Notes under the pieces: model-generated
The model's input: the letters and a program-made list of their open reading frames with translations, nothing else
What the model was told of the DNA's origin: nothing
The model's database searches: none
In this document: positions 1-64,000 of the stretch, piece after piece
How positions within the stretch are numbered: the first letter of the stretch is position 1
Layout: each line of letters opens with the position of its first letter
Origin: a virus
Length of the DNA: 64,000 nucleotides
Virus record (IMG/VR): IMGVR_UViG_3300032011_003203
Coordinates: 1 to 64,000 of that record
Reading direction: 5' to 3' (one strand)
Position numbers and translations under genes: made by a program

Positions 1-69
1 ACTTTAACTGATTCGCCCGAATTAGAGTATATTCCATTCGAAGAATTTCAAAAAACTTTAGATAATTAG
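1..69 (+). CDS. C-terminal end of a gene cut by the window edge
   Basis: Frame 1 is open from the window edge to a TAG at 67-69 and gives 22 residues rich in acidic and aromatic residues. Only the tail of the protein is present, so no function can be assigned. A promoter begins 10 bases after the stop, so this gene probably ends a transcription unit. Confidence 0.5.
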   Translation, partial: TLTDSPELEYIPFEEFQKTLDN

Positions 70-79
70 CAAATAATCC

Positions 80-109
80 TTGACTTATATACTATTTCTT
101 TCGTATATT
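80..109 (+). promoter_or_regulatory. Early-type promoter P1
   Basis: TTGACT (80-85) and TATATT (104-109) are separated by exactly 18 nt, as in nine other copies in the window. This copy has TTTCTTTCG in place of the usual AAAAAAGCC in the spacer. It reads into a long non-coding stretch, not directly into a gene. Confidence 0.7.
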
Positions 110-115
110 AGGGTG

Positions 116-545
116 GCTATGCAAGCGATTTCGCGTGCAATTGGTTAGGATTAGGTGCACAATCTACCCGTTTTGCCCCGCTAATCGTGCGTGCGATGGC
201 TTAAAGTAATACTTTATCGATGGCTTAAAGTATAACTCGAACTGCGATAACCTTAAAAAGAATAATGCTAGCAGTGGTATATACTACACAACCACGACAA
301 TATGTCACAGGTATTACAGGTATACAGGTAGTGCACTAAGTACCTGAACTTCAAGCTAGCAGAAAAGATTTATGCGGATAATGTGACATAATTACAGACA
401 CAAAGGGGGGTAGGGCTATTAATCGTGAATCGGCGAATCTATGACATAATGTCAGAATGCCATACTTGCTCTTATATCGGCGTGGCTTTTTTCACCTATA
501 GAGAGTTATTAACACTCTTACCTAAGAGGTAAACCTACCGTCCGC
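116..545 (+). ncRNA. Candidate structured non-coding transcript
   Basis: About 450 nt downstream of promoter P1 carry no convincing reading frame on either strand and are richer in G+C than their surroundings. A 9-bp inverted repeat (301-309 with 382-390) encloses three CAGGTA copies (308, 317, 325), the last of which can pair with TACCTG at 341-346. GCTAGCAG occurs twice (about 268 and 354). Other short hairpins are TAAAGT-AAT-ACTTTA near 204 and TTACC-TAAGA-GGTAA near 517. No known RNA family was recognised. It could instead be an operator or origin region. The 3' end is not defined. Confidence 0.35.
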
Positions 546-550
546 ATTAT

Positions 551-558
551 TATTTATT
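551..558 (+). promoter_or_regulatory. Late-promoter-like TATTTATT box
   Basis: TATTTATT lies 37 nt before the ATG at 595 and matches the box seen upstream of several structural genes. A second TATTTAT occurs at 584, too close to the start codon to drive it. Confidence 0.3.
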
Positions 559-594
559 GCGTTGCTTTTTCTCATTCATTATATATTTATCATT

Positions 595-972
595 ATGATA
601 AACACTACATACCTATTCATTATACTTATGTTATTCCTTGCGGGAACTCTATACTCACAAGATAGTAGTTTTAGAATCTCTGATGATACTATGGAATTAC
701 AATTGGATAAGAAGGCACACTTCACTACTTCATTTGGTTTGTATTATTTCTTTTATACTACCATTACTATATACTCTGATACCTTATCTCACCCACAATT
801 AGATGCGATGTTATTAAGTAGTTCTTTGGGTTTATTGTACGAAGTGTATCAAGGAACATCATTAAGTAACGCGGATGGATTTAGTAAAGAAGATTTCTAT
901 TATAACATTATGGGGATAGGGTTCGCTCGTTTCACTCACGAAGTTTTTTTGTATTTTAAGGATTTAATCTAA
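595..972 (+). CDS. Small exported or membrane protein, YfiM/DUF2279-like
   Basis: This 125-residue protein begins with a hydrophobic segment ending in a TLYSQ signal-peptidase-like site. The core has D-K-K-x-H-F near residue 40, a hydrophobic helix with L-G-L-L-Y-E-V-Y-Q, and G-F-S-K-E-D followed by N-x-x-G. These resemble the DK-GHF, KE and SWKD-N-G pattern of the YfiM/DUF2279 family of envelope proteins. The ATG at 595 is chosen over one 33 nt upstream because it puts the signal peptide at the N-terminus. Function is unknown, and the family call rests on motif resemblance only. Confidence 0.55.
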   Translation: MINTTYLFIILMLFLAGTLYSQDSSFRISDDTMELQLDKKAHFTTSFGLYYFFYTTITIYSDTLSHPQLDAMLLSSSLGLLYEVYQGTSLSNADGFSKEDFYYNIMGIGFARFTHEVFLYFKDLI

Positions 973-980
973 TATTTATA
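973..980 (+). promoter_or_regulatory. Late-promoter-like TATTTATA box
   Basis: TATTTATATACAGA starts at 973, right after the previous stop codon. The same 14 bases occur at 18841 upstream of the Hsp20 gene. It lies about 36 nt before the carbamoyltransferase start. Confidence 0.45.
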
Positions 981-1015
981 TACAGACTGGTTTTAACAAC
1001 AATAGGTTATTGAGA

Positions 1016-2509
1016 ATGAAAAAACGAAAAATATTAGGTATTAATGCTTTGAACCACGATGCATGTGTTACCTTGTTACACGATAACGAAATCTTGTTCG
1101 CTGGACATAGTGAACGATATAGTGGTATCAAGAATGATTCAGAACTTAATGAAGCTATCTTTGCAGATGTTAGACGATATGGTGATTGGGATGAAGTGGC
1201 TTATTTCGAAAGACCTTGGAGTAAGAAGTTACGACAGATTTATGCAGGTCAATATTCAGAAGCATTTGCTAAACACAATTTACCAACCGCACATCTAAAA
1301 CAATTTGGTATCAACAAAATAAATCATTATGTTGACCACCACTTATCACACGCCAGTGCAACTTACTTTTCATCACCTTATAAAGAATCAGCAATCGTTT
1401 GTATTGATGCAATTGGTGAATGGGAAACTTGTACTATATGGTATGCTAAAGGAACGAAGTTCGAGAAGAGATGGTCTCAAACATATCCACATTCATTAGG
1501 ATTGTGGTATAGTGCTATGACACAAAGGTTGGGATTAAAACCACAAGAGGATGAGTACATACTAATGGGTATGGCAGGTTGGGGTAAGGTTATTCCAAAA
1601 CTAAAGAGAGAGATTAAGGAATACTTTTTTCGCGAGAAAAAACTTCTACACTTTAATAAGAACCTACACAGAGGATGTATAGATTGGGATTCAGAGTATT
1701 ATCCAGATGATGGTTCAGATGAATGGAAGTTCACTATAGCAGCAAATGTACAGAGTATATGTGAGGATGAGATATATAAGGTATTTAATAAAGCAAAACA
1801 AGTAGTACCTGAAACAAACAATATGTGTTATGGTGGTGGAGTTGCATTAAATTGTGTAGCAAACTCTATGATAGCACACGAACTTTATCCAAGTTTATGG
1901 ATACTCCCGAATCCAGGTGATGGTGGTTCATCGTTAGGGAGTGCCGCATATGTATTGGGAGAGCATGTGAACTGGCATAATTGTTTTCTTGGTTATGATA
2001 TCAAGGGTGATTATCCAACCGAGCAACTTTTAACCGAGCTTCTTAAAGGGAACATCGTTGGAGTCGCGAACGGAAGAGCGGAGTTTGGACCTCGAGCTTT
2101 GGGGAATCGTACTTTGATGGCAGACCCACGAGGTGATAAGATAAAAGATAAAGTAAATAAAATTAAGAAACGACAAGAGTTTCGACCATTCGCTCCTGCA
2201 GTATTGGAAGAGCACGCACACGAGATATTTGAAATGCCCGTGAGGAAATCTCAGTATATGCAGTATGTAGCGAAGTGTAAGTATCCAGAGAAGTATCCTG
2301 CTATATGTCATATAGATAATACATCAAGGGTACAGACAGTAAGTAAAGATGATAATCCAAACTTCTACAATCTGATAAATGAATTTTACAAAAACACGGG
2401 TTGTCCTATGGTTCTCAATACCAGTCTAAACATTAAAGGACAACCCATTGTAAACTCATATGAGGATGGTGTGGAGTTTACTAAACGATATGGTGTAAAA
2501 GTATTTTAA
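1016..2509 (+). CDS. Carbamoyltransferase, NodU/CmcH family
   Basis: This 497-residue enzyme is expected to transfer a carbamoyl group from carbamoyl phosphate, through carbamoyl-adenylate, to a hydroxyl on a sugar or similar acceptor. Visible family marks are an N-terminal GINALNHDA segment, the metal-binding D-H-H-L-S-H-A-S motif near residue 105, the ASKHA-like C-Y-G-G-G-V-A-L-N segment, and in the C-terminal YrdC-like domain E-F-G-P-R-A-L-G-N-R and R-P-F-A-P. Length is somewhat shorter than typical members. ATG 1016 is taken; a TTG at 1010 is in frame. A UDP-sugar dehydrogenase follows, so an envelope or virion glycan is the likely substrate, but DNA or another small molecule is possible. 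Confidence 0.85.
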   Translation: MKKRKILGINALNHDACVTLLHDNEILFAGHSERYSGIKNDSELNEAIFADVRRYGDWDEVAYFERPWSKKLRQIYAGQYSEAFAKHNLPTAHLKQFGINKINHYVDHHLSHASATYFSSPYKESAIVCIDAIGEWETCTIWYAKGTKFEKRWSQTYPHSLGLWYSAMTQRLGLKPQEDEYILMGMAGWGKVIPKLKREIKEYFFREKKLLHFNKNLHRGCIDWDSEYYPDDGSDEWKFTIAANVQSICEDEIYKVFNKAKQVVPETNNMCYGGGVALNCVANSMIAHELYPSLWILPNPGDGGSSLGSAAYVLGEHVNWHNCFLGYDIKGDYPTEQLLTELLKGNIVGVANGRAEFGPRALGNRTLMADPRGDKIKDKVNKIKKRQEFRPFAPAVLEEHAHEIFEMPVRKSQYMQYVAKCKYPEKYPAICHIDNTSRVQTVSKDDNPNFYNLINEFYKNTGCPMVLNTSLNIKGQPIVNSYEDGVEFTKRYGVKVF

Positions 2510-2517
2510 AATAATAC

Positions 2518-2547
2518 TTGACTTTAATAGTAAAAAAGCCGTATATT
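2518..2547 (+). promoter_or_regulatory. Early-type promoter P2
   Basis: TTGACT (2518-2523), an 18-nt spacer containing AAAAAAGCC, and TATATT (2542-2547). The sugar dehydrogenase ATG is 13 nt after the -10 box, so the leader is very short. Confidence 0.75.
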
Positions 2548-2559
2548 AAGGAAATTAAA

Positions 2560-3366
2560 ATGAATATAGGAATTATAGGAAAAGGATTTGTAGGACATGC
2601 TATCTCTGAGGGTTTCAAGACTCAAGGACATAATATCATTGTACACGATATCCGATTAGAAACACAAATAACTGATGTATTGGATTGTCCAATTGTTTAT
2701 ATATCAGTACCTACACCGAGTGCCGATAATGGTGATTGTGATGTTACAATAGTAGAAAGTGTATTACGAGAGTTATATCATCTAAACTACAAAGGATTTG
2801 TTTGTGTGAAGAGTACAGTCAAACCAGGTTCACTTGGTAGGTGGAATAAGGAATATGGTTCAATACTAAATTTAAGTTTTGTACCAGAGTTTCTTCGTGA
2901 GAAGTGTGCTGTAGAAGATTTTATACATAACAATAATGTATTGGTTATTGGTACGGAAGATGAACGAGTAGAGAAGTGTGTGAGAGATTGCCACGGAGTT
3001 CTACCCACACATACAGTCGTGATGAAACCAATTGAAGCTGAACTAATGAAATACTTCAGTAATAGTTATAAGGCTATGAGAGTTACATTCGCTAATGCCT
3101 TCTATAAACTTTGTCAAGAGGTAGATGCTAATTATGATGTAGTGAAAGATACATTTTTATTTCACGGAGTTGGTGATGGACATTACCTACGAGTGAACAA
3201 AGAGTTTGGTGGATTCGGTGGTACTTGTTTACCAAAGGATACTAAAGGATTGGCTAACTTAGTTGATGAGTTAGGATTAGATATAGAGTTATTCAGAACC
3301 ATTGTAAATGATAATATTAAGTTTACTGCTGGTGATAACAATCAAGAAAATAGGATAGAAATATAG
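2560..3366 (+). CDS. UDP-glucose/GDP-mannose dehydrogenase family protein
   Basis: This 268-residue NAD-dependent oxidoreductase starts with the Rossmann motif G-I-I-G-K-G-F-V-G. It keeps the S-V-P-T-P-S segment, the conserved STV-KPG step (K-S-T-V-K-P-G), the P-E-F-L-R-E motif, the central helix segment E-A-E-L-M-K-Y-F-S-N, and G-G-x-C-L-P-K-D with the catalytic Cys near residue 230. It is much shorter than bacterial Ugd (about 390-450), because the C-terminal UDP-binding domain is largely missing. The ATG at 2560 is chosen because the open frame before it overlaps promoter P2. Product is probably a sugar acid precursor; exact substrate is unknown. Confidence 0.8.
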   Translation: MNIGIIGKGFVGHAISEGFKTQGHNIIVHDIRLETQITDVLDCPIVYISVPTPSADNGDCDVTIVESVLRELYHLNYKGFVCVKSTVKPGSLGRWNKEYGSILNLSFVPEFLREKCAVEDFIHNNNVLVIGTEDERVEKCVRDCHGVLPTHTVVMKPIEAELMKYFSNSYKAMRVTFANAFYKLCQEVDANYDVVKDTFLFHGVGDGHYLRVNKEFGGFGGTCLPKDTKGLANLVDELGLDIELFRTIVNDNIKFTAGDNNQENRIEI

Positions 3367-3374
3367 TTGTGAGA

Positions 3375-3382
3375 TATTTATA
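3375..3382 (+). promoter_or_regulatory. Late-promoter-like TATTTATA box
   Basis: TATTTATA directly precedes the small gene at 3384. A promoter here would start transcription inside that gene, so its role is doubtful. Confidence 0.25.
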
Positions 3383-3383
3383 T

Positions 3384-3530
3384 ATGAGTGGAGTGATGGC
3401 CGATATGAAACATTATGGTTCATCCAGAAACAGAAAACGACCCAATGGTAACTTTGTTACTACTCATCCTATGTATTTGGTATTGGATATGGATGTTGAG
3501 AACAATACGCAAGTAGCGAGGTATAAATGA
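3384..3530 (+). CDS. Hypothetical protein, 48 residues
   Basis: Short frame between the sugar dehydrogenase and a small membrane protein. It has a basic N-terminal half (S-S-R-N-R-K-R-P-N-G) and a hydrophobic centre. It fills the gap neatly, but there is no clear Shine-Dalgarno and no family was recognised. Confidence 0.4.
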   Translation: MSGVMADMKHYGSSRNRKRPNGNFVTTHPMYLVLDMDVENNTQVARYK

Positions 3531-3551
3531 ATGGGTTGTGTGGAGAAGTAA

Positions 3552-3773
3552 TTGGGACAACAAAAGACATATCAAGAGTTAAAGGAAATTCGAGACAGTC
3601 TAAGAAAGCCCAAGAAGAAAGAGGTTGTGAAGAAATCACGAGTAAACCCAATAAAATTTTTGACAATTTTAATCGTAATACCATTATCGATTTTAGCATT
3701 ATTTCCAGTCTCGTTAGGGATGGTTGGAATAATTTTATTGATGTGGTTAAGAGATGTAATCCGAATGAGATAA
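3552..3773 (+). CDS. Small membrane protein, 73 residues
   Basis: TTG start preceded by GGAG at 3542. The N-terminal 30 residues are charged and lysine-rich, followed by one or two hydrophobic helices (residues about 33-66) ending in WLRDVIRMR. It lies just before tRNA-Ala. The competing +1 frame reads through the tRNA and is rejected. Function unknown. Confidence 0.5.
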   Translation: MGQQKTYQELKEIRDSLRKPKKKEVVKKSRVNPIKFLTILIVIPLSILALFPVSLGMVGIILLMWLRDVIRMR

Positions 3774-3784
3774 GTTCGAGAGCT

Positions 3785-3857
3785 GGGGCTGTAGCTCAGT
3801 TGGGAGAGCATCGCACTTGCACTGCGGAGGTCGCTGGTTCGAACCCAGTCAGCTCCA
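3785..3857 (+). tRNA. tRNA-Ala (anticodon TGC)
   Basis: 73-nt cloverleaf. The acceptor stem GGGGCTG pairs with CAGCTCC, the D arm begins TAGCTCAGT, the anticodon loop is CTTGCAC with TGC at its centre, and the T arm carries GGTTCGAAC. The discriminator is A and CCA is not encoded. The acceptor ends are the same as those of the tmRNA at 28445, as expected for two AlaRS substrates. Confidence 0.95.
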
Positions 3858-3874
3858 CAATAATGGTTTGATTC

Positions 3875-4366
3875 ATGCCGTTAAGTAGATTTGGAAAACG
3901 GCATGAAAGAACCTTTGGTAAGAAGAAAGAGGAATGGGATGGTAACTTTAGACAACCACCTAAACCTGATTCTTACTACACCACGATTAAAGGACAATGT
4001 AGATGGTGTGGTAATATGATAGTAAAAGAAGATGGTACTATCAATGAAAGAAAGAGTTGGCACCAAGATTGTGCTACAGAGTATATGATTATATATCACT
4101 CAAGAGAACAAAGAGCTCACTTGAGAAAACGAGATAAGGGTAAATGTAATCATTGTGGTATTACAGCAAGAAGATGGGATTGTGACCACATAAGACCTTT
4201 AGTAGAACAGAAAGGTGTAAAGGCAAAAGATTTAGATTGGAGTTATTATAGTTTAGATAATCTACAAACACTTTGTAAGAAGTGTCATAGAAAGAAAACT
4301 AACTCTGAAGTACATCTAAAAAAGAAGAATAAAGTGAACTACAAGGAGACGAAAAAATGGCGTTAA
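3875..4366 (+). CDS. HNH endonuclease
   Basis: 163 residues. The N-terminal half holds a Cys pair (C-R-W-C-G) and a second Cys-x-H region that may bind zinc. Residues about 85-150 hold a classic HNH module: C-N-H-C-G, then W-D-C-D-H-I-R-P-L, then L-D-N-L-Q-T-L-C-K-K-C-H-R-K-K-T. The C-terminus is very basic, as expected for DNA binding. It sits next to a tRNA gene, a common location for homing-type nucleases, though nothing here shows it is mobile. It overlaps the next gene by 10 nt. Confidence 0.85.
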   Translation: MPLSRFGKRHERTFGKKKEEWDGNFRQPPKPDSYYTTIKGQCRWCGNMIVKEDGTINERKSWHQDCATEYMIIYHSREQRAHLRKRDKGKCNHCGITARRWDCDHIRPLVEQKGVKAKDLDWSYYSLDNLQTLCKKCHRKKTNSEVHLKKKNKVNYKETKKWR

Positions 4367-4620
4367 ATCTTAGGAATGATTTAATAAGAGCAAGTAAAAT
4401 ACATTTTGAAGCTCACATTGAAAAACATAGAATCAATGTTGAGAATTTACTTAATAACTCAGTAGGTATTGGAGAACATGCTGATATAATGGATACTATA
4501 GAAAAGGAATTAGAAGAGATTTCTAAGTATCACGATTTATTAGAAGTGTTATCTAAATACTTTCCAAGAGAGTTTGATGGTGATGATACAAAAAAACTAT
4601 TACACGATTCAGCAATTTAG
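4357..4620 (+). CDS. Conserved-looking hypothetical protein, 87 residues
   Basis: ATG preceded by AAGGAG at spacing 7. The protein is mostly helical and charged, with a central H-I-E-K-H-R-I-N-V-E segment and I-G-E-H-A-D-I-M. Similar short proteins seem familiar from marine T4-like phages, but I cannot name a function. It overlaps the HNH gene and leads into a run of small genes. Confidence 0.65.
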   Translation: MALNLRNDLIRASKIHFEAHIEKHRINVENLLNNSVGIGEHADIMDTIEKELEEISKYHDLLEVLSKYFPREFDGDDTKKLLHDSAI

Positions 4621-4629
4621 GAATTTAAA

Positions 4630-4857
4630 ATGAAAGAACTTAAAGCAACAAGAGTTCCACCTGGTGATAGGTGGGCTATTACAGATGGTGATGACCAAAT
4701 CTATTCTTCGTTAACAGAAGTATTGAATGCAATCTTTATGGAATCTGGTGGTACAGAATTTTATATAGATGCTCAAAAAGGTGAAGTGCATGTCGAGGAT
4801 GGTAAAGAGAAACCACCAACGATTAAGAAGTACTCACTATATGGAGAAGAGTATTAG
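4630..4857 (+). CDS. Hypothetical protein, 75 residues
   Basis: Small, acidic, probably soluble protein with a likely beta-alpha start (W-A-I-T-D-G-D-D-Q-I-Y). The stop TAG abuts the ATG of the next gene. No family recognised. Confidence 0.6.
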   Translation: MKELKATRVPPGDRWAITDGDDQIYSSLTEVLNAIFMESGGTEFYIDAQKGEVHVEDGKEKPPTIKKYSLYGEEY

Positions 4858-5217
4858 ATGACAAAATTAATTATGGCGATGGTCATATTGGTTATAAGTA
4901 ATATAATGGCTTGGTGGCAATTGAATGCTCAATTTACCACTACATTAAAAGGACATTGGTTTTGGAGTAGTGCTAATTGGATGGCGTTATTTGGAATACC
5001 AATTGGTTGGTTATTTTTCCATTCATCAAGATTATCATATGAACACTTTGGATTTACTTGGAACATTAGAATGATAGGGTTTGGAGTTGGTACTATTATT
5101 TTTGGTATTATGTCCTATTTATTTCTACGAGAGATTCCTACATTAAAAACAATTATATGTATCTTATTAGCAATATCAATTATATTGATTCAAGTAACGA
5201 ATGTCATTGGAGATTAA
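4858..5217 (+). CDS. Four-helix membrane protein, DMT/SMR-transporter-like
   Basis: 119 residues with four hydrophobic segments (about 3-22, 38-56, 70-90, 95-116). The last two helices carry F-G-I-M-S-Y-L-F-L-R-E followed by hydrophobic residues ending V-T-N-V-I-G-D. This recalls the helix pair of small multidrug-resistance and EamA-like transporters. The key intramembrane Glu of SMR proteins is not evident in the first helix, so transport is unproven. It overlaps the leader of the APRT gene. Confidence 0.55.
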   Translation: MTKLIMAMVILVISNIMAWWQLNAQFTTTLKGHWFWSSANWMALFGIPIGWLFFHSSRLSYEHFGFTWNIRMIGFGVGTIIFGIMSYLFLREIPTLKTIICILLAISIILIQVTNVIGD

Positions 5218-5218
5218 A

Positions 5219-5704
5219 ATGAACTTAGAAGATTATATAATAGATGTGCCAGATTGGCCTAAAGAGGGTATCGTGTTTAAAGATATCACACCATTATTAA
5301 AAGATGCGAATGCGTTAAATCATTCCACATTATTAATGAGAGGTTTATTAGCAAACCAAATTAATGCTAGTTATATAGTTGGATGTGAGGCAAGAGGATT
5401 TATATTTGGTTCTTATCTTGCAAAGAGAATGGGATTGGGTTTTATACCCGTAAGAAAAAAAGGTAAACTTCCACCACCAGTAATCAGTAGAGAATATGAA
5501 TTAGAATATGGTACTGATACATTAGAGATTAAACCTGGTGTGGGTAAAGTTATTATTGTGGATGATGTATATGCCACAGGTGGTACTTCAAGTGCTACAA
5601 GAGAATTGTGTGAGGAAGCTGGTTATGATGTTATAGATGAAGTCTATCTTATCAATCTATCTTTCTTAAACAAAGATAAAGTTAAATCAGTTATAACATA
5701 TTAA
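5219..5704 (+). CDS. apt: Adenine phosphoribosyltransferase
   Basis: 161 residues. The enzyme makes AMP from adenine and PRPP in the cytosol. It has the APRT start D-V-P-D-W-P-K-E-G-I-V-F-K-D-I-T-P-L, the G-C-E-A-R-G-F-I-F-G loop, R-K-K-G-K-L-P, and the PRPP-binding motif V-I-I-V-D-D-V-Y-A-T-G-G-T. GGAG at 5209 sets the ATG at 5219. A SAM synthetase and an adenine-releasing nucleosidase follow within 2 kb, so the adenine may come from SAM by-products. Confidence 0.93.
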   Translation: MNLEDYIIDVPDWPKEGIVFKDITPLLKDANALNHSTLLMRGLLANQINASYIVGCEARGFIFGSYLAKRMGLGFIPVRKKGKLPPPVISREYELEYGTDTLEIKPGVGKVIIVDDVYATGGTSSATRELCEEAGYDVIDEVYLINLSFLNKDKVKSVITY

Positions 5705-5717
5705 AGGAGATTATATT

Positions 5718-5915
5718 ATGGCAAGACTATCAGACTTATTTGATACGATTCAAGAACAATATTTTGAGTTTGAATCTAATCATTTAGAATTTGTGGAAAA
5801 GGGCAACAAATCAGCAGAGGGAAGAGCCCGTAAAGCAATTGGAGAGGTTAAGAAGTTGGTTACTGAATATCGTAAAGAATCAGTACAGGCTTGTAAATCT
5901 AACAATTACAAATAA
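5718..5915 (+). CDS. Histone H1-like (Hc1-type) DNA-binding protein
   Basis: 65 residues. The sequence L-F-D-T-I-Q-E-Q-Y-F-E-F-E, then G-N-K-S-A-E-G-R-A-R-K-A, then E-V-K-K-L-V-T-E-Y-R-K-E matches the helical pattern of the short Hc1-like proteins common in Bacteroidetes (a -K-G-N-K-A-A-G-T-R-x-R-K core). A good AGGAG precedes the ATG. It probably binds DNA and could compact phage or host DNA. This is a pattern-based assignment. Confidence 0.6.
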   Translation: MARLSDLFDTIQEQYFEFESNHLEFVEKGNKSAEGRARKAIGEVKKLVTEYRKESVQACKSNNYK

Positions 5916-5926
5916 GGAGTTACAAA

Positions 5927-6004
5927 ATGGTATTATTATTTAAACTATTGCATGTGCTAACATTTTTAGGTGTTGGTTATTTAGTGTATAAAGAAAGAAA
6001 CTAA
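5927..6004 (+). CDS. 25-residue membrane micropeptide
   Basis: AAGGAG precedes the ATG with normal spacing. The peptide is one hydrophobic helix ending in V-Y-K-E-R-N. It sits snugly between two well-supported genes, with another AAGGAG just after its stop. Function unknown. Confidence 0.5.
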   Translation: MVLLFKLLHVLTFLGVGYLVYKERN

Positions 6005-6015
6005 AAGGAGATTGA

Positions 6016-6996
6016 GTGATTAGAACAGCAGAGTTTGTATCACCAAAACATCCTGATAAGATATGCGATAGAATATCCGATAGGATATTAGATTACTGTC
6101 TTACTGAAGATAGAGATGCCCGAGTAGCCGTAGAAACAATGGGTGGACACGGGCATATCTATGTTAATGGTGAAGTTACAATTGATTCAGATAAAGAAAT
6201 TCCTATACCACATTTAGTAGATGAGGTGTTAGGTGAACCAGAGATTTACGATGTAACACATACCACATCAGTTCACTTGGTGAAACAATCACCAGAGATT
6301 GGTAGAGGTGTTGATGTTGGTGGAGCAGGTGACCAAGGTATTATGGTTGGATATGCTTGTAATGAAAATGATGAGTATGTACCAGAAGAATATAGATTAT
6401 CAAGAGGTCTATGTAGACACCTTTATAATAGATTTCCGTATGATGGTAAAACACAAATAACAATAGGTGAAGATAAGAAATTAACTATTGTTGCTTCATT
6501 TCAAAATACAAACCAAATTGTATTACGCGGAAAAATTAATGAATGGTTAAAAAGTGAACCTTATGATTTAAGAGCACTACATTGTAATCCAGCAGGAGAT
6601 TGGGAACAAGGTGGTTTCGATGCAGATGCAGGATTGACTGGTAGGAAATTAGTCGTGGATAATTATGGGCCACGAGTTCCAATCGGTGGTGGTGCATATA
6701 GTGGTAAAGACCCAAGTAAGGTTGATAGAAGTGCAGCATATATGGCAAGATATATTGCGGTAAAAGAAATGGAACGAAAAGAATTGGATGAGTGTTGGGT
6801 TAATTTAAGTTATGCTATTGGTGAGAAAGAACCATTACAGGCAACTTGTTTTAATAGATATGGGAGTTGGGGAATACCATCTCACTACCCAATATATCCA
6901 AATGAGATTATAGAATTTTTAGATTTAAAGAAACCAATATATTACAAAACATCAGAATGGGGAGCATATGGTAATGGATTCAAATGGGATAGATAA
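6016..6996 (+). CDS. metK: S-adenosylmethionine synthetase
   Basis: GTG start behind AAAAGGAG; 326 residues against about 380-400 for bacterial MetK. The three-domain signature is present: H-P-D-K-I-C-D-R-I-S-D, G-A-G-D-Q-G-I-M-V-G-Y-A, D-A-G-L-T-G-R-K-L-V-V-D, and G-G-G-A-Y-S-G-K-D-P-S-K-V-D-R-S-A. The reaction is methionine plus ATP to SAM. The shortening appears to lie in linkers and the C-terminus. The phage also encodes a DNA methyltransferase and a radical SAM protein that would use SAM. The nucleosidase gene starts inside its 3' end. Confidence 0.93.
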   Translation: MIRTAEFVSPKHPDKICDRISDRILDYCLTEDRDARVAVETMGGHGHIYVNGEVTIDSDKEIPIPHLVDEVLGEPEIYDVTHTTSVHLVKQSPEIGRGVDVGGAGDQGIMVGYACNENDEYVPEEYRLSRGLCRHLYNRFPYDGKTQITIGEDKKLTIVASFQNTNQIVLRGKINEWLKSEPYDLRALHCNPAGDWEQGGFDADAGLTGRKLVVDNYGPRVPIGGGAYSGKDPSKVDRSAAYMARYIAVKEMERKELDECWVNLSYAIGEKEPLQATCFNRYGSWGIPSHYPIYPNEIIEFLDLKKPIYYKTSEWGAYGNGFKWDR

Positions 6997-7570
6997 AAAG
7001 AAGATACTTATAGTTTGTGCACTTGAAGTAGAAACACAAGGTCAGTTAGATGATTACGATGTTATCTATACAGGAGTTGGTAAGGTTAATGCAACTTATA
7101 AGTTAACAACACACTTTGGAAAGTATGGTTCACACATACCTTATGATTTAGTAATCAATTATGGAACTGCAGGTTCTCGTAAAATCAAAAAGAAAACATT
7201 AGTTGATTGTACCAAGTTTGTGCAGAGAGATATGGATGTAACTGGTCTTGGATTTATGAGAGGTGAAACACCATTTGAAAATGATGTTCCATTGATGTTA
7301 GATTTTGGTATTACTGAACATAACCCAATTGGAAGAAGAGCAACTTGTGGTAGTGGTGATTCATTCGTGGAAGATAGAACACAATACTATGGTGAAGTGG
7401 TGGATATGGAAGCATATGCATTAGCAAAGGTTTGTTATCTGAGAGATATACCATTCGTATCATTTAAATATATTACTGATGGTGCAGATGAACAAGCACA
7501 CGAGGATTGGGAAGCAAACTTAGCACAAGGTATTATAGAATTTAAGGAACAAATTTTAAGTAAGGTGTAA
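6974..7570 (+). CDS. MTA/SAH nucleosidase (purine-nucleoside phosphorylase fold)
   Basis: 198 residues. Family marks are Y-T-G-V-G-K-V-N-A near residue 30, N-Y-G-T-A-G, C-G-S-G-D-S-F-V, and V-V-D-M-E-A-Y-A-L-A-K-V-C with the ribose-binding Glu, followed by K-Y-I-T-D-G-A-D with the catalytic Asp. Members split methylthioadenosine or S-adenosylhomocysteine to adenine plus a thio-sugar. ATG 6974 is preferred over 6968 because of spacing from GGGGAG at 6959. Together with apt and metK it could recycle adenine from SAM by-products. Confidence 0.82.
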   Translation: MDSNGIDKKKILIVCALEVETQGQLDDYDVIYTGVGKVNATYKLTTHFGKYGSHIPYDLVINYGTAGSRKIKKKTLVDCTKFVQRDMDVTGLGFMRGETPFENDVPLMLDFGITEHNPIGRRATCGSGDSFVEDRTQYYGEVVDMEAYALAKVCYLRDIPFVSFKYITDGADEQAHEDWEANLAQGIIEFKEQILSKV

Positions 7571-7572
7571 GT

Positions 7573-9000
7573 TTGAAAGCCTATGTTATAACCATTGAGG
7601 GTAATCAATATAGTGAAGAGAGTGCACAGAGAACTCTTAAATCAGCAATTGATGCTGGATTAGATGCAGAAATATATTATGGGGTTGATAAGTATAATTC
7701 AGTAAATGAATTAAAAACTCAAAACTTAACACTTAATGATTTAAATCAAAAATGGTTAAAGTATAGTTACTTAGAACCAGCAATCGGTTGTTTCCTATCT
7801 CATTATTTCTTATGGTTAAAATGTGTACAGAGTGGTGAGCGATTTGTTATACTCGAACACGATGTAGAATTTACAGATAAGTTTGTAGATTCAAAACCAG
7901 AACCAGGTTCATTTAGTATTATGAATATTGGTAAACCACTATGGGATAATAAAACTAATGAACATCTTGGTGGTGCACACGCATACATAATCAATGCTAT
8001 CCAAGCAAAGAAATTAATTAAATCTGCAAAGGATGATGGTATCGTACCAACAGATGTTTTTATCAATCGTAATATTGTTTCAATAGAAGATGCTAAAACA
8101 TATACTTGTTTTCAACGACAAGAGTTTACCACAATACAAAGAGATATCCAAAGTGATAGTAGATATTCTGATGATTGTGTTCCAGCAAAAAAAGCTTGGA
8201 ATGAGGGTAAGGGTAAGGTTATGGTTTTTCTAGCTGATGAAACAATGTATGATAAGATACCACCTTTAATTTCGAATGCAAAGATAGATGGATTGTGGGA
8301 TGGGGATTTTATTGTAGTAACACCAGTAGGTTCAGATACAACATATTTAGAAGAACGAAAGATAGAATATTACATACCACCAGAACTTCACGATACACCA
8401 ATACATTTTAATAAGATGTTTATGTTCAGTACATTCTTTGAAGAGTGGGATTGGATATTGTATGTGGATTTGGATGTATGGTTTTTAAATCCAATAACAT
8501 TAAGTAGTCTTAAAAGTAAAGATAAGTTATTTGCAAAACGAGATAACCTACCTTTTATAAAACAATTTAAGAATAAAGATTTAACTTCAGAACAATCAAG
8601 GTGTAATAAATATTTAAGTAATCCCCTAAACTATGATGAGGCAACATTTCAAACTTGTTTTCTATATTGGCATTCAGATTTAAACAAACAAGTATTTAAA
8701 GAACTTGAATCTACATACTTTTACTTTTATGTTTATCTTGAAATGGCAAGAGCAAATCATTGGGAACAAGCAATATTCAGTATAGTATTTAATAGACGAT
8801 GGAATATTATAGGAGAGGATTGGATACAAACAAAAGTATTAGATGAAGTGGATTGGGATTTATCTTTGTTAGATAAAGGTTATTCTGATGGTGGAGATTA
8901 TGAAGATATTACTTGTGTACATTTTACAAGTTTCTTTCCGCCTTGGGAAAAAAAGAATAAACGATTTTATAATGAATGGTTAAGTTATAATGAGATATAA
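7573..9000 (+). CDS. Two-domain glycosyltransferase (GT25-like plus second GT-A domain)
   Basis: 475 residues, TTG start. Residues 1-200 resemble the LPS glycosyltransferase family 25: A-Y-V-I-T-I-E-G-N start, A-I-G-C-F-L-S-H-Y-F-L-W, then V-I-L-E-H-D-V-E-F. Residues about 215-475 look like a separate GT-A domain with I-L-Y-V-D-L-D-V-W-F-L as the DxD metal motif and W-E-Q-A-I-F-S. It probably adds two sugars, or one sugar with a second role. Neighbours are glycan genes on both sides. Acceptor unknown. Confidence 0.7.
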   Translation: MKAYVITIEGNQYSEESAQRTLKSAIDAGLDAEIYYGVDKYNSVNELKTQNLTLNDLNQKWLKYSYLEPAIGCFLSHYFLWLKCVQSGERFVILEHDVEFTDKFVDSKPEPGSFSIMNIGKPLWDNKTNEHLGGAHAYIINAIQAKKLIKSAKDDGIVPTDVFINRNIVSIEDAKTYTCFQRQEFTTIQRDIQSDSRYSDDCVPAKKAWNEGKGKVMVFLADETMYDKIPPLISNAKIDGLWDGDFIVVTPVGSDTTYLEERKIEYYIPPELHDTPIHFNKMFMFSTFFEEWDWILYVDLDVWFLNPITLSSLKSKDKLFAKRDNLPFIKQFKNKDLTSEQSRCNKYLSNPLNYDEATFQTCFLYWHSDLNKQVFKELESTYFYFYVYLEMARANHWEQAIFSIVFNRRWNIIGEDWIQTKVLDEVDWDLSLLDKGYSDGGDYEDITCVHFTSFFPPWEKKNKRFYNEWLSYNEI

Positions 9001-9787
9001 AAAATTTATATTTGATACTGAATGTGTTTTAGATTTAAAAGATGATTTATTAATATTTCCATTTCAAGAGGAGTACATTGAATATCAATCTTGGGCAATG
9101 AATAATCCAAACGATTTCAATCGTGTGGTAAATAAGTTTGCAAGTAAAGCACAATGGCAAGGTTTATTAGAAGAAGTAAGAATGGTTCGAGGTAATCAAT
9201 ATCAAAGAAAATTATTTCATCCTGATGGAACACTATATGTAATATCAGAAGTTAGAAAACTTCCAAATCAAGAATATCAATCACACGGATTACAAACATC
9301 ATATTACGAATCGGGTAATGTTAAATCAATAGAAAACTTTAGACACGGAGATAAGGCAGGAGAATATAAACAATATACTGATGATGATACTAAGAATATA
9401 ATTGTAACTGGCCAGTATGATTACAATTGTAAAGTTGGTGAGTGGGAATATAATAATGAAAAAACTAATCGTCCTTTAGCAAAAGAACTATATAAAGCAG
9501 GTGTATTAATAGAACGAGTTGAAGTTGATACTAAAGGTAAAAGTGTTGTAGAGAAGAATTATAATAGTAATGGTGAGTTGCATGGAATATATAGGGATTC
9601 ACATAATAATGGTGAGTTAAGAGCTCGTGGTATTATGAGAAATGGTAAGATGGATGGTATGTGGTTTTTTTATTATATTGATGGTAGAGAAAACTATAAG
9701 ATAAAATTTGATAATGGTAAACCACTTGAGAAGTTTGTTTATTATAATAATGATGGTAGTGTTCAATGGAGTAAGGATATACTATGA
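8990..9787 (+). CDS. MORN-variant repeat protein (YwqK-like)
   Basis: 265 residues. From about residue 95 on there are repeated units of the form x-G-x-W-x-x-Y-x-x-N/D-G-x-L: H-G-L-Q-T-S-Y-Y-E-S-G-N-V, V-G-E-W-E-Y, H-G-I-Y-R-D, D-G-M-W-F-F-Y-Y-I-D-G. These are the bacterial MORN-2 variant repeats also seen in YwqK-type proteins. It overlaps both neighbouring glycosyltransferase genes. Such beta-rich repeats often mediate surface or protein binding; role here unknown. Confidence 0.65.
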   Translation: MRYKKFIFDTECVLDLKDDLLIFPFQEEYIEYQSWAMNNPNDFNRVVNKFASKAQWQGLLEEVRMVRGNQYQRKLFHPDGTLYVISEVRKLPNQEYQSHGLQTSYYESGNVKSIENFRHGDKAGEYKQYTDDDTKNIIVTGQYDYNCKVGEWEYNNEKTNRPLAKELYKAGVLIERVEVDTKGKSVVEKNYNSNGELHGIYRDSHNNGELRARGIMRNGKMDGMWFFYYIDGRENYKIKFDNGKPLEKFVYYNNDGSVQWSKDIL

Positions 9788-10680
9788 TTAGTTTTATTTT
9801 AAATTTTTGTTCAATAGATAAGGGTAAACATATTCACATACCAGGCACTTGGGGTTCTAACAATTATTATAAAATGGTATCCACTACATTAAAAGTTATT
9901 AAGAATATACAACAACATAAGTTTGAACACGAGATTATATTAATAGATAATTCACATAACTGGCCTAATATTACTTTATCAAATGTAAGAGTTGTAAAGG
10001 GATTTCAATCAATGACAACTAAAGAATTGGAAAATAACAAGTGGTTTAATTTACATAATGATACAGCAAAATTAAGTAGTATGACTTTAGAAAATGATAC
10101 GATGTGGGCATCATTAGGTTTTTATTTGGGTACTAAAGAAGCTAAGTATGATACGATTGTATTACAACATAATGATTTATTCTATTATAATTTTGATGCA
10201 ATTGAGGATATGATTTATGATATGGAAGCAGATGATTTATCATATGTTTCAGTAGATAATAAAAAGGTAACTTTGTTATCATATGTTATACATCAAGAGT
10301 TATTCAATAAATTAATTAAGGGTGATATAGAATTTTCACCAGAACACGGCGGGATGGTTAAGACAAAAGATTTAGGATTTAGTGATGCATATTTCTTTTT
10401 GTGTAAAAAAGATTTCTTTCGTGATTATGATATCGATTGGATATATGGCGATAGTAATCACGGAGCCACAATACATTGTTTAGAAAAGGGTTATAAGTAT
10501 TTACACCTTGGTCCATACTATGATAATCCAAATTATGATACACAAGATACTGGTGAGCATAATATCTATTACTATGATGGACAAAAGTTTGCTTCACATC
10601 TAAAGGGTGGATTCTCTGAAAATAAAATATCAACAAATACTAATAGTACTTTCTATGAGGCATTAGATGAAACTATCTGA
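9784..10680 (+). CDS. Putative glycosyltransferase, GT-A fold
   Basis: 298 residues. It starts with I-S-F-I-L-N-F-C and later has E-I-I-L-I-D-N-S-H-N-W-P-N, resembling the nucleotide-binding start of GT2-like enzymes. A Y-D-T-I-V-L-Q-H-N-D-L-F-Y-Y segment sits where a DxD-type motif is expected but has H-N-D instead. An aromatic, Asp-rich C-terminus ends in a Ser/Thr-rich tail. It overlaps both neighbours in a glycan gene run. Enzyme class is inferred from these features and context. Confidence 0.5.
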   Translation: MISFILNFCSIDKGKHIHIPGTWGSNNYYKMVSTTLKVIKNIQQHKFEHEIILIDNSHNWPNITLSNVRVVKGFQSMTTKELENNKWFNLHNDTAKLSSMTLENDTMWASLGFYLGTKEAKYDTIVLQHNDLFYYNFDAIEDMIYDMEADDLSYVSVDNKKVTLLSYVIHQELFNKLIKGDIEFSPEHGGMVKTKDLGFSDAYFFLCKKDFFRDYDIDWIYGDSNHGATIHCLEKGYKYLHLGPYYDNPNYDTQDTGEHNIYYYDGQKFASHLKGGFSENKISTNTNSTFYEALDETI

Positions 10681-11215
10681 TATAGTAAAGGACAAATTAA
10701 AAACTCTAACTGAAGATTTATATTGGGAAAATAGAGATACTAATTATGGTGTACTTGCATCTATACATTTAGATAAGGATGGTGGGGTTACCGATTTCAA
10801 TACAAATATAGATGTTGATAATTCCAACACAATAGATAATATATTTAAGTACTTAACTAAACACGAATATAAGAGATTAGTTATATTTACAAGAACAGAT
10901 AAAGAGGTTGGTAATAATTACAATGTACCAAACACAGATACATTAAAGGATATAGAGCAAAGATGTACTGATAATATTTTGAACTATTATAACTTTATAC
11001 AGAATCCTTATCCAGATGGAATACCTAAGTTCAAATTAGATTCTGATAGTTTTGGATTGAGATTTGGATTTGATAATACTTGTGAGATAGATAAGATAGC
11101 AGTAAACAAATCATATAGATATGGTGTTCCTATGGTTGATAGTGAAGAACCTACCAAATATAATATAATAATAATGTGTACTAAAATGGGTGTGGAGATA
11201 TTAGATGAAAGATGA
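10667..11215 (+). CDS. Hypothetical protein, 182 residues
   Basis: Acidic, probably soluble protein with no clear motif. It overlaps the previous gene by 14 nt and the next by 11 nt, so it is translationally linked to the glycan cluster. No family recognised. Confidence 0.6.
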   Translation: MKLSDIVKDKLKTLTEDLYWENRDTNYGVLASIHLDKDGGVTDFNTNIDVDNSNTIDNIFKYLTKHEYKRLVIFTRTDKEVGNNYNVPNTDTLKDIEQRCTDNILNYYNFIQNPYPDGIPKFKLDSDSFGLRFGFDNTCEIDKIAVNKSYRYGVPMVDSEEPTKYNIIIMCTKMGVEILDER

Positions 11216-11411
11216 TTTCGTACATTTAAAAGTAAATGGTAACTTGATACAAATTGTTTGTCATAATGAAACACAGCAACAAAAGGTTATAAAGAATATG
11301 ACAGAACCAGGTAAATGTGTATTCGAGGGATACGAACATTGGGAAGATGAAACAGTCATACTTACATTTAGAGTATTAGATTATATTGATATGAAACCAT
11401 CGCAAAACTAA
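11205..11411 (+). CDS. Hypothetical protein, 68 residues
   Basis: Small mixed alpha/beta protein with no recognised motif. It overlaps the previous gene and shares a base with the sulfotransferase start, so it belongs to the same transcript. Confidence 0.55.
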   Translation: MKDDFVHLKVNGNLIQIVCHNETQQQKVIKNMTEPGKCVFEGYEHWEDETVILTFRVLDYIDMKPSQN

Positions 11412-11968
11412 TGTTTATAAATCATACACACAAGTTTATCTTTATTCACATACCAAAGAATGGTGGTACGAGTATTCGTAATTCATTTGATATTAATGGG
11501 TATGATAAAAAGGTAGTAAGAAAGAAGTACCCACACGATGGTACAATGAAGATACGAGATTATTGTGGAGATGAAGTATGGAATACATTTTATAAGTTTG
11601 CAGTTGTTCGTAATCCATATGATAGATTAGTTAGTTATTATCACTTTCATAAATCACCACAATACAGATATCCAGCAAGAGCACAAGAGTTAAGTTTTAA
11701 AGACTGGGTTATGAATGGATTAGATGACAATATAAAGAAAACACAATTCGGATACTTAGCAATGCAACCAGATTACACTATTAGATTTGAAAAACTACAA
11801 GAGGGTTTTGATGATGTATGTAATGGTATTGGTATTGAACCATATGAATTACCACACTATAATAAATCAGAACACGAACCATTCGAAAGTTATTATGATG
11901 ATGAATTAAAGGATATTGTATATGGAATGTTTTTAGTTGATTTTAAAAGATGGGACTACGCTCGCTAG
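11411..11968 (+). CDS. Sulfotransferase family protein
   Basis: 185 residues. The PAPS 5'-phosphosulfate loop H-I-P-K-N-G-G-T-S-I-R lies near residue 14. The 3'-phosphate motif V-V-R-N-P-Y-D-R-L-V-S-Y-Y lies near residue 72, followed by F-K-D-W-V and I-R-F-E-K-L. It would move sulfate from PAPS to a hydroxyl, probably on a carbohydrate. It is shorter than most members (about 220-300), but both cofactor motifs are intact. It closes the glycan cluster. Confidence 0.82.
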   Translation: MFINHTHKFIFIHIPKNGGTSIRNSFDINGYDKKVVRKKYPHDGTMKIRDYCGDEVWNTFYKFAVVRNPYDRLVSYYHFHKSPQYRYPARAQELSFKDWVMNGLDDNIKKTQFGYLAMQPDYTIRFEKLQEGFDDVCNGIGIEPYELPHYNKSEHEPFESYYDDELKDIVYGMFLVDFKRWDYAR

Positions 11969-12043
11969 CTTCAAACTCTATATTATTTCTGCCTTTTCTG
12001 CTACCTACCCATAGTAATATATATGAGAAAATGAAAAAAAACC

Positions 12044-12073
12044 TTGACTTATATTATATTTTTTTCGTATATT
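12044..12073 (+). promoter_or_regulatory. Early-type promoter P3
   Basis: TTGACT (12044-12049), 18-nt spacer, TATATT (12068-12073). The expected transcription start falls on or next to the ATG at 12080, so the mRNA may be leaderless. Confidence 0.75.
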
Positions 12074-12079
12074 GCTTAT

Positions 12080-12595
12080 ATGAATGAGTGTAAAAAATGT
12101 AATGTTCGTATGGATGACCAGAGAATACATCTCGGATATACAGAATGTCCAAGTTGTTCTGAAACAGAAAAGTATTCTGCTCATGTCGTTTATCCACATA
12201 AGACTGGTGCCTTTGTACAACCCGTAACTAAAACAGCTTCTAACAATCTTAAACGAATGGATAGAAGAAGTGTTGGTGGTGGTAGAGTTGCCAAGGGTGT
12301 TTATGTAGATAATAGTTGGGATAGATATTTAGAAGAACTACAAAATCCAACACCACCTAAGAAAAAATTTATACCAAAACCAGTTCGTACAAATTACAGA
12401 AGTTATAATATAATGAGTAAACCTTTAATGAAATATTATAGTAGGTTTGGATATGAACCAGCTTTAAAACAATTAAAAAAGATTTATAAGAATGATAAGA
12501 TTACATTACAAACTTATCAAAGAATACAGACCGATATCAATACTTTACAACAATTACCAGCTAGATTACGCAGGCGGGTACAAAAAATAAATTAA
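12080..12595 (+). CDS. Zinc-ribbon protein, 171 residues
   Basis: The N-terminus holds C-K-K-C (residues 4-7) and C-P-S-C (about 25-28), a zinc-ribbon pattern. The rest is basic, with a proline-rich linker and a helical C-terminus ending in R-R-R-V-Q-K-I-N. An upstream in-frame codon at 12044 lies inside promoter P3 and is rejected. It may bind nucleic acid. No specific family recognised. Confidence 0.65.
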   Translation: MNECKKCNVRMDDQRIHLGYTECPSCSETEKYSAHVVYPHKTGAFVQPVTKTASNNLKRMDRRSVGGGRVAKGVYVDNSWDRYLEELQNPTPPKKKFIPKPVRTNYRSYNIMSKPLMKYYSRFGYEPALKQLKKIYKNDKITLQTYQRIQTDINTLQQLPARLRRRVQKIN

Positions 12596-12613
12596 AAAAA
12601 ATGAAAAAAACAC

Positions 12614-12643
12614 TTGACTTATATACTAAAAAAGCCTTATATT
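12614..12643 (+). promoter_or_regulatory. Early-type promoter P4
   Basis: TTGACT (12614-12619), an 18-nt spacer with AAAAAAGCC, TATATT (12638-12643). The leader after it (an A-rich stretch with AAAGGGAAA) resembles the leader after P6. Confidence 0.8.
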
Positions 12644-12674
12644 TATGTATATGAAAAAGGGAAATAATAAAGAA

Positions 12675-14870
12675 ATGACAAAAATTAAACATTTTAACCC
12701 AATGGCTCTACGAGAAAAATACTCGATTGGTGGTACTAAAAAAACCAATCCTTTCTCTTCGTTCTGGTCTAATAATGATTGGGATACTCGTAGAACTTCT
12801 CTTCTTGATGAAGATGTAGAAGTTAAAAAAGGTGGTAGGAAACCAGTTGACCATGTCAAACTTGCTTCTTATAGAAGAGCCATCGCTAACTTTGTAACGA
12901 TTGTTACTAATCGTTCTGATATTCCAGTCCAATTCCAATCAAATGATAGTTCTTATACTGATGGTAAAAGAGTTATGATTGGTTCTAAGATTGATGAGAA
13001 AAACTTTGACCCCGTAGTTGGTTTGGCTTTACACGAGGGTTCACACATTAAACTTTCTGATTTTGATTTCTTGAGAAATCTTGAAAACAACATTCCACAA
13101 GAAACTTTTCTTCGTGCTGAGAAAGTTGGTTTTGATAAATGGACAGTTGTTAACCATTTAAAATCTTTATTAAATTATGTGGAAGATAGAAGAATCGACC
13201 ACTATGTTTTTACAAACTCACCAGGTTACAAGGGTTACTATCATTCAATGTATGATAAGTACTTTCACTCTAAAGTGATTGATAAAGCTCTTCAAACTGA
13301 TGAGTACACTTCTTTAGATTGGGATTCATATATTTTCAGAATCTTAAATCTAACTAATAAGAATCGTAATCTAAATGCTCTACCTGGATTGAAATCAATA
13401 TTCAATATGGTTTTCATCGCTGGTGGTGGTGTTAAAAGAATGAACACTACTGAACATTGTTTCATTACTGCTAGTTCAATTTACGATGAAATGCTTACTC
13501 ATTTACCTGAAGTTCAGTATGATGAGAATGGAGATAAAGTTCAAGCTCCACAAGATATGAGTGGTTCAGATAATTCTGGTGAGGGGACTGGAACTGGTTC
13601 ACCTGCTACTAATAAACAAGAATGGGAACAACAACAATTAAGTGATTCTGAATTTGGTGATATGATTGATAACATTGAGAATGGTGGTGGAAATGTTTCA
13701 CCTGGCTCAGGTACTGGTCACGATAAATCAACTCAGTTGACTGAGAAACAAATGAAGCAATTACAAAATGCTATTCAGAAACAAAAAGATTTTGTAAATG
13801 GTGATACTAAAAAAGTTGGTAAGTTAACTAAGAAAGATTCTTCGGTTGTAAAAGCTATGGAAGAAGCTGGTGTTGAGAAAGTTCAAGCTGGTACTACTAT
13901 GGAAAATGAAAAATATAATTATGATAGTGGTGAGTATGAAAAAGTTAATAGTAAAGGTGTTGGAGTTATCTATGTTAAGAAGTTAACTCAAACAATGATT
14001 GATGAAAATCTTTTTCCAAGTATTCTTAGAGGTCCAAATTCTTACTACTACAACTCAGAAAAAGATGCTGAGATAATGAGTGCTGGTATTTCACTTGGAA
14101 CTAAGCTTGGTCGTAAGTTACAAGTTCGTGGTGAATCAAGAGATTTAAAATACACAAGATTAGATTCTGGTCGTATTGACAAAAGATTAATCGCTGAACT
14201 TGGGTTTGGTAATGAGAGAGTTTTCAACACTACTTTTGTTGAATCTTATTCAGATGCTTTCTTACACATCTCGGTTGATGCTTCTGGTTCTATGAGTGGT
14301 AACAAGTGGAGACAGACTATGATTTCTACAATTGCTATTGTTAAAGCTGTTGATATGATTTCAAATGTTGATGTTCAAGTTTCTTTCAGAAGTACTCACG
14401 ATGGAGATTACAGAAATAGAAGAAGTACTTCTTCACCATTAATCTTGGTTGCTTATGATTCAAGAGTTGATAAGTTTTCAAAAGTGAAAAAAATGTTTCC
14501 AAGTATTTATCCAGGTGGAACTACACCAGAGGGATTATGTTTCGAAGCTATCCTAAAAGATTTAGTTCCGACATCTAATAACAGAGATTCTTATTTCTTG
14601 AATCTTTCAGATGGGATGCCAATGTTCAGTAATGATACAATTAATTACTATCATAAAGATGCTTTGAATCACACTAAAAATATGGTTAATGAGATTCGTA
14701 AGCAAGGTATCAAAATTATGAGTTACTTTGTTAGTGATTCAGATTACGGCAGAGAAGATAACATTAAGGATTTCAAAACTATGTATGGTAAAGATGCTGA
14801 GATGATTGATATCAATTCAGTACTTCAAGTTTCAAAAACAATGAACGCTAAATTCTTGGAGAAGAATTAA
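12675..14870 (+). CDS. VWA-domain protein with metallopeptidase-like HExxH, CobT-like
   Basis: 731 residues. Residues about 80-220 form a VWA-associated metallopeptidase-like region with A-L-H-E-G-S-H (H120-E-G-S-H). An acidic, Gly/Ser/Gln-rich linker follows (about 295-390). The C-terminal von Willebrand A domain has an intact MIDAS: D535-A-S-G-S-M-S, then G-G-T-T-P-E-G, then L-S-D-G-M-P. Such proteins work with MoxR-type AAA ATPases; the partner gene lies 400 nt downstream. Phage annotations often call the pair CobT/CobS, but cobalt insertion is not implied. ATG 12675 is chosen because the frame before it looks like leader sequence shared with P6. Confidence 0.8.
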   Translation: MTKIKHFNPMALREKYSIGGTKKTNPFSSFWSNNDWDTRRTSLLDEDVEVKKGGRKPVDHVKLASYRRAIANFVTIVTNRSDIPVQFQSNDSSYTDGKRVMIGSKIDEKNFDPVVGLALHEGSHIKLSDFDFLRNLENNIPQETFLRAEKVGFDKWTVVNHLKSLLNYVEDRRIDHYVFTNSPGYKGYYHSMYDKYFHSKVIDKALQTDEYTSLDWDSYIFRILNLTNKNRNLNALPGLKSIFNMVFIAGGGVKRMNTTEHCFITASSIYDEMLTHLPEVQYDENGDKVQAPQDMSGSDNSGEGTGTGSPATNKQEWEQQQLSDSEFGDMIDNIENGGGNVSPGSGTGHDKSTQLTEKQMKQLQNAIQKQKDFVNGDTKKVGKLTKKDSSVVKAMEEAGVEKVQAGTTMENEKYNYDSGEYEKVNSKGVGVIYVKKLTQTMIDENLFPSILRGPNSYYYNSEKDAEIMSAGISLGTKLGRKLQVRGESRDLKYTRLDSGRIDKRLIAELGFGNERVFNTTFVESYSDAFLHISVDASGSMSGNKWRQTMISTIAIVKAVDMISNVDVQVSFRSTHDGDYRNRRSTSSPLILVAYDSRVDKFSKVKKMFPSIYPGGTTPEGLCFEAILKDLVPTSNNRDSYFLNLSDGMPMFSNDTINYYHKDALNHTKNMVNEIRKQGIKIMSYFVSDSDYGREDNIKDFKTMYGKDAEMIDINSVLQVSKTMNAKFLEKN

Positions 14871-15022
14871 TGAGTATAAATGCTTATGATAAAAGAACAA
14901 AAGAAAAGTTGGAAATAATATTAGCAAGCCATGTCAAACAAATGAGAAGGTCATTACCTTGGTCAGGTGAGAATACTCACATCGTTAAAAAGATAATGAA
15001 ATTATTTAGAAAAAACACTTGA
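14870..15022 (+). CDS. Hypothetical basic protein, 50 residues
   Basis: Starts at the last base of the previous stop codon and contains M-R-R-S-L-P-W-S-G-E-N near its centre. Its TGA stop lies inside the -35 box of promoter P5. The pI looks basic; function unknown. Confidence 0.5.
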   Translation: MSINAYDKRTKEKLEIILASHVKQMRRSLPWSGENTHIVKKIMKLFRKNT

Positions 15023-15048
15023 CTCGTATTATAAAAAAGCCTTATATT
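15019..15048 (+). promoter_or_regulatory. Early-type promoter P5
   Basis: TTGACT (15019-15024) overlaps the TGA of the preceding gene. The 18-nt spacer has AAAAAAGCC, then TATATT (15043-15048). Confidence 0.75.
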
Positions 15049-15074
15049 TAGGTATAAATAAAAAGAGAGAAATT

Positions 15075-15173
15075 ATGAATTGGAAATTAATAGGATATAG
15101 AGTTGCTGAGTTTTTAACTATGTTACTTATTTTCGTAACATTTTATTTATGGATGATAATTGCAAATATTTAA
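15075..15173 (+). CDS. 32-residue membrane micropeptide
   Basis: AGAGAGA precedes the ATG. The peptide is one long hydrophobic helix from about residue 11 to 32. It lies alone between promoters P5 and P6, so it has its own transcription unit start. Function unknown. Confidence 0.5.
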   Translation: MNWKLIGYRVAEFLTMLLIFVTFYLWMIIANI

Positions 15174-15196
15174 TTTAAAAAAAGTGAAAAAAACAC

Positions 15197-15226
15197 TTGA
15201 CTTATATAGTAAAAAAGCCGTATATT
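15197..15226 (+). promoter_or_regulatory. Early-type promoter P6
   Basis: TTGACT (15197-15202), an 18-nt spacer with GTAAAAAAGCC, TATATT (15221-15226). It drives the MoxR-type ATPase with a leader of about 45 nt. Confidence 0.8.
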
Positions 15227-15275
15227 TAGGTATGAATAAAGGGAAAAAAATTAATAAAACAAAGGAAAATCAATA

Positions 15276-16430
15276 ATGAGTTTAATCGTAAAAATCGAAA
15301 AATCGGGTAACCGATATAATGCTTGGGATAATGATGGTAATAAACATACATCATCCATCTCTATTTCTGCTAGGAAAAGAGCCCATGCTAAGGGTATGGC
15401 CCTTGAACAACGAGTTAACAAATCAGGTAAGAATTACTGGTGGGTAGTTCCAATGTCTGAATTTGAAGCTGGTTCAGCTCCAATCTTTGATACTTCATCA
15501 GTTGAAGTACCAAGTGACCATGCTGAAGTTCTAAACTTCATTCACTCTTCTTACAAACTAAAGCCACAAGGTTTGGTTATGAAAGAACTGAAGTGGAAAT
15601 ATTTAATTCGTTCTGCCGTTAGAGGTAAGAACATTCTAATGACTGGTCCTGCTGGTTGTGGAAAAACTATGGCTGCTAAATCTTTGGTTAATTCCTTAGA
15701 TAGACCAGACTTCTATTTTAATATGGGTTCTACTCAAGACCCAAGAGCCACTTTGATTGGTAATGTTCACTTTGAGAAATCAAAAGGAACTTACTTTTCT
15801 GAATCATTATTTGTTAAAGCTATTCAGACTCCAAACGCTGTGATACTTCTTGATGAGTTGTCAAGAGCTCATCCAGATGCTTGGAATATTCTAATGACAG
15901 TTCTCGACCAAGGTCAGAGATACTTGAGATTAGATGAGGCTAGTGGACAGGAAACTATCCCAGTCGCTGAAGGCGTTACTTTCGTCGCTACTGCTAATAT
16001 CGGTAATGAGTACACTTCTACTCGTGTGATGGATAAAGCTTTGATGGACAGATTCACAATCGTTGAGATGGATGTCTTAACTGATGAAGAGGAATTTGGT
16101 TTGTTGAGTTATATGTTCCCGCATGTTGAGCCTGATTTAATGAAGGCTATTGCTGAGATTGCTCACACTACGAGAATGGAATCAAAATCTGATTCAGGTA
16201 AAGTTTCTGCTGGGGTTTCTACCAGAACTTCAGTTGAGATGGCTGGATTACTTTATGATGGTTTCGGAATCGATGAGGCTGCTGAAGTAAGTATCTATCC
16301 ACAATTCGCTGATGATGGTGGGATGGATTCTGAAAGAACTTTTGTAAAGCAGTTAGTTCAGAAGTACATCAATGATGGTACAGACGAGGACTTGTTCAAT
16401 GTTGAGGACGAATCTGAAAGTATGAGTTAA
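15276..16430 (+). CDS. MoxR-type AAA ATPase, CobS-like
   Basis: 384 residues. The first 70 residues form a small basic domain rich in aromatic residues. The AAA+ core has Walker A G-P-A-G-C-G-K-T (124-131), Walker B V-I-L-L-D-E-L (Asp193), sensor I A-T-A-N, and an arginine-finger segment M-D-R-F. C-terminal residues are acidic. With the VWA-metallopeptidase upstream it makes a MoxR-VWA pair, a chaperone-like machine that remodels protein complexes. A strong terminator follows directly, so the gene ends a unit. Confidence 0.88.
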   Translation: MSLIVKIEKSGNRYNAWDNDGNKHTSSISISARKRAHAKGMALEQRVNKSGKNYWWVVPMSEFEAGSAPIFDTSSVEVPSDHAEVLNFIHSSYKLKPQGLVMKELKWKYLIRSAVRGKNILMTGPAGCGKTMAAKSLVNSLDRPDFYFNMGSTQDPRATLIGNVHFEKSKGTYFSESLFVKAIQTPNAVILLDELSRAHPDAWNILMTVLDQGQRYLRLDEASGQETIPVAEGVTFVATANIGNEYTSTRVMDKALMDRFTIVEMDVLTDEEEFGLLSYMFPHVEPDLMKAIAEIAHTTRMESKSDSGKVSAGVSTRTSVEMAGLLYDGFGIDEAAEVSIYPQFADDGGMDSERTFVKQLVQKYINDGTDEDLFNVEDESESMS

Positions 16431-16447
16431 GTTAATTCTTAACTCGC

Positions 16448-16494
16448 ATGGCTGGTGGTTTTTATTTCCTTTCTTTCCCACCAGCCATTTTTTT
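16448..16494 (+). terminator. Rho-independent terminator
   Basis: An 11-bp perfect stem (ATGGCTGGTGG at 16448 with CCACCAGCCAT ending 16488), a 19-nt loop and a run of seven T. It lies 18 nt after the MoxR stop and before a new late-type promoter box. Confidence 0.85.
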
Positions 16495-16518
16495 ATACAT
16501 TTTGAAAGTTTGGATATA

Positions 16519-16526
16519 TATTTATA
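16519..16526 (+). promoter_or_regulatory. Late-promoter-like TATTTATA box
   Basis: TATTTATA just after the terminator and 14 nt before the next ATG, where a promoter is needed. Confidence 0.45.
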
Positions 16527-16539
16527 GTTGGAGTTAATT

Positions 16540-16902
16540 ATGAAAGAAATAATATTAAAGGTTTTAAATCGACACTCAGATTCACAAGGTAATATGAGCT
16601 CAGATGCTTTTCGTGAAACACTTGCAGTTGAAATTGCTGCAGTTCTTATATCAGAAGCTTCCGATACAGATTCAGTAGATGATTGGGAAGCAAAAGATAA
16701 TCCACTTAACATTACAATGTGGAAAGGTTGGGATGGTAAAGAAGAACCACTATCTCAAGAATACTTAGACCATTGGAAGTGTGACCATTGTGGAGATAAT
16801 ACACACGAAGTTGATTACGATTACTTAGGTAATAATAGAAATCATTTACAATGTGAGTTAAAACTTGAAACATCTAATCAATTAGAATTGGAGCTAAATT
16901 GA
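16540..16902 (+). CDS. Hypothetical protein, 120 residues, with Cys/His cluster
   Basis: GGAG at 16530 fixes the ATG at 16540. Residues about 80-105 hold C-D-H-C-G and a later H-L-Q-C, a possible zinc site. The N-terminal half is helical. It overlaps the next gene by 4 nt. No family recognised. Confidence 0.6.
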   Translation: MKEIILKVLNRHSDSQGNMSSDAFRETLAVEIAAVLISEASDTDSVDDWEAKDNPLNITMWKGWDGKEEPLSQEYLDHWKCDHCGDNTHEVDYDYLGNNRNHLQCELKLETSNQLELELN

Positions 16903-17180
16903 AAGTAGAATATGATACTTATTTAATCTTAGCAAGTCATTCAAAAAAGCTAAGTGGTGATTATAGTGGATATGTATATTTCAGAGATTTGGTTGAAGTG
17001 CTAGAGAATATAGCAGTAAAGCAGATTAGTACATATTTATATAATGGAAACCATTACACATCTGATTTAACAATGAAACAAATAAATCTTATCTTGGATT
17101 GTGTAAAGGATGGTAAATACCAAAGTGGCTTTGATAATGTAAAGATTATAGCAAACCAAATTGGGTTAAGACGAATATAA
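16899..17180 (+). CDS. Hypothetical protein, 93 residues
   Basis: TTG start overlapping the upstream TGA, with GGAGC upstream. Mixed helix and strand, no motif recognised. Translationally coupled to the previous gene. Confidence 0.55.
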   Translation: MKVEYDTYLILASHSKKLSGDYSGYVYFRDLVEVLENIAVKQISTYLYNGNHYTSDLTMKQINLILDCVKDGKYQSGFDNVKIIANQIGLRRI

Positions 17181-17183
17181 ATA
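17176..17183 (+). promoter_or_regulatory. TATAAATA box (T4 late consensus orientation)
   Basis: TATAAATA, the exact T4 late-promoter box, spans the end of the previous gene, 45 nt before the nuclease start. It may be a promoter, but other late-type boxes in this window read TATTTATW. Confidence 0.3.
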
Positions 17184-17228
17184 AGTAGAGGAGTAATTCT
17201 CTTAGTTACAGAAAACAGGAGAATTACA

Positions 17229-17735
17229 ATGGCTAAGAAACTTGATGTTCGTGAATATCAATGTGAGTTGATTAGAGTTTTAGATGGAGATACAATCGAT
17301 TGTTGGATTGATTTGGGTTTCAATTTAAAAGTTAAAAAAAGAATTAGGTATATGGGTATTGATACTTGGGAAAGTAGAACTCGTGACCTTGAAGAAAAAG
17401 CAAAAGGTTTAGAAGCAAAAGCTCGTAATAAAGCATTATTAGAGGCTGGAGTTTTTAAATGTATTTCACACGGAACTGGTAAGTTCGGTAGAGTGTTAGG
17501 TGAAGTTTTTGTATCACCTGAAGTAGTTGGTGAACATATACAAGAGTGTATTGCAAACAACGACCACGATATTGATTTATCACACGATGGTTGGGTAAGT
17601 GTAAATGATATTCTTATTGAAGAAGGTCATGCTTATGATTATCAAGGTGGGAAGAAAAAGGATTTTAAAGCAGAAGCTAAAAAAGAAATAAATGAAGAAA
17701 AAGCAAAAGCAGAGGACAACAAAAGAGACATATAA
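17229..17735 (+). CDS. Staphylococcal-nuclease-like (TNase) protein
   Basis: 168 residues. The OB-fold nuclease marks are V-L-D-G-D-T-I-D, R-I-R-Y-M-G-I-D-T-W-E with the catalytic Arg and Glu region, G-K-F-G-R-V-L-G-E-V, and V-N-D-I-L-I-E-E-G-H-A-Y. A signal peptide is absent, so it probably acts inside the cell, perhaps degrading host nucleic acid. The C-terminus is a Lys/Glu-rich tail. A small gene overlaps its 3' end. Confidence 0.85.
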   Translation: MAKKLDVREYQCELIRVLDGDTIDCWIDLGFNLKVKKRIRYMGIDTWESRTRDLEEKAKGLEAKARNKALLEAGVFKCISHGTGKFGRVLGEVFVSPEVVGEHIQECIANNDHDIDLSHDGWVSVNDILIEEGHAYDYQGGKKKDFKAEAKKEINEEKAKAEDNKRDI

Positions 17736-17802
17736 AATTGTTGTACCTTATGCTGTAGAAACAACAACAATGAGTTATAAACAAATAAGCTGGAGTCGTT
17801 AA
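17692..17802 (+). CDS. Possible 36-residue basic peptide
   Basis: Reads in another frame over the last 44 nt of the nuclease gene and ends directly before the thioredoxin ATG. The N-terminal part is Lys/Gln-rich. It fills a 67-nt gap well, but the start lacks a clear Shine-Dalgarno. Confidence 0.35.
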   Translation: MKKKQKQRTTKETYKIVVPYAVETTTMSYKQISWSR

Positions 17803-18090
17803 ATGGAAGAAACACGATTTATATACTTTACTGCAAAATGGTGTGGGCCATGTCAAACATTTAAACCTATAATGGAAGGTCTTGAACAAGAAGGCTATCC
17901 AATATATTTTCAAGATATTGACGATGACCCTATACTTGCAGAATCGTATCAAATTAAATCAGTACCTACAATTAAAATTGTGCAAGGTGATAAGGTATTA
18001 GAAACTATGGTTGGGATACAAGACCCAAACATTATGGTTGGTAAGTTCCAATTATATGCACCATTAGATTTTGATTCTGATGAGAGTTAA
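17803..18090 (+). CDS. Thioredoxin
   Basis: 95 residues with the thioredoxin active site A-K-W-C-G-P-C near residue 13 and the cis-Pro segment S-V-P-T-I. It reduces disulfides in the cytosol; phage thioredoxins often serve ribonucleotide reductase or polymerase, neither seen in this window. TGGAG upstream supports the ATG. Confidence 0.88.
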   Translation: MEETRFIYFTAKWCGPCQTFKPIMEGLEQEGYPIYFQDIDDDPILAESYQIKSVPTIKIVQGDKVLETMVGIQDPNIMVGKFQLYAPLDFDSDES

Positions 18091-18259
18091 AGTAGCATTT
18101 GATTATCCTACTATTGAGGGTATGATTTATAAAGATACTATTATAGTATGTGAAGAATCAGAATTTAATAGTAGGGTACACGATGAAAAAGTAAAAGGTA
18201 AGATGGATACTGGTAAGATAGTATGGATACCCAAAAAGTTATTAGCGAGTGGAACATAA
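18080..18259 (+). CDS. Hypothetical protein, 59 residues
   Basis: Overlaps the thioredoxin gene by 11 nt and the next gene by 11 nt. Beta-rich small protein. ATG 18080 is preferred over an in-frame TTG at 18071. No family recognised. Confidence 0.5.
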   Translation: MRVKVAFDYPTIEGMIYKDTIIVCEESEFNSRVHDEKVKGKMDTGKIVWIPKKLLASGT

Positions 18260-18818
18260 AAATTTAAATAAAGTATTTGTACCATTTATAGAACTACTTA
18301 AATCTCACCACCTAATTACATTGCCGTGGATGAGAACACCATACTTTTATTTTGCTGGTGGGTGTATTCGAGATACATTTGGTAATAGTAATATAAATGA
18401 TTTTGATTTATATGTAACGCAAGAATCAGATTTAGATAATCTAATCACTATATTAAAAGAACTTGGATTTGTAGAATTTTATAGAACTGAATTTAGTGCT
18501 AAGTATAGATTCTTAAATTCATATGTGGATATTAGTTTGATTAACTTTTACACTCCAGAAGATTTATTTAAGACCTATGAATATACTATTAATTGTGTAG
18601 CATTAGATTCGGATTATAATTTATATTATCATAAAAACTTTTTAAGTGATTTAGAAAAAAGAACATTGGTTAGAGTTGAGCACGAGAATGAATGGTTCAA
18701 TTCAGATGAGGGTATCTTATCATTATCATACAGAGAAATGAAGTTTTTAAATCGTGGATATACTATTGATGATAGTAAGATTGATAAATTAGATATGAAA
18801 AAAATTAATATAAAATAG
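18249..18818 (+). CDS. Nucleotidyltransferase-fold protein, poly(A)/CCA-polymerase head type
   Basis: 189 residues, GTG start. The segment F-A-G-G-C-I-R-D-T-F-G followed by N-D-F-D-L-Y-V is the G-G plus D-x-D site of the DNA polymerase beta superfamily as in tRNA nucleotidyltransferases. A later V-D-I-S-L carries the third acidic residue. The long C-terminal domain of true CCA enzymes is missing. It may act on tRNA, tmRNA or small nucleotides. Neither window tRNA encodes CCA, so end repair is one possibility. Confidence 0.65.
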   Translation: MEHKNLNKVFVPFIELLKSHHLITLPWMRTPYFYFAGGCIRDTFGNSNINDFDLYVTQESDLDNLITILKELGFVEFYRTEFSAKYRFLNSYVDISLINFYTPEDLFKTYEYTINCVALDSDYNLYYHKNFLSDLEKRTLVRVEHENEWFNSDEGILSLSYREMKFLNRGYTIDDSKIDKLDMKKINIK

Positions 18819-18840
18819 TGGTTTTTAACTATAAACCTTA

Positions 18841-18848
18841 TATTTATA
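18841..18848 (+). promoter_or_regulatory. Late-promoter-like TATTTATA box
   Basis: TATTTATATACAGA, the same 14 bases as at 973, lies 22 nt after the previous stop and about 110 nt before the Hsp20 gene. The leader in between has no reading frame. Confidence 0.5.
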
Positions 18849-18958
18849 TACAGAAGTAAATTTCAACGCTCGTAAGAGGTTGATTATAAAGATAGATTAT
18901 TGATGTCGAAAGAATCAATATTCAGTTAGACAAACAAGTTAACAACAGGAGAAAACAA

Positions 18959-19432
18959 ATGACTAAAGTTATCTTTAATAAAGGTATTCCTATCATCGAT
19001 AGGGATAATTTCTTAACACCATTCGATAGATTATTCGACCAAATGGTATCACAACAATTTCCAGAAATTGAAAAACAAGTAGGGGTAAAACCATATCAAG
19101 GTACTGCATATCCAAAAGTAAATGTATATGAGTATGATGATAAGGTTGGTATCCTTGCAGAGATTCCAGGTCTTGATAAAAAGGATTTATCAATAGATGT
19201 GGAAGAAGGTGTATTAACAATCGCTGGAAACAAACACGGACTGTTTGATGATAAGGGTGCAAAAGTAATTCGTAAAGAATTAAAACATTCTTCATTCTCA
19301 AGACAATTCGAATTGGGTGAATTACTAAATGGAGATAAAATAAAAGCAACATTTAAAGATGGATTGCTTTCTATTGATATTCCTAAAGTAGAACCGAAGA
19401 AACCGAAAAAAACCGCTGTCAAAATTTCCTAA
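18959..19432 (+). CDS. Small heat-shock protein Hsp20 (alpha-crystallin family)
   Basis: 157 residues. The alpha-crystallin domain spans about 50-145, with V-G-I-L-A-E-I-P-G-L and the signature A-T-F-K-D-G-L-L-S-I-D-I-P-K. The C-terminal tail is Lys/Pro-rich. CAGGAG precedes the ATG. It prevents aggregation of unfolding proteins; hsp20 genes are common in marine T4-like phages and may help tail assembly. A J-domain protein is encoded about 440 nt downstream. Confidence 0.9.
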   Translation: MTKVIFNKGIPIIDRDNFLTPFDRLFDQMVSQQFPEIEKQVGVKPYQGTAYPKVNVYEYDDKVGILAEIPGLDKKDLSIDVEEGVLTIAGNKHGLFDDKGAKVIRKELKHSSFSRQFELGELLNGDKIKATFKDGLLSIDIPKVEPKKPKKTAVKIS

Positions 19433-19622
19433 TATAATAGATGTAGGAAACGACAGGTATGTTGTTCTTGGAACGGCAAAGGTTGACTCTGGTTATTCTC
19501 CCGAAGAACTCAAGTCTCAGTATGGGTACGCCGATGCCGTTCTAAGGAACGGAGAAGTTTATTATATCTGCTATAAAATAATAGAAGCAGAATTTGAAGA
19601 ATTGAATCAAGAAACAGAATAG
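19416..19622 (+). CDS. Probable protein with CTG start (or +1 frameshift product of hsp20)
   Basis: An open frame of 68 codons begins inside the end of hsp20. It has a clearly protein-like composition, with V-D-S-G-Y-S-P-E-E-L and V-Y-Y-I-C-Y-K-I-I-E-A-E-F-E-E-L. There is no ATG, GTG or TTG in the frame after the upstream TAG at 19389. CTG at 19416 would give M-S-K-F-P-N-I-I-D-V-G. The other route is a +1 shift from hsp20 near the A7 run at 19406. Function unknown. Confidence 0.5.
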   Translation: MSKFPNIIDVGNDRYVVLGTAKVDSGYSPEELKSQYGYADAVLRNGEVYYICYKIIEAEFEELNQETE

Positions 19623-19868
19623 AGTCGTGATTTCTTGTTACCACTTCGGTGGGTTGTTGTTTTCGGATATGGAGTGAAAGGTTTGGATGAGCGACCAAAC
19701 AGAAGTCCTAACTAAAAGGACATAGAGTAATATCAGTTAGGCTGGGTTGTAGACCAGAGGATATTGCTTACCAGTAGTCTGGTACAAGTATCACTTTTGA
19801 TATAGCAATTGTGAGAAGATATTGAAATAATTGACGACATACTACGCTAATTTGATACTTATTACTAT
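19623..19868 (+). other. 246-nt intergenic region with pairing potential
   Basis: No convincing reading frame. CCTAACT (19707) can pair with AGTTAGG (19735), ACCAGA (19753) with TCTGGT (19778), and ATTGCT (19763) with AGCAAT (19804). GTCC (19705) and GGAC (19718) give a competing hairpin. It may be a leader element of the J-domain gene or a small RNA. No known family recognised, and no good promoter was found in it. Confidence 0.35.
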
Positions 19869-20396
19869 ATGAATCTTAAACAGATTAAACAAAGAAAAGT
19901 AAGACAGAAACTTGCTTGGTTACAATCCGAATTAGAAGAAACAAAAATCATTTATAAAGATTGTATAGAAAAGTTCAATACAGATTTCAGAAATTATCTG
20001 ATGGGTAATGATGCACCAATTGAGGCTGCACCAAAAATAACCAAAGACCCACTTGATGAAATTCAATCTGATGTTGATGAGGATACATTTAAACAAGTGT
20101 ATCGTAAGGTTGCAGGAAAGACACATCCAGATAAGGGTGGGGATTCAGATAAGTTTAAGGTAGCAAATGAGGCTAATAAAAATAAAGATTTTGGTAAGTT
20201 GTTAGATATGGCAGATGAATTAGGAGTTGAAGTTCCTATGGATGATAAGTTAAAATTTCAAATGGAACAACAAATAAAAGCAGTATCAGATAATATAACC
20301 AATATGAAATCCACGATGGCGTGGGTTTGGGTTCACATTGAACCAGATTCAAAAGATAATATGAAACAATATATTCTACAACAATTGAATATATAA
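19869..20396 (+). CDS. J-domain (DnaJ-like) protein
   Basis: 175 residues. An N-terminal coiled region (1-50) is followed by a short J domain at about 65-120, with F-K-Q-V-Y-R-K-V-A-G-K-T-H-P-D-K-G-G-D holding the H-P-D triad and then F-K-V-A-N-E-A. No Gly/Phe or zinc region. The HPD loop activates host DnaK, so this protein may recruit the host chaperone. Encoded close to Hsp20. Confidence 0.8.
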   Translation: MNLKQIKQRKVRQKLAWLQSELEETKIIYKDCIEKFNTDFRNYLMGNDAPIEAAPKITKDPLDEIQSDVDEDTFKQVYRKVAGKTHPDKGGDSDKFKVANEANKNKDFGKLLDMADELGVEVPMDDKLKFQMEQQIKAVSDNITNMKSTMAWVWVHIEPDSKDNMKQYILQQLNI

Positions 20397-20398
20397 CA

Positions 20399-20406
20399 TA
20401 TTTATA
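20399..20406 (+). promoter_or_regulatory. Late-promoter-like TATTTATA box
   Basis: TATTTATA directly after the J-domain gene stop, 23 nt before the next ATG. Confidence 0.4.
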
Positions 20407-20428
20407 ACTAATACAAAGAGGTCATACT

Positions 20429-20614
20429 ATGAGAAGAAAAAATGAAGTACTCGATAAGATAAATTATATCAAAGACGAAGTGGATAGATTACACGAAAGA
20501 ACACCTGAAGATACAGGTGATGCTCGTTTTGATTTAATCTTACGAATTGTAAGAGGATTAAAATCACAGGTAGAGGGTTTAGAAAATCTTGTTGAGTTAG
20601 AAGAAGAAGATTAA
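20429..20614 (+). CDS. Hypothetical coiled-coil protein, 61 residues
   Basis: AGAGG precedes the ATG. Charged, helical throughout, with an acidic end. It lies 13 nt before a membrane protein gene. Function unknown. Confidence 0.6.
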   Translation: MRRKNEVLDKINYIKDEVDRLHERTPEDTGDARFDLILRIVRGLKSQVEGLENLVELEEED

Positions 20615-20627
20615 ATAGGAGAACACA

Positions 20628-21575
20628 TTGGAACGCTCAAAGAATTTCCATATATGGTTGGGAATCTCAGCATTACTTATTGCAGGTAGTGCAGGATTCT
20701 TTTCCGTATTTGGACTAAGTAAATTATTTAGTGGTGCAGCATTAAGTGTTGTGGTAATGGCAAGTGCATTGGAACTTGGTAAATTAGTTACTGCTGCATT
20801 CGTATATCGATATTGGAATATGATTAGTTGGTTTCAACGAATATATTTAAGTACCGCAGTAGTAGTATTAATTGCTATTACATCTGCTGGTATATTTGGT
20901 TATCTAAGTAATGCTTATCAAGGAGCGACTGTTGAGTTCGAAAAAGAATCTACTGCTTTATTATATAAGGAAGATAGATTAGACCAGTTAAAAGAGGATA
21001 AGATATTTTTAACTGAAGAGTTAGAGGTAGCAATAACAGAACTACCTGATAACTATCTTACAGCGAAGAGAAAACTTCGTGAGGAATATCAACCACAGAT
21101 ATCAGATATCAATAAACAAATGTTAGATTTAAAAGGTGAGATAGGGGAATTAAAAATTGCCCTGGTGGAAACTGGAGTGGATGTTGGGCCAGCAATATAT
21201 CTGGCTCGAACATTCGATACTGATGTAGATTCGGTTGTGAAGTTTTTTATCTTTATTTTAATATTTGTCTTTGACCCATTAGCTGTTATGCTTGTTATAG
21301 CATTTAATCAAGCGATAATACTTAGGGAAGAAGAAACCCAGCCAAAAAGTGGTAAGCAAAAAAGCTTGCTTACCAAGAAAGCAAAATCGTGGTGGAAGTT
21401 TTGGGAAATGTATGGTGAAGATGGAAAAGAAAAAACTCAAACAGAACATTGGAAAGATATATACAATGAACCAATTGAAATAGAACCTGATATTGAGGAT
21501 ATACCAGAGATTGAAGAAGAAAAAACTTCAGAGAAAAAAAGCAGAAACCCGTTAAGAGGTGGAGTTCGAACATAG
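20628..21575 (+). CDS. Membrane protein with central coiled coil, 315 residues
   Basis: TTG start with AGGAG upstream. Three hydrophobic segments lie at about 10-30, 35-58 and 72-95. A long charged coiled coil follows (100-185), then a strong helix at 203-228 with F-D-P-L-A-V-M-L-V-I-A. A basic-aromatic then acidic tail ends the protein. The layout is familiar from membrane proteins of other marine T4-like phages, but no function is known to me. Confidence 0.7.
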   Translation: MERSKNFHIWLGISALLIAGSAGFFSVFGLSKLFSGAALSVVVMASALELGKLVTAAFVYRYWNMISWFQRIYLSTAVVVLIAITSAGIFGYLSNAYQGATVEFEKESTALLYKEDRLDQLKEDKIFLTEELEVAITELPDNYLTAKRKLREEYQPQISDINKQMLDLKGEIGELKIALVETGVDVGPAIYLARTFDTDVDSVVKFFIFILIFVFDPLAVMLVIAFNQAIILREEETQPKSGKQKSLLTKKAKSWWKFWEMYGEDGKEKTQTEHWKDIYNEPIEIEPDIEDIPEIEEEKTSEKKSRNPLRGGVRT

Positions 21576-21584
21576 TATATATTA

Positions 21585-21592
21585 TATTTATT
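21585..21592 (+). promoter_or_regulatory. Late-promoter-like TATTTATT box
   Basis: The 16 bases around it (TATATTATATTTATTA) recur at 52865 before the T9SS cargo gene. Both sites are followed by a CCCGCG...GGTTAACAT leader. PhoH starts about 50 nt downstream. Confidence 0.5.
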
Positions 21593-21641
21593 AGTAAGAA
21601 CCCGCGGTTAACATTTAATAAACAATAATGGGAGTGTTACT

Positions 21642-22475
21642 ATGAGTAGAAAAGCAAAAGTAGAAACGATTACAAAGGTTGTATCTAATCAAGAATGTCA
21701 AAACAAACGACAAGCTCTATCACAAATGAAACGAATTAGATGGGGTATAGATTTCAAAAATAATAACCAAAAGAAATTTTGGGATAATATTGTATCTAAT
21801 ACTATTAATTTTTGTATAGGTCCTGCAGGATGTGGTAAAACATATATTGCAACATATTGGGCATTACAACATTTGGTTGATAAACATTCAAAGTATGATG
21901 GTATCATTATAACGAAACCTTTAGTTGAGGTTGATGGTGAGAGAATGGGATATTTGCCAGGTAGTATAGATGAGAAAACAGAACCATTTATGCAATCAGT
22001 ATATTATAATATGGAACAGATTATTGGTAAACAAAGAATGGAAGTTCTGAGAGCAGCAGGATTGATTAAAGTAGTACCTTTAGCATATATGCGTGGTTTA
22101 ACATTACAGAATAAAATTGTAATGTTAGATGAAGCACAAAACGCAACGATACCACAAATTAAAACTTTCTTAACGAGAATTGGAATGGGTTCTAAATATA
22201 TCGTTAGTGGAGATTTAATGCAAAGTGATTTAAAAGGAAACGGGCCTAATGCATTAGAAGATAGTATCAGAAGATTTACTGGTCTATATGGTGTAGGGTT
22301 TAGTAAGTTTGAAATGACAGATGTTGTTAGACATCCAATTGTTGCAGAACTATTATCAAGATATGAAAGTAAATTTACTTTATCTGATAAATCAGCTGAA
22401 GTAACATTAAGTGAATGGTTAAATCATCCAACATTTGAACATCCAAAATACTCAAATTATTGGGATAAAAATTAA
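21642..22475 (+). CDS. phoH: PhoH-like ATPase
   Basis: 277 residues. P-loop G-P-A-G-C-G-K-T at 60-67, then I-I-T-K-P-L-V-E, G-Y-L-P-G-S, Walker B V-M-L-D-E-A-Q-N-A, and S-G-D-L-M-Q-S-D typical of PhoH. PhoH is widespread in marine phages; it is an ATPase with proposed RNA helicase-like roles. GGGAG precedes the ATG. Confidence 0.92.
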   Translation: MSRKAKVETITKVVSNQECQNKRQALSQMKRIRWGIDFKNNNQKKFWDNIVSNTINFCIGPAGCGKTYIATYWALQHLVDKHSKYDGIIITKPLVEVDGERMGYLPGSIDEKTEPFMQSVYYNMEQIIGKQRMEVLRAAGLIKVVPLAYMRGLTLQNKIVMLDEAQNATIPQIKTFLTRIGMGSKYIVSGDLMQSDLKGNGPNALEDSIRRFTGLYGVGFSKFEMTDVVRHPIVAELLSRYESKFTLSDKSAEVTLSEWLNHPTFEHPKYSNYWDKN

Positions 22476-22488
22476 TTTAAAAAAACAC

Positions 22489-22518
22489 TTGACTTGTATA
22501 GTAAAAAAGCCTTATATT
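22489..22518 (+). promoter_or_regulatory. Early-type promoter P7
   Basis: TTGACT (22489-22494), an 18-nt spacer with GTAAAAAAGCC, TATATT (22513-22518). Confidence 0.8.
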
Positions 22519-22544
22519 CATATATGATGAATAAGGAAAAAACA

Positions 22545-23054
22545 ATGAACAAGAAAACAGTCATATTTGATTTAGACGGTACTCTTGCTGATATCGATAT
22601 TAGGAGAGATAATTCCACTAAAGCAAATGGTAAATTAAATTGGGATATATTCGCTGCACCTGATTCTATTCTTCATTGGGATAAACCAAATGAACCAGTA
22701 ATTAAGATGGCACAAATGTTCCACGCTGATGGATTCAAAATTGTTATCTTTTCAGGTAGGAATGATAGAGGTTTCTTCGCCACCAAAGAATGGTTACAGA
22801 AACACGATGTACCCTTTGACCTTTTGGTTCTTAGACCAGATAAGTTTCAAGATAAGTCTTGGCCGATTGCTAATGGTAATCCAGCCACTTTCGATATGAG
22901 GTTTATGCCAGATGAGATTCTCAAGAAAGAAATGTTAGATACTTTCGTAGATATCGATGATGTCTTTCTTGTAGTTGACGATAGAGATAAGGTTGTAAAG
23001 ATGTGGAGAGATTTAGGATTAAATACTTTTCAAGTTGCTCCAGGAGATTTTTAA
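22545..23054 (+). CDS. HAD phosphatase resembling the 3'-phosphatase domain of T4 polynucleotide kinase
   Basis: 169 residues. HAD motif I I-F-D-L-D-G-T-L-A, motif II F-S-G-R-N-D, and an end of V-V-D-D-R-D-K-V-V-K-M-W-R-D-L-G-L followed by F-Q-V-A-P-G-D-F. That end matches the PseT C-terminal phosphatase family, which removes 3'-phosphates from nucleic acid ends. The kinase half is absent. AAGGA fixes the ATG at 22545; earlier in-frame starts lie in promoter P7. It may take part in RNA repair or nucleotide metabolism. Confidence 0.8.
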   Translation: MNKKTVIFDLDGTLADIDIRRDNSTKANGKLNWDIFAAPDSILHWDKPNEPVIKMAQMFHADGFKIVIFSGRNDRGFFATKEWLQKHDVPFDLLVLRPDKFQDKSWPIANGNPATFDMRFMPDEILKKEMLDTFVDIDDVFLVVDDRDKVVKMWRDLGLNTFQVAPGDF

Positions 23055-23055
23055 G

Positions 23056-23175
23056 TTGAGTGAGGTAACTAAAAAAGTTTGTCCGCGGTGTAAAAAGAAA
23101 CATACTGATGAGATGATACAACATCCAAAACATTGTTTCAAATGTGTTTTAGCAATACATTGTGGAGAAACATAA
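23056..23175 (+). CDS. Small zinc-ribbon protein, 39 residues
   Basis: TTG start with CAGGAG upstream. Two Cys pairs, C-P-R-C and C-F-K-C, about 20 residues apart make a treble-clef or ribbon-like zinc site, plus a further Cys near the end. It begins one base after the phosphatase stop. Confidence 0.55.
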   Translation: MSEVTKKVCPRCKKKHTDEMIQHPKHCFKCVLAIHCGET

Positions 23176-23176
23176 G

Positions 23177-23377
23177 ATGTGGTATAAGATAAACGCTAAG
23201 GACATGTCGACTGGTAAACCAGATGGGATAGTTATTACATTTTCTATTTGGGCTGATGATGAAAAAAAACTCAATAATATATTAGCTGATAAAAATTGTG
23301 TTGATATAAAAATATTAGCATCAACAGAAGAAGAGTGGACACCTGAATGGGCTAAATCGGTTGATGAAAATAAATGA
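23177..23377 (+). CDS. Hypothetical protein, 66 residues
   Basis: ATG one base after the previous stop, with GGAG 10 nt upstream. Small alpha/beta protein with W-T-P-E-W near the end. No family recognised. Confidence 0.5.
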   Translation: MWYKINAKDMSTGKPDGIVITFSIWADDEKKLNNILADKNCVDIKILASTEEEWTPEWAKSVDENK

Positions 23378-23386
23378 AAAAAACAC

Positions 23387-23416
23387 TTGACTCTTTGGCT
23401 AGTTTATACTTATATT
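23387..23416 (+). promoter_or_regulatory. Early-type promoter P8
   Basis: TTGACT (23387-23392), an 18-nt spacer of unusual content (no AAAAAAGCC), TATATT (23411-23416). Transcription would start within a base or two of the ATG at 23425. Confidence 0.65.
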
Positions 23417-23424
23417 AAAGGCAT

Positions 23425-23697
23425 ATGAATAATCAAGAATTAATAGATTTGTTAGTAGAAAAATTTGATGGTACAATTATCGATGATAATAATTGGGAAC
23501 ACTATTCCATCAAAGGTAAGAAGTATGATATTATGTTTGACCCATCACGAATCGAATGGAGTTGTGATTGCCCAGCATTTATATATCGTAGAAAATTTAA
23601 AAAGAAATATTGTAAACATATTATTGAGATACAGAATAAGAAATTACAACAACGAGTGGCACAAGCAGAAGGCCGTGCAGGTGCCAGAGTTGGTTAA
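23425..23697 (+). CDS. SWIM zinc-finger protein
   Basis: 90 residues. A SWIM motif, S-C-D-C-P-A-F followed by Y-C-K-H-I, gives the C-x-C...C-x-H zinc site used in DNA or protein binding. The C-terminal Arg/Gly-rich end runs 23 nt into the tRNA-Cys gene. Promoter P8 lies so close that the mRNA may have no leader. Confidence 0.75.
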   Translation: MNNQELIDLLVEKFDGTIIDDNNWEHYSIKGKKYDIMFDPSRIEWSCDCPAFIYRRKFKKKYCKHIIEIQNKKLQQRVAQAEGRAGARVG

Positions 23698-23748
23698 TGG
23701 GGTGGATTGCAAATCCATTATTCGCAGGTTCGAATCCTGTCCTGCACT
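23675..23748 (+). tRNA. tRNA-Cys (anticodon GCA)
   Basis: 74-nt cloverleaf. Acceptor GTGCAGG pairs with CCTGCAC, the anticodon loop TTGCAAA carries GCA, the T arm carries GGTTCGAAT, and the discriminator is U, the cysteine identity base. CCA is not encoded. The 5' end overlaps the preceding SWIM gene. Confidence 0.93.
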
Positions 23749-23770
23749 CAAAATTTAAATGGAGATAGGA

Positions 23771-23995
23771 ATGACTATATCAGAATTGGTAATTCGATTA
23801 GAAGAAATCGAAAATGAAACGGATGGTAACCCGAAAGCGTTATGTTCGGAATTGATTGATGATTTGATAGAGATGGAAATTACTATGGATAAAGAACTAA
23901 GGAAATTTGCAAAAGAAAATAAATTTCAATCGGATGATATTATGATGAAGTTAATACTTGAGGGTATTAAGTCAGGTTCGGTTGGAGATGCGTAA
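23771..23995 (+). CDS. Hypothetical acidic protein, 74 residues
   Basis: Helical, acidic protein. ATG 23771 is preferred over 23759 because a GGAGATAGGA stretch precedes it. It starts 22 nt after tRNA-Cys. No motif. Confidence 0.55.
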   Translation: MTISELVIRLEEIENETDGNPKALCSELIDDLIEMEITMDKELRKFAKENKFQSDDIMMKLILEGIKSGSVGDA

Positions 23996-24020
23996 ACAAA
24001 AGAAAAAAAAGGAGTTACAA

Positions 24021-24473
24021 ATGGAATCTAATTTTGAAAAGAATGGTGGATACTTTATTGATGGAGTTGCCTATATGGATTGTAAAATCACAGGTCAACC
24101 AGTCAAGAATGTAAGTACCGATGCTACATCCGTTATAGGTGATAGGGCATTGATGGGTAGGTTACATAAAATGTTTCCAGAAGAATTTAACAAAGCTACT
24201 AAACCAGCATACAAACCAACAGGTCGTCCAGCAGGATGGCATTGGATGGCTGAGTTTGTAGATAAAGATGGTAATGTATTTCATAAGGGTAAAGAGATGC
24301 CTAAGTTAAAGGGTACACTAAAACCTACTAAGGTGAAACCACCTAAGAAGAAAGTGAAACGAAGAACTCGTGATGAGATATTAGTCGCCAAACATAAAGA
24401 GAAACAAGCAGCTCTTAAAAAAGCAGCTAAGAAGCAACAAGATTTTCTTAACCATATAACTGAGGATAAATAG
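24021..24473 (+). CDS. Hypothetical protein with basic C-terminus, 150 residues
   Basis: AAGGAG precedes ATG 24021. The N-terminal half has C-K-I-T-G-Q-P-V and W-H-W-M-A-E-F-V-D; the C-terminal 60 residues are a Lys-rich coiled segment. May bind nucleic acid. No family recognised. Confidence 0.6.
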   Translation: MESNFEKNGGYFIDGVAYMDCKITGQPVKNVSTDATSVIGDRALMGRLHKMFPEEFNKATKPAYKPTGRPAGWHWMAEFVDKDGNVFHKGKEMPKLKGTLKPTKVKPPKKKVKRRTRDEILVAKHKEKQAALKKAAKKQQDFLNHITEDK

Positions 24474-24475
24474 TT

Positions 24476-24598
24476 ATGAGTAAAAAAACCAAAGGTCAAT
24501 TTGGCCACTACAAAACTTTCACATTGAAAGATGGAACTAAATTTAAAGCAAAGGATGAATCCGATGCTAAACTTTATAAAAAAAAGGTAGGTGAGTAG
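24476..24598 (+). CDS. Hypothetical basic protein, 40 residues
   Basis: Lysine-rich peptide with F-T-L-K-D-G-T-K-F-K-A. The TAG overlaps the GTG start of the next gene, so it is part of the same translated run. Confidence 0.5.
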   Translation: MSKKTKGQFGHYKTFTLKDGTKFKAKDESDAKLYKKKVGE

Positions 24599-24792
24599 TG
24601 GGTAAGTTAGATACAATAGTAGATTCAGTAACTACCGCAGGTGATACTGATGATGGTTTTAAAGTGAGTGAGGTACTCAAAGGTGATACACGCTTAAAAG
24701 GTGAATCCTATGAGGATTTCAAGATTCGTAGGAAAGCTGAAAAGGGTTTAGTAAGAGATTATCTCAAAGGGAGATTTATACCTAATAAATGA
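24598..24792 (+). CDS. Hypothetical protein, 64 residues
   Basis: GTG start sharing one base with the upstream stop. It ends in a K-G-R-F-I-P-N-K motif and overlaps the deformylase ATG by 4 nt. Function unknown. Confidence 0.5.
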   Translation: MGKLDTIVDSVTTAGDTDDGFKVSEVLKGDTRLKGESYEDFKIRRKAEKGLVRDYLKGRFIPNK

Positions 24793-25415
24793 GACAAGTA
24801 ATTAATTGTTTAAAACACGATAATCCAGTTATTAATAAAAAACTAAGAGAGGTTTCAGTTGAAGAGGGAATGGCTATTGCAACAGAACTATTTCAAATAC
24901 TTAACCAAAGAGGGGACGGCATTGGGTTGGCAGCTAATCAAGTGGGAATTGATGCACAAGTGGCCGTTGTCAATGTTCGTGAACCTTTGGTTCTCATTAA
25001 TCCAAAAATTATCTCAAAAGAAAATGAGTTAGATTTTTACGAGGGATGTTTATCTTATAAAGGCAAGGGTGTTCATACTAAACGATATGAAACAATACAT
25101 GTCCAAACTGCACAAGAAGAGAGTGGTTGGATATTTAGTGGAACACCTAATGCAAGTGAGGGTAAAGGTAGTTGGGAAAAAAATGATAAGGATGAACAAG
25201 AATTAAGATTGTTAGAAACCATATGTGTTCAACACGAGATTGACCACTTGATGGGTAAAACAATATTTGATAGGGAATATAAACCAAAACCTATTATTAG
25301 TGAAAAGAAATTTGGAAGAAACGAACTTGTTACAATAAAAAGAAATGATGCCGTTAAGGTATTAAAGTACAAGAAAGCAAAATCATTTTTAGATGATGGT
25401 TGGGCAATTAATTAG
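24789..25415 (+). CDS. def: Peptide deformylase
   Basis: 208 residues. All three deformylase motifs are intact: G-I-G-L-A-A-N-Q-V-G, E-G-C-L-S-Y with the metal Cys, and Q-H-E-I-D-H-L with the metal His pair and catalytic Glu. It removes the formyl group from new proteins. An insertion of about 35 residues before the third motif and a basic C-terminal extension of about 40 residues are extra. Phage deformylases are known from marine myoviruses. Confidence 0.93.
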   Translation: MRQVINCLKHDNPVINKKLREVSVEEGMAIATELFQILNQRGDGIGLAANQVGIDAQVAVVNVREPLVLINPKIISKENELDFYEGCLSYKGKGVHTKRYETIHVQTAQEESGWIFSGTPNASEGKGSWEKNDKDEQELRLLETICVQHEIDHLMGKTIFDREYKPKPIISEKKFGRNELVTIKRNDAVKVLKYKKAKSFLDDGWAIN

Positions 25416-25431
25416 TTATGGAGAAAATAAT

Positions 25432-25713
25432 ATGAGATTAAACTTATATAACAGATTCCTAAAATTTATGGGACACAAAGTTCCAGTTTGGGTAATCTTA
25501 GTAATAATGAATTTCTATTGGTTAACTACTTCAGTATATGATGTGGTAATTCAAAAAGGTTTTCAGATGGCAATAAACCAAATGGAGAACGGAGAATTAA
25601 CAGTCTTAGAGGGAAGAGTTACACCAAGTGGGAGATTAAAAAGAATAGAGGAATTTTTAGGAATGCCTCGTAATGTACAAACAGATAAACCAATCATAAG
25701 GAAGAAAAAGTAA
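25432..25713 (+). CDS. Small membrane protein, 93 residues
   Basis: One transmembrane helix at about 15-35 (P-V-W-V-I-L-V-I-M-N-F-Y-W), then a charged C-terminus. The ATG at 25432 is preferred because the in-frame upstream start lies within the deformylase gene. Function unknown. Confidence 0.55.
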   Translation: MRLNLYNRFLKFMGHKVPVWVILVIMNFYWLTTSVYDVVIQKGFQMAINQMENGELTVLEGRVTPSGRLKRIEEFLGMPRNVQTDKPIIRKKK

Positions 25714-25955
25714 TGGCAGGATTCAGAGGTAGACCAAGTAATAAAAGACCAATAGTAGAAGCAATCAGAAGAAAATGTGTTGGTTGTGGTAAGATTAAGG
25801 AAGTTAAATTTAAGAAGTATTGGATTCCATCTTTTACTTTAGAAAAGGATATTCCAGCTTACAGCAAGAATGGTCCGAAGAAAGAACGATTAGAACGCAA
25901 GGGTGCGACAGTTAAGTACTATTGTGAGTATGATTGTTATCAAGAGAATAGGTAA
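25713..25955 (+). CDS. Small Cys-containing basic protein, 80 residues
   Basis: Basic protein with C-V-G-C-G at about residue 23 and C-E-Y-D-C near the end, a likely zinc site. ATG overlaps the previous stop. Confidence 0.6.
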   Translation: MAGFRGRPSNKRPIVEAIRRKCVGCGKIKEVKFKKYWIPSFTLEKDIPAYSKNGPKKERLERKGATVKYYCEYDCYQENR

Positions 25956-26128
25956 TGTCTAAAAAGAAATCTATATACGATTCAGGAACTACCAAAGGTT
26001 CAGCACCAAGAACATCAAACAAAAAGAAGTATGATGAAAATTGGGAAAAAATCTTTGGTAAGAAGAAAGATAAAAAAGAACCAAGTCCAAATGAATATGG
26101 GGATGATGATTATGCAACACCTGATTAG
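25955..26128 (+). CDS. Hypothetical protein, 57 residues
   Basis: ATG overlaps the previous TAA. The protein is Lys/Ser-rich and disordered-looking, with an acidic end (E-Y-G-D-D-D-Y). The next gene overlaps its 3' end. Confidence 0.5.
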   Translation: MSKKKSIYDSGTTKGSAPRTSNKKKYDENWEKIFGKKKDKKEPSPNEYGDDDYATPD

Positions 26129-26243
26129 AAAAATACTTTGGTATTTGGGAAATTTGAAGCATATATATTTTATGTATCAATACAAGAAACACTTAAAAAT
26201 GAGAATTGAAAAAAATAACTTTGGAAGAAATGAAGAATGGTAA
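26103..26243 (+). CDS. Hypothetical basic protein, 46 residues
   Basis: Begins with GGGG just upstream and encodes an aromatic, basic peptide with K-I-L-W-Y-L-G-N-L. It overlaps the end of the previous gene and the start of the UV endonuclease. A longer frame upstream exists, but it lies wholly over the previous gene. Confidence 0.4.
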   Translation: MMIMQHLIRKILWYLGNLKHIYFMYQYKKHLKMRIEKNNFGRNEEW

Positions 26244-27190
26244 ATAATAAAATCGGTTATGCGTGTATCAATATGCAACTTAGTTATCCTACTAAGTATG
26301 GTAATAAACCAAAAGGTACACAACCTATCACAACAAATCGTAGTATGATTAAAAGAACCTTTACAGAGAAAGGTGTTGATTATGCTTCAGAACTTATCCT
26401 ACAAAATGTAAAAGATTTAAACTCAATCATTAATTGGAATATATTAAATGGTTACGATTTCTATCGTATGAGTAGTGATATCACGCCTTGGAAAACTGAG
26501 TATGAATGGAGTGACCTAAAAGATATTACAGAAATCAAACAATGGTTACATTCTGCTGGTACACTCGCAACTACTCACGGAATTAGATTAACAACACATC
26601 CAGGCCCTTTCAATGTATTGGTTTCACCACACGAGCATGTAGTGGATAATTGTGTAAAGGACTTAACAATACACGGAGATGTTATGGATATGATGGGATT
26701 ATCTCGTACACCATACAATAAAATTAATATACATCTTGGTGGTGTCTATGGTGATAAACAATCTGCTATGGATAGATTTTGTAAAAACTTTTCTAAGTTA
26801 CCAATGAGTGTACAAACAAGATTGACTGTCGAGAACGACGACAAGGCATCAATGTATTCAGTAAAGGAGTTATACGATGGAATATACAAACGAATTAATA
26901 TCCCTATTGTGTTTGATTATCATCACCACAGATTTTGTGATGGTGGTTTATCGGAACAAGAAGCGTTAGAATTGGCAATGTCTACTTGGGGAGATATCAA
27001 ACCAGCAGTTCACTATTCTGAATCAAGAAGTATTGAACAAGAGGATACAAAAATTCGACCACAGGCACATTCAGATTATGTGTATGATTATATCGATACA
27101 TATGGTAATGGTGTTGATATTATGGTTGAGGCAAAAGCTAAAGAGTTAGCAGTAAACAAATATAAACAAATACACATAAAGGAGTTATAG
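26237..27190 (+). CDS. UV DNA damage endonuclease, UvdE/UvsE family
   Basis: 317 residues. The TIM-barrel repair endonuclease marks are I-G-Y-A-C-I-N at the N-terminus, R-M-S-S-D-I-T-P, H-L-G-G-V-Y-G-D-K, T-V-E-N-D-D, F-D-Y-H-H-H, H-Y-S-E-S and M-V-E-A-K-A-K-E with the metal ligands. It nicks DNA 5' to UV photoproducts. Useful for a sunlight-exposed phage. Confidence 0.9.
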   Translation: MVNNKIGYACINMQLSYPTKYGNKPKGTQPITTNRSMIKRTFTEKGVDYASELILQNVKDLNSIINWNILNGYDFYRMSSDITPWKTEYEWSDLKDITEIKQWLHSAGTLATTHGIRLTTHPGPFNVLVSPHEHVVDNCVKDLTIHGDVMDMMGLSRTPYNKINIHLGGVYGDKQSAMDRFCKNFSKLPMSVQTRLTVENDDKASMYSVKELYDGIYKRINIPIVFDYHHHRFCDGGLSEQEALELAMSTWGDIKPAVHYSESRSIEQEDTKIRPQAHSDYVYDYIDTYGNGVDIMVEAKAKELAVNKYKQIHIKEL

Positions 27191-27394
27191 ATGTATTATG
27201 AAGTACAAGTAGTATTTACTGAGGAAATAGCAACAAAGAATAGCGTACGAGAAAAGAAAACTCGTAGAGCATTTTTAGTTGAGTGTGATTCAGTATCAGT
27301 AGCAGAAGCAAAGGTTAATGAGGATTTAAAAGATTCACCTTATCCATTTGAAGTTAAAGTGGCAAAAGAATCTAAGATAGTTGGAGTAATATAA
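27191..27394 (+). CDS. Hypothetical protein, 67 residues
   Basis: AAAGGAG precedes the ATG directly after the endonuclease stop. Beta-rich small protein (Y-Y-E-V-Q-V-V-F-T). Similar short proteins of unknown function are common in T4-like phages. Confidence 0.55.
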   Translation: MYYEVQVVFTEEIATKNSVREKKTRRAFLVECDSVSVAEAKVNEDLKDSPYPFEVKVAKESKIVGVI

Positions 27395-27528
27395 TGACAT
27401 TTTTAGAAGCATGTGAACTTCTTACTGAGATTCTTGTTGGTAAAAAAACCAAGAAGAAGAACAGAAAAACTGGTAGAAGAACTGAAACAAAAACCAGAAG
27501 AAGATACACAAGGAGAAAGAGTAAATGA
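27394..27528 (+). CDS. Hypothetical Arg/Lys-rich protein, 44 residues
   Basis: GGAG precedes the ATG. After an N-terminal helix (T-F-L-E-A-C-E-L-L-T-E) nearly every residue is Lys, Arg or Thr. Probably nucleic-acid binding. ATGA overlap with the next gene. Confidence 0.5.
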   Translation: MTFLEACELLTEILVGKKTKKKNRKTGRRTETKTRRRYTRRKSK

Positions 27529-27674
27529 GTTATCGTGATGTTGAAACTCTTTTAGATATAATTGGAACTATACTACATCTTACTGCAGGTGGTATCTTAC
27601 TATACTTTATGTATCAGTTCTCTGAGGGAATGAGTGCATGGGTTGAGTTGGATAGGATGGTACGAGGATGGTAG
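27525..27674 (+). CDS. Small membrane protein, 49 residues
   Basis: One hydrophobic helix at about 11-30. The ATG overlaps the previous TGA, and it overlaps the barrel gene by 7 nt. Confidence 0.5.
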   Translation: MSYRDVETLLDIIGTILHLTAGGILLYFMYQFSEGMSAWVELDRMVRGW

Positions 27675-28249
27675 TACAGAGTTTATTAAGTGGATTAGTT
27701 TTCTTCACATCATTTGCTATGAGAACACCAAACGATGATAGTATCACTAAGGATGATTATGAAATAACATTCGGATTTAAAAACGAACAGATGTATTTTA
27801 AACGAGATTGGGAACGAGAGTTAGGACAGAGATATGTGGATGATGAAATATGGTTTGAATGGAAACCAAAAAACTTTTATCTCAAACCACAATATGTAAA
27901 TAAAACTTCTCGTGATTTACAATATGGTAAAACTGATATTCGTTATCGTAGTGGAGATTACTCAATTGGATATACTGGTTTGTATGCTGATAAAGCATTT
28001 GAAAGTGGTTTATCTCTTGGTGTAAGTAAGAAGAAAGAAATCAATCACACTTTATCTTTAGAGGCAAAGTGGGATGGATATATTTTCAGAAGTGATATTA
28101 CAGGCGAGAGTAGATTCGATATGGAAGATTATGCAAAGATTAACTATAAGATAAATGAACACTTAACACTAACCAATATATTTGATTATAATAATGTAAA
28201 GGGTAAAAAATATTATAAATTTAAAGTAGGATTAGAGTACGAATTATAG
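27668..28249 (+). CDS. Outer-membrane beta-barrel-like protein
   Basis: 193 residues with an N-terminal hydrophobic signal-like segment and then alternating aromatic strands such as I-T-F-G-F-K-N, Y-S-I-G-Y-T-G-L-Y and L-S-L-G-V-S-K. The end F-K-V-G-L-E-Y-E-L resembles an outer-membrane barrel closing strand. It probably sits in the host outer membrane. Function unknown; receptor masking or envelope change are possible. Confidence 0.6.
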   Translation: MVVQSLLSGLVFFTSFAMRTPNDDSITKDDYEITFGFKNEQMYFKRDWERELGQRYVDDEIWFEWKPKNFYLKPQYVNKTSRDLQYGKTDIRYRSGDYSIGYTGLYADKAFESGLSLGVSKKKEINHTLSLEAKWDGYIFRSDITGESRFDMEDYAKINYKINEHLTLTNIFDYNNVKGKKYYKFKVGLEYEL

Positions 28250-28291
28250 TACTTACTCATACTTATAATAATAATTTAAGGAGACATTATA

Positions 28292-28441
28292 ATGTCATTA
28301 GCGGAAATTAAAGAGAAATTAGAAAAAGCTTATAACGATGAAGATTGGAATGTCGTTGAAGAAATTCTCGAAACATTATCATACGAGGTAGAATTAAATG
28401 ACCCGTATGGGTATGAAGATGATGATGATGAAATTGATTAA
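28292..28441 (+). CDS. Acidic protein, 49 residues
   Basis: AAGGAG before the ATG. Acidic helical peptide ending in a run of Asp and Glu. Located just before the tmRNA gene. Confidence 0.55.
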   Translation: MSLAEIKEKLEKAYNDEDWNVVEEILETLSYEVELNDPYGYEDDDDEID

Positions 28442-28444
28442 TAT

Positions 28445-28792
28445 GGGGCTGCTTGGTATCGACAGGTGCTGTTTCGTATTTGAGTGCAACGGAGTTTGAG
28501 CAAGACTCGCTACAAAAGGTTCATCTTGATTAATTGGCAATACTGCTAATTACGCTTACGCTTAATGTGTAAGGCTCGTTCCAAGACTCAGATATTGGGT
28601 AACGGGTTCATAAATCTGAAAAGAACTCACTTTAGTTAGAGGGAAGTTAGTGATTAAAGAAACTACCAGTTTTCAAGAGCTGTATATAACTTGACAAAGG
28701 TTGATGATAACTAAAATTTGGAATCATCTAAAGTTGTGAACGACTTGATATGATAGGTAGACTGGACGGGGGTTCGACTCCCCCCAGCTCCA
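28445..28792 (+). ncRNA. ssrA: tmRNA (transfer-messenger RNA)
   Basis: 348-nt one-piece tmRNA. The 5' end GGGGCTGC leads into G-A-C-A-G-G-type tRNA-like sequence; the 3' end has GGGGGTTCGACTCCCCC as T arm and CAGCTCC closing the acceptor with GGGGCTG. The discriminator is A; CCA is not encoded. The tag frame at 28536-28565 starts at GGC and encodes G-N-T-A-N-Y-A-Y-A then TAA. A Gly resume codon is typical of Bacteroidetes-type tmRNAs; the tag ends in A-Y-A rather than the usual A-A. The internal pseudoknots were not folded. Confidence 0.9.
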
Positions 28793-28796
28793 CAAT

Positions 28797-29576
28797 ATGA
28801 AAAAAATACAAATAGAATATTATATAACACTTAATTGTAATTTAGATTGTATTGCGTGTTCTTCATTTTCACCATTGGTAAAAAAGAAAACACCACATAT
28901 AGATTTTGAATATATTAAAAAAGATTTTAAAAAATTATATAAAGTAACAGAAGATGGAGAGAGAATATCAGTATTAGTTTTGATGGGTGGAGAACCATTA
29001 TTGCATCCAAACATAAATCAGATTATTCAATACTTTAGTGAGTTGGGAGTTTCATTGAGAATAGTTACAAACGGAATATTAATACCAGCAATGGATGATG
29101 AGTTCTTTAAGTTGGTTCGTAAATATTCAGTAGAAGTGATTGTATCTATTTATAAAGTATTAAAATATGAAAAGGTATTTACAACATTAGATAGTAACAA
29201 TATACCTTATAGATTATATGACCAAAAAGGAACTTTTGGACATAAGTATCTACATAATGAAAAGAGAACTCATATAATGGATTGTTGGTATAGAGATAAT
29301 GTTCATATATTAAAAGATAATAAAATATATACTTGTTCAGAAACTGCATTCTTTAATATATTTGATGCAAAATTTAAAGGATTACATAAGTTAAAAATAA
29401 CTAACGATGATTATATAGATTTGGATGATGTAGAAACTTTTGAAGAGTTGATGAAGTTAAGAAGTACATCTGTGCCACCACTATGTTACAATTGTGATGG
29501 TAGTGAAAAAAGCAAAACAGAATGGGTTCGTTCAGATGGTTCAATAGAAGAATGGTTAAATATAAAAAGTACTTGA
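28797..29576 (+). CDS. Radical SAM protein
   Basis: 259 residues. It has C-N-L-D-C-I-A-C (the CX3CX2C iron-sulfur motif), L-M-G-G-E-P-L-L, and V-T-N-G, all typical of radical SAM TIM barrels. Further Cys near the C-terminus (C-W-Y, C-S-E-T, C-Y-N-C) suggest an auxiliary cluster of SPASM/twitch type. The substrate is unknown. It begins 4 nt after the tmRNA, and its TGA lies inside promoter P9. Confidence 0.85.
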   Translation: MKKIQIEYYITLNCNLDCIACSSFSPLVKKKTPHIDFEYIKKDFKKLYKVTEDGERISVLVLMGGEPLLHPNINQIIQYFSELGVSLRIVTNGILIPAMDDEFFKLVRKYSVEVIVSIYKVLKYEKVFTTLDSNNIPYRLYDQKGTFGHKYLHNEKRTHIMDCWYRDNVHILKDNKIYTCSETAFFNIFDAKFKGLHKLKITNDDYIDLDDVETFEELMKLRSTSVPPLCYNCDGSEKSKTEWVRSDGSIEEWLNIKST

Positions 29577-29602
29577 CATTAATAGTAAAAAAGTCGTATA
29601 TT
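29573..29602 (+). promoter_or_regulatory. Early-type promoter P9
   Basis: TTGACA (29573-29578), an 18-nt spacer with GTAAAAAAGTC, TATATT (29597-29602). The -35 box contains the TGA of the radical SAM gene. Confidence 0.75.
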
Positions 29603-29636
29603 CAAACAATAAACTTAACAGAGGCATAGAAATAAA

Positions 29637-30233
29637 ATGAATTTTAATAATATAGCTCGATATTTATATACGAGTGTGAAAGATGATTCATATGAATCAA
29701 TTATGGAAAACATAAGAACATATTTTGGAATTGCGTTTATGGCAATCGTTATCTTTAATGGTTTCGTATGGACAAAGATTTTTGACAATTACAAGAGTTT
29801 TCACCAAGAAACATTGGTGAATTTGACGGACGAAAATAAGAAACTAAAAGAGTTAGTTTCTGAACATAACCTTGAGGGGATGAATGTGACAGTAACGATG
29901 TATCATCCAGTTTCGCAGCAAACAGACTCCACACCGAACATTCTCGCGGATGGAACGCGAATTAGGATACACAAAGCTAGTGAGTATCGATACATAGCGG
30001 TTAGTAGGAATCTTTTAAAGCGATATGGTGGATGGTTGAATTACGGAGATTTCATTTTACTTAAAGGTACGGATGGCAAAGATGGTATGTACCAAGTAAG
30101 AGATACAATGAACCCAAGATTTGTAAATAGAATAGACATATTGGAATCACCAGGTACTAAACCATATAAGTTTGATGTAGCACAAATTTCTCGTTTGCCA
30201 GAAGAAAGTCTTGTAACATATAATAATAATTAA
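29637..30233 (+). CDS. Membrane-anchored 3D-domain (double-psi beta-barrel) protein
   Basis: 198 residues. A transmembrane helix at about 30-48 is followed by a short coiled coil. The 3D domain has T-M-Y-H-P-V-S-Q-Q-T-D-S-T-P, A-D-G-T-R-I, G-G-W-L-N-Y-G-D-F, and R-D-T-M-N-P-R-F-V-N-R-I-D-I, including the three conserved Asp residues. This domain is found in peptidoglycan-acting enzymes such as MltA- and RlpA-like proteins, so it may remodel the cell wall during lysis or entry. Confidence 0.75.
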   Translation: MNFNNIARYLYTSVKDDSYESIMENIRTYFGIAFMAIVIFNGFVWTKIFDNYKSFHQETLVNLTDENKKLKELVSEHNLEGMNVTVTMYHPVSQQTDSTPNILADGTRIRIHKASEYRYIAVSRNLLKRYGGWLNYGDFILLKGTDGKDGMYQVRDTMNPRFVNRIDILESPGTKPYKFDVAQISRLPEESLVTYNNN

Positions 30234-30254
30234 AAAATAACAAATAGAGTATAG

Positions 30255-31874
30255 ATGAAAAAATGGTTTTATGAGAGAAGTAAATTCTCTGAGTTTAAAT
30301 CGAATACGACTTATCATAAGTTGTTAAAGATGTCAGTAGAAGAGTTTAATGATTGGGCACGATTACTTAGACAAGAAGTTACTACTCAATGGGATGAATA
30401 CGGAACACCACCCGTAATCGGTAAAGATGAAGATGGTATCATTAAGAAATTCAAAAAACTAAAAGACAATCCTTGTGATTATTTAATTGAAGATAATACT
30501 GGTGATGATGAATCACTTGGTATAATTAAGAACTTCAATAAAGATGCGAGTAGTGTTAATCAGTTCTTTCCAACAATGTTAAAAACAAAAATCAGTATTG
30601 GTGCATCAGCCGATAATGGTTTATCTATCTATGACCACTTTGGTGACCCAGAGTTAGAAGATAAGTTTGTTCACATTATGCGTAGAGCAGTAAAGAAAGA
30701 TTCTATGTATAGTTGGAGTAGAAGTATCGTAACTAAGAAAGATGAGAATCCTTTTTGGAATGGTGAGACTGGTAAAGAATTTATTAAGAATGTTTATGAT
30801 GGTAAAGTTTCTATTGGTAAATATTCAGATACAAGATTTGTACTTGCAAGAGTAAAGAAAAGTACAGTCGGTAATTATGGTACTATGAATGAAGAGTTTA
30901 AAGGACACGGAAATGTTTATTTAACTGCAGAGGAAGTACAAGATTGTAAGGATAGTGGTTATTTAAATGATACACAATTAAGTAACATACCAGATATAGT
31001 TTCATCTGAAACAAGTAAGACTGGTAAAGTAACTGAGTTCTTATATCTAATTAGACACTATGATAAAACTATTGGAATCTTTCCAAAGATATTACAAGTG
31101 TTTAGATTAGCGTGTGGACAACCTGCAGTAAACTTTCCACCACTAACAGCAAAACTTTTGTATGAAAAATTTACAGACCATATAGATAATCAAGAACAAA
31201 CATTTCATATCTATGACCCATCAAGTGGTTGGGGTGGTAGAATTTTAGGAGCAATGAGTTCTCGTAAGAATATACACTATGTTGGTACAGACCCTAATCC
31301 AGATAATTTAGGTAGATATCAAGCAGTTGCTGATTTCTATAATAATAATTGTGTTGATGATTTCTCTGAAAACTTTAATAAGTTTTTTGATGTAGAAAAA
31401 CAATCAAACACATATGAAGTATTTAGTGATGGTAGTGAATTAATATCTAACAATCCAGCATTTCAAAAATATAAAGGTAAGTTGGATGTAGTATTTACAT
31501 CACCACCATATTTTAATCGTGAACAATATTCTCAAGATGAGAACCAGTCGTTCAAGGCCTATGGTGAGTATCAAGACTGGAGAGATAACTTCTTAGAACC
31601 CACATTACGAACCGCTTACGAGTATCTAAAGAATGATAGATATATCCTTTGGAACATCGCAAGTATCAAAATAGGTGCAAATACTTATTATGATTTAGAG
31701 GGTGATAGTAGAAAAATCTTAGAAGAACTTGGGTGTGAATATAAAGGTAAATTAAAAATGTTAATGACAAGAATGATTGGGTTAGACCCATCTAAGACTG
31801 GAATTTTAAATTCAGTACAACACGATAATAATGTGTATAAGTTTGAACCAATATTTGTGTACTATAAAAGATGA
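30255..31874 (+). CDS. DNA methyltransferase-like protein with large N-terminal domain
   Basis: 539 residues. The C-terminal part has a SAM-binding segment Y-D-P-S-S-G-W-G-G-R-I-L-G then V-G-T-D-P-N, and the catalytic motif F-T-S-P-P-Y-F (S416-P-P-Y), typical of N4-cytosine or N6-adenine methyltransferases. The first 300 residues match no family I recognise and are lysine-rich and aromatic. Its 3' end overlaps the thymidylate-synthase-like gene. It may modify phage DNA or nucleotides. Confidence 0.75.
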   Translation: MKKWFYERSKFSEFKSNTTYHKLLKMSVEEFNDWARLLRQEVTTQWDEYGTPPVIGKDEDGIIKKFKKLKDNPCDYLIEDNTGDDESLGIIKNFNKDASSVNQFFPTMLKTKISIGASADNGLSIYDHFGDPELEDKFVHIMRRAVKKDSMYSWSRSIVTKKDENPFWNGETGKEFIKNVYDGKVSIGKYSDTRFVLARVKKSTVGNYGTMNEEFKGHGNVYLTAEEVQDCKDSGYLNDTQLSNIPDIVSSETSKTGKVTEFLYLIRHYDKTIGIFPKILQVFRLACGQPAVNFPPLTAKLLYEKFTDHIDNQEQTFHIYDPSSGWGGRILGAMSSRKNIHYVGTDPNPDNLGRYQAVADFYNNNCVDDFSENFNKFFDVEKQSNTYEVFSDGSELISNNPAFQKYKGKLDVVFTSPPYFNREQYSQDENQSFKAYGEYQDWRDNFLEPTLRTAYEYLKNDRYILWNIASIKIGANTYYDLEGDSRKILEELGCEYKGKLKMLMTRMIGLDPSKTGILNSVQHDNNVYKFEPIFVYYKR

Positions 31875-32557
31875 TAGTAATTAAAGCAAACTCACCAACA
31901 GATGCTTGGATAAAATCACACGAGTATCTTTTAGAAAATGGTAACAAAGATGTGATGAATGAAAGTATTAATATGTCGGTAGAGATAGAAGATAACTTTG
32001 ATACAGAACCTAAGTTCGATGGATTGTTTAGAGAAATCTTTGGTGATGATAGAATAGATTATGCAAGTTCAGTTACATTTGTTAAACCAACAGAACATCC
32101 TTTTATGGATGAATTACAATTCCAACAAAATGATACTAAAGTAAAGTGGAACAAAACTTATTGGGGTAGAATGATTAATTGGGATAATAGTTTCAATCAA
32201 ATAGAACAAGTTATAAAAAGATTAAAAGAACATAAGAATAGTAAAACAATTGCAATGAGTATCTACGACCCGAAATCAGATGGTAGAAAAACAATGAGTG
32301 GAATGCCTTGTTTATTATCAATAGATTTAAAACCAAGAAAAGATGGATTGTATTTAACAGCATTCTTTCGTAGTATGAGAATTAGTAAGAGTGGTTATGC
32401 TGATTGGGTTGCGTTGTGTGAGATGGCAAAGTTCTTATGTGAACAAGCAGATTTAAAATTAAAAAGAGTTACAACAATTGGTGGTTCAGTTCATCTTGGT
32501 GATATGAATAACGAAAAGAAAAATGTCAAGGAGTTACTTAGTGTGTGGAATAGTTAG
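31871..32557 (+). CDS. Thymidylate-synthase-like protein (possible dCMP/dUMP hydroxymethylase)
   Basis: 228 residues. The fold marks are W-G-R-M-I-N-W, I-A-M-S-I-Y-D-P, S-G-M-P-C-L-L-S with the catalytic Cys (C147), L-T-A-F-F-R-S-M-R matching the QRS region, and an end like G-S-V-H-L. The usual P-F-N after QRS is replaced by a Y-A-D-W segment, which could shift base choice from uracil to cytosine as in dCMP hydroxymethylase. That alignment is by eye. It overlaps the genes on both sides. Confidence 0.6.
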   Translation: MIVIKANSPTDAWIKSHEYLLENGNKDVMNESINMSVEIEDNFDTEPKFDGLFREIFGDDRIDYASSVTFVKPTEHPFMDELQFQQNDTKVKWNKTYWGRMINWDNSFNQIEQVIKRLKEHKNSKTIAMSIYDPKSDGRKTMSGMPCLLSIDLKPRKDGLYLTAFFRSMRISKSGYADWVALCEMAKFLCEQADLKLKRVTTIGGSVHLGDMNNEKKNVKELLSVWNS

Positions 32558-34046
32558 TACGGTCAATCATAGTGATGAAGTTGTACACGATATGTTACTT
32601 CAAATTGAACACAGAGGTAGGGATAATCGAGAGATTTTTGAGAGTGGTAATGTTCACCTGGGCCACAATAGATTAAGTATAAATGATGTGAGTGAAGCAG
32701 GAAATCAGCCATTTGTTTGGAATGATTATGCACTTGTAGTTAATGGTGAGATATGGAACTATCCACAATTAAGAAAAGAATATGAAGAACGAGGTTATAC
32801 ATTTTTTAGTAATAGTGATTCAGAAATAATTTTATATCTATACAAAGAAAATGAATTAAAAAGATTAGAGGGTATGTTTAGTTTTGTATTGCATGATACC
32901 TTAACTAATGAGTTAGTTGTATCGAGAGATTGGGTTGGTAAGATTCCATTATACATTTATAACAATGATACAAATATTTTAATTGCATCTGAAATGAAAT
33001 CAATATTAAAAATATTACCACAAGCAGAATGTAAGTTTGTTCCAAAAAATTCAGTAGTTAGAATAAATACAATTACTGGTTCAGTACATATTGATAAAGA
33101 TTACTATTTTACTTGGACACCATTTGAGGATAAAGAGTTTGACCAAGATGAGGTTAACAAAAAAACTTATGAGTTGTTAGATACTGCAGTAGAGAAAAGA
33201 TTATTAAGTGATGTTAAGGTTGCAACTTGTTTAAGTGGTGGTATTGATTCAAGTGTAATTACTTATTTGTTAAGTAAGAAAGTACCTGATATCGTATCTT
33301 ATACAGTCAAGTTCGATGAGGATTCAAGAGATTTAATGTTTGCAAGAATGGTTGCAGAACATATCAATGTACCATTGGTTGAGGTTGAGATACCAAGAGA
33401 CCCAGAAGAATTAAAAAGAAAATTTTTAGAAACAATAAAGGTTATAGAATATCCATCAACAGTCCAAATGGAAGTTGGTATTCTACAAAGTTATGTTGCC
33501 GAGAAAATGGCAGAGGATGGTGTTAAGGTTGCGTTTAGTGGTGAGGGTTCTGATGAATCGTATGGTTCATATGGTACATTCAGAATGTTCAGTAAGAAAC
33601 CAGATTGGAGTGATGTACGAAAGAAATTATTTGAGAAACAATACTATGGTAATTTACTTCGTGGGAATAATATCTTTATGAATTATGGAACAATAGAATT
33701 AAGATGTCCATTCTTTGATTTAGATTTTTTAGATTACACTACTAACCTTACACAACCAGTATTAGATAATAGTGGAAACCAATGGAAGAAACCACTTGCT
33801 GAAGCATTTCGTGGACACTTACCAGATGAGGTATGTGACCAAGAGAAACGAGCATTTCAAAAAGGAACAAACTTCAAAGAGTATATAGAAGATGTAATTC
33901 TAAATGATACAGATATAAATTTTAAAAATAGAAAAAAACTATTTCATTGTATCGGAGATAACTTTGAAAGAATATTTGGTTTCAAACATAAAGGTATGAG
34001 AGATACTTTATCTGGCACTGAAAATGGATTTGGGAAATGGATATAA
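32541..34046 (+). CDS. Asparagine-synthetase-like glutamine amidotransferase
   Basis: 501 residues from GTG 32541, with AAGGAG at 32527. This start puts Cys at position 2, as needed for the N-terminal glutaminase (V-C-G-I-V), while the longer frame buries it. The glutaminase has H-R-G-R-D, H-N-R-L-S-I and V-N-G-E-I-W-N. The synthetase half has the pyrophosphatase loop L-S-G-G-I-D-S-S (from 231) and later G-E-G-S-D-E. It would amidate a carboxylate with ATP and glutamine. It lies in a cassette with TS-like and PLP-fold genes, so the substrate may not be aspartate. Confidence 0.85.
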   Translation: MCGIVSTVNHSDEVVHDMLLQIEHRGRDNREIFESGNVHLGHNRLSINDVSEAGNQPFVWNDYALVVNGEIWNYPQLRKEYEERGYTFFSNSDSEIILYLYKENELKRLEGMFSFVLHDTLTNELVVSRDWVGKIPLYIYNNDTNILIASEMKSILKILPQAECKFVPKNSVVRINTITGSVHIDKDYYFTWTPFEDKEFDQDEVNKKTYELLDTAVEKRLLSDVKVATCLSGGIDSSVITYLLSKKVPDIVSYTVKFDEDSRDLMFARMVAEHINVPLVEVEIPRDPEELKRKFLETIKVIEYPSTVQMEVGILQSYVAEKMAEDGVKVAFSGEGSDESYGSYGTFRMFSKKPDWSDVRKKLFEKQYYGNLLRGNNIFMNYGTIELRCPFFDLDFLDYTTNLTQPVLDNSGNQWKKPLAEAFRGHLPDEVCDQEKRAFQKGTNFKEYIEDVILNDTDINFKNRKKLFHCIGDNFERIFGFKHKGMRDTLSGTENGFGKWI

Positions 34047-34882
34047 TACAAACACCAATAGAAACTTATACATTAAATGGTATCGATGTTGATGTCAAGA
34101 GAGATGATTTAGTTGGTGATGGAGTTAACTTTCCACGATGGGCAAAGATAGAGGGTATAAGAAAAATATTAGAGAGTGATGATATTGATAAATCAAAACC
34201 ACTAACTCACTTATCAGTTTATGGAAGTTGGACTGGATGGACATTAAGTAAGTTGTGTAAAGAGTATGGTATAGAATTTATTTCTGCTTATCCAGATACA
34301 CAAAAGTTTCCACAAGTATTGTTAGAACGAGTAGAGGGTAATGGTGGTAAGTTACATCCGATGAGACCTAATATGATGGCGTTTATGCAAAACAAATTAA
34401 ACACACAAGCAAAAGAAAATGGTTGGCAACAATTACCATACGCATTCAATCATCCCGCATACATTAGTTATATGGGGGCAAGAATGAGAGAAGTTTTAAA
34501 AGATAGGGAATATGATAACCTTGTTGTTAGTATTGGTAGTGGTGTTACTGCAAGTGGATTAATAAAAGAATTTTTAGAGTACGGAGATGATTGGTGGAAG
34601 TTAAATAACGAATCAAGAAAAGTTTATTCTATTACGATGAGTGCATTCTCATCAACAAAAAAGATTTTAAATGAGAATCACGCTGGTGATTTGAAAAATA
34701 TAATACTCGAAAAATCACCATATGCATTTGATGATATGATGGATGATTATAAAGTACCATTTGATTGTAATGAATTTTGGGACAAGAAACAATGGTATTG
34801 GTTAGAGGATAATATACAGAAACTTAAAGGGAAAACTTTATTTTGGAACATTGGTGGTTCTTATTTAAATTCAATAAAATAA
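34037..34882 (+). CDS. PLP-fold (type II, ACC-deaminase-like) protein, Schiff-base lysine apparently missing
   Basis: 281 residues. V-K-R-D-D-L-V-G-D near residue 20, L-S-V-Y-G-S-W-T-G-W, and V-S-I-G-S-G-V-T-A-S-G-L match the ACC deaminase/D-cysteine desulfhydrase family. The usual G-N-K-x-R-K that carries the PLP lysine reads V-N-F-P-R-W here, so Lys appears to be Phe. It may be a non-catalytic relative or use a shifted Lys. It overlaps the AsnB-like gene by 10 nt. Confidence 0.6.
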   Translation: MDIIQTPIETYTLNGIDVDVKRDDLVGDGVNFPRWAKIEGIRKILESDDIDKSKPLTHLSVYGSWTGWTLSKLCKEYGIEFISAYPDTQKFPQVLLERVEGNGGKLHPMRPNMMAFMQNKLNTQAKENGWQQLPYAFNHPAYISYMGARMREVLKDREYDNLVVSIGSGVTASGLIKEFLEYGDDWWKLNNESRKVYSITMSAFSSTKKILNENHAGDLKNIILEKSPYAFDDMMDDYKVPFDCNEFWDKKQWYWLEDNIQKLKGKTLFWNIGGSYLNSIK

Positions 34883-34891
34883 AAAAAACAC

Positions 34892-34921
34892 TTGACTTGT
34901 ATAGGCAAAAAGCCTTATATT
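34892..34921 (+). promoter_or_regulatory. Early-type promoter P10
   Basis: TTGACT (34892-34897), an 18-nt spacer with GCAAAAAGCC, TATATT (34916-34921), nine bases after the PLP-fold gene. Confidence 0.8.
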
Positions 34922-34954
34922 ATGGTCATATTAAATTGGAGATTTAGAAACAAT

Positions 34955-35728
34955 ATGAAAAGTTTATCAGCAGAAAAAATACAAGAGAACTATAAAACTC
35001 TTCGAAATATTATTACGATGACTTTCTCTGGTGAGAGACTAGAGAAATTAAATAAGATGTATGATTATTTTGAAGATAGAATGATGTTAGCACCAGCAAG
35101 TGCAAAAGAACATTATCACAATGCTATGGTGGGTGGATATGTAGAGCATGTTTTACACATTGTAGATTTTTCACAATCAGTAAAAAAGTTGTGGGAAGAA
35201 AAGGGAGCAGACATTAACTTCACGGATGAAGAATTAATCTTTGCTGCATTACATCACGATTTAGGTAAGGTAGGTAATTTAGAACACGATTACTATATAC
35301 CAAATGAATCAGATTGGCATCGTAAGAATCAAGGTAAGATTTATACACATAATCCAGAGTTACCTTATATGACAGTAACAGATAGAGCATTTTATTTATT
35401 ACAACACTTCCAAATACCTTTAACAGAAAATGAATATATGGGATTGATGTTAACAGATGGAATGTATGAAGATGCAAATAAAAAATATTTAATGACCTTC
35501 TTACCAGAGACTGGATTGAGAAGTCATATATCACGAATACTACACCAAGCAGATATGATGGCAACATTTATCGAATCGGATGAGTGGAAGCGTGGAGATA
35601 AAAAAGAGACTAAACGAGTTCTTAAATCAGTAGGTAATATCAAAGATGCCGTTAAGTCAGAAGTAGAAACTAAACTCACGGGTGAATCACCAAAAGATTT
35701 ATTTAATGAGTTATTTGGAGATAAGTAA
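34955..35728 (+). CDS. HD-domain phosphohydrolase
   Basis: 257 residues. H-Y-H-N-A-M-V-G-G-Y-V-E-H-V-L-H and A-L-H-H-D-L-G-K-V-G-N give the HD metal motif; a later H-Q-A-D-M continues the set. Such enzymes hydrolyse nucleotides or cyclic nucleotides. ATG 34955 is chosen; an earlier in-frame start at 34922 touches promoter P10. GGAG lies 13 nt upstream, a little far. Confidence 0.8.
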   Translation: MKSLSAEKIQENYKTLRNIITMTFSGERLEKLNKMYDYFEDRMMLAPASAKEHYHNAMVGGYVEHVLHIVDFSQSVKKLWEEKGADINFTDEELIFAALHHDLGKVGNLEHDYYIPNESDWHRKNQGKIYTHNPELPYMTVTDRAFYLLQHFQIPLTENEYMGLMLTDGMYEDANKKYLMTFLPETGLRSHISRILHQADMMATFIESDEWKRGDKKETKRVLKSVGNIKDAVKSEVETKLTGESPKDLFNELFGDK

Positions 35729-35988
35729 TGATATTAGAAATATTTGCAGTAGTATGTTTTATATTAAGTTTTACACTTGCGTGGACTTCATATAATCAAA
35801 TACAAAAAGTAGAAAGATTAGAAGAGTGGGTTGAGAACTTCTCAGCTCAAATCATTCTAACACAACGAACACTTGATGAATTAGATTCAGAGGGTAAGTT
35901 CAAATCCGATGATGAAATCGGAACAGTCTTTACAGCAATTAAAGACACTGTCAATGATTTAAACAAAATAACAGAAGAGGATATATAA
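35728..35988 (+). CDS. Small membrane protein, 86 residues
   Basis: N-terminal transmembrane helix (residues 3-21), then a coiled, acidic C-terminal half. Stop-start overlaps with both neighbours place it in the same unit as gp55. Confidence 0.6.
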   Translation: MILEIFAVVCFILSFTLAWTSYNQIQKVERLEEWVENFSAQIILTQRTLDELDSEGKFKSDDEIGTVFTAIKDTVNDLNKITEEDI

Positions 35989-36710
35989 TGCCAAGAAAAG
36001 CAAAAAAGGGTTCACCACGATATTACTTTCATCAAGGAACTGAAGATGCAATCATTCGCTTGAATAAAGAAACTCGTGCTCATATGAAAGAACGAATTTA
36101 TAATGAACATATTCGTACACCATTTGAGAAACTTGCTGAGAATATAATTCATACATTTAAGTTTTATTACTTTGATGTTCCAAGTGAGGATGTTAAACAC
36201 GAAGTGGTTTCATTCTTATATATGAATATTCACAAATTTGCTGAGGGTAAGGGAAAGGCATTTAGTTATTTCAGTATTGTTGCTAAGAACTATTTGATTC
36301 TACACAACAACAATAATTACAAGAAGATGAAACAACACGATAGTGAGGATGTGATGGATTATAAAAGAGACCCAGTCACAGAACTTCGTGGTAAAGAATC
36401 TCGTAGTATGAAGATGGAGTACATCGAACAACTTGCTGATTATTGGAGAAATAATTTAACTACAGTCTTTAAACGAAAGAAAGATTTGGATGTTGCTAAT
36501 TCGGTAGTAGAGTTAATTGATATGAGACATAATATCGATAACTTTAATAAGAAAGCATTATACATTCTTATTCGTGAAATGACTGGTTCTAATACACAAC
36601 ACATAACTCGTGTAATTAATGTGATGAAGAAACATCATAACAATTTACACAAGGCATATTTAACTACTGGCTCGGTTGATACTAAACGAACTGGTAGTTG
36701 GTTTGAGTGA
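35988..36710 (+). CDS. T4 gp55-like late-transcription sigma factor
   Basis: 240 residues. The segment L-A-E-N-I-I-H-T-F-K-F-Y-Y-F-D-V-P then D-V-K-H-E-V and K-A-F-S-Y-F-S-I-V-A-K-N-Y-L-I strongly resembles gp55 of T4 and marine relatives. The latter is the sigma-region 2-like core. It would direct host RNA polymerase to late promoters, probably the TATTTATW boxes described here. A sliding clamp co-activator is not in this window. Confidence 0.82.
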   Translation: MPRKAKKGSPRYYFHQGTEDAIIRLNKETRAHMKERIYNEHIRTPFEKLAENIIHTFKFYYFDVPSEDVKHEVVSFLYMNIHKFAEGKGKAFSYFSIVAKNYLILHNNNNYKKMKQHDSEDVMDYKRDPVTELRGKESRSMKMEYIEQLADYWRNNLTTVFKRKKDLDVANSVVELIDMRHNIDNFNKKALYILIREMTGSNTQHITRVINVMKKHHNNLHKAYLTTGSVDTKRTGSWFE

Positions 36711-37525
36711 AGTTATATCAACAAGATTGGAATTATCGGAAAAACAATACCGATAAATATCCAGAGTTAAAAGCTATTACATCATATCCAAATTCTTTTT
36801 GGTTAACAAGGAATCCTAAGAAACCAAAACTTGGTAGAAAGTTAACTCATAGTATTCGAAGATTGTGTAGAAGAGCACATCCAGCTCAACCAGTTATAGT
36901 TTTATATGCTATACCTGGTAGAGATATGGGTGGACATTCAAAGGGTGGTTTAACAGAAAAACAATATCTAAAATATGTTGGTGATATTGCTTTAGGTATT
37001 GGAAATTTTAAACCAATAATTATTTTTGAACCAGATGCAATTCCACATATGAGAAAGATGAATTTCTTTCAACGAACTAATCGTACAAGGTTGATTAAAA
37101 AAGCTTTAGGTTTATTATCAAATACCAATGCACAAGTATATCTTGATATTGGACATCCAAATTGGTTAAAGAAAACAGATGCTGCAACTTATCTTAATTT
37201 ATTTAACAAAGGTGATATAAAGGGTTTTTCTATTAATGTGAGTAATTTCGTAACAACAGATAAGTGTTTACGATATGGTGATAAAATATCTGAAGAAACA
37301 AATTTAAATTATGTTATAGATACATCAAGAAATGGTAACGAGGTTTGGGAAACATTCAATCCACAAGATATGAAACTTGGTGAAGAACCTACTATCAGAA
37401 CTAATTCAAGAAAGTGTGATGCTTATCTTTGGATTAAAACACCAGGTGAAAGTGATGGTGCTGTAAATGGTTGGCCTAAAGCTGGTAGATTTAATGCTAA
37501 AAAAACCTTATCTCTTATAAATTAA
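36707..37525 (+). CDS. Glycoside hydrolase family 6 (cellulase family) enzyme
   Basis: 272 residues, GTG start overlapping gp55's stop. GH6 marks run in order: L-Y-A-I-P-G-R-D-M-G-G-H-S with the catalytic Asp, I-I-F-E-P-D-A, V-Y-L-D-I-G-H-P-N-W, S-I-N-V-S-N-F, V-I-D-T-S-R-N-G, and L-W-I-K-T-P-G-E-S-D-G. GH6 enzymes cut beta-1,4-glucan. No signal peptide is visible, so it may be a virion or lysis-released depolymerase. GH6 in a phage is unusual to my knowledge. A terminator follows. Confidence 0.85.
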   Translation: MKLYQQDWNYRKNNTDKYPELKAITSYPNSFWLTRNPKKPKLGRKLTHSIRRLCRRAHPAQPVIVLYAIPGRDMGGHSKGGLTEKQYLKYVGDIALGIGNFKPIIIFEPDAIPHMRKMNFFQRTNRTRLIKKALGLLSNTNAQVYLDIGHPNWLKKTDAATYLNLFNKGDIKGFSINVSNFVTTDKCLRYGDKISEETNLNYVIDTSRNGNEVWETFNPQDMKLGEEPTIRTNSRKCDAYLWIKTPGESDGAVNGWPKAGRFNAKKTLSLIN

Positions 37526-37558
37526 AAAGGGGGAACTCGGATAAGCTCCCCCTTTATT
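37526..37558 (+). terminator. Terminator hairpin between converging genes
   Basis: AAAGGGGGA pairs with TCCCCCTTT (37547-37555), with one mismatch and CT/AG closing near the loop. A-run and T-run flank it, so it could stop transcription from both strands: the GH6 gene on the left and the minus-strand gene on the right. Confidence 0.7.
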
Positions 37559-37576
37559 TAGTCATCCGATATAGTA

Positions 37577-37798
37577 CTACTTACGGAATAAACCCACCAA
37601 CACCAATAATGCGACTAATCCAGCGAAACCAGATTCGCCGAAATTATTAATAATTGCTGTTAGGTTACCAATAACATTAACGCCGAAGATACCGCTTCCG
37701 AATATAATTTCAGAAACCGCACCAATGGCTACCAGCGATAACATCAGTTGAGCTAAGTCATCTGCGTATCCTTTTACGAGTGTTATGATTTCCTTCAT
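37577..37798 (-). CDS. Small two-helix membrane protein, only minus-strand gene
   Basis: 73 residues with two hydrophobic stretches (about 15-35 and 52-70), Gly/Phe-rich, ending in G-L-F-R-K. GGGAG lies 12 nt upstream on the minus strand. Nothing overlaps it on the + strand, and it faces a terminator hairpin. It could be a holin-like or virion membrane protein; no family recognised. Confidence 0.6.
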   Translation of the reverse strand: MKEIITLVKGYADDLAQLMLSLVAIGAVSEIIFGSGIFGVNVIGNLTAIINNFGESGFAGLVALLVLVGLFRK

Positions 37799-37894
37799 AT
37801 GGTTATATCTCCCGTTAGTTAATCAATTTAGTCGGAGTTTTATTTACCGACAAATAATAACTATTGTATATATTAGGAAAAATTGATTCATATA

Positions 37895-37902
37895 TATTTA
37901 TA
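37895..37902 (+). promoter_or_regulatory. Late-promoter-like TATTTATA box
   Basis: TATTTATATACACC, close to the 14-base form at 973 and 18841. On the minus strand it reads TATAAATA, so it could also serve the minus-strand gene at 37577. Confidence 0.4.
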
Positions 37903-37926
37903 TACACCAATTTTTTAAGAATTTGA

Positions 37927-37934
37927 TATTTATT
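37927..37934 (+). promoter_or_regulatory. Late-promoter-like TATTTATT box before the tail operon
   Basis: TATTTATT 24 nt before the first baseplate-region gene, the place where a late promoter for the structural operon is expected. Confidence 0.5.
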
Positions 37935-37957
37935 ATTGTAACAATATAGGTAAAATT

Positions 37958-38338
37958 ATGGCGATAGATTTCGAAGTTTTCGAGGGTAAAACCTTATCAG
38001 ATGTATTTAAGGACATTTATGATAACTCAAACAAGAACAAGACTCAGTTAGAAGTACTGATGAAAGAGGTGGTTGGGTTTATCAAGGATGGCGATACGGC
38101 CGTACAAATAATTCCTATGTTGAAAGAGTATTTAGAAATCAATGTAAAGAATGATGAACAACTTGTTAAGTTGGCAACCATTGTACAGAGAATGGCAACT
38201 GCTGGTAATAAGGGTGATGATGATGATAACTTTATGTTGAGTGATAGAGAAAAAGAACAATTAATGAATAACATTCAAAGCACGGTCGAAGAACTTCAAG
38301 ACCATTCGGATAACATAACTGCAAAATTAGATAGCTAA
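37958..38338 (+). CDS. Hypothetical structural-region protein, 126 residues
   Basis: Helical acidic protein, first gene of the baseplate run and overlapping the gp5-like gene by one base. It probably assists baseplate assembly, inferred from position only. Confidence 0.6.
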   Translation: MAIDFEVFEGKTLSDVFKDIYDNSNKNKTQLEVLMKEVVGFIKDGDTAVQIIPMLKEYLEINVKNDEQLVKLATIVQRMATAGNKGDDDDNFMLSDREKEQLMNNIQSTVEELQDHSDNITAKLDS

Positions 38339-39471
38339 TGTCATACAATATCAAACCTAAAAGTGGAACTAAATCTGGTCCAATAACGGGTAATAGAGTA
38401 CAAAATGTTGAATCTACATTAAGATTAATAAAAGAAATATCAGATGAACCTGGTCAGTTTTATGAATTAGAACCTTTAGAAGTATTAGAGGTACATTTAG
38501 ATGATACAAAAAACTCTTTCCCACAAGGAAGTGATGGGCCTGATTATACTTATCTTGGTGGAGTTAAGGGTAGGTTAGTAATTTCAGAGACTGGAAAAAA
38601 CATTGATAAGTTAAGTGATTACAAACCATTAAATCCAAATATACAAACTACACCAGTGATTGGTGAAATTGTAATTGGTGTAAAATATCTTGGACAATTA
38701 TTCTATACAACACAAGTAAATTTTTTTGGTAATCCCAATTTTAATACACAACACGGATTAAGTAAAGGTAAATCAAAAGATACTTTAGTATCTGATAATA
38801 TCGATACTGCAAACGAACAAGATGATACAGGTGTAAAAGTTGGTTACTATTTAGAACCAACGCAAGATGTAAGAAGATTATTACCACAAGAGGGTGATGT
38901 TTTAATTGAGGGTAGGTTTGGAAACACTATTAGAATTGGTAGTGATATAAAAAATGATAATCAAGATTCACCAAATATTATTTTAAATGCTGGACAATCA
39001 AAAGATGATTTTCCAAATCCAAAACAACCAGTAGAAGAAAAAATTGATACAGATGGTTCGAGTGTTTACATAACCACAAATCAACCATTAACATTTACAC
39101 CTGGTATAGAAAGTAAATTATCACCACCACCATATGAGGGAAAAAATATATTACTTAGTTCAGATAGAATTATTTTTAATACAAAGAATGGTGGGGATAT
39201 AGTTTTTGGTAGTAATAATAATATTTCTATTTGTGCACCAAAGGAAGTTGTGATAGAAGCAGATACTACCAAGATAGGAAGTGTTGAAGCATCAGAACCA
39301 TTAGTGTTAGGTGCGATATTAGAAAGTAAGTTAAATGATATACTAACATTAATTGAGACTGGTTTGTTAGCACCGACAGGGCCAGTAGTAGTTGGACCTG
39401 GTGCAGGATTATTAGCTAGTTTAAAATCAACACTCTCACAAATAAAGAGTCCTAAGAATTTGGTAGAGTAA
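38338..39471 (+). CDS. gp5-like baseplate protein (OB-fold plus beta-helix)
   Basis: 377 residues. It has L-E-V-H-L-D and G-E-I-V-I-G-V-K-Y-L-G in an OB-like part, then G-D-V-L-I-E-G-R-F-G-N-T-I-R-I-G-S, and a beta-rich C-terminus with repeated short strands (I-L-L-S-S-D-R-I-I-F-N-T-K). This resembles the needle-like gp5 relatives of marine T4-like phages, which lack the lysozyme domain. It would form the central spike of the tail tip. Confidence 0.65.
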   Translation: MSYNIKPKSGTKSGPITGNRVQNVESTLRLIKEISDEPGQFYELEPLEVLEVHLDDTKNSFPQGSDGPDYTYLGGVKGRLVISETGKNIDKLSDYKPLNPNIQTTPVIGEIVIGVKYLGQLFYTTQVNFFGNPNFNTQHGLSKGKSKDTLVSDNIDTANEQDDTGVKVGYYLEPTQDVRRLLPQEGDVLIEGRFGNTIRIGSDIKNDNQDSPNIILNAGQSKDDFPNPKQPVEEKIDTDGSSVYITTNQPLTFTPGIESKLSPPPYEGKNILLSSDRIIFNTKNGGDIVFGSNNNISICAPKEVVIEADTTKIGSVEASEPLVLGAILESKLNDILTLIETGLLAPTGPVVVGPGAGLLASLKSTLSQIKSPKNLVE

Positions 39472-39743
39472 TGAAGAATGATACTATTAAAGTTATCTTG
39501 AGTACGATAACTGCTTTAGGTGGTATTGGTGGGACATATAAAACTATGGAAAATAGAGTTTCAGATTTAGAAAATAAATTACAAGCACAAGAAGAGTATT
39601 TAAGAATTGAACTTCAAGTAGAGAAGTTACGACAAGAAGAACTTATCAATGAGATGAAACATAAAAATAAAATGGATTCACTTACATTTGATATGGCAAT
39701 GAAGCAACAAGAATATTTAATAAAATTAAGTCAAATGGAATAG
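39471..39743 (+). CDS. Small coiled-coil protein, 90 residues
   Basis: A short hydrophobic N-terminus (V-I-L-S-T-I-T-A-L-G-G-I-G-G) and then an unbroken charged coiled coil. Located inside the baseplate operon; could be a spanin-like or assembly factor, but no motif confirms it. Confidence 0.55.
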   Translation: MKNDTIKVILSTITALGGIGGTYKTMENRVSDLENKLQAQEEYLRIELQVEKLRQEELINEMKHKNKMDSLTFDMAMKQQEYLIKLSQME

Positions 39744-39758
39744 TTTTTAGAGGAAATT

Positions 39759-40211
39759 ATGAGTTGGGATATATTTAAAGCTGAGTATAAAAAGGGTTTA
39801 GATGCAGGAGATGATATGGCAAAAGTAATTGCTGAATCATATGATAAGTGTATTAAACTTGGAATGACTGTAGGAGCAGCACCACCCGCACCATTAGCAA
39901 GTGGTAATGTTGCAGCATTAGAAGCAATGTTAAAAATTGCTTTTAAATCTTACGGAGTAACACCATTTCCACTACAACTCGATACAGGTTTAAAATTGTA
40001 TTGGTTGGGTGGAGTTACTGCAGCAGGAGCGACTGTAATAGTTCCAGGAATAACTGCAGCATATGTTCCTTTGGGAGCAGCAAATAAAGATGTTGATGAT
40101 TTTGTAGAACAATTAATAAAAAGTTTTAAAACGCACTTAGGTCAGGTGAGTGGACTGTTTCCAGCAGCACCATCACCTTTACCATTTGCAGGTTATAATG
40201 TACCAGGATAA
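39759..40211 (+). CDS. Hypothetical baseplate-region protein, 150 residues
   Basis: The first 35 residues are helical; the rest is rich in Ala, Pro and Gly (A-A-P-P-A-P-L-A-S-G). AGAGGA upstream supports the ATG. Marine T4-like phages often carry a similar protein here; function unknown. Confidence 0.6.
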   Translation: MSWDIFKAEYKKGLDAGDDMAKVIAESYDKCIKLGMTVGAAPPAPLASGNVAALEAMLKIAFKSYGVTPFPLQLDTGLKLYWLGGVTAAGATVIVPGITAAYVPLGAANKDVDDFVEQLIKSFKTHLGQVSGLFPAAPSPLPFAGYNVPG

Positions 40212-40222
40212 AGGAGTTAGAA

Positions 40223-40711
40223 ATGACTAAAAAGCAATTAGTAAAAATAATACAAGAAGTAGTACGAATAGAAGTACAAAAAGAGGTCAAACAGATATTT
40301 ATTAATGAGGGAATAAATAGCTTAAAGACTAAAAGAAGTACTACTCTCAAATCAACCGCACCAATCGCGAAGAAAAAGGTTCGAAAAATCGTAAAGAAGA
40401 AACCAGTTGTTAAACAATATACATCTAATGAATCTCTAAATAGTATTCTTAATGAAACTGCTAATATGGAAACGGATGAATATCCAACAATGGGTGGAGG
40501 AGCTTTTGATTCAAGTAGAGCAGCAGAACTATTAGGATATGCAGATGCTGGATTTGGTGGTGATAAAGAAACTGCAAGAAAAGTTGCAGCGGTACAAACA
40601 ATGAAAGAAGCTGGAGTTAGTTCAGACCAAGTACCTGAGAGTGTAGTAGATGCCCTAACAAAAGATTATAGTGCTTTAATGAAACACGATAAGATGAAGA
40701 GTAAAAGATAA
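40223..40711 (+). CDS. Hypothetical structural-region protein, 162 residues
   Basis: AAGGAG before the ATG. An N-terminal helical part is followed by a Lys-rich segment (K-K-K-V-R-K-I-V-K-K-K) and a C-terminal acidic/Ala part. Likely virion or assembly protein by position. Confidence 0.6.
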   Translation: MTKKQLVKIIQEVVRIEVQKEVKQIFINEGINSLKTKRSTTLKSTAPIAKKKVRKIVKKKPVVKQYTSNESLNSILNETANMETDEYPTMGGGAFDSSRAAELLGYADAGFGGDKETARKVAAVQTMKEAGVSSDQVPESVVDALTKDYSALMKHDKMKSKR

Positions 40712-41163
40712 TGCCTGAAAATGTCAACCTAACGAATAATCCATCTGTCCAACAGATTAATGAGGATGAAGATTCTTTCTTCGGTTGTACATTTCCATTA
40801 ACTTATCAAGGTGATAATGTAGGATTTTTTCCAAGAGCAAAAACAGTCAAGGAACAAGCATTTTCAAATATAAAAAATCTTTTATTAACTATGAAAGGTG
40901 AGCGAGTTGGTCAACCAGATTTTGGTAGTAATTTACCAGCATTAATATTTGAACAAGTTGGGCCAGAATTAAGTGATAGTATTGAAGAAACTATACACGA
41001 AGCATTAGAACAATGGTTACCTTATATAAAAGCACAAAATGTTTTTGTGGTACAAGATGAAGCAAACCCAAACCAAATAGTAGTTACATTAGAATTTATT
41101 GTGACAGTTGATGACCCAGATTCACCTGAAACAATAACTTTTAATTTTAACGCAGGAGAGTAA
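40711..41163 (+). CDS. Baseplate wedge protein gp25 (GPW/gp25 family)
   Basis: 150 residues. It has F-G-C-T-F-P-L, K-T-V-K-E-Q-A-F-S-N-I-K-N-L-L-L-T, G-E-R-V-G-Q-P-D-F-G-S-N-L, matching the gp25 family, which also includes T6SS lysozyme-like wedge proteins. gp25 starts the wedge that holds the sheath. gp6 follows directly. Confidence 0.88.
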   Translation: MPENVNLTNNPSVQQINEDEDSFFGCTFPLTYQGDNVGFFPRAKTVKEQAFSNIKNLLLTMKGERVGQPDFGSNLPALIFEQVGPELSDSIEETIHEALEQWLPYIKAQNVFVVQDEANPNQIVVTLEFIVTVDDPDSPETITFNFNAGE

Positions 41164-41164
41164 A

Positions 41165-43135
41165 ATGGCTAATGATGTAGATTATGGTCTAAATAAGAAA
41201 AAAGAAAAAAGAGATATTAGATATATTGGTAGAGAGTTTTCTACTATTAGAGCTAATCTATTAGAATACGCCAAATCATATTATCCTACAGCATACAATG
41301 ATTTTAACGAATCATCACCAGGTATGATGTTTATTGAAATGGCAAGTTATGTTGGGGATACTTTATCATTTTATATCGACACTCAATACAGAGAAACCTT
41401 ATTACACGCTGCAGAAGAAACAAAGAATATTTATAAAATTGCACAATCATTTGGATATAAACCAAAACTATCTCATCCAGCATCAGTACTTAGTGAGATA
41501 ACAATTGAAGTACCAGCAGAAGATGATGGTACAAGTGTAACACCTGATTTAGATTATGCATTAATGGTAAATGCAGATAGTATATTTTCATCCAAAAGTG
41601 GAAGAACTTTTAGATTATTAGATGATGTTAATTTTAAAACATCATCATCACTTGATTCACGAGTAGAAAAAATATCACAATATGATTCAGATACACCAAC
41701 ACACTTTACATTAACTAAAAAATGTTTATTAGAATCTGGTACAAAAACTACTGAGAATTTTACATTCGGTGCAGGAATTAAATTTGACAAAGTTATTTTA
41801 AGTAAAGAAAAGGTAATACAAATTTTAAGTGTTGTTGATGATGATGGAAATACTTGGTACGAAGTTCCTTTCTTAGCACAAGATACAGTCTTTGCATCAA
41901 CCGAAAATAATGCAACAACCACACCTGATGTATCTGCTAATGCAGCAGATGCACCTTATATGTTGAAGTTAATTAAAACTGCAAATAGATTTACAACCTA
42001 CACGAGAAGTGATGGTAAATCAGAATTACGATTTGGTGCAGGAACATCAACAAATGCAGATGAAGAAATAATTCCAAATCCAGATAATGTTGGTTCATCA
42101 TTAGGAACTGGTGTTAGTAAACTTGATGCATCATTTGACCCAAGTAATTTTTTAAAAACAAAAGCATTTGGACAAGCACCAAGTAATATTACATTAACTA
42201 TAACTTACACATATGGTGGAGCAATAGAAGATAATATTCTTACTAATGAATTAAAAAATAATGATAGTCTTTCCACTACATTAAATGAAGAGGGATTAGA
42301 TTCTGATAAAGTTGGTGAAACAAAAGATAGTATTAGTATTACAAACAAAGAACCTGCTACTGGTGGAAGTGGTGGAGAATCACCTGAAGAAATTAGACAA
42401 AATGCTTTAGCATATTTTAATTCACAAAATAGAGCAGTTACTAAAGAGGATTATATTACAAGAGTTTATTCATTACCACAAAAGTATGGTAACATTGCTA
42501 AAGTACATATTGTACAAGATGAACAATTAGAACAAAATACACAGACAATTATAAAAGATGGTAAGATTAAAAAAGAAAAAAATATAACAACAATACCCAA
42601 TCCATTAGCATTGAATATGTATGTGTTGGGTTATGATAGAACTAAAAAATTAGTTGCATTAAATGATGCGGTTAAACAAAACCTTAGAGTTTATTTATCT
42701 CAATACAGAGTATTAACAGATGCAATAAATATTAAAGATGGTTACACAATTAATATTGGGTGTAGATTCTCAATCATAACTCAGAGAGGACATAACAAAA
42801 ATGCAGTTTTACTTAAATGTATTGATGCGGTAAAGAATCATTTTGATATAACTAAATGGCAAATCAATCAACCAATAATTTTAAGTGATATTGCTTATGT
42901 GATATCTTTAGTTGATGGTGTAGCAAGTGTTGTTCCACCTGAAGATGATAATCCACAGAAACAAATGGTTGTTGTTGAGAATAAGTGGAGAACTGAGAGT
43001 GGATATAGTGGACATGTCTATGATTTACAATCTGCAACAAAAGATGGAATTATTTACTCATCACTTGACCCAAGTATATTTGAACTTAAATACCCGAACT
43101 TAGATATCGAGGGTAGAGTAGTAGGAGACATTTAA
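41165..43135 (+). CDS. Baseplate wedge protein gp6
   Basis: 656 residues. Near the start S-P-G-M-M-F-I-E-M-A-S-Y-V-G-D-T-L-S-F-Y-I-D is a strong gp6/J-like wedge mark. Later, A-Y-F-N-S-Q-N-R-A-V-T-K-E-D-Y matches the same family. Position after gp25 fits the T4 order. gp6 builds the ring of the baseplate. Confidence 0.88.
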   Translation: MANDVDYGLNKKKEKRDIRYIGREFSTIRANLLEYAKSYYPTAYNDFNESSPGMMFIEMASYVGDTLSFYIDTQYRETLLHAAEETKNIYKIAQSFGYKPKLSHPASVLSEITIEVPAEDDGTSVTPDLDYALMVNADSIFSSKSGRTFRLLDDVNFKTSSSLDSRVEKISQYDSDTPTHFTLTKKCLLESGTKTTENFTFGAGIKFDKVILSKEKVIQILSVVDDDGNTWYEVPFLAQDTVFASTENNATTTPDVSANAADAPYMLKLIKTANRFTTYTRSDGKSELRFGAGTSTNADEEIIPNPDNVGSSLGTGVSKLDASFDPSNFLKTKAFGQAPSNITLTITYTYGGAIEDNILTNELKNNDSLSTTLNEEGLDSDKVGETKDSISITNKEPATGGSGGESPEEIRQNALAYFNSQNRAVTKEDYITRVYSLPQKYGNIAKVHIVQDEQLEQNTQTIIKDGKIKKEKNITTIPNPLALNMYVLGYDRTKKLVALNDAVKQNLRVYLSQYRVLTDAINIKDGYTINIGCRFSIITQRGHNKNAVLLKCIDAVKNHFDITKWQINQPIILSDIAYVISLVDGVASVVPPEDDNPQKQMVVVENKWRTESGYSGHVYDLQSATKDGIIYSSLDPSIFELKYPNLDIEGRVVGDI

Positions 43136-44313
43136 TGTTTTATTTTGAATACCCAACAACAGACACAACAATTTATGAAGGTAGTATTACATCATCAATC
43201 AATACAGGTTTAGATGAAATATTAGAGGTTTCAAAAAATGTTAACTCTTCAGGCACTACAATTAGTGTATCAAGAGCATTATTAAAATTTGATTATAGTT
43301 ATATCTCATCATCAGTACAAAGTGGAATTATTCCAAGTGATGCAAAGTATTATTTAAATCTATATGATGCTAGTTCTACAGAACTTGCGATAGAACAAAC
43401 TTTAGAAACATATATGATTAGTGGAAGTTGGAATGGTGGAACTGGTACAATCGATAGAGACCCAGCATTAAGTGATGGGGCAAGTTGGAAGTATCGTGAT
43501 AATGATACTGATAAAACAGAATGGGTAAGTGGTAGTACTACACAAGGTGGTACTTGGTACACTTCAAGTTTAGATAGTTCATATAATATTTCATCATCAT
43601 TTAATTTAGTTTACGAAACAAGAGATATAAGAATGGATGTAACCGATTTAGTTAAGAATCATATCTATTCCAGTTCAGTATTTCCAAACAATGGATTTAT
43701 TGTAAAAAGAAATAATACTGCAACCAGTCAAAGTTTACATTCTATATTTGACCCCACAACCGCAACTGGTTCTGCAGAGGGTAATTCAACACCACTTGGT
43801 AATTTGAAATTCTTTTCAAGAGAAACCCACACTATCTTTCCGCCAAAGTTAGAAGTAGAGTGGGATGATTCAACTTGGAACACAGGCAGTTTAAGTGAAT
43901 TAAGTTCAACAGATTTAGAGAGGTTGACTGTTTATTTTCAAAATATGAAACCAGAATACAAAGAAAAATCAAAAGTAAAATTTAGAGTAGTGGGTAGAGA
44001 ATTATATCCAACACGAGGATTTGAAACTACACCAGCAGCATTAACAATCAAAACACTACCAAGTGGTAGTAGAACTATAGAACAAGGAACTTACTATTCA
44101 ATAAAAGATGCACATACAGAAGATGTGATAATACCATTTAGTACAGGTTCAATTGTTAGTTGTGATTCAAGTGGTAATTACTTTAATGTGTGGATGAATG
44201 GGTTTCAACCTGAAAGATTCTACAGATTTGAAATTAAAGTTGTTAGTGGTAGTGGAGTAGACCAAACTTCTATGATATATGATGATGATTATGAATTTAA
44301 AGTGGTGAGGTAA
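43135..44313 (+). CDS. Baseplate- or tail-associated beta-rich protein, DNRLRE-like
   Basis: 392 residues, Ser/Thr-rich and beta-rich. Residues 1-250 have the pattern D-T-T-I-Y-E-G, R-A-L-L-K-F-D and V-T-D-L-V, similar to DNRLRE-type domains of surface proteins. It overlaps the gp6 stop. Probably a baseplate surface or fibre-attachment protein. Confidence 0.55.
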   Translation: MFYFEYPTTDTTIYEGSITSSINTGLDEILEVSKNVNSSGTTISVSRALLKFDYSYISSSVQSGIIPSDAKYYLNLYDASSTELAIEQTLETYMISGSWNGGTGTIDRDPALSDGASWKYRDNDTDKTEWVSGSTTQGGTWYTSSLDSSYNISSSFNLVYETRDIRMDVTDLVKNHIYSSSVFPNNGFIVKRNNTATSQSLHSIFDPTTATGSAEGNSTPLGNLKFFSRETHTIFPPKLEVEWDDSTWNTGSLSELSSTDLERLTVYFQNMKPEYKEKSKVKFRVVGRELYPTRGFETTPAALTIKTLPSGSRTIEQGTYYSIKDAHTEDVIIPFSTGSIVSCDSSGNYFNVWMNGFQPERFYRFEIKVVSGSGVDQTSMIYDDDYEFKVVR

Positions 44314-44314
44314 A

Positions 44315-44941
44315 ATGCCATTAACTTACGAACAAGCAAAGAAAAAAGATTTTTATCGTAATATTCAAGATGCAGATGAACGAAAACATTTAAAAGCACT
44401 TGAAGAAGAAAAGAACAGAGCCGCAATAAGTGGTTCTGCACTTGATGCATTAAATCCATTACGAGATGAAAATGGTTTCTTATTATCTTACGAGGACCCA
44501 AAGAATCCAGGTGAAACTTTAACAGAAGAATATCAATATGTTCGAATTGGCGTTGAACAAAAAGCATCTATAACAGCAGATGTTATACGACACTTTGGTG
44601 ATGATTTACAATTCTTAGAACTTATGCCAAAAGAGATTGAAGAAGCCACAACAACACAAGAAGAATTAAATCAACTTAAAAAAGATTTACAAGGTAAAAT
44701 AGAAGAACAAGATTTATTAAATCAAGAATTAGATATAACAGGTAAAAAATTACAAAATACTATTGCAATTCAAAATGAACAAGAAATACCATTTCCGAAT
44801 TTAGATGAAGAAACAGAACAACTTCAAGCAGATAGAGATGCTGCAAGAGAAAAGATTGCAAAAATATTTGGTAAAGGTAAACTTGCAAAAAAGATAGCAG
44901 ATAAAGTAGCAAAAGAAATCAAAAAAACTACTGGAGAGTAA
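44315..44941 (+). CDS. Coiled-coil protein, 208 residues
   Basis: Charged, glutamine-rich helical protein with a long coiled coil at about 105-195 and a Lys-rich end. Located in the tail operon. May act as an assembly or tape-like linker; no family recognised. Confidence 0.6.
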   Translation: MPLTYEQAKKKDFYRNIQDADERKHLKALEEEKNRAAISGSALDALNPLRDENGFLLSYEDPKNPGETLTEEYQYVRIGVEQKASITADVIRHFGDDLQFLELMPKEIEEATTTQEELNQLKKDLQGKIEEQDLLNQELDITGKKLQNTIAIQNEQEIPFPNLDEETEQLQADRDAAREKIAKIFGKGKLAKKIADKVAKEIKKTTGE

Positions 44942-44944
44942 TGA

Positions 44945-47900
44945 ATGTTACAATATGGTTTAACAGATAAAGACAGAGAACAATTAGAATATCCTAAACA
45001 ATTGTATAGTGGTTTTGGTAGAGATGCTAATGACTTCATACATTTCTATGTCTATGATATGGAGGATAATTTATTAGAAGATGATATCCTAAAACCAGGT
45101 GATGTTTTATTCAGAGACGATAATACTATTGATTTAGATATTGGTGGACACGTCAGAGATTTAGGTTATGAAGAAGGTCAATTTAAAGTTAAGTATCTTT
45201 TTCTTAGACGATTAGCTGGTAAAAAAGAAACCATTATGGTGAACGATGAGGGATTCATCAATATGGGAAAAATTTCTACTAAAGTTATTAATGGTAAGAC
45301 AAGATATTTTAAAGGTGGAATGAAACCTACTAACCAAACATTAGAAGAAGTATTTCCAAAAGAAATGAAGTATGTGGTGAAAGAAGTATCACCATCAAAG
45401 AATGAAGTAAAAGTAGATGTCCAATTAATTAATAATGTTTCTTATCGTAAAAACTTTGCTGGTATAAATAAAGATTTTGTTTATGTACCAAAAAGAATTG
45501 GTGGTGCAAATGCAGGAACAGTCAGATGGGATAAAACTGATGGTAATGTTTTAATAATGACACCAGGTGTTGGTGAACGAGGATTTACAGATGCAATGGT
45601 TGGTGGTGAAGTTGTTGTTAAGGGTATGTATGAATACACTTTAACAGAAACTAAAATGGTAGAGACACTTGTTAGAAAAGAAACAGAAGTTTTAATTAAT
45701 AGACCTACGAAAAGCATACCACCAAGACCAGATGAAAAGAAAGAGTTCTTTGATGATATTGTAAAAACTACAGTCGATAAAGAACCTGTCGGAGTAAAAG
45801 AAATATTAGAAAAGACACCAGGCCCAGACCAAGATTATGATGATTATAGAGATAGGGATGATTATGGAAGTGTTTGTTTTACTGGTGATACAAAAATTAA
45901 ATTAAGTAACAATCGTACCATTCCAATTAAAATGATGAGACCTGGTATGAAAGTTAAAACCGAACAAGGTTATGCAAAAGTATTAAAGGTAGTTAAAGAT
46001 AACAGACCTTACGGAGATAAATTAGTTCGTTATAAAAATCTTACCACTACAGACCATCACCCGATTAAACATCAAGGTAAATGGTATTTAGCAAATGAAG
46101 TTGGTACAGAATTTAAAGCTGAGGCATTAGATGTTTGGAATCTAATACTGGACAAACACCACACTATCATTGCTAACAATATAACATCTGCAACACTTGG
46201 TAAGTGGAATAGTATTGAACATTTCTTAGGTGTTAGAGATAGAAGAATTAATATGTTGAGGGTTGCAGAAGATTTTGAAGATACTGGTGGAGGTGGTGGT
46301 TCATATGTACCACCAGCAGACCCATCACCATCAGACTCAGTAATAGAAGAGATAATGACTGAGGTAGGAGATAATATACAAACAGATGATGAGGTTGTTG
46401 ATGAAAGAGGATATGCAAAAGGATTAGAACCTACTAATGAATATATTGTTGATAGGAGACCAAAAGCTTTTACAAAAGAAATAATTGAAGATTTTGCTAC
46501 TGATGAAGATTCAATAGCAAAATATAAAACAGTCGTTACATTTGATACTGAATTAGTTCCAATTGATGTATTTAAACAAGTACCAGTTGATTATGTTGGT
46601 AAGGTTGTTGAAATTTTAGATTTCGATAGAATACGAGTTGATACATCTTACGAAGAGGGAGCAAACAAATCAGACCATAGTGGGCCAGATAGATTCAATG
46701 ATATCTTTACAGATTCATTTGTAACATATAGAAAAAACAAGATAACAAGATTAAATACTTATATGGTTACTAAAGAGGGATATCATTTATGTATTAATAT
46801 GTTAGATGCCCCAACACAAACTTTACCTGATAGTGATAAAAAATTACCAATAAGAGATGTAGCAGATAGAACTGCTCGTTATGTTAAAACTTATAAACCA
46901 TTACCAGATACAATTGAACAAAATGATTTAGTTTATTTCGTAGAAGAAAAAATGGAGCCATACGAAGATATGGTTAAGATAACTAAATTTGTAGAAGAGG
47001 ACCCCGTAGCATTATTTTTAAGAGTTCCAAATTTAAATTCAACAACCAATCCAATTAATTTTAGAAGTACTAATTTTAAAAAGTATGATGATTTAATTGG
47101 AACTGATACTTCAGTTCAAGATGATATAACGAATCACATACACTCAAGTAGTTTATTAGATGTACAATTGGGTATTGATTATTCCATACGAACTGATGCA
47201 CTTGGTAGTGATAGAACTGATTATGGATTTGGAAACTTTGTTAATTTTGGTGGAGCGGAAAATAGAATAAGAAACTTTAAAAAGAAGATAAAATTAATTG
47301 AGGGTTATAAAACTGATTCACATGCATTGATAAATATTACATCATCTGCAGATACTCGTGCAAATATTAATATGAGAAAACGAGAAGTTATAAATAGTTT
47401 TGACCCATATGAAAATTATCTATATACAGTCTCATCAAGTTATGCAACAAGTTCTCTTGGTGAGTTCTATGATGCATCTTGGCCTAAGACAAGTGGTTCA
47501 AGAGAAGATGGCACAAACTTTATATTAGAACATACAAGTGGTTCAACATTTACTACTTGGTTTGATACTTGGACTGGATACGCAAAAGATTTCGATACAT
47601 ACAATCAGAATAGATTGGTAAATAATTTACCACTGCATGTAGCAAGTGATACTGAGAATAAAGTATTCTTAGATTTTATGGATATGACAGGACAACAATT
47701 TGATGAGATATGGGGATACATAAGACACTTTACAGATATCAATGAACGAAGTAATAAATTATCAGAGGGTATCTCTAAAGATATAGTTCGTGAAGTTGCA
47801 AAGAGTATGGGTTTTGAAGTTGATAGTGGAAATGATTTAGTTATTTTACCAGAATACTTATTAGGTAAAACAGCAGATGGTCAAGATAAATACGAATCAC

Positions 47901-49981
47901 CACAAGAAGCCGTAACCGAAGAAATATGGAAAAGAATTTTAGCTAATATGCCATTCTTTATGAAGAACAAAGGTAACCAACGAGCAATGAAAGGTTTGAT
48001 AAATTGTTATGGTATTCCAAGTTCTATTTTAAGAATTAGAGAATATGGTGGACCAGATTTAAATGATAGAGTTAGTCACGAAATAAAAAGAAAGTTTAGT
48101 TACGCTGCTGATTTTAAATCAAGTGAGTATTTACAATTTCCTTGGCAAGATGATAGTACAAGTGGAATCAAACCAGAAACTTTAGAATTTAGATTTAGAG
48201 CACCAACATCAAAGGATATGACATTAGTTCAAAAGGGTGTTGGTAATCATAGTTTTGCAATTCAAATACAAGATAATGGATTAACTGATGCTTATGGTAA
48301 ATTAAAATTTAGTGTATCTGCATCAACAGGTATTCAATTTATGACATCATCACTACAACCATATTATAATAATGATATGTGGAGTGTGATGTTAACACGA
48401 GTATCACAAAGTGGGTTAGATTTAACTGCAGATGGAAATGCACAAGATATAACATATCAGTTAACATCAAAACAATATGATGCTACAAGACAAGTTATTT
48501 TATATCAAACAAGTGAAAGTGTAAATATAGATGGAAATGCTTCAGCAGGAGCAGCGTTTAATAAATCAGTACACGATGATGGTACATTTTATATAGGTGG
48601 TAACGGAGAGTTTGGTACAAGATTTAGTGGTTCAATGCAAGAGTTTAGATTGTGGAGTGAACCATTATCACAAAGTGTATTTGATAATCATGTCCAAGCA
48701 CCAAAGAGTTATAATGGTAATACAACAAGTTCTGCATATGATAATTTAATATTTAGATTACCATTAAATGATAATACTGATTTAAATACTTTACCAGAAT
48801 CACTTGATGATAAATCTTACACTACAAGTTATTTTCCAAGTGCGAGTGCAGTTGGATTTAGTGGTAATCCATTTAGAAGTTTAGTAGACCAAGAAAAACT
48901 AAGAGTTCCAAATGTAGGACCGTCTCGTAGAAATGCAACAAAGATTAGAACTGAGGCAACAAAACTAACTGGTAACTTATCTTCTAATATTAGAGTTGAA
49001 GCATCATCGTTAGATTTTGCACCAATAGATAGTAATAAACTTGGAGTATTCTTCTCACCTACAGATGTAGTAAATGAAGATATAATGTATTCATTAGCAG
49101 ATATAAATCTTGATAATGAAATTGGAGACCCAAGAGACCAATATTCTGATTACTATCGTGGATTAGATAGAGTACAAAGAGATTATTGGAAAAAATATAA
49201 TCGTTCAAATAACTTTTGGGATTATATGAGAATTATAGAATTTTTTGATGGTAGTATATGGAAACAATTAAGAGCAATGATTCCAGCAAGAACAAATGCA
49301 ACACTTGGTTTATTAATAGAACCAAATATTTTAGAACGAAGTAAACAAGTTGTAGGAAAAATACCAGAGTTTGAAAATACATATTATGAAAATGCTGGAC
49401 ACTTTGCAGATGGAATACAATTATCAAGTAGATTAAGTAGTTCCGATTCACCAAATCCATATTCACTATCTGGAGAATATCCAGTATATGAAAGTGAAAT
49501 AATATTATACACAATGGATAGTGGTTCGGTTGGAATATTAGGAAATCCAACATTGAACAAAATAGATGAGATAGACCCACGAACACCATTCTTATCATTA
49601 TACGCAACAGCAAGTATTACATTTGGTGATATAGATACAACATTTGAAGAGACAGTTCAACCCTTTATAACTGCTTCTCGTTTATCAGAACACAACGATA
49701 TTAAAGTTCCTTACTATACGAGTTCATTATCAGATTCGATAGCAAAAGGATATGGATATCACACAGAATTTAATGGAAACTATCAATTTAGTGCATCATT
49801 CGAGAGAAGTTCATTTACAAGTGTAGCACTCGATTCTTCACTATTTAGATTGTTTTATAAAGGTAGTAATTTAACAAAAGATAACACAATAGATGGACTA
49901 GACCCAGTCGAAATAACAATTACCACACCTACTAAGTTGGTAACACAAGAACCTGGTGATTCTAAGTTAAAAGTTGAGTAA
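44945..49981 (+). CDS. Giant baseplate/tail protein with embedded Hint domain and LamG-like domain
   Basis: 1678 residues. Residues 311-421 form a Hint domain: C311-F-T-G-D-T-K-I at its start, then T-T-D-H-H-P-I-K and the end H-H-T-I-I-A-N-N-I-T. A Gly-rich linker follows. About 1075-1290 is a LamG/ConA-like domain with F-R-L-W-S-E-P-L and Y-I-G-G-N-G. Other parts are acidic and Tyr-rich. There is no clear intein splice junction after the domain, so it is probably autoproteolytic rather than spliced. Position fits a large baseplate protein near gp7/gp10. Confidence 0.8.
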   Translation: MLQYGLTDKDREQLEYPKQLYSGFGRDANDFIHFYVYDMEDNLLEDDILKPGDVLFRDDNTIDLDIGGHVRDLGYEEGQFKVKYLFLRRLAGKKETIMVNDEGFINMGKISTKVINGKTRYFKGGMKPTNQTLEEVFPKEMKYVVKEVSPSKNEVKVDVQLINNVSYRKNFAGINKDFVYVPKRIGGANAGTVRWDKTDGNVLIMTPGVGERGFTDAMVGGEVVVKGMYEYTLTETKMVETLVRKETEVLINRPTKSIPPRPDEKKEFFDDIVKTTVDKEPVGVKEILEKTPGPDQDYDDYRDRDDYGSVCFTGDTKIKLSNNRTIPIKMMRPGMKVKTEQGYAKVLKVVKDNRPYGDKLVRYKNLTTTDHHPIKHQGKWYLANEVGTEFKAEALDVWNLILDKHHTIIANNITSATLGKWNSIEHFLGVRDRRINMLRVAEDFEDTGGGGGSYVPPADPSPSDSVIEEIMTEVGDNIQTDDEVVDERGYAKGLEPTNEYIVDRRPKAFTKEIIEDFATDEDSIAKYKTVVTFDTELVPIDVFKQVPVDYVGKVVEILDFDRIRVDTSYEEGANKSDHSGPDRFNDIFTDSFVTYRKNKITRLNTYMVTKEGYHLCINMLDAPTQTLPDSDKKLPIRDVADRTARYVKTYKPLPDTIEQNDLVYFVEEKMEPYEDMVKITKFVEEDPVALFLRVPNLNSTTNPINFRSTNFKKYDDLIGTDTSVQDDITNHIHSSSLLDVQLGIDYSIRTDALGSDRTDYGFGNFVNFGGAENRIRNFKKKIKLIEGYKTDSHALINITSSADTRANINMRKREVINSFDPYENYLYTVSSSYATSSLGEFYDASWPKTSGSREDGTNFILEHTSGSTFTTWFDTWTGYAKDFDTYNQNRLVNNLPLHVASDTENKVFLDFMDMTGQQFDEIWGYIRHFTDINERSNKLSEGISKDIVREVAKSMGFEVDSGNDLVILPEYLLGKTADGQDKYESPQEAVTEEIWKRILANMPFFMKNKGNQRAMKGLINCYGIPSSILRIREYGGPDLNDRVSHEIKRKFSYAADFKSSEYLQFPWQDDSTSGIKPETLEFRFRAPTSKDMTLVQKGVGNHSFAIQIQDNGLTDAYGKLKFSVSASTGIQFMTSSLQPYYNNDMWSVMLTRVSQSGLDLTADGNAQDITYQLTSKQYDATRQVILYQTSESVNIDGNASAGAAFNKSVHDDGTFYIGGNGEFGTRFSGSMQEFRLWSEPLSQSVFDNHVQAPKSYNGNTTSSAYDNLIFRLPLNDNTDLNTLPESLDDKSYTTSYFPSASAVGFSGNPFRSLVDQEKLRVPNVGPSRRNATKIRTEATKLTGNLSSNIRVEASSLDFAPIDSNKLGVFFSPTDVVNEDIMYSLADINLDNEIGDPRDQYSDYYRGLDRVQRDYWKKYNRSNNFWDYMRIIEFFDGSIWKQLRAMIPARTNATLGLLIEPNILERSKQVVGKIPEFENTYYENAGHFADGIQLSSRLSSSDSPNPYSLSGEYPVYESEIILYTMDSGSVGILGNPTLNKIDEIDPRTPFLSLYATASITFGDIDTTFEETVQPFITASRLSEHNDIKVPYYTSSLSDSIAKGYGYHTEFNGNYQFSASFERSSFTSVALDSSLFRLFYKGSNLTKDNTIDGLDPVEITITTPTKLVTQEPGDSKLKVE

Positions 49982-49997
49982 AAACTTTGGATTCTTA

Positions 49998-50005
49998 TAT
50001 TTATA
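49998..50005 (+). promoter_or_regulatory. Late-promoter-like TATTTATA box
   Basis: TATTTATA starts 17 nt after the giant gene's stop and 47 nt before the next start. The 70-nt gap holds no gene. Confidence 0.45.
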
Positions 50006-50051
50006 TAATGAACGCAATCCATCTTAGTTCAAATCAATAGGAGTAAAAACA

Positions 50052-50819
50052 ATGGGATTTTTAAATAACACAAGCGTAACCGTCGATGCCGTTCTTACGA
50101 AGAAAGGTCGAGAATTACTCGCAAGAGGTCAAGACGAGTTCAAAATAACGAAATTTGCTTTAGCAGACGATGAAGTAGATTATCGTTTATGGGATACAGC
50201 TCATCCTAATGGGTCTAATTATTACGGAGCAGTAATAGAAAACATGCCGTTATTAGAAGCATTTGTAGATGAGAACCAAATATTAAGATATAAATTAGTA
50301 TCTCTTCCAAAGAATACTGCAAAACTTCCAATCTTGGAAGTTCCATCACCATCATTGGTTTTTAATGGACCTGGTATTACACAGACCATTACACCAAATA
50401 CAAGAAATGGTAGTGATGCAGAAGCAGGATATAGTTTCGTATTACACGATGCTACTATCGCTAACTTAACACCAGTAATTGTTAAGAAGAAAAAGAAGAA
50501 GATGAAAGCTAAGGGTAAGAAGAAATTCTTTAAATTAGGTGCAGCACAAAAGTTAGGTGCAGCAGCATTAATGGAAGAATTTGATTTTATTCAAAAAGAA
50601 GATATAGATGATTTACAAGTCAACACTGGTGCAACAACACCAGTATTCCTAAACGAAGAAGAGAGAAAGCGTTCAATCACTCTACAAGGTAGGTCAGTAA
50701 ATCTTGTATCTCGTTCAGTAACAGCAGATACTTCAACCAACATAACGGTCGTGGGATTATCAACAGGTGCAACATTTAATGTAGCAGTTACGATAAAAGC
50801 CGACCAAAGTACATTATAG
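50052..50819 (+). CDS. Tail-fibre-region structural protein, 255 residues
   Basis: It starts with the segment V-D-A-V-L-T-K-K-G-R-E-L-L-A then F-K-I-T-K-F-A-L-A-D-D-E-V-D-Y, a mark I associate with structural proteins of marine T4-like phages. A basic stretch (K-K-K-K-K-M-K-A-K) lies at about 145, and the C-terminus is Thr/Val-rich and beta. Exact role unknown. Confidence 0.65.
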   Translation: MGFLNNTSVTVDAVLTKKGRELLARGQDEFKITKFALADDEVDYRLWDTAHPNGSNYYGAVIENMPLLEAFVDENQILRYKLVSLPKNTAKLPILEVPSPSLVFNGPGITQTITPNTRNGSDAEAGYSFVLHDATIANLTPVIVKKKKKKMKAKGKKKFFKLGAAQKLGAAALMEEFDFIQKEDIDDLQVNTGATTPVFLNEEERKRSITLQGRSVNLVSRSVTADTSTNITVVGLSTGATFNVAVTIKADQSTL

Positions 50820-50828
50820 GAGTAAGAG

Positions 50829-51839
50829 ATGTCAGTATTTACAAGATTCGATTTTTCAAATGATGTAGTGGAGAACCAAAGAGTAAAAATCTCAAGTGGT
50901 ATCTTTAGTGGTGGAAGTGGAACTTTAACTTCTTTCTTTACTGCATCTTCACAAGGACAGGTAACTGGTTCACATTTATCTATTTATCATCAAGACCCTG
51001 CAACAAGTGCAGCAACTGCTGAGATACAATTCTCATTAGGATATGCACACTTCAATGGAAGTGGTTCTGCTGGTAATACTACAAAATTAACTACGGGTGG
51101 ACAAGATTCTAAAGCAATGTATAGACAATTTTCTAATGTGTTGTTACCACCATTAACAGAAAAGTTTTCTTTTACAAGTGCACCATCTGCATCTGATGAT
51201 TTCTACTTTATTACTTTTAATAGAGCAAGAATGAGAGAAAAGATTGACCCAGGTAATTGGGAATTAAAAGTTGGTACAACACACTTGATAGATGATAGTG
51301 GTGCTACAAATAATCCAACTGTCAATGAGGGTGGTAGAGTTTACAATGTTGTTACTGGTTCATTAGAGACTGGTACAGGAGTTGTAAATACTGCTGCAAC
51401 ATCACAGACAGGTGGTTCGATTGGTTCATTTTTTCCAGATTTAGGAATCATATTATTAAATGCAACTCATATGGATGATATTGCTGGAATGGCTACTGCA
51501 AGAAGTGCAGATGCGTTTGATGATAATCCTAAAAAGTTTTTTAATAAAATTGTAACTGGTGGAAAGTTTCAAGTAAGAAGAGAAGAGGAGATTAATTCTA
51601 CTAATTTCTTTTGTAGGGTTAATAACAAAAAGTATAACTTTAGTGCTAATCCAACATTCTTTACTGGTTCAGATGGTTCATTAACAAACTCAACATTCTT
51701 TAAAGACCCTAAAGTGTACATTACACAAGTAGGACTTTATAATGATGATAATGAATTGTTAGCAGTTGCAAAATTGAGTAAACCAATATTAAAATCATAT
51801 TCAAGAGAAGCTATAATAAAAGTAAAACTTGATTTTTAG
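50829..51839 (+). CDS. Tail structural protein A (paralogue of the next gene)
   Basis: 336 residues, Ser/Thr/Gly-rich. The end V-G-L-Y-N-D-D-N-E-L-L-A-V-A-K-L-S-K-P closely resembles that of the next protein. AGGAG precedes the ATG. Likely part of the tail fibre or its collar. Confidence 0.7.
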   Translation: MSVFTRFDFSNDVVENQRVKISSGIFSGGSGTLTSFFTASSQGQVTGSHLSIYHQDPATSAATAEIQFSLGYAHFNGSGSAGNTTKLTTGGQDSKAMYRQFSNVLLPPLTEKFSFTSAPSASDDFYFITFNRARMREKIDPGNWELKVGTTHLIDDSGATNNPTVNEGGRVYNVVTGSLETGTGVVNTAATSQTGGSIGSFFPDLGIILLNATHMDDIAGMATARSADAFDDNPKKFFNKIVTGGKFQVRREEEINSTNFFCRVNNKKYNFSANPTFFTGSDGSLTNSTFFKDPKVYITQVGLYNDDNELLAVAKLSKPILKSYSREAIIKVKLDF

Positions 51840-51848
51840 GGGTAAGTA

Positions 51849-52856
51849 ATGTTAAAGAACATTGACCCATCAGATAAGTCAATCAGACCTTTTAAAGTAT
51901 TTAAAGATTTCACTCTTACTAATATTAGTAGTGGGAGTGGACATCTTGTTTTAAAAGCAGTTAGTGGTTCTATTCATAATTTTATGACTGGTTCAGCTGC
52001 ATCACAAAGTTTTGGAAAATATGTTCCTGCAAGTGGTGGATTTGAATTTGGTACATACTACGATATTCCAAATTACTTTATGATTAAGAATGCGTATTAT
52101 GAAAATGATGAACCACTTAGAACTTTCGGTAGTAACAATTATACAAAAACAAAAAAAGTATTACACGGAAGTGCAAGAGTATTCACAATACCAAGAAACT
52201 TATTTGGTGAAAAAGTAAAACCTGGTAGTATCCAAATGGATGTAACTACTGGTGGAATCACTTATGATTTACGAGATGATGGTGATGGTAATATTTACGA
52301 TTACAATTACTCATCAAGTTTTGCAGCTTACAAATCAAGTTCTTTTGATTATGATAAAGCAGATGCAAACGGAAGTGGTTCACAAGTAGGAAATGCTTTT
52401 TATGAGCATGGTGTGATAGTAATCACAGATACGGGTTCATTATCAAATGCTGGAACTGATACTGGTCACGATTTAAAATATAAATCTACTCAAACAATTT
52501 ATGAGTATGAATATGTAGTTACTTTAGAACCTAATGAATATAATGCTACAACAAATATAAGTTCAACATTTGAACGAAGTGGTAGTATTTCAGTAGGTAA
52601 AGGTAGTAACAATATATCACAATTTTTTCCACCTGGTTCAGACCCATCTGGACAAGGGACTGGGAGTTATAAAGAAGAATATAATGCAGCAACAAAGTAT
52701 GAGGGATTCGTAACACATTCAGCGTTCGAACCTTATCTAACAACAGTCGGTTTGTATAATGATAGTAATGAGTTATTGGTGGTTGGTAAATTAGCTAAAC
52801 CAGTCAAATTATCAAAAGAAACACAAACTTCGATAGTTGTTAGATTTGATGTATAA
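51849..52856 (+). CDS. Tail structural protein B (paralogue of the previous gene)
   Basis: 335 residues, same layout as the previous protein, sharing V-G-L-Y-N-D-S-N-E-L-L-V-V-G-K-L-A-K-P at the end and G-S-I-H-N-F-type strands earlier. The pair arose by duplication. Probably tail-fibre or receptor-related. Confidence 0.7.
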   Translation: MLKNIDPSDKSIRPFKVFKDFTLTNISSGSGHLVLKAVSGSIHNFMTGSAASQSFGKYVPASGGFEFGTYYDIPNYFMIKNAYYENDEPLRTFGSNNYTKTKKVLHGSARVFTIPRNLFGEKVKPGSIQMDVTTGGITYDLRDDGDGNIYDYNYSSSFAAYKSSSFDYDKADANGSGSQVGNAFYEHGVIVITDTGSLSNAGTDTGHDLKYKSTQTIYEYEYVVTLEPNEYNATTNISSTFERSGSISVGKGSNNISQFFPPGSDPSGQGTGSYKEEYNAATKYEGFVTHSAFEPYLTTVGLYNDSNELLVVGKLAKPVKLSKETQTSIVVRFDV

Positions 52857-52871
52857 TTTGTAAATATATTA

Positions 52872-52879
52872 TATTTATT
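52872..52879 (+). promoter_or_regulatory. Late-promoter-like TATTTATT box with structured leader
   Basis: TATATTATATTTATTA, identical to 16 bases before phoH. Just downstream GGAAC-GAAGA-GTTCC (52883-52897) forms a hairpin. A leader with CCCGCG and GGTTAACAT also recalls the phoH leader. The T9SS cargo gene starts at 52973. Confidence 0.5.
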
Positions 52880-52972
52880 ATTGGAACGAAGAGTTCCAAA
52901 ATTTAATCCGTAGCATACCCGCGAGCGGAAGGTTAACATAGAGATAGAATAACAACATATAAGGAATTTTAA

Positions 52973-55606
52973 ATGTCCAATTATTTAAAATCTTTGGTTC
53001 TATTATTGGTACTTTCCCTATCGTGGGCACAAGAGCCGATAATCCGAATCAAACAAACAGGCGAATATAATTTACCAAAAACTTGGTGGAGAGAATCGGA
53101 AACTTTCCAACTACAAACATACCTTGCAGATGATAAAGATAATCCTGCATTGTATAACAATAACTTTGATGCATTTAGAGATAGTGTGATGACAATGGAA
53201 GTTACACTTGATGATAATGGTGCAGATATAACAGCATTTAGATTAGATATAGTTTTTGACAATGATTTAATTGATTGGGACCACGATGATACAGAAGTAT
53301 TAAAGGGTTCTCACTTATCAAGTGCAACAGAGGGAGATTCAACTGCAGGAGCAGATTACTCATATGAAGTTGTACACTATTCTAATGTAGGATATATTGA
53401 TTCACTTCAAACTGCAGATGGTGAAATATCTGAAAACAATAATAGATATGATTGGTTAAGAATCACTATGGTATCACACAATGGAAATACTTTTGAATTT
53501 GGTGGTGGTGATGGTGTACAAAAACAATTAATAAAATTAAATTTTAAAATAGAAGATGTAGTAGATAATTTTTCACCACAATCGTTTAGAGTTCCAACAT
53601 TATACAATGGTGGTTTTGGGTACTACACATACGCTTCAGATGATTATCTTTTAGATTACAAGGTTTACATCGATGGTAATTGGGGAACGGAAGAAACTGA
53701 TGATGGTGGTGCTCGTGGAGATATCACACTACATCCAAAACTTTTAGATGTTGAGGGATTCTTTAGATACGCACAAAGAAATGGTACTAATGATGATAGA
53801 ACTTATCCTTATTGGAAAGTTGTATTTGAACTTGACCAAAGTAATCCAGGTAGTGTTTCTAATTGGTATAACATTGAGGATATAGATGATGAGACAAGTA
53901 ATACTGATGAAACCACTACTGATGATGTTATCGGTGATGGAACATCTACATTTTGGTTTGATGACCAAGGAACTACTGCAGCACAAACTTTACCAGGTGA
54001 GGGTTTCTTAGGAATTAGTTATTATGATTCTACATTTGTTGATGATAGAGGATATTTTAATATTCAATTACCAAGAAATAATTACTATCGTGTATCGTTT
54101 TATCCACCAGATGCAGATGATGATATAGGTACACATACACAATACGAACTTGATAGATATGCAATTACAAATATTAATGATGCTATTGCTGCATTTAATT
54201 TTCAAAGTAACAAATGGAAATCAGTAACAGGTGTTGATACTTTAGATGCAGTTGAATATTTTATTGGTGATGTTGATGGTGATGATGTATTTCAATTAAA
54301 TGATGCTTATTTCTTATGGGCATATACTTCAGGTATATTTGAAAACTATACACACTTAAATGGAAACTCATATGAGAATTGGAGTACGATTGATACATTA
54401 AAAGAAAATGGTAATCCATTTCCATATGAATGGTATGAAGATTTAGGAGCACAGAAATACGAATTTACAGTCTTTGAGGATGATGATTTTGACCAATCCG
54501 AAGAATTAAATTTTGGAGTAATAGAAGTTACTAATCCATTGATGAATACAATTCAGACTGGGTTAGATACTTTGGGTGTAACATTAGGTGCAGGTAACTC
54601 TACATATGGTAGTGATGCTAATCCAGATTTAACTTTACCTGATTGGGGATATTTCTTTACAGGAGATATTAATAATACTGGTACTAAAGTACAAGAACCA
54701 GGTAATGATGCAGATGGGTATATAGATGTAAATGGAACAACATTCTATCGTTGGGGTAACGGAAGTGCACCAGGTACTTGGGCAAATAAAATTGCTACTC
54801 AAACTCCAGATGTATTTTTCTCAATGCCAGCAGATTCAACTGTCAGAGTACAAAGTGGTGACCAAATAGAAGTACCATTTTATATTACACCAGACCAATT
54901 AAAAAATATTGATGTTGCTGGATTTGAGTTCGAGGTGTTATTCAATACCAATCAGTTAACATTTATTGATATGAAAACAGATGTTCTTCCAGGCCCGTGG
55001 TTTACTTATGTAAATGTACACGAACCTGATGATATAGGGTATCAGAAAGTATCGTTTGGTGGTATGGATTATTCACCAGGTAATGCACCACAACAATATT
55101 GGATTAATGAACCTATGATTGCATTGAATATGATTTTCCAAGCAGATTTTCCTGATTCAGAGTGGACTGAAGCAGATGTACAATTTGTTGGTAAAGGTGT
55201 AGCTGGTAATCCAAGTGGTCAAGATTTATTAGTAAATAAACAAGATGGTAAAATATTAGTATGGAATAAGTATTGGGCATTCGGTGGTGGAGAACCAGAT
55301 GATGATGAGATAACTTATAACTATCCTAATCCATTTAATGAAACTACAAAGTTCCAATTTTATGTAGATGAGTTAACTGATGTTAAAATCTACATCTTAA
55401 ATTCAATGGGACAGTATATTGGTAAATTATTAGATGAACCAGTTTCACAAGGTATTCATACATTTGATTTTAGTAACACACCAGGTGCGTGGTTACCAGA
55501 AGAAAGTGTTTATCAAGAGCATAAAGTATTAGAACCAGGTGTTTATATATTTGTTCTTGAAACAGATAAGAGAATTAAAGCTAACAAATTCACGGTCGTG
55601 AAGTAG
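52973..55606 (+). CDS. Secreted multidomain protein with T9SS-type C-terminal sorting domain
   Basis: 877 residues. A signal peptide (1-19, ending S-W-A-Q) is followed by cohesin-like beta regions (about 60-200 and 620-750). A dockerin-like D-V-D-G-D-D-V segment lies near 430. From N783, N-Y-P-N-P-F-N and then K-I-Y-I-L-N, G-V-Y-I-F-V-L and K-F-T-V-V-K make a type IX secretion (Por) sorting domain, typical of Bacteroidetes, Ignavibacteria and Marinimicrobia. In such hosts the protein would be exported and placed on the cell surface. It is the first gene of the envelope block. Confidence 0.8.
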   Translation: MSNYLKSLVLLLVLSLSWAQEPIIRIKQTGEYNLPKTWWRESETFQLQTYLADDKDNPALYNNNFDAFRDSVMTMEVTLDDNGADITAFRLDIVFDNDLIDWDHDDTEVLKGSHLSSATEGDSTAGADYSYEVVHYSNVGYIDSLQTADGEISENNNRYDWLRITMVSHNGNTFEFGGGDGVQKQLIKLNFKIEDVVDNFSPQSFRVPTLYNGGFGYYTYASDDYLLDYKVYIDGNWGTEETDDGGARGDITLHPKLLDVEGFFRYAQRNGTNDDRTYPYWKVVFELDQSNPGSVSNWYNIEDIDDETSNTDETTTDDVIGDGTSTFWFDDQGTTAAQTLPGEGFLGISYYDSTFVDDRGYFNIQLPRNNYYRVSFYPPDADDDIGTHTQYELDRYAITNINDAIAAFNFQSNKWKSVTGVDTLDAVEYFIGDVDGDDVFQLNDAYFLWAYTSGIFENYTHLNGNSYENWSTIDTLKENGNPFPYEWYEDLGAQKYEFTVFEDDDFDQSEELNFGVIEVTNPLMNTIQTGLDTLGVTLGAGNSTYGSDANPDLTLPDWGYFFTGDINNTGTKVQEPGNDADGYIDVNGTTFYRWGNGSAPGTWANKIATQTPDVFFSMPADSTVRVQSGDQIEVPFYITPDQLKNIDVAGFEFEVLFNTNQLTFIDMKTDVLPGPWFTYVNVHEPDDIGYQKVSFGGMDYSPGNAPQQYWINEPMIALNMIFQADFPDSEWTEADVQFVGKGVAGNPSGQDLLVNKQDGKILVWNKYWAFGGGEPDDDEITYNYPNPFNETTKFQFYVDELTDVKIYILNSMGQYIGKLLDEPVSQGIHTFDFSNTPGAWLPEESVYQEHKVLEPGVYIFVLETDKRIKANKFTVVK

Positions 55607-55612
55607 GAAAAG

Positions 55613-56482
55613 ATGATGAAAAAAATATTATTAAGTTTACTATTAATCAGTTCTTTATTTGGACAAGTTAATAGAATATTAACATTATCACCAACAGCAG
55701 AAGAAGCAAGTTTAGGAAACCAATCATTGGCATTTCATAATCCTGCTCGTGCGTATTTTGATACAGATAGTTTAGTTGATTTAAGCTTTACACGAGTAAA
55801 TTGGTTAACTAATATTACAGATGATATGGGATATAACTATGTTGGTGCTGGATATAAAAATTTAACATTTAGTTTACTATACTTTGATTATGGTGAACAA
55901 AATGTTGCAGATATAAATGGAACTATATCAGGACAATTTAGTCCTAACTCACTTGTTGCATATGTTGGGTGGGGTACTAAATTAGAACACAAAAGAAAAA
56001 AAGTAGAAAACATTGCTATTGGTTTTGGTGGTAAAATTGTTAACCATACATTACATACCGATAAGGCAACTGGTATACTTGTAGATGCTGGAGTACACTT
56101 TAAGAATCTATGGAGTAGAGTTGATTTAGATTTAGCAATTCAAAACTTTGGATATCAACCAAAATTTAATGATTGGAAAACAGAAGTACCTACAAGTGTT
56201 AATGTAGGGTTTTCAGTACCAGTAAAAGATTTTAGATTTTACAACCAATGGAATTTGTATGATGGATATCATACACACGGTCAAGGGTTAAAATATCAAT
56301 ACAAGAATTTAATGGATTTTAACATTGGATACTTTAATGATGTAACTCACGAACTAAATTATTCTTCAGTTGGTTTAGGATTTAAAGTAGATAGTTACAG
56401 AGTAGGGGTTGGGTACATCAATGGTGATGAAACCTTTCCTTTAAGTAATACATTTCAGTTAACCATAAATGTGGAGATATAA
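55613..56482 (+). CDS. PorV/PorQ-like outer-membrane protein
   Basis: 289 residues. Signal peptide (1-17, ending F-G-Q) followed by T-A-E-E-A-S-L-G-N-Q-S-L-A-F-H-N-P-A-R. This resembles the G-x-x-A-x-x-L-G-x-x-x-A-x-x-N-P-A start of PorV/PorQ and related FadL-fold barrels of the FCB group. Many aromatic strands follow. PorV helps T9SS cargo cross the outer membrane, and this gene directly follows a T9SS-type cargo gene. PorP/SprF-like or other barrels are alternatives. Confidence 0.6.
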   Translation: MMKKILLSLLLISSLFGQVNRILTLSPTAEEASLGNQSLAFHNPARAYFDTDSLVDLSFTRVNWLTNITDDMGYNYVGAGYKNLTFSLLYFDYGEQNVADINGTISGQFSPNSLVAYVGWGTKLEHKRKKVENIAIGFGGKIVNHTLHTDKATGILVDAGVHFKNLWSRVDLDLAIQNFGYQPKFNDWKTEVPTSVNVGFSVPVKDFRFYNQWNLYDGYHTHGQGLKYQYKNLMDFNIGYFNDVTHELNYSSVGLGFKVDSYRVGVGYINGDETFPLSNTFQLTINVEI

Positions 56483-56483
56483 A

Positions 56484-56543
56484 ATGTGTGAGTGTAAACA
56501 ATGTGAATGTGAGAGTTGTAATTGCTCTTGCTGTGAATGTTAA
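56484..56543 (+). CDS. Cysteine-rich micropeptide, 19 residues
   Basis: Nine of 19 residues are Cys (M-C-E-C-K-Q-C-E-C then E-S-C-N-C-S-C-C-E-C). GGAG precedes the ATG at spacing 7, and a TAA follows. The pattern of C-x-C and C-x-x-C pairs resembles a metal-binding metallothionein-like peptide. It sits alone between two envelope genes. Confidence 0.5.
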   Translation: MCECKQCECESCNCSCCEC

Positions 56544-56558
56544 AAATAGGAGTTAGTT

Positions 56559-56969
56559 ATGGCAAAAGACATAGTAGATGCAGAGAATCTCGTTGAAGAG
56601 ATTAAAGGAAAAAAGTTTGGATTATCGATTAATAACATTGTTGCTATTGTTACTTTTCTTTCTACCGCTATTGCTGGTTGGTATAGTTTTACTGCCCGCA
56701 TTGATTCGTTGGAAGAAGTAGTTACAGGTTTTGCAGATGCAAGTGATATAGAAATCGTAACCGAAAAATTCAATAAGTATGATGAGATATTTGCAGGGTA
56801 CGATGAGGACCTGGTATATCTTCGTGATAAAGTTGATAAACTAAAAAGTCCAAAAATTAAATCTTACGATGGTGATATTATCAAACTTGAAAATGAGATT
56901 GATAAATTAAATGGTGAGATTAAACGATTGGAAAAACTACTGAAAGACCCGTTATCGGATTTCAGATAA
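56559..56969 (+). CDS. Membrane-anchored coiled-coil protein, 136 residues
   Basis: A helix at about 22-42 (N-N-I-V-A-I-V-T-F-L-S-T-A-I-A-G-W) is followed by a long coiled coil. AGGAG precedes the ATG. Part of the envelope block; could bridge membrane layers. Function unknown. Confidence 0.65.
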   Translation: MAKDIVDAENLVEEIKGKKFGLSINNIVAIVTFLSTAIAGWYSFTARIDSLEEVVTGFADASDIEIVTEKFNKYDEIFAGYDEDLVYLRDKVDKLKSPKIKSYDGDIIKLENEIDKLNGEIKRLEKLLKDPLSDFR

Positions 56970-56982
56970 ATAGGAGAAAAAA

Positions 56983-57624
56983 ATGAACAAGATATTCTCA
57001 ATATTGTTACTAATAGGTTTATACGGGTGTGCTGCATCAGTATCTACCGAACAATATGTTGGTGAGTATGAAAAGCAGAAATCATTGGATGAGGTAGAAA
57101 TTACCAAAGTTGATGGATTAAAAATAGTAGAGTTAAAAATTAATAAAGAACTCGAAGAAAGATATCCAGAACTTGCAGAAAAAAGGGTTGCATTTGGTCT
57201 TACACAAGAAATGGAAAATGTGGCATCTTATACAGGAAGATTCAATTTGATAGAGGCCGACAGAGATAATCAATTAATGATGTTGAATGATTTAAAAGCA
57301 AACAACGCTAAAATTGATGTTGCCAAATATTGGGGATATGTTACCATTTATGATTTTGCAGTAAACCTTACTGAAGATATCAAGGGTGGTAAAATAGTAA
57401 CAAGTAATGAAACTATTATTGGTATCCAGGTTAAATTGGTTAACTTAGAGAACACTCAATATGTAGTGGGTAGTGGTCAAGGAAGAGCCAAAACCATAGG
57501 ACAAGGATTTTTAAAAAATCCTAATATGGAATTTAACCAAAGTTCTTTGAGTTCCGCTGGTAACAAAGCAATGGAAACTGCTGTTGTTAATGTTATTAGA
57601 GCGATTGAAAGAAAGGGTTGGTAA
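56983..57624 (+). CDS. CsgG-like lipoprotein
   Basis: 213 residues. The lipobox L-Y-G-C (Cys16) follows a short signal peptide. The mature part has V-A-F-G-L-T-Q-E-M-E-N-V and R-F-N-L-I-E-A-D-R, and ends with a helix like N-K-A-M-E-T-A-V-V-N-V-I, consistent with the CsgG/curli-transport fold. CsgG forms an outer-membrane export channel. CsgG-like genes have, as I recall, been noted in other marine phages (unverified). Confidence 0.65.
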   Translation: MNKIFSILLLIGLYGCAASVSTEQYVGEYEKQKSLDEVEITKVDGLKIVELKINKELEERYPELAEKRVAFGLTQEMENVASYTGRFNLIEADRDNQLMMLNDLKANNAKIDVAKYWGYVTIYDFAVNLTEDIKGGKIVTSNETIIGIQVKLVNLENTQYVVGSGQGRAKTIGQGFLKNPNMEFNQSSLSSAGNKAMETAVVNVIRAIERKGW

Positions 57625-57633
57625 AAGAAATGA

Positions 57634-58626
57634 ATGTGGCAGAAATTATTATATATAGTATTACTATGTAGTTCGGTTTCTGCCCAGTCTTTCTTTTATA
57701 GTTATATTGACCCTTGTAATCAAACTACTATAAGGGAATCATATACTCTACAAGAGGATGGTGGTGGATTTCAAGTTACATATTATAATAGAACAAGATA
57801 CTTTACATTTGAACAAGTTTTAAATGGAGAGTTAGAATCTTGGGCAGAATCGGTTTATAATGATTTTGAAGATTTGTTTCCTTGTGCTGTTAGGGTTGCA
57901 GAAGAAGTGTTATCTTCGGTGATTGCAAGTAGTGCTGCATCACAATTCAGTAAAACTGATGATATATCAGTAGACCCACAACAAGTAAATTATGCGATAC
58001 AGAGTACCACACGAGATTCGTTAAGTGGTAAGTGGATTACTTCATTTAATAGTGTTTACACAAAAGAAAGTTTTGATGGTAGTAGACGACACGATGGTAA
58101 TCTAAATTTTACAGATGATTTAAGAAAGGGTTCGTTAACATACGGACAAGGATTTAAATTTAAGGCTAAGAAACAAAATGTACAATGGAATGGTACTGCA
58201 TTAGCTTTTGAAACATTCGAGGGGTGGGATTGGTTAGCTTCGGTATCCTACGCAAAATCCCTTGATAAACCTTTATCAGAAGCGATTGTATTGACAGGAA
58301 CTTACGGAATGGTTAGTGATAATGGATTTGCTAATATCAATTTAGTATATGGTATGACATATCCATTTCAATTTCGTAATGCGGATTTAACAATAAGTAA
58401 TTATGTTGCTTACACATTGATGAGATATTACGAGGGTAATAATCGAGGTGAACGATATTTATTACTAAGAAGTCCAATAATAATGTTTCCAACCATTTCG
58501 GTGGATTGGAAGTTGGGACAAGCATTCAAATTGAATCTTGGTTTCTCAATGGGTTTAAATACAGTCGTGAATGATTACGGCGAACGAAGTAGAACATATA
58601 GTTTATTATTTGGAACTTACTTTTAA
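57634..58626 (+). CDS. Outer-membrane beta-barrel protein, 330 residues
   Basis: Signal peptide (1-19, ending V-S-A-Q), then aromatic alternating strands through residue 330, ending F-G-T-Y-F with the terminal Phe of outer-membrane proteins. Cys residues appear near the N-terminus (D-P-C-N-Q) and at C-A-V. It sits directly after the CsgG-like lipoprotein. Probably an export or adhesion barrel. Confidence 0.65.
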   Translation: MWQKLLYIVLLCSSVSAQSFFYSYIDPCNQTTIRESYTLQEDGGGFQVTYYNRTRYFTFEQVLNGELESWAESVYNDFEDLFPCAVRVAEEVLSSVIASSAASQFSKTDDISVDPQQVNYAIQSTTRDSLSGKWITSFNSVYTKESFDGSRRHDGNLNFTDDLRKGSLTYGQGFKFKAKKQNVQWNGTALAFETFEGWDWLASVSYAKSLDKPLSEAIVLTGTYGMVSDNGFANINLVYGMTYPFQFRNADLTISNYVAYTLMRYYEGNNRGERYLLLRSPIIMFPTISVDWKLGQAFKLNLGFSMGLNTVVNDYGERSRTYSLLFGTYF

Positions 58627-58636
58627 GGAGAAGAAA

Positions 58637-59158
58637 ATGAAAAAATTCTTAATTGGATTTTTATTAATTAGTGGTTTAATGAGTCAAGGTTTACCAGAAC
58701 CATCAATAGTTGGTGAGGGTAATCTGAAGAGACCTACTTTGAGAATATCAGAGTTTGTAAGTGTTTCTGATAAAGTAGTAGTTGAGGATGAAAGAATAAC
58801 ATTCGGTATTCGTCAATTATTACAAGAATCATTTTCAGATACACGATATATTTTAACTGATGATAATAATGCAGATTTTGTAGCATCAGTAGAGGTAGTG
58901 TATCTTGGTAAACCTAATGAGGCATTTAGTATTGTAGGATTATTTAATCGTAGAAGTACTAAAACAGAAGTTAGGTTAATGGTAAATATGGAAAACACCA
59001 AATCAGGTAATATTAAATCATCAAGGGGTGAGGGTGAAATTTCAACAACAATTACAGCTACAGGATTACAAATCTCTGATGATGTACCATTCAACAAAAC
59101 AGAGTTGGGTGGAGCAGTTAGAAAAGCTATTGATGATGCAATTTCCACACTCGAATAA
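58637..59158 (+). CDS. Second CsgG-like or envelope protein, 173 residues
   Basis: AAGGAG precedes ATG 58637, which gives a clean signal peptide (M-K-K-F-L-I-G-F-L-L-I-S-G-L-M-S-Q). The mature part has F-G-I-R-Q-L-L-Q-E-S-F and D-N-N-A-D-F-V-A-S-V-E-V, resembling the CsgG-type ABA/YfiO-like fold, and a closing helix. The upstream longer frame overlaps the previous gene and is rejected. Confidence 0.55.
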   Translation: MKKFLIGFLLISGLMSQGLPEPSIVGEGNLKRPTLRISEFVSVSDKVVVEDERITFGIRQLLQESFSDTRYILTDDNNADFVASVEVVYLGKPNEAFSIVGLFNRRSTKTEVRLMVNMENTKSGNIKSSRGEGEISTTITATGLQISDDVPFNKTELGGAVRKAIDDAISTLE

Positions 59159-59892
59159 TGATTAGAAAAGATACGATTCTTGGTGTTGTAATAAACATCT
59201 TGATTGTACTTGCTGTTGTGGGTACACGATATTATTACGCCAAACAAGAAATGGATTTTCTAACCAAAGATTCAGATAGACAGGAAGAATTAATAACTGT
59301 CAACAAAGTTGAGATAGATACTTTAAATCAGGAGGTTGAGTATTTGAGGGAATTATCAAATGACCAACATAATGAACTTCAAGATTTACAAGTAAAATAT
59401 TACGAACAAGTAAAATGGAATACCGAGTACAATCAGAAAATTAAAAATTTGAAAGATGACCTCGATAGTCTTGGAATAGAATTGGGATTAGCATATATGA
59501 ATACAATTCCATTTCAGTTTGAGTTCGGTTCACAAGATGCTTATATGAAAGTGTTTGGTGGAATGGGATATAAATTACAGAATAACGCAATAGTAGATTC
59601 AGAAACTAATGTTGGGTTTGATGGTAGATTACAATTTGGTGCACCTTTGGTTGACCAAGTTGGTAAACACGAATACCTTGTGTATAACGATGATAGAATT
59701 TGGGAATCAGGTGGTAATAGTGTTTATATGAGTGGTGGTGATGGACAACGAATAAAAGTTAAACCACCAAGAAACCAAATTAGTGTTGGACCATTTGTTG
59801 GAGTTCAATACGATAAGAGTACTGGATTAACAGAACCCGTAATTGGGTTCGGTGTAACTTATAATGCACTAAAAATATGGGATTGGAAATAA
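59158..59892 (+). CDS. Membrane-anchored coiled-coil protein with beta C-terminus, 244 residues
   Basis: N-terminal helix (I-L-G-V-V-I-N-I-L-I-V-L-A-V-V), a coiled coil at about 30-105, and an aromatic, strand-rich C-terminus (V-G-P-F-V-G-V-Q-Y). It shares a base with the upstream stop. Likely spans the periplasm; last gene of the envelope block. Confidence 0.6.
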   Translation: MIRKDTILGVVINILIVLAVVGTRYYYAKQEMDFLTKDSDRQEELITVNKVEIDTLNQEVEYLRELSNDQHNELQDLQVKYYEQVKWNTEYNQKIKNLKDDLDSLGIELGLAYMNTIPFQFEFGSQDAYMKVFGGMGYKLQNNAIVDSETNVGFDGRLQFGAPLVDQVGKHEYLVYNDDRIWESGGNSVYMSGGDGQRIKVKPPRNQISVGPFVGVQYDKSTGLTEPVIGFGVTYNALKIWDWK

Positions 59893-59893
59893 A

Positions 59894-60181
59894 ATGGCTT
59901 TTATAATAGCAGAACCTTGTGTGGGAACTTGTGATACAGCTTGTGTAGATGTATGTCCAGTAGATTGTATTCACGGCCCAATTGATAAGGATGGGTTAGG
60001 AGCAGAAGTACCTGGATTAGATACATTAGATGGGAAACAATTATACATTGACCCAGAAGAATGTATTGATTGTGGTGCTTGTGAACCTGAGTGTCCAGTT
60101 GAAGCTATATTTGATGAAGATATGTTACCAGATGAATGGAAAGAATATATCGATATTAATGCAAACTTTTTTAAAGATTAG
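59894..60181 (+). CDS. Bacterial-type ferredoxin (7Fe or 2[4Fe-4S])
   Basis: 95 residues. The first cluster has C9, C13, C17 and C21-P; the second C-I-D-C-G-A-C-E-P-E-C-P near residues 57-67. This arrangement fits a 7Fe or two-4Fe ferredoxin. Phage ferredoxins are usually the 2Fe plant type; this one could feed electrons to the phage radical SAM enzyme or host reductases. Confidence 0.85.
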   Translation: MAFIIAEPCVGTCDTACVDVCPVDCIHGPIDKDGLGAEVPGLDTLDGKQLYIDPEECIDCGACEPECPVEAIFDEDMLPDEWKEYIDINANFFKD

Positions 60182-60190
60182 GAGACTTTA

Positions 60191-60547
60191 ATGCCTATTG
60201 ATAAAACAATAAAAAAGATGAAAGATGTAGTTAGTAAAGATGTTAAAGATAATATGGCTGCATCTCGTCAAGAGCAACAACATTGGATTAATAAAGAATT
60301 AGTTGGTATTATAAAATACCGACAACAAAAAAAGTGGCAAGTAAGTTTAATCATAATGGTGATATTTATGGTTGTACTACTTCTGATGATTTATTTCATT
60401 GGATTGGGTAGAGATTTAATGCCAGAATGGAAAGAAATCCTACTACTTATGTTAGGTGGGTTTATTGCGAGTTTTAGTAAAGTTGTTGATTTCTGGTTTA
60501 ATAATCAAGAAAACGATAATAAATTATTGGAACACGCCGATGATTAA
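60191..60547 (+). CDS. Membrane protein, 118 residues, holin-like topology
   Basis: Basic N-terminus, two helices at about 50-72 and 84-104, and a charged tail. AGGAG precedes the ATG. The two-helix layout would fit a holin, but no lysin gene is nearby to confirm it. Confidence 0.6.
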   Translation: MPIDKTIKKMKDVVSKDVKDNMAASRQEQQHWINKELVGIIKYRQQKKWQVSLIIMVIFMVVLLLMIYFIGLGRDLMPEWKEILLLMLGGFIASFSKVVDFWFNNQENDNKLLEHADD

Positions 60548-60559
60548 TGAAAGGGTAAA

Positions 60560-60700
60560 ATGCCAAATAGAAATGCAAAAAACAGAAAACAATTGAAACA
60601 AAAACTAAACGCAAAATGGAAAAAAGAAGGTAGAACAGCTAACCAACACAAAAAGTGGAAAGCAAAACAACCTAAGAATCAAAACCAATGGGGTAGATAA
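60560..60700 (+). CDS. Lys/Gln-rich peptide, 46 residues
   Basis: Strongly basic (K-N-R-K-Q-L-K-Q-K-L then W-K-K-E-G-R-T). AAGGG lies before the ATG, and the TAA overlaps the next ATG. Possibly DNA- or RNA-binding. Confidence 0.5.
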   Translation: MPNRNAKNRKQLKQKLNAKWKKEGRTANQHKKWKAKQPKNQNQWGR

Positions 60701-61311
60701 TGATTAAATTAAAAGAGTTGATTGAATTACAATCTATGGTTTATACAGAAACTATAAAACCAAAACACAAAAAAAGGTTTACAAGACCTACACCAAGTTT
60801 TCACGAGAATCTTGTAATGCCAAAATATCAACCACCATCAAATGATAGTTCTACTACATTAGATGAAATTAAGTATTTAAGTTCAATAAAACCAAATAAG
60901 GATAAAGTTTTAAAATTTGATAAAGTTAAAGAAACATTTAAACCTTATGCAGAAGAACTTGGTATATATGAGTATATTAAAAAAATAGAACACGAATCAG
61001 TAAAGTTTATTATGAAATTAAAATATGAGTATAATAGACCAAGACCTTATCAAATTGCTGAGTTCTATGGTATTGATTTAAATGGTACGGAAACTAATAG
61101 TATGAAAACACCATCATTTCCAAGTGGACATGCAATACAAGGATATTTAATTGCTGATATATTAAGTAAACATAATCCAAGTAATACTGAAATGTATCAA
61201 AAGATAGGTGAAGATATTGCACATTCAAGAATAATTGGAAAAGCACATTATCCATCTGATAAGAAATATGGAAAGAAAGTTGCTAAAGCATTATTCAAAG
61301 GATTAAAATGA
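60700..61311 (+). CDS. PAP2-superfamily phosphatase
   Basis: 203 residues. The three phosphatase motifs are present: K-Y-E-Y-N-R-P-R-P, P-S-G-H, and S-R-I-I-G-K-A-H-Y-P-S-D. No membrane helices are visible, unlike lipid phosphatases, so it may act on small soluble phosphates. Overlaps both neighbours. Confidence 0.78.
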   Translation: MIKLKELIELQSMVYTETIKPKHKKRFTRPTPSFHENLVMPKYQPPSNDSSTTLDEIKYLSSIKPNKDKVLKFDKVKETFKPYAEELGIYEYIKKIEHESVKFIMKLKYEYNRPRPYQIAEFYGIDLNGTETNSMKTPSFPSGHAIQGYLIADILSKHNPSNTEMYQKIGEDIAHSRIIGKAHYPSDKKYGKKVAKALFKGLK

Positions 61312-61703
61312 TTCCTAAATTAACACCAATACATCTATTGATGGAACGAGTGGATTTACTATTTGTGGCATCTGAATTAGTAAAATACTATAGATTAAAA
61401 TCTAAAGTAAAGTTTGGTACTTATGGTAAAGATGAGGGTGGATATAATTGGGATACTGATACTATCAATCTAAAAAAATATTATCCAAAGGTTTCTGAAT
61501 TTATTATTACTATCTTACACGAAATACACCATGCAAAACAAGTAAACAAAATGGGTATAAAAAAGTTTATGAAGAAATATAATCAAGCTGGAAATATGGC
61601 TGATTTGTATGGTAAAGATAGATATCTACATAATAAGTGGGAAAAGAAAGCAGAGAATTGGGCTCAACAAGAATATCGTAAAAAATGGAAAAATAAATTC
61701 TAA
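61308..61703 (+). CDS. HExxH metallopeptidase-like protein, 131 residues
   Basis: I-L-H-E-I-H-H-A-K-Q gives an HExxH zinc motif. The rest is basic and helical (K-M-G-I-K-K-F-M-K-K-Y). A third zinc ligand is not obvious. It overlaps the PAP2 gene by 4 nt. It may be a protease or simply share the motif. Confidence 0.5.
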   Translation: MIPKLTPIHLLMERVDLLFVASELVKYYRLKSKVKFGTYGKDEGGYNWDTDTINLKKYYPKVSEFIITILHEIHHAKQVNKMGIKKFMKKYNQAGNMADLYGKDRYLHNKWEKKAENWAQQEYRKKWKNKF

Positions 61704-61754
61704 TTTAAGCTTTTTTCTGGATATATATTAATAACAATTGTTATGTTAACATTA

Positions 61755-61786
61755 AAGGTTCTAAGAAAAATCACAACCTTATTTTT
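61755..61786 (+). terminator. Probable terminator
   Basis: AAGGTT (61755) pairs with AACCTT (61775-61780), followed by ATTTTT. The stem is short. It lies in a 213-nt very AT-rich gap between two transcription units; the gap shows no reading frame. Confidence 0.4.
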
Positions 61787-61845
61787 CTCTGAAATTATTA
61801 CGCCCAATTAAAAAATAAAAATTACATTCTGAGAGATTTATAATA

Positions 61846-61853
61846 TATTTATT
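61846..61853 (+). promoter_or_regulatory. Late-promoter-like TATTTATT box
   Basis: TATTTATTAATAA in an AT-rich gap upstream of the nuclease gene. A TATAAT lies directly before the ATG at 61917 and cannot serve as its own -10 with a leader. Confidence 0.35.
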
Positions 61854-61916
61854 AATAACTAATAATTAAAAGCTTTTAAATAATATAACTAATAACTTTA
61901 ACTTAGGTTTTATAAT

Positions 61917-62249
61917 ATGAAAACTCGTTCAGCAAAGAACAAAGGCAAACGCCTACAAAATTCAGTAAGAGAACTTCTTCTCGAAACATTCACAGATTTA
62001 GAACCAGATGATATTAAATCCACTACTATGGGAGAGAGTGGAGAGGATATTCAGTTATCACCTGCAGCCCGTAAACTTATACCATACTCATTCGAGTGTA
62101 AGAATCACGAAAAATTAAATATATGGAGTGCCTTAGAACAAGCAGAGGAATACTCACATAAAGGAACACCAGTTGTGGTGTTTAAAAGAAACAGGTCAAA
62201 GACCTACGCAGTAATAGAATTAAAGGAATTTGTAGAACTTATTAAATGA
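61917..62249 (+). CDS. PDDEXK-like nuclease, 110 residues
   Basis: N-terminal basic K-G-K-R-L-Q-N segment, then M-G-E-S-G-E-D-I-Q-L-S-P and F-E-C-K-N with the E-x-K acidic-basic pair, and a beta strand V-V-V-F-K-R. This fits a small PDDEXK nuclease such as a resolvase or VRR-like enzyme. Directly before the primase and gp47 genes, so it probably works in replication or recombination. Confidence 0.65.
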   Translation: MKTRSAKNKGKRLQNSVRELLLETFTDLEPDDIKSTTMGESGEDIQLSPAARKLIPYSFECKNHEKLNIWSALEQAEEYSHKGTPVVVFKRNRSKTYAVIELKEFVELIK

Positions 62250-62470
62250 GTGTAATAATTAAGTTAGAAGATGGTACAGAAATAGATGATACTTTTGTAA
62301 CGAGTGTTGATAGCATTATGATATTAAAAGATATGATAGGTGATGATAAAGTATTTGATGAGAATCAAAAAATATCTGAGTATGGAATGAAAAAATTAAA
62401 AAGGTTACAAAAAAAGTGGTGTAGGGAAAATCAACACAAGAATTGGAATAATAAAGATTTTATAAAATGA
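62246..62470 (+). CDS. Hypothetical protein, 74 residues
   Basis: Overlaps the previous and next genes by 4 nt. Basic helical end with K-K-W-C-R-E-N-Q-H-K-N-W. Located with replication genes; function unknown. Confidence 0.55.
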   Translation: MSVIIKLEDGTEIDDTFVTSVDSIMILKDMIGDDKVFDENQKISEYGMKKLKRLQKKWCRENQHKNWNNKDFIK

Positions 62471-63390
62471 GTCAATTAGTTATAAACATCTTAGATAAAG
62501 CATTAAAATCTAAGGGTACAAAGTTAAAGAAAACAAATGAGTATATGTATTGGTCACCATTTGTTTCACATCATAAACAAAAATTACAAGTCAATATAGA
62601 GACTGGAAAATGGCATTGTTGGGTAAGTAATCAAGGTGGACATAATCTCTTCCAATTACTTAAACAAGTAAATGCCAATCGTACATTATACAAAGAATTA
62701 AGTGATGCTACTGGTAGTACATATTATCAAAAGAAAGATGATAAGAAAGAAATTGCGGTAACCTTACCTAAAGAGTGTAAACCATTATGGAATGGTGGTG
62801 ATTCAGTACAGAAGTTACACGCTCTTAAATTTGTTATGGAGAGAGGATTATCTTTTGATGATATTATCAGATATAACTTAGGGTATTGTTTAAGTGGTAC
62901 ATATCAGAATAGAATCATTATACCATCATATGATAGTGATGGACAATTAAATTATTTCGTTGGTAGGGATTTTTATAAAGGCGGTATGAAATATAAGAAT
63001 CCACCCGTTCAAAAGGATATCATCGGTTTCGACCTATATGTTAATTGGGATGAACCGATTATACTTTGTGAGGGGGTATTTGATGCAATGGCCATTAAAA
63101 ACAATTCAATCCCACTATTCGGAAAAACAATTTTACCTAAACTTTACAATAAAATAGTCGAAAAGCGAGTCAAACAGGTATTTATTTCATTAGACGATGA
63201 TGCTTTCAAGTCGTCTTTGGAAATAATATCTAAACTGATGGCGTTGGATATCGATGTGAGGTTTGTAAAGTTACAAGGTAAAGACCCAAGTGATTTAGGT
63301 TATTTGCAAATGATTGACCAGGTGTTGTTGTCTAAAGAAGTTAATTTTAAAGAATTGATGAGGATGAAAATCTATGGCAACAAGAGATGA
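62467..63390 (+). CDS. DNA primase, T4 gp61-like
   Basis: 307 residues. W-H-C-W-V-S-N-Q-G-G-H-N-L-F is the zinc-binding-type region, and the TOPRIM-like core has I-I-L-C-E-G-V-F-D-A-M-A and V-F-I-S-L-D-D-D-A, with the catalytic Glu and Asp residues. It makes RNA primers for lagging-strand synthesis with the replicative helicase. gp47 follows. Confidence 0.8.
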   Translation: MSQLVINILDKALKSKGTKLKKTNEYMYWSPFVSHHKQKLQVNIETGKWHCWVSNQGGHNLFQLLKQVNANRTLYKELSDATGSTYYQKKDDKKEIAVTLPKECKPLWNGGDSVQKLHALKFVMERGLSFDDIIRYNLGYCLSGTYQNRIIIPSYDSDGQLNYFVGRDFYKGGMKYKNPPVQKDIIGFDLYVNWDEPIILCEGVFDAMAIKNNSIPLFGKTILPKLYNKIVEKRVKQVFISLDDDAFKSSLEIISKLMALDIDVRFVKLQGKDPSDLGYLQMIDQVLLSKEVNFKELMRMKIYGNKR

Positions 63391-63583
63391 AATATGGAAA
63401 TTTGGTGATGGACACCACAGAGTGCATATAACAAGTTTAAAAGCGTATGAAAAAATAAAATCGTTTTTGGGAATTACAGAAGATAGTTATTATAAGAAAA
63501 ATGGCAAAGTATTCGCATGGGATGTTACTTGTGAAAATAAAAAGTTACCACGCGTTAAAAAGATACTAAAGGAGTATTCTTGA
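63374..63583 (+). CDS. Hypothetical protein, 69 residues
   Basis: Overlaps the primase end by 17 nt. Small alpha/beta protein with W-K-F-G-D-G-H-H-R-V. The TGA overlaps the TTG start of gp47. Confidence 0.5.
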   Translation: MATRDEIWKFGDGHHRVHITSLKAYEKIKSFLGITEDSYYKKNGKVFAWDVTCENKKLPRVKKILKEYS

Positions 63584-64000
63584 TTCAAGAAAAAGTTAAA
63601 GTTCCCTTTCGTAAATTAAAGCATATACACCATATTTCCGACATACAAATTAGGAACTTGAAAAGACACAGAGAGTACGAAGAAGTATTCAATGGGTTGT
63701 ATGAGGAAGTAAAAAAGAATCCAAATAATGCGGTTGCATATATTGGTGGTGATATTGCTCATTCTAAATGTGAGATGTCACCAGAATTGATAGACCAATT
63801 GTCAAGGTTATTTAAAAACCTTGCAGATATTGTACCTACAATTATTATCGCTGGTAATCACGATTGTAATTTAAATAATCTAAATAGAATGGATTGTTTA
63901 ACACCAATCGTAGAAAATCTAAATCATCCAAATCTACACTACCTAAAACGAACAGGTGTTTATACATTTGCAGATACTGATTTTATAGTGTGGGATGTTT
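63580..64000 (+). CDS. Recombination nuclease gp47-like (Mre11/SbcD family), cut by window end
   Basis: TTG start behind AAGGAG at 63569, overlapping the previous stop. The visible 140 residues have H-I-S-D-I-Q-I-R-N, G-G-D-I-A-H-S-K and I-I-A-G-N-H-D, the calcineurin-like phosphodiesterase motifs of gp47/SbcD. It resects DNA ends with gp46. The rest lies beyond the window. Confidence 0.88.
   Translation, partial: MIQEKVKVPFRKLKHIHHISDIQIRNLKRHREYEEVFNGLYEEVKKNPNNAVAYIGGDIAHSKCEMSPELIDQLSRLFKNLADIVPTIIIAGNHDCNLNNLNRMDCLTPIVENLNHPNLHYLKRTGVYTFADTDFIVWDV

Follow-up and report, generated by a model that had tools for sequence, protein, structure and literature searches.

What might a phage do with a cellulase? 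The question arises from a gene in the window that we analysed, a stretch of 64,000 nucleotides comprising positions 1 to 64,000 of the IMG/VR record IMGVR_UViG_3300032011_003203. The family concerned, GH6, is known from textbooks as a family of secreted cellulases. A sequence-only reading of the window had recognised the gene as a GH6 member and suggested, from its place beside a presumed late sigma gene, that it encodes a depolymerase for a host exopolysaccharide or gives help with lysis.

The family assignment is sound. The 272-aa protein matches PF01341 with E=1.7e-43 and 150 bits (cut-off 27), residues 16-254 aligning to positions 13-298 of the 305 in the profile; its best phmmer match in the PDB is M. 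tuberculosis Cel6 (E=1.6e-45), and the PHROG search gave no match. The three segments on which the sequence-only reading had relied are all present (RDMGG at residues 72-76, NVSNF at 177-181 and DTSRNG at 205-210), as are the EPDA and GESDG motifs with both catalytic aspartates, D110 and D250. The ORF begins with GTG, a start backed by homologues whose own GTG or TTG start lies at the same position (VKLY, LKLY). Pairwise dN/dS among GH6 genes of the window type (group A, below) is about 0.08-0.34 by the Nei-Gojobori method, and purifying selection on the gene is clear; an open, conserved frame with dN/dS in this range puts the ORF far beyond chance. Every one of the 24 records tested carries a single copy.

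Table 1. The GH6 gene, its flanking elements and its active-site codons (window positions). Residue tallies refer to 187 phage and 80 cellular locus entries, with some contigs represented twice.
Feature	Position	Strand	Remarks
Conserved upstream protein, left slot edge	35988..36710	+	240 aa; 4-base overlap with GH6 start
GH6 endo-beta-1,4-glucanase-like gene	36707..37525	+	272 aa, single domain, without signal peptide; PF01341, AlphaFold2, VIA-align
D73 codon (RDMGG)	36923..36925	+	Asp in 186/187 phage entries (1 gap), 80/80 cellular
D110 codon (EPDA)	37034..37036	+	Asp in 187/187 phage entries, 78/80 cellular
D147 codon (YLDIGH)	37145..37147	+	Asp in 187/187 phage entries, 80/80 cellular
D250 codon (GESDG)	37454..37456	+	Asp in 185/187 phage entries (2 gaps), 80/80 cellular
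Terminator-like hairpin with T-rich tail, 3' of GH6	37526..37558	+	fold of 37520-37562, -15.7 kcal/mol
Hydrophobic convergent gene, right slot edge in most relatives	37577..37798	-	73 aa; 70/79 slots

The predicted structure agrees with this assignment. An AlphaFold2 model built from 65 sequences (mean pLDDT 92.9, pTM 0.92), which took the place of an earlier 13-sequence model (pLDDT 73.6) with the same Foldseek ranking, has the distorted barrel fold of GH6. In VIA-align 2 it superimposes on M. tuberculosis Cel6 (1up0) with Z 36.5 and an rmsd of 1.8 A over 268 residues, and on T. fusca Cel6A with Z 34.5. All 50 structure matches listed (Z 28-36) are GH6 enzymes or scaffolds derived from GH6; the endoglucanases Cel6 and Cel6A (Z 34-36) rank above the tunnel-forming cellobiohydrolases (Z 28-30). 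This ranking, taken with the length of the protein, favours an endoglucanase-like enzyme over a cellobiohydrolase. With the model as query, Foldseek retrieved no entry from BFVD at E<=0.001.

The window protein has all four aspartates of the active site. From the alignment and prior knowledge we take D73 to be the equivalent of T. fusca Cel6A D79, D110 that of the GH6 catalytic acid (T. fusca D117), D147 that of T. fusca D156, and D250 that of the proposed base (T. fusca D265). D110, D147, W153 and N180 are identical in all 187 phage entries, and Y67, R72, D73, R208, K244 and D250 are so in all save one or two gapped entries; the other subsite residues tested, Y67, W153, N180, K244 and E248, are also conserved in phage GH6. 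We conclude that the window gene codes for a member of the GH6 cellulase family whose active site is intact.

Where the phage proteins depart from the family is in the features of secretion. A hydrophobic stretch N-terminal to the domain is found in 94% of cellular but only 1% of aquatic-phage entries. The position after R-D is Cys in 80/80 cellular entries, whereas nearly all aquatic-phage entries have L, M, I or V there; the second cellular Cys (75/80) falls in a gap in 167 of 180 aquatic-phage entries. The other two Cys columns, each occupied in 80/80 cellular entries, hold Cys in 108/180 and 27/180 phage entries. In GH6 structures these columns are known to form disulfide pairs. Phage GH6 domains do still carry other Cys, with a mean of 4.8 per domain. 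Secreted bacterial GH6 has an export signal and conserved disulfides; the aquatic-phage branch lacks the signal almost throughout, has lost the first of the conserved Cys pairs, and appears to have shed one or both family disulfides. The missing signal, together with the lost first pair, suggests a cytosolic enzyme, that is, one that folds and remains in the cytosol.

Phage genes of this kind are widespread. Two overlapping IMG/VR profile scans found 187 and 205 related stretches, of which the best 80 of each were taken. Among the 50,697 records of INPHARED we found GH6 only in Streptomyces phage Gilgamesh (two records) and in one unverified faecal phage scaffold, and these belong to other lineages than the aquatic-phage branch. 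The best cellular matches listed (genome_contigs) are 34-43% identical, mostly have export-type N-termini, and come mainly from Actinomycetota, with candidate-phylum and myxobacterial genomes besides. One of the GH6 contigs, L131, is labelled as a Klebsiella pneumoniae MAG; its protein has an export-type N-terminus and groups with a candidate-phylum sequence, and the species label looks doubtful.

In a tree of 73 rows, a single branch (SH-aLRT 100; stem length 0.85 changes per column) sets all 38 aquatic-phage representatives apart from the rest, and the Gilgamesh-type sequences are placed elsewhere. The method was quick and the cellular GH6 sequences were chosen by similarity, so there may be an unsampled bacterial donor. 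No alignment column cleanly separates phage from cellular GH6 at the thresholds set, gap columns excluded. On this tree aquatic-phage GH6 is one phage-only branch, apart from the sampled bacterial GH6 and from the Streptomyces-phage lineage. We regard it as a real, distinct phage form of a known enzyme family.

The branch occurs in at least three genomic settings, in large tailed phages from water metagenomes. In group A, which includes the window, GH6 follows the conserved 240-aa protein and precedes the convergent 73-aa membrane protein, after which come baseplate genes (gp25-like at 40711, E=1.9e-13, and gp6-like at 41165). In group B it follows a conserved 139-aa protein, with gp32-like, UvsX-like and 5'-3' exonuclease genes near. 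In group C the gene before it encodes a peptide deformylase in 54 entries and a glutaredoxin-like protein in 10. The 73-aa gene is absent from the contexts of groups B and C.

For the window family we took relatives of the 240-aa neighbour and looked at what lies between this gene and the next conserved one, which resolved 79 slots. GH6 stands together with the 73-aa gene in 14/79 (interval 1233-1248 bases), the 73-aa gene stands without GH6 in 56/79 (often 408-460 bases), and 9/79 have neither, including those of Flavobacterium phage immuto, Microcystis phage Mel-JY01 and the metagenomic phage LR756508. A clean empty site is seen in L284, where the neighbour's stop codon is followed by the hairpin and the 73-aa gene; a similar hairpin at the same place, likewise without GH6, is found in L289. 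On the tree of the neighbour protein, GH6 must have been gained or lost three times, with two of these events forced by starred branches. GH6 is optional, swappable cargo in the window's phage family, and its neighbours therefore say little about its function.

The slot itself (window 36711-37576 and the matching interval in L282-L351) is hypervariable, holding GH6, other cargo or nothing. By eye, the other cargo includes DNA methylase-like, HNH-type, large (509-558 aa) and short lipoprotein-like proteins, and the slot of L288 holds a tRNA-like sequence.

This bears directly on the suggestion of a depolymerase or a lysis aid. Its argument from adjacency finds no support, the gene lying in an optional slot here and elsewhere beside peptide deformylase or gp32/UvsX genes. 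The supposed late sigma neighbour is neither proven nor disproven as such: the 240-aa protein, about 40% identical to homologues in immuto and Mel-JY01, has no significant match in Pfam, PHROG or PDB, and as a candidate T4 gp55 it was rejected on an hhalign probability of only 12.5%. The T4-type late promoter TATAAATA has 15 matches against 15.6 expected by chance, and its matches therefore carry no timing information. No holin or endolysin was recognised near GH6, and an Rz-like match two genes upstream is weak (E=0.026). The placement of GH6 supports neither a tail nor a lysis role. A depolymerase or lysis-aiding role is nonetheless possible on other grounds, as the enzyme looks cytosolic and would be set free by lysis.

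The reading that we prefer, with a probability of roughly 45%, is that of a catalytically competent cytosolic GH6 endo-beta-1,4-glucanase, carried as optional cargo, that is freed by lysis, cuts a beta-1,4-linked glucan and so aids the progeny. What the computation shows is the family, the fold, the conserved active site, the missing export signal, the place in a cargo slot and the purifying selection; hydrolytic activity, substrate, release by lysis and benefit are what we infer here. The enzyme would be made in the infected cell and accumulate in its cytosol until host lysis set it free; it would then cut beta-1,4-linked glucan, either a host-made cellulose-like exopolymer or nearby matrix, and this would make escape or spread of the progeny easier. 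A bolder version, in which the phage-only, cytosol-adapted GH6 is a dedicated weapon against a host-made cellulose-like polymer, deployed at lysis and exchanged between several separate lineages of large tailed phages in oceans and other waters, we put forward as speculation that is rather unlikely to hold.

The strongest competitor keeps the enzyme inside the cell, as an auxiliary metabolic enzyme that cuts nascent or imported beta-1,4-glucan or oligosaccharides and thereby supplies sugar or blocks polymer synthesis. No large cytosolic pool of beta-1,4-glucan is known in bacteria, and no beta-glucosidase or sugar transporter was recognised adjoining GH6 in the neighbourhoods examined; the cytosolic features of the phage protein, however, suit this explanation well. 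So do the neighbours of many relatives, which are peptide deformylase, glutaredoxin-like, ferredoxin-like and 2OG-oxygenase-like proteins; in the deformylase-type contexts GH6 stands among metabolic and takeover genes, and this also suits an intracellular role. Virome reports from Mariana Trench sediments (PMC8725595) and the Aral Sea basin (PMC9948696) likewise class viral GH6 as auxiliary metabolic genes. We consider such a role on the unlikely side, yet a serious contender.

The 73-aa protein, probably with two TM segments and putatively holin-like in size and hydrophobicity (it has no match in Pfam, PHROGs or INPHARED), invites another explanation, in which it serves as a holin that lets GH6 across the membrane, there to act on an envelope glycan from within, in the manner of an endolysin. 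In the window family a cytosolic-type glycanase does have a small, hydrophobic membrane protein beside it, but the 73-aa gene is convergent, is kept in the 56 slots without GH6 and is missing from the other two contexts; nor are GH6 enzymes known to cut peptidoglycan. We judge this lysis role improbable.

A depolymerase associated with the virion or tail is less probable still. What speaks for it is the GH6 of Streptomyces phage Gilgamesh, which has an extra N-terminal region and adjoins minor tail genes, but that protein is of a separate lineage. Neither fusion nor location ties the aquatic form to a tail module: it is a single domain without a tail-attachment region, its group A slot precedes the baseplate genes, its contexts elsewhere are unrelated, and in two of the three contexts it is outside the tail module. 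Slightest of all is the chance that the GH6 fold has been repurposed for another glycan (for example phage or host glycans from phage glycosyltransferases) or a non-catalytic role, for while the loop before the NP motif is altered in group A (EVWETFNP against GNEWCNP) and the window encodes GT25-like, UDP-glucose dehydrogenase-like and sulfotransferase-like proteins, the four aspartates and Y67, W153, N180, K244 and E248 are all conserved.

As to the host, the baseplate, primase and neighbour proteins of the window are closest to those of Mel-JY01, immuto and LR756508 (36-46% identity). The Flavobacterium phage among these relatives prompted us to consider a Bacteroidota host. This is unlikely because of Shine-Dalgarno usage: such motifs precede 45% of the window's ATG ORFs (17% in shuffles) but 0/32 in the immuto stretch, which in this differs from the GH6-bearing relatives. 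Shine-Dalgarno usage may serve as a simple host clue for uncultured phages. A cyanophage origin was also considered and rejected; no psbA-type (PF00124) match was found in 50 GH6-bearing records, many of them fragments.

We record some other genes of these phages. In the window, a 1678-aa tail-region protein (44945-49981) has a Vint/Hint domain (PF14623, 6.3e-19); another protein, at the end of the genome record (L181:16916-17764), shows a Hint-like CFIAGTEILM motif by eye. L181 also has a single 4329-aa ORF (L181:3497-16486) that is rich, by eye, in SGS/ISGSG-type repeats and probably encodes a giant tail fibre. A row of genes at window 30255-34882 (DNA methylase-like, thymidylate synthase-like, asparagine synthase-like, PLP-dependent-enzyme-like) may be a DNA base modification cassette. 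The many host-type genes at window 1010-12595 and 24789-27190 include carbamoyltransferase, UDP-glucose dehydrogenase-like, SAM synthetase, GT25, sulfotransferase, peptide deformylase and UvdE.

If the enzyme is active, host-made beta-glucan would perhaps often stand in the way of aquatic phages during infection or serve them as a resource, and glucan makers might be the place to look for the hosts of these uncultured phages. The findings also advise caution against reading such phage genes simply as an aid to the degradation of plant or algal cellulose, because cellulose outside the cell is beyond the reach of a cytosolic enzyme until lysis. Our search of openly licensed papers found no account of a signal-less phage GH6 branch without the first Cys pair, or of its slot.

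Among known systems, the viral GH6 genes of the two virome reports cited above are listed there just as cellulase homologues, and we liken them to ours by description, not by sequence. A soil viral chitosanase (PMC9485262) is reported to have been shown active; it too is a virus-carried glycan hydrolase, but a different enzyme and one tested experimentally. Streptomyces phage Gilgamesh gp72 and five related IMG/VR sequences are likewise phage-encoded GH6, although they form a separate branch with bacterial GH6, keep the second Cys pair, and have an N-terminal extension and minor tail genes near. The secreted endoglucanase Cel6 of M. tuberculosis (1up0, 1uoz) is alike in fold and active-site residues, with 37-38% identity over the whole domain; the sampled bacterial family members have an export-type N-terminus and two conserved Cys pairs, whereas the phage protein has no export signal and no Cys after RD. 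The GH6 endoglucanase Cel6A of T. fusca (1tml, 2bod) shares the fold and the catalytic residues at 29-30% identity; compared with it, the phage protein is cytosolic in character and stands on a branch of its own.

Follow-up and report, generated by a model that had tools for sequence, protein, structure and literature searches.

In type IX secretion (T9SS), PorV takes type A cargo from the SprA pore (PMC10994853, PMC12618676). Known members with the type A C-terminal sorting domain (CTD) are PorV-dependent and cleaved (PMC12618676, PMC10202324). The motif E lysines are required for efficient secretion of known type A cargo (PMC10202324). In solved complexes, a lysine near the C-terminus contacts PorV, and the main-chain carbonyls of PorV Asn87 and Phe115 bind the CTD lysine (PMC10994853). 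Downstream of a type B cargo gene one commonly finds the gene for its dedicated FadL-type shuttle, PorP/SprF, which can also serve as the anchor of that cargo (PMC12618676, PMC9143113).

The surface interactions of phages with Bacteroidota-like hosts are poorly understood. Genes of the Cryophage carry T9SS type A sorting domains and are proposed to use the host system (PMC7468147). Gut phage contigs include BACON-cluster ORFs with a T9SS sorting domain (PMC6949934). With these two cases and the cassette of Flavobacterium phage immuto considered below, a phage T9SS cargo such as an earlier, sequence-only reading proposed for the present locus is not unprecedented. A carrier is a different matter. 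Open-licence papers, whose silence is not proof of absence, yielded no report of a phage-encoded PorV-family shuttle, and nothing was found there on Marinimicrobia viruses with T9SS.

The cargo and barrel genes

The DNA analyzed here (the window) is a stretch of 64,000 nucleotides within an 81,264-base virus record, IMGVR_UViG_3300032011_003203. The nearest matches to the baseplate wedge protein are in Microcystis phage Mel-JY01, Flavobacterium phages immuto, and one uncultured phage. Its gene content is accordingly that of a T4-like myovirus. Two tail genes are followed directly by an ORF of 877 residues (bp 52973–55606), a 6-bp gap, and an ORF of 289 residues (bp 55613–56482), just where the sequence-only reading had located them. 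These ORFs, and all features described below, are on the + strand. We refer to the two products as the cargo and the barrel.

The cargo begins with a hydrophobic N-terminus, MSNYLKSLVLLLVLSLSWA-Q, with an SWA-Q end; this N-terminal stretch is conserved among homologues. By a crude hydropathy test, this segment is signal peptide-like, as had been claimed, and the signal peptide extends over about residues 1–19 (bp 52973–53029). Two cohesin-like domains follow. The first, about residues 64–206 (bp 53162–53590), is β-rich and predicted with locally good confidence. The second, about residues 614–765 (bp 54812–55267), has Foldseek cohesin matches and is homologous to immuto gp15: residues 631–766 give a profile match at E 1.1e-11 and a profile-profile probability of 96. 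The predicted structure of the cargo is poor overall (pLDDT 56), so that domain-level matches alone are used; the best Foldseek matches of the whole model are cohesin modules. Pfam does not find cohesin in the window cargo itself, and immuto gp15 has Pfam Cohesin over the cut-off. The cohesin-like domains of the sequence-only reading are thus borne out. Between them, at residues 431–452 (bp 54263–54328), lies a dockerin-like motif, GDVDGDDVFQLNDAYFLWAY, recognized by eye; its columns are strongly conserved, and it matches no curated model.

The sorting domain occupies bp 55322–55597, and the cargo ends exactly at this CTD. In the HMM search, TIGR04183 scores 25.6 bits over residues 784–875 (cut-off 23), a thin margin taken alone, and PF18962 is sub-threshold (17.7, cut-off 27). 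TIGR04183 is matched by 29/29 aligned viral homologues of the cargo (best E 1.1e-9), and YPNPF and the motif E lysine, Lys872, are invariant in all 29. Because the whole homologue family matches, the CTD is taken to be a T9SS type A sorting domain, and the 877-residue protein a T9SS-type cargo. Purifying selection acts on both genes (dN/dS 0.13–0.27), in the cargo along the whole protein; the cargo value against one relative, L007, is 0.16.

The barrel belongs to the PorV/PorQ family of outer-membrane proteins and is a putative shuttle or anchor. It scores 100.7 bits against the family model NF033709 (cut-off 90), which 28/29 barrel homologues also match at E ≤ 0.1. Against the equivalog models it falls below the cut-offs, with 53.1 bits for PorV (NF033710, cut-off 250) and 71 bits for PorQ (NF033711, cut-off 220). 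Thus, the family and the position directly after the cargo stand as first described, and the protein is neither PorV nor PorQ proper. The AF2 model (pLDDT 82.5) is FadL-like, with 14 main barrel strands by our own count. Its top Foldseek matches are two PorV chains from T9SS translocon structures, 8gl6_F and 6h3i_F, the complex in one case containing a bound substrate CTD; FadL/TodX come next. In an hmmsearch of PDB sequences, PorV alone is significant (E 6.6e-15). HMM and structure checks therefore agree on a PorV/PorQ-family barrel rather than an unrelated one, just as the cargo CTD falls within the Por sorting models.

In a profile alignment with hand-counted positions, PorV Asn87 and Phe115 align with phage barrel residues Asp70 and Tyr93. 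Tyr93 is invariant in 29 homologues, and Asp70 adjoins the invariant Asp71. The phage barrel lacks the long loop that cellular PorV has after residue about 216, a loop placed on the extracellular side from strand order. With this loop missing, the CTD interface of the phage barrel cannot be assumed to be identical to that of PorV.

The pair is headed by an AT-rich, promoter-like box, TATTATATTTATTAT (bp 52867–52881), about 100 bp upstream of the cargo gene. Its core, ATATTTAT, is present in the 160 bp preceding the cargo gene in 24/29 homologues, as against 4% of random windows, and shows a 19:4 bias to the coding strand. The T4 late consensus, TATAAATA, shows no enrichment, with 15 occurrences against 15.6 expected. 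Of the late-promoter-like box first proposed, there remains a conserved AT box heading the cargo gene, different from the T4 late consensus. Late expression is suggested by its location, since the box and the cargo gene sit among tail genes.

The cassette, its origin, and barrel-less relatives

The cargo and barrel are indeed a pair, and the unit to which they belong is larger, with at least five more exported or membrane proteins encoded 3′ of the barrel gene, several of them small. Next to the barrel gene, in the window as in relatives, is a gene for a small membrane protein with one hydrophobic helix (bp 56559–56969). It is followed by a conserved exported lipoprotein homologous to immuto gp17 (bp 56983–57624; E 2.7e-49), a conserved exported protein with a signal peptide, predicted to be an outer-membrane protein and homologous to gp18 (bp 57634–58626; E 5.7e-14), and a second exported protein homologous to gp19 (bp 58637–59158; E 1.4e-15). 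The last of these is kin of the lipoprotein (hhalign probability 96.7). A membrane-anchored coiled-coil protein with weak matches to LysB and Rz-spanin closes the series (bp 59158–59892). The lipoprotein is CsgG-like at low confidence: it aligns collinearly, if weakly, with a single CsgG, and neither Pfam PF03783 nor a PDB CsgG matches it, so that CsgG identity is not established.

The cargo family comprises at least 76 viral loci, and none was found in any INPHARED phage. Of the distinct cargo genes whose downstream sequence extends for 700 bp or more, 44/44 have the barrel gene next; the sequence-only reading had suggested a search for the same pair in other marine phage contigs, and the pair is kept in every relative open to this check. 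Since the cargo gene is always followed by the barrel gene, these viruses may supply both cargo and carrier, and with them remodel the surface of the infected cell. The wider order is also kept, as follows: cargo, barrel, membrane protein, lipoprotein, outer-membrane protein, second exported protein, coiled-coil protein. This order holds down to about 50% cargo identity. PorV was met in three INPHARED records, which look like scraps of bacterial chromosome; in one, PorV is flanked by genes that read, on inspection, as IspF and MnmA.

A tree was built from the phage barrels together with Bacteroidota representatives of PorV, PorQ, and the rest of the family. In it, every phage barrel falls into a single long-branched clade (99% SH-aLRT) outside the PorV and PorQ clades. 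Cellular proteins match the barrel weakly, with no more than about 105 bits compared with 437 for the phage relative. Together, the weak cellular scores and the separate clade rule out a recent theft of a host PorV from the sampled Bacteroidota. On tree and scores, the barrel is read as an old phage lineage not recently taken from sampled genomes, and it may have kin in unsampled phyla.

Across relatives, CTD identity follows barrel identity (r = 0.83). It correlates about as well with the identities of the lipoprotein (0.83) and the outer-membrane protein (0.81). Simple linkage therefore suffices for the CTD–barrel co-variation, which was set aside as proof of contact. The cargo itself is a mosaic: residues from about 620 vary with the barrel and downstream genes, whereas residues before about 610 do not. 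This break coincides with the start of the gp15 homology, so that the long cargo may well be the product of a fusion.

Immuto (MW353176) is a cultured phage of Flavobacterium sp. LMO8; Flavobacterium is a T9SS-bearing genus, a point for surface display by cassettes of this type. Its gp15 matches TIGR04183 at 47 bits and has both Pfam Cohesin and Por_Secre_tail over the cut-off. It comes after two further exported proteins, gp13 (a C-type lectin) and gp14. No PorV-like gene was found in immuto. The immuto cassette lies at 10.5–16.4 kb, and the tail genes lie at about 82–97 kb. A scan with gp17 gave 80 viral loci; a gp15-like gene is present in 74/74 with room upstream, and a barrel in 0/80. It follows that the module is widespread, that in this sample the barrel is specific to the clade of the window, and that the module as such can do without it. 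A gain of the barrel in the window's clade is simpler to picture than a loss in the immuto type.

What the pair may do

We favor, with moderate confidence, a phage surface-display module that works via the host T9SS and in which the phage PorV-family barrel is a dedicated shuttle or anchor. Late in expression, the phage would make a multidomain, cohesin-type cargo to be exported by Sec. The cargo would cross the outer membrane via the host type IX translocon (SprA/Sov), guided by its type A CTD. The barrel, acting in place of or beside host PorV, would collect the cargo from the translocon through a presumed CTD contact, and shuttle it to, or hold it at, the cell surface. The neighboring exported lipoproteins and outer-membrane protein would complete a phage-built envelope assembly, which is probably adhesive or surface-masking; it might serve to block superinfection, to adhere, or to aggregate. 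The host would carry the translocon. The sole match to the cargo among 84,980 species genomes is a contig binned in a Flavobacteriales MAG; this contig is of phage origin and bears the cassette too. The MAG has PorV over the cut-off; the phage contig may be mis-binned. Speaking against a display module are the barrel scores below the equivalog cut-offs, the missing loop, the sub-threshold Pfam score of the CTD, the CTD–barrel co-variation that goes no further than that with other downstream genes, and the barrel-less relatives.

A bolder proposal is that this phage clade has a type A signal and a PorV-family shuttle of its own, so that the host translocon would be used without host PorV or sortase, and that the displayed cargo would form a cohesin–dockerin surface lattice. 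We regard it tentatively, as a possibility against which we lean somewhat. Less likely is that the barrel acts as a fixed anchor, remaining bound to an uncleaved CTD and holding the cargo on the outer membrane in the manner of PorP/SprF, in which case attachment by sortase or to A-LPS would not be needed. In type B systems, SprF/PorP likewise comes after the cargo gene and anchors the cargo (PMC9143113), and a barrel in its own clade, without the long PorV extracellular loop, would fit such a change of role. Yet the CTD is of type A, and known members of this type rely on PorV and undergo cleavage (PMC12618676, PMC10202324), and the barrel favors PorV over PorP in both sequence and structure.

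The resemblance of the barrel to PorV in the region that meets the CTD also allows competition for SprA. In that case, the barrel and an abundant cargo would occupy the translocon, displace host PorV, reduce host surface proteins (phage receptors, for example), and so exclude superinfection; late-type expression, suggested by the box and the location, would suit this role. A mere plug would not need a long, multidomain, conserved cargo whose entire length is under purifying selection, and immuto-type phages retain the cargo without any barrel. Sabotage of this kind is accordingly judged improbable. Somewhat more doubtful still is that the genes encode virion or lysis parts, with the cargo as a tail appendage and the barrel and lipoproteins disrupting the outer membrane at lysis. 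The window cassette does come after tail genes and includes the spanin-like protein, and a relative (L011) has, by inspection, a holin-like protein downstream; but neither signal peptides nor a T9SS CTD are features of virions, and the cassette of immuto is far from its tail genes. Finally, FadL/TodX transporters, the next structural matches, bring to mind an unrelated FadL-type nutrient channel that stands beside the cargo by chance. This we consider very improbable, as PorV is clearly first by structure and by sequence profile, and the pairing is without exception.

If a display module is the correct reading, phages supply part of the type IX machinery, beyond adding passengers to it, and the infected cell surface becomes a virus-designed object in Bacteroidota-like bacteria. 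Were the signal and shuttle the clade's own, as in the bolder proposal, a bacterial secretion pathway would have a branch encoded by viruses. In addition, a comparison of barrel-bearing with barrel-less phages offers new material on how T9SS shuttles recognize type A signals.

Comparison with known systems

The closest cellular counterpart of the barrel is PorV of Flavobacterium johnsoniae (6h3i, 8gl6), which is of the same family and is the best match by structure and by profile. The PorV N-terminal region and the two positions that contact the CTD lysine align with conserved residues of the phage barrel. The two differ in that the phage barrel is phage-encoded, shorter (289 residues, the phage median, compared with 387), and in a clade of its own; it also lacks a long extracellular loop and scores below the cut-off of the PorV equivalog.

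In gene order, the pair is like the type B cargo and PorP/SprF of F. johnsoniae, where a FadL-type barrel gene comes directly after the cargo gene (PMC12618676). A cargo followed by its own FadL-type shuttle gene thus has cellular precedent (PMC12618676, PMC9143113), a point for display. Unlike the type B arrangement, the phage CTD is of type A and the phage barrel is PorV/PorQ-like.

Among phages, the Cryophage cargoes lie in variable islands and comprise enzymes and one PA14 protein, and the available portion of that report mentions no shuttle (PMC7468147). The BACON-cluster ORFs of gut phages have domains different from those of the window cargo, and the accessible part of their description likewise reports no shuttle gene (PMC6949934). 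Immuto gp13–gp19 comes closest. As in the window, there is an exported cohesin protein with a type A CTD, followed by homologues (gp17–gp19) of the window lipoprotein, outer-membrane protein, and second exported protein. Immuto differs in having three separate exported proteins (gp13–gp15) where the window has one long cargo, in lacking a PorV-like gene, and in the location of its cassette away from the tail genes. The two types, barrel-bearing as in the window and barrel-less as in the cultured immuto, make the contribution of a dedicated shuttle testable.

Composition of the cassette

The cargo gene (52973–55606), which encodes the 877-residue T9SS-type protein, is a mosaic. Its breakpoint lies near residue 611–620, the same place where homology starts to gp15 of the cultured Flavobacterium phage immuto, a separate gene encoding a Cohesin and Por_Secre_tail protein. 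Further along the cassette, the products of 56983–57624, an exported lipoprotein, and 58637–59158, a second exported protein, are related to each other, as indicated by profile–profile comparison (probability 96.7). Judged by eye, both have a CsgG-like appearance; curated models lend this likeness no support.

Related and look-alike records

A phage contig of the window's group, L064 (NZWA01000008.1), is found in the Flavobacteriales MAG NAT55. Its presence there is either a hint of the host or else a binning error. Three INPHARED "Bacteriophage sp." records with PorV, MT836897, MT836010 and MT835954 (L263, L264 and L265), look like fragments of bacterial chromosomes. Among them, for example, porU-porV is followed by ispF- and mnmA-like genes, as named by inspection.

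Other genes of the record

Where the late region starts, a 539-residue protein is encoded (30255–31874), which matches phage DNA methyltransferases across about 40% of its length. Beyond the window, the same record (L250:4597–17586, record positions about 66996–79985) encodes a repetitive protein of 4329 residues, probably a giant tail fibre.

Genes neighboring the cassette

Directly after the cassette, the window carries a gene for a two-cluster, FdxA-like ferredoxin (59894–60181). A similar ferredoxin gene is located within the cassette itself in another compared sequence, L170, and a few further phage records, that of Microcystis phage MaAM05 among them, also contain ferredoxins of this kind. 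In the relative L011 (16169–17016), inspection places an exported protein resembling thioredoxin downstream of the exported cassette, together with a probable holin of three helices. A thioredoxin is likewise found near the cassette of phage immuto.

Follow-up and report, generated by a model that had tools for sequence, protein, structure and literature searches.

The phage-borne CsgG genes described in the literature consulted are members of curli-type modules, which are known from marine phages (PMC7029224, PMC9599517), in line with the expectation of a sequence-only reading of the DNA studied here that phage genes of this kind were already known. A second point of reference is the exopolysaccharide export complex PelBC, in which a PelC dodecamer is mounted on the PelB barrel (PMC12141448). 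The locus analyzed here lies in the first 64,000 nucleotides (the window) of virus record IMGVR_UViG_3300032011_003203, which belongs to a tailed phage. It shares a predicted fold with the CsgG of curli systems and, as with the CsgG genes of phages HTVC008M and Melnitz, it is phage-borne, but it yields no match to the CsgG or CsgF family models and combines a separate barrel with other partners. As in PelBC, a lipoprotein of CsgG-type fold, known here from sequence and predicted structure, is encoded beside a distinct outer-membrane barrel, and the position of the barrel gene between two CsgG-like genes recalls PelB-PelC more than curli.

Five adjacent genes occupy positions 56559-59892 of the plus strand in the order originally described. 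TMCC1 (56559-56969; 136 aa) encodes a transmembrane (TM) segment followed by a coiled coil, and next come CsgG-like 1 (56983-57624; 213 aa), with the lipobox LYGC and Cys16, the outer-membrane beta-barrel protein (57634-58626; 330 aa), CsgG-like 2 (58637-59158; 173 aa), secreted and without a lipobox, and TMCCb (59158-59892; 244 aa), in which an N-terminal TM anchor and a coiled coil precede a conserved C-terminal beta segment. The intervening gaps measure 13, 9, 10 and -1 bases; the listed ORF of CsgG-like 2 opens at 58571, and its likely ATG is at 58637 with AGGAG ahead. The several barrels first ascribed to this stretch reduce to one, as the PorV-type protein is encoded before it. These five ORFs are genuine genes, and a chance origin is excluded because 500 Markov copies made from the region contained no open run longer than 149 codons, the genes are under purifying selection, and their order is kept in relatives. 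The median dN/dS of these genes and that of the upstream surface protein ranged from 0.095 to 0.368, with the rows of contig L037 excluded.

The block should extend upstream on the same strand to 52973, where the gene for an 877-aa surface protein (52973-55606) and one for a PorV/PorQ-family outer-membrane protein (55613-56482) are located. A 24-aa Cys-rich ORF (56469-56543, plus strand), a possible micropeptide, overlaps the end of porV, and 15 of the 35 relatives that could be tested have a Cys-rich ORF of this kind in the corresponding position. Downstream, the block perhaps reaches 60547, the end of the plus-strand gene for TM2 (60191-60547), a two-TM protein that is holin-like in topology only. 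A promoter scan returned fewer sites than shuffled sequences did.

The conservation of this arrangement is extensive. Among relatives of the window type the order is complete in 27 of 36 contigs, cut by contig ends in the other nine and broken in none, so that the gene order, whose conservation had been proposed as a check, is kept in related phages. A distant version, with identities of about 30-35%, is carried by the isolated Flavobacterium phage immuto (host Flavobacterium sp. LMO8), where annotation describes the corresponding genes either as hypothetical or just by their domains. The 80 contigs examined carry it too, with records of up to 308 kb. For these immuto-type relatives (113 found, 80 kept, order counted in those 80 only), the surface protein lies upstream in all 74 loci with enough flanking DNA to be testable on that side, and the barrel followed by CsgG-like 2 lies downstream in all 67 testable on the other. 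Both sets include near-identical contigs, the 36 and 80 loci forming 25 and 41 clusters when their CsgG-like 1 genes are grouped at 95% identity. Linkage of TM2 to the block holds for window-type and immuto-type phages alike, and cellular genomes seem to be without the module.

CsgG-like 1 is an outer-membrane-type lipoprotein, and its predicted fold is closest to those of PelC and CsgG. The top Foldseek match of its AlphaFold2 model, which is of middling confidence (pLDDT 66.7, pTM 0.60), is PelC (5t0z, E 1e-7), with CsgG 6l7a at E 9e-7, and VIA-align gave Z 11.8 over 170 aa against CsgG 4uv2. By profile comparison CsgG-like 2 is a distant paralog of CsgG-like 1 (hhalign 98.2%, E 4e-14), and the same approach points to a distant similarity of CsgG-like 2 to cellular CsgG (78.5%, E 1.7e-5), shuffled controls reaching 2.7% at most. 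The proposal of two CsgG-like proteins is thereby upheld for the fold of the first and the kinship of the second, but not for membership of PF03783, which found nothing by hmmscan, in the window's own 81,264-base record or in immuto, although the same model recovers the CsgG of HTVC008M at 180.4 bits (1.8e-54). The suggested CsgF partner was likewise not found, PF10614 having no match in the 81,264-base record, which is possibly a fragment. The lipoprotein assignment holds for CsgG-like 1 and fails for CsgG-like 2. As a single sequence, HTVC008M CsgG did not match the two CsgG-like profiles (0.9% and 1.9%), which argues against close kinship, and PDB sequence searches with the profiles of both CsgG-like proteins and of the barrel returned nothing meaningful, including no PelB or PelC. 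The two membrane hairpins of CsgG seem to be absent: the CsgG-like 1 model has no extra strands ahead of its last helix, the first hairpin region is shorter and charged in the profile alignment with CsgG, and both proteins seem too short to hold two hairpins. The two results that together would have spoken against the block, lack of structural resemblance to CsgG and loss of the block in relatives, were not obtained.

The barrel protein is predicted to form about 11-12 strands over residues 137-329, preceded by an N-terminal domain, which carries a YxYxDPC motif and is present in 31 immuto-type loci. Its model is poor (pLDDT 54.4, pTM 0.51) and its structural matches are barrels only, with no family standing out; FapF was considered as a relative on account of its top Foldseek score (E 1.5e-4), but a second comparison puts CymA, EspP and numerous further barrels ahead, and we treat the protein as belonging to no named family. 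Chains of PelBC match the models of both CsgG-like 1 and the barrel. The module nonetheless departs from PelBC in having two CsgG-like proteins, a partner sorted by the type IX secretion system (T9SS), and a barrel smaller than the 16 strands of PelB.

TMCC1 is of an inner-membrane type, with one TM segment near residues 20-45 ahead of its coiled coil and a mean column identity of 79% across 11 sequences. TMCCb gave weak matches to coiled coils and DUF6808 only, and its profile search of the PDB returned coiled coils only. The window's small TM protein was also compared with gp16 of the immuto type and rejected as its relative (profile 3.7%), the two sharing only place and topology.

The upstream genes connect the block to type IX secretion. 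Residues 784-875 of the surface protein, which opens with a signal peptide, form a T9SS type A sorting domain (TIGR04183, 25.6 bits against a cut-off of 23); PF18962 is below its cut-off in this protein and above it in contigs L080 and L115 and in immuto. The PorV/PorQ-family protein scores 100.7 bits with NF033709 (cut-off 90) and falls short of the PorV equivalog NF033710 (53.1 against 250 bits) and of the PorQ equivalog; among the loci compared, it is encoded in window-type phages only, with none in the immuto-type neighborhood. The module thus resembles T9SS cargo systems in holding a sorting domain and a PorV/PorQ-family protein that both exceed NCBIfam cut-offs, and differs from them in being phage-encoded and tied to the CsgG-like/barrel set. 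Profile comparison relates the window's surface protein to its immuto-type counterpart (hhalign 98.4%, E 4.4e-15). The cohesin-type domain of the window's protein spans about residues 620-740. With a limit of E <= 0.05, PF00963 matches all but one of the 16 members of the family and, among 13 records, 9 above the cut-off and 11 at E <= 0.001, without reaching the window protein itself. A dockerin-like segment lies near residues 400-460. Dockerin type I PF00404 matches 7 of the 13 records at E <= 0.01, one of them above the cut-off, and does not match the window record; against the PDB the profile of this segment placed cellulosomal scaffoldin adaptor chains first and dockerin chains lower, with a best E of 0.0095.

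Genes labeled as lectin-type accompany the immuto-type block, downstream in 38 of 67 testable loci and upstream in 25 of 80. In immuto the cohesin protein is gp015 and the lectin gp013. These counts rest on gene labels, as a tblastn count of 79 of 82 loci is inflated by a query that also matches the surface protein. Three scanned lectin-type proteins carry Lectin_C, Laminin_G_3 and GEVED domains and no T9SS sorting domain, and dockerin-like segments occur on lectin-type proteins as well. That a single protein has segments of both cohesin and dockerin type, and that lectin-type ones have dockerin-like segments, suggests a likeness to cellulosomes, from which the module differs in showing no scaffoldin or linked cellulase. 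The window's GH6 gene was rejected as a cellulase link, having no signal-peptide-like start and being present in only 2 of 12 records.

We favor, with slightly less than even confidence, the view that these genes make up the outer-membrane part of a conserved phage module, probably a late one, by which the surface of the host is remodeled during infection. By analogy with PelC beneath PelB, CsgG-like 1 would form a ring below the barrel, with or without CsgG-like 2, and the TM coiled-coil proteins would tether the resulting station to the inner membrane. The cohesin-type protein would reach the surface through the host T9SS, assisted in window-type phages by the phage PorV-type protein; once there, the cohesin-type protein may form chains or bind partner lectins through its cohesin and dockerin-like segments, and the putative barrel station would export a partner or anchor the surface layer. 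Adhesion between cells, or concealment from other phages, may be the benefit. The predicted fold, shared with the ring-forming lipoproteins PelC and CsgG, the apparent paralog pair and the CsgG profile similarity favor this reading, as do the kept order, the T9SS sorting domain, the cohesin and dockerin segments in relatives, the lectin genes and the window-type PorV-family gene. Counting against it are the quality of the CsgG-like and barrel models, the failure of the cohesin and dockerin models on the window's own surface protein, the restriction of PorV to one phage group, and the scanned lectin-type proteins lacking a sorting domain. The initial description of an export or surface-fiber system is fair because a T9SS-sorted cohesin-type protein belongs to the module; export through the barrel is putative, and lysis genes lie nearby in many relatives.

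Those lysis genes point to the strongest competitor, which we consider unlikely: a device for breaching the outer membrane at egress, in which a holin-like TM2, i-spanin-like TM coiled coils and a CsgG-like/barrel complex would open or destabilize the membrane after endolysin action. An endolysin of phrog_181 (E about 1e-70) is encoded within the block in contig L122 and next to it in L123, and 32 of the 52 immuto-type loci testable for it (20 of 30 testable clusters) have one of this type no more than 5 kb away, which weighs against remodeling and in favor of a lysis link; three endolysin queries had no matches in window-type loci. The linkage of TM2 in both groups fits, and a pinholin role has been proposed for the CsgG of phage Melnitz (PMC9004378). 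TMCCb has weak Rz-like matches, but these are far under their cut-offs (20.6 against 92.75 bits for the Rz-type spanin TIGR03495) and of a kind that any TM coiled coil could give. The lysis reading also leaves unexplained the T9SS-sorted cohesin-type protein, PorV and the co-occurring lectins.

TraT, the decameric surface-exclusion lipoprotein of plasmids, is an outer-membrane lipoprotein of similar fold and suggests an improbable alternative, superinfection exclusion, in which receptors would be hidden or blocked by the lipoprotein of CsgG fold together with the surface protein. TraT is among the matches of the CsgG-like 1 model (Foldseek rank 49; VIA Z 7.5), and a surface protein partnered by lectins could shield receptors. 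However, TraT scores below both CsgG and PelC, several genes are co-conserved here, and we know of no partner set of this kind for TraT; a single weak match to the Cor exclusion family (1 of 24 CsgG-like 2 members, E 0.057) is like other chance-level matches. A degenerate curli (type VIII) system of the pelagiphage kind, secreting an amyloid via CsgG, is disfavored as very improbable, for although the fold is shared and such modules exist in marine phages, the PF03783 and CsgF searches of the 81,264-base record were negative, the former with HTVC008M CsgG as a working control, the proteins seem short of two hairpins, and the neighboring genes differ.

Within surface remodeling, a more specific and doubtful version is that phages, including those of Flavobacterium, encode a self-assembling, cellulosome-like scaffold, in which a T9SS-exported protein with cohesin and dockerin segments would gather dockerin-bearing lectins and be held or exported by the CsgG-fold ring and barrel, so that infected cells would become adhesive or shielded ahead of lysis. 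The open-access literature searched held no description of this combination of genes. The module is unlike the curli-type CsgG sets of phages and is widespread in environmental phage sequences, and the cultured pair of immuto and Flavobacterium sp. LMO8 makes the role of phage outer-membrane CsgG-fold proteins directly testable. The module also brings type IX secretion and the chemistry of cohesin and dockerin into a phage context, which would represent a new route to changing the host surface.

Five open reading frames lie on the plus strand of the 81,264-base virus record at 56559-59892, within the first 64 kb that form the window, and the gaps between them of 13, 9, 10 and -1 bases bear out the compact one-strand block described in the sequence-only reading. 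They encode a transmembrane coiled-coil protein (TMCC1), a CsgG-like lipoprotein (CsgG-like 1), a barrel, a second CsgG-like protein (CsgG-like 2), most likely starting at the ATG at 58637, and a coiled-coil membrane protein with a C-terminal beta segment (TMCCb). Tightly linked upstream are genes for a secreted surface protein of 877 aa (52973-55606), whose T9SS sorting domain scores over cut-off (TIGR04183), and for a PorV/PorQ-family protein (55613-56482; NF033709 over cut-off); a baseplate-wedge-type gene is also located upstream, at 41165. Downstream, the envelope operon includes an FdxA-like ferredoxin gene (59894-60181), which of the 36 relatives only L001 shares with the window, and TM2 (60191-60547) encodes a protein with two transmembrane segments. 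A tiny Cys-rich frame (MCECKQCECESCNCSCCEC type, 56469-56543) overlaps the porV end and lies within the gap before TMCC1; it occupies the same place in 15 of 35 testable relatives, including L004, L007, L012 and L034, and looks like a metal-binding micropeptide. Directly before TMCCb, a conserved 46-aa membrane-type protein (HLKENNIGYWKHWWRAMK...IHAWLPD) is encoded at L009:2326-2469, L011:5987-6127, L022:11175-11315 and elsewhere, with relatives in 10 window-type loci.

Close relatives of CsgG-like 1 are encoded by 36 viral contigs (25 clusters at 95% identity). The gene order, which had been proposed as a check on the block, is intact in these window-type relatives: all eight genes from the one at 51849 through TMCCb occur in order in 27 of the 36, the remaining nine lack genes at cut contig ends, and the order is broken in none. 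Median dN/dS is lowest for CsgG-like 1 (0.095), followed by TMCC1 (0.151), the barrel (0.203), the surface protein (0.248), CsgG-like 2 (0.313) and TMCCb (0.368). In a search of 50,697 phage records, the only matches to either CsgG-like protein came from the four records of Flavobacterium phage immuto (NC_055915, Immutovirus), where gp015 is a cohesin protein with a T9SS domain, gp016 a small transmembrane protein, gp017 CsgG-like 1 (31% identity), gp018 a barrel sharing the N-terminal motif of the window barrel, and gp019 CsgG-like 2. Of 113 viral contigs that matched gp017, 80 were kept (41 clusters at 95% identity), on records of up to 308,574 bases; among these 80, the surface protein lies upstream in 74/74 testable loci, and the barrel followed by CsgG-like 2 downstream in 67/67. 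When cellular genomes were scanned, one for each of 84,980 species, four loci emerged, every one from a metagenome-assembled bin; three are on phage-like contigs of 9 to 20 kb and the fourth on a 254-kb contig. Within one phylum, 395 genomes searched by profile yielded a match only in a genome already holding one of these four.

The CsgG-like assignment stands by predicted fold but not by Pfam. PF03783 matched neither the block proteins in a Pfam scan nor the virus record in a six-frame search, though the same model scores 180 bits on CsgG from the pelagiphage HTVC008M. The CsgG-like 1 model (24-row alignment; pLDDT 66.7, pTM 0.60) returned PelC as its top four Foldseek matches (best E 1e-7), with CsgG next; VIA-align gave Z scores of 11.8 for CsgG over 170 residues, 9.7 for PelC, 9.1 for the PelC of PelBC and 7.5 for TraT. 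Among viral models, the best hit (E 2.3e-7) carries the name CsgG and comes from a phage. By profile comparison the two CsgG-like proteins are relatives (98.2%, E 4e-14), and both show weak likeness to cellular CsgG (42.9%, E 2.5e-4; 78.5%, E 1.7e-5), with twenty shuffled profiles per comparison reaching at most 2.7% when the two paralogues were compared and 0.9% in the comparisons with cellular CsgG. Counting against CsgG kinship, HTVC008M CsgG queried as a single sequence was unmatched by the CsgG-like profiles.

CsgG-like 1 seems too short for the two membrane hairpins of CsgG, and since the barrel is encoded by its own gene, placed between the CsgG-like pair, the layout recalls the complex of PMC12141448, in which PelC sits on PelB. 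The barrel model is poor (pLDDT 54.4), with an N-terminal domain carrying a conserved YxYxDPC motif, then helices and then 11-12 strands, and supports a predicted outer-membrane barrel, to which we limit the claim. The amyloid exporter FapF ranked first by Foldseek (E 1.5e-4) and was dropped as a relative because a second structural comparison scored many unrelated barrels alike. Two loci (L125:1375-2724 and L130:1372-2763) encode a cellular CsgG of 450-464 aa with a long C-terminal extension past the CsgG domain, which appears barrel-like by eye and may correspond, in fused form, to the barrel that the phages encode separately.

The surface proteins of both phage groups are related (98.4%, E 4.4e-15). 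Pfam cohesin was matched at E <= 0.05 in 15 of 16 window-type surface proteins and at E <= 0.001 in 11 of 13 records searched, the window's own being unmatched both times. Of 20 surface or lectin-type proteins scanned by pattern, 16 show a dockerin-like segment (DVNGDN..ISD type); the profile of this segment matched cellulosomal scaffoldin adaptor chains first in the PDB (E 0.0095), and Pfam dockerin appeared at E <= 0.01 in 7/13 records, over cut-off in one. Immuto-type loci also encode secreted lectin-type proteins (Lectin_C, Laminin_G_3 and GEVED in the three scanned), so labelled downstream of CsgG-like 1 in 38/67 testable loci and upstream in 25/80. Their N-termini are signal-peptide-like by eye, which makes export more likely than a place in the virion.

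A real rival is that the module breaches the outer membrane. An endolysin (phrog_181) is encoded within the block in L122 and next to the block in L123; of the 52 immuto-type loci whose flanks are long enough, 32 have an endolysin of this type no more than 5 kb away (20 of 30 when counted as clusters). Relatives of TM2 occur in eight window-type sequences, the window included, and in 34 immuto-type loci, mostly directly 3' of CsgG-like 1. The module therefore occupies an envelope and lysis neighbourhood, which lends this alternative its weight.

Elsewhere, MIKLK(D/E)LL-like N-terminal tags occur on several unrelated proteins (window 60700-61311, PAP2; L021:10147-11091; L120:6751-7308; L121:4143-4799); we take them to resemble T4 capsid-targeting sequences, and by analogy the tagged proteins may be packaged and then ejected with the DNA. 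A 1678-aa protein (44945-49981) contains by eye an intein/Hint-like stretch (CFTGDTKIKLSNN...HHTIIANN), and a family 6 glycoside hydrolase gene of cellulase type (36707-37525) lacks a signal peptide and is present in 2 of 12 related records. Host-type genes encode S-adenosylmethionine synthetase (6016-6996), a sulfotransferase (11411-11968), PhoH (21642-22475), peptide deformylase (24789-25415) and the UV endonuclease UvdE (26237-27190).

We rate the block as belonging among phage-borne CsgG-fold outer-membrane systems, a kind already known. As described in PMC7029224, PMC9599517 and PMC9004378, the known systems comprise CsgG proper with CsgF, partly with curli fibres, and the roles offered are sibling capture, uptake and pinholin; the present block differs in its partner genes. 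Our preferred reading, in which ring, docking, display, late timing and benefit are what we infer, is that the block products most likely build an outer-membrane station and that the host T9SS would display the cohesin-type protein on the surface of the infected cell.
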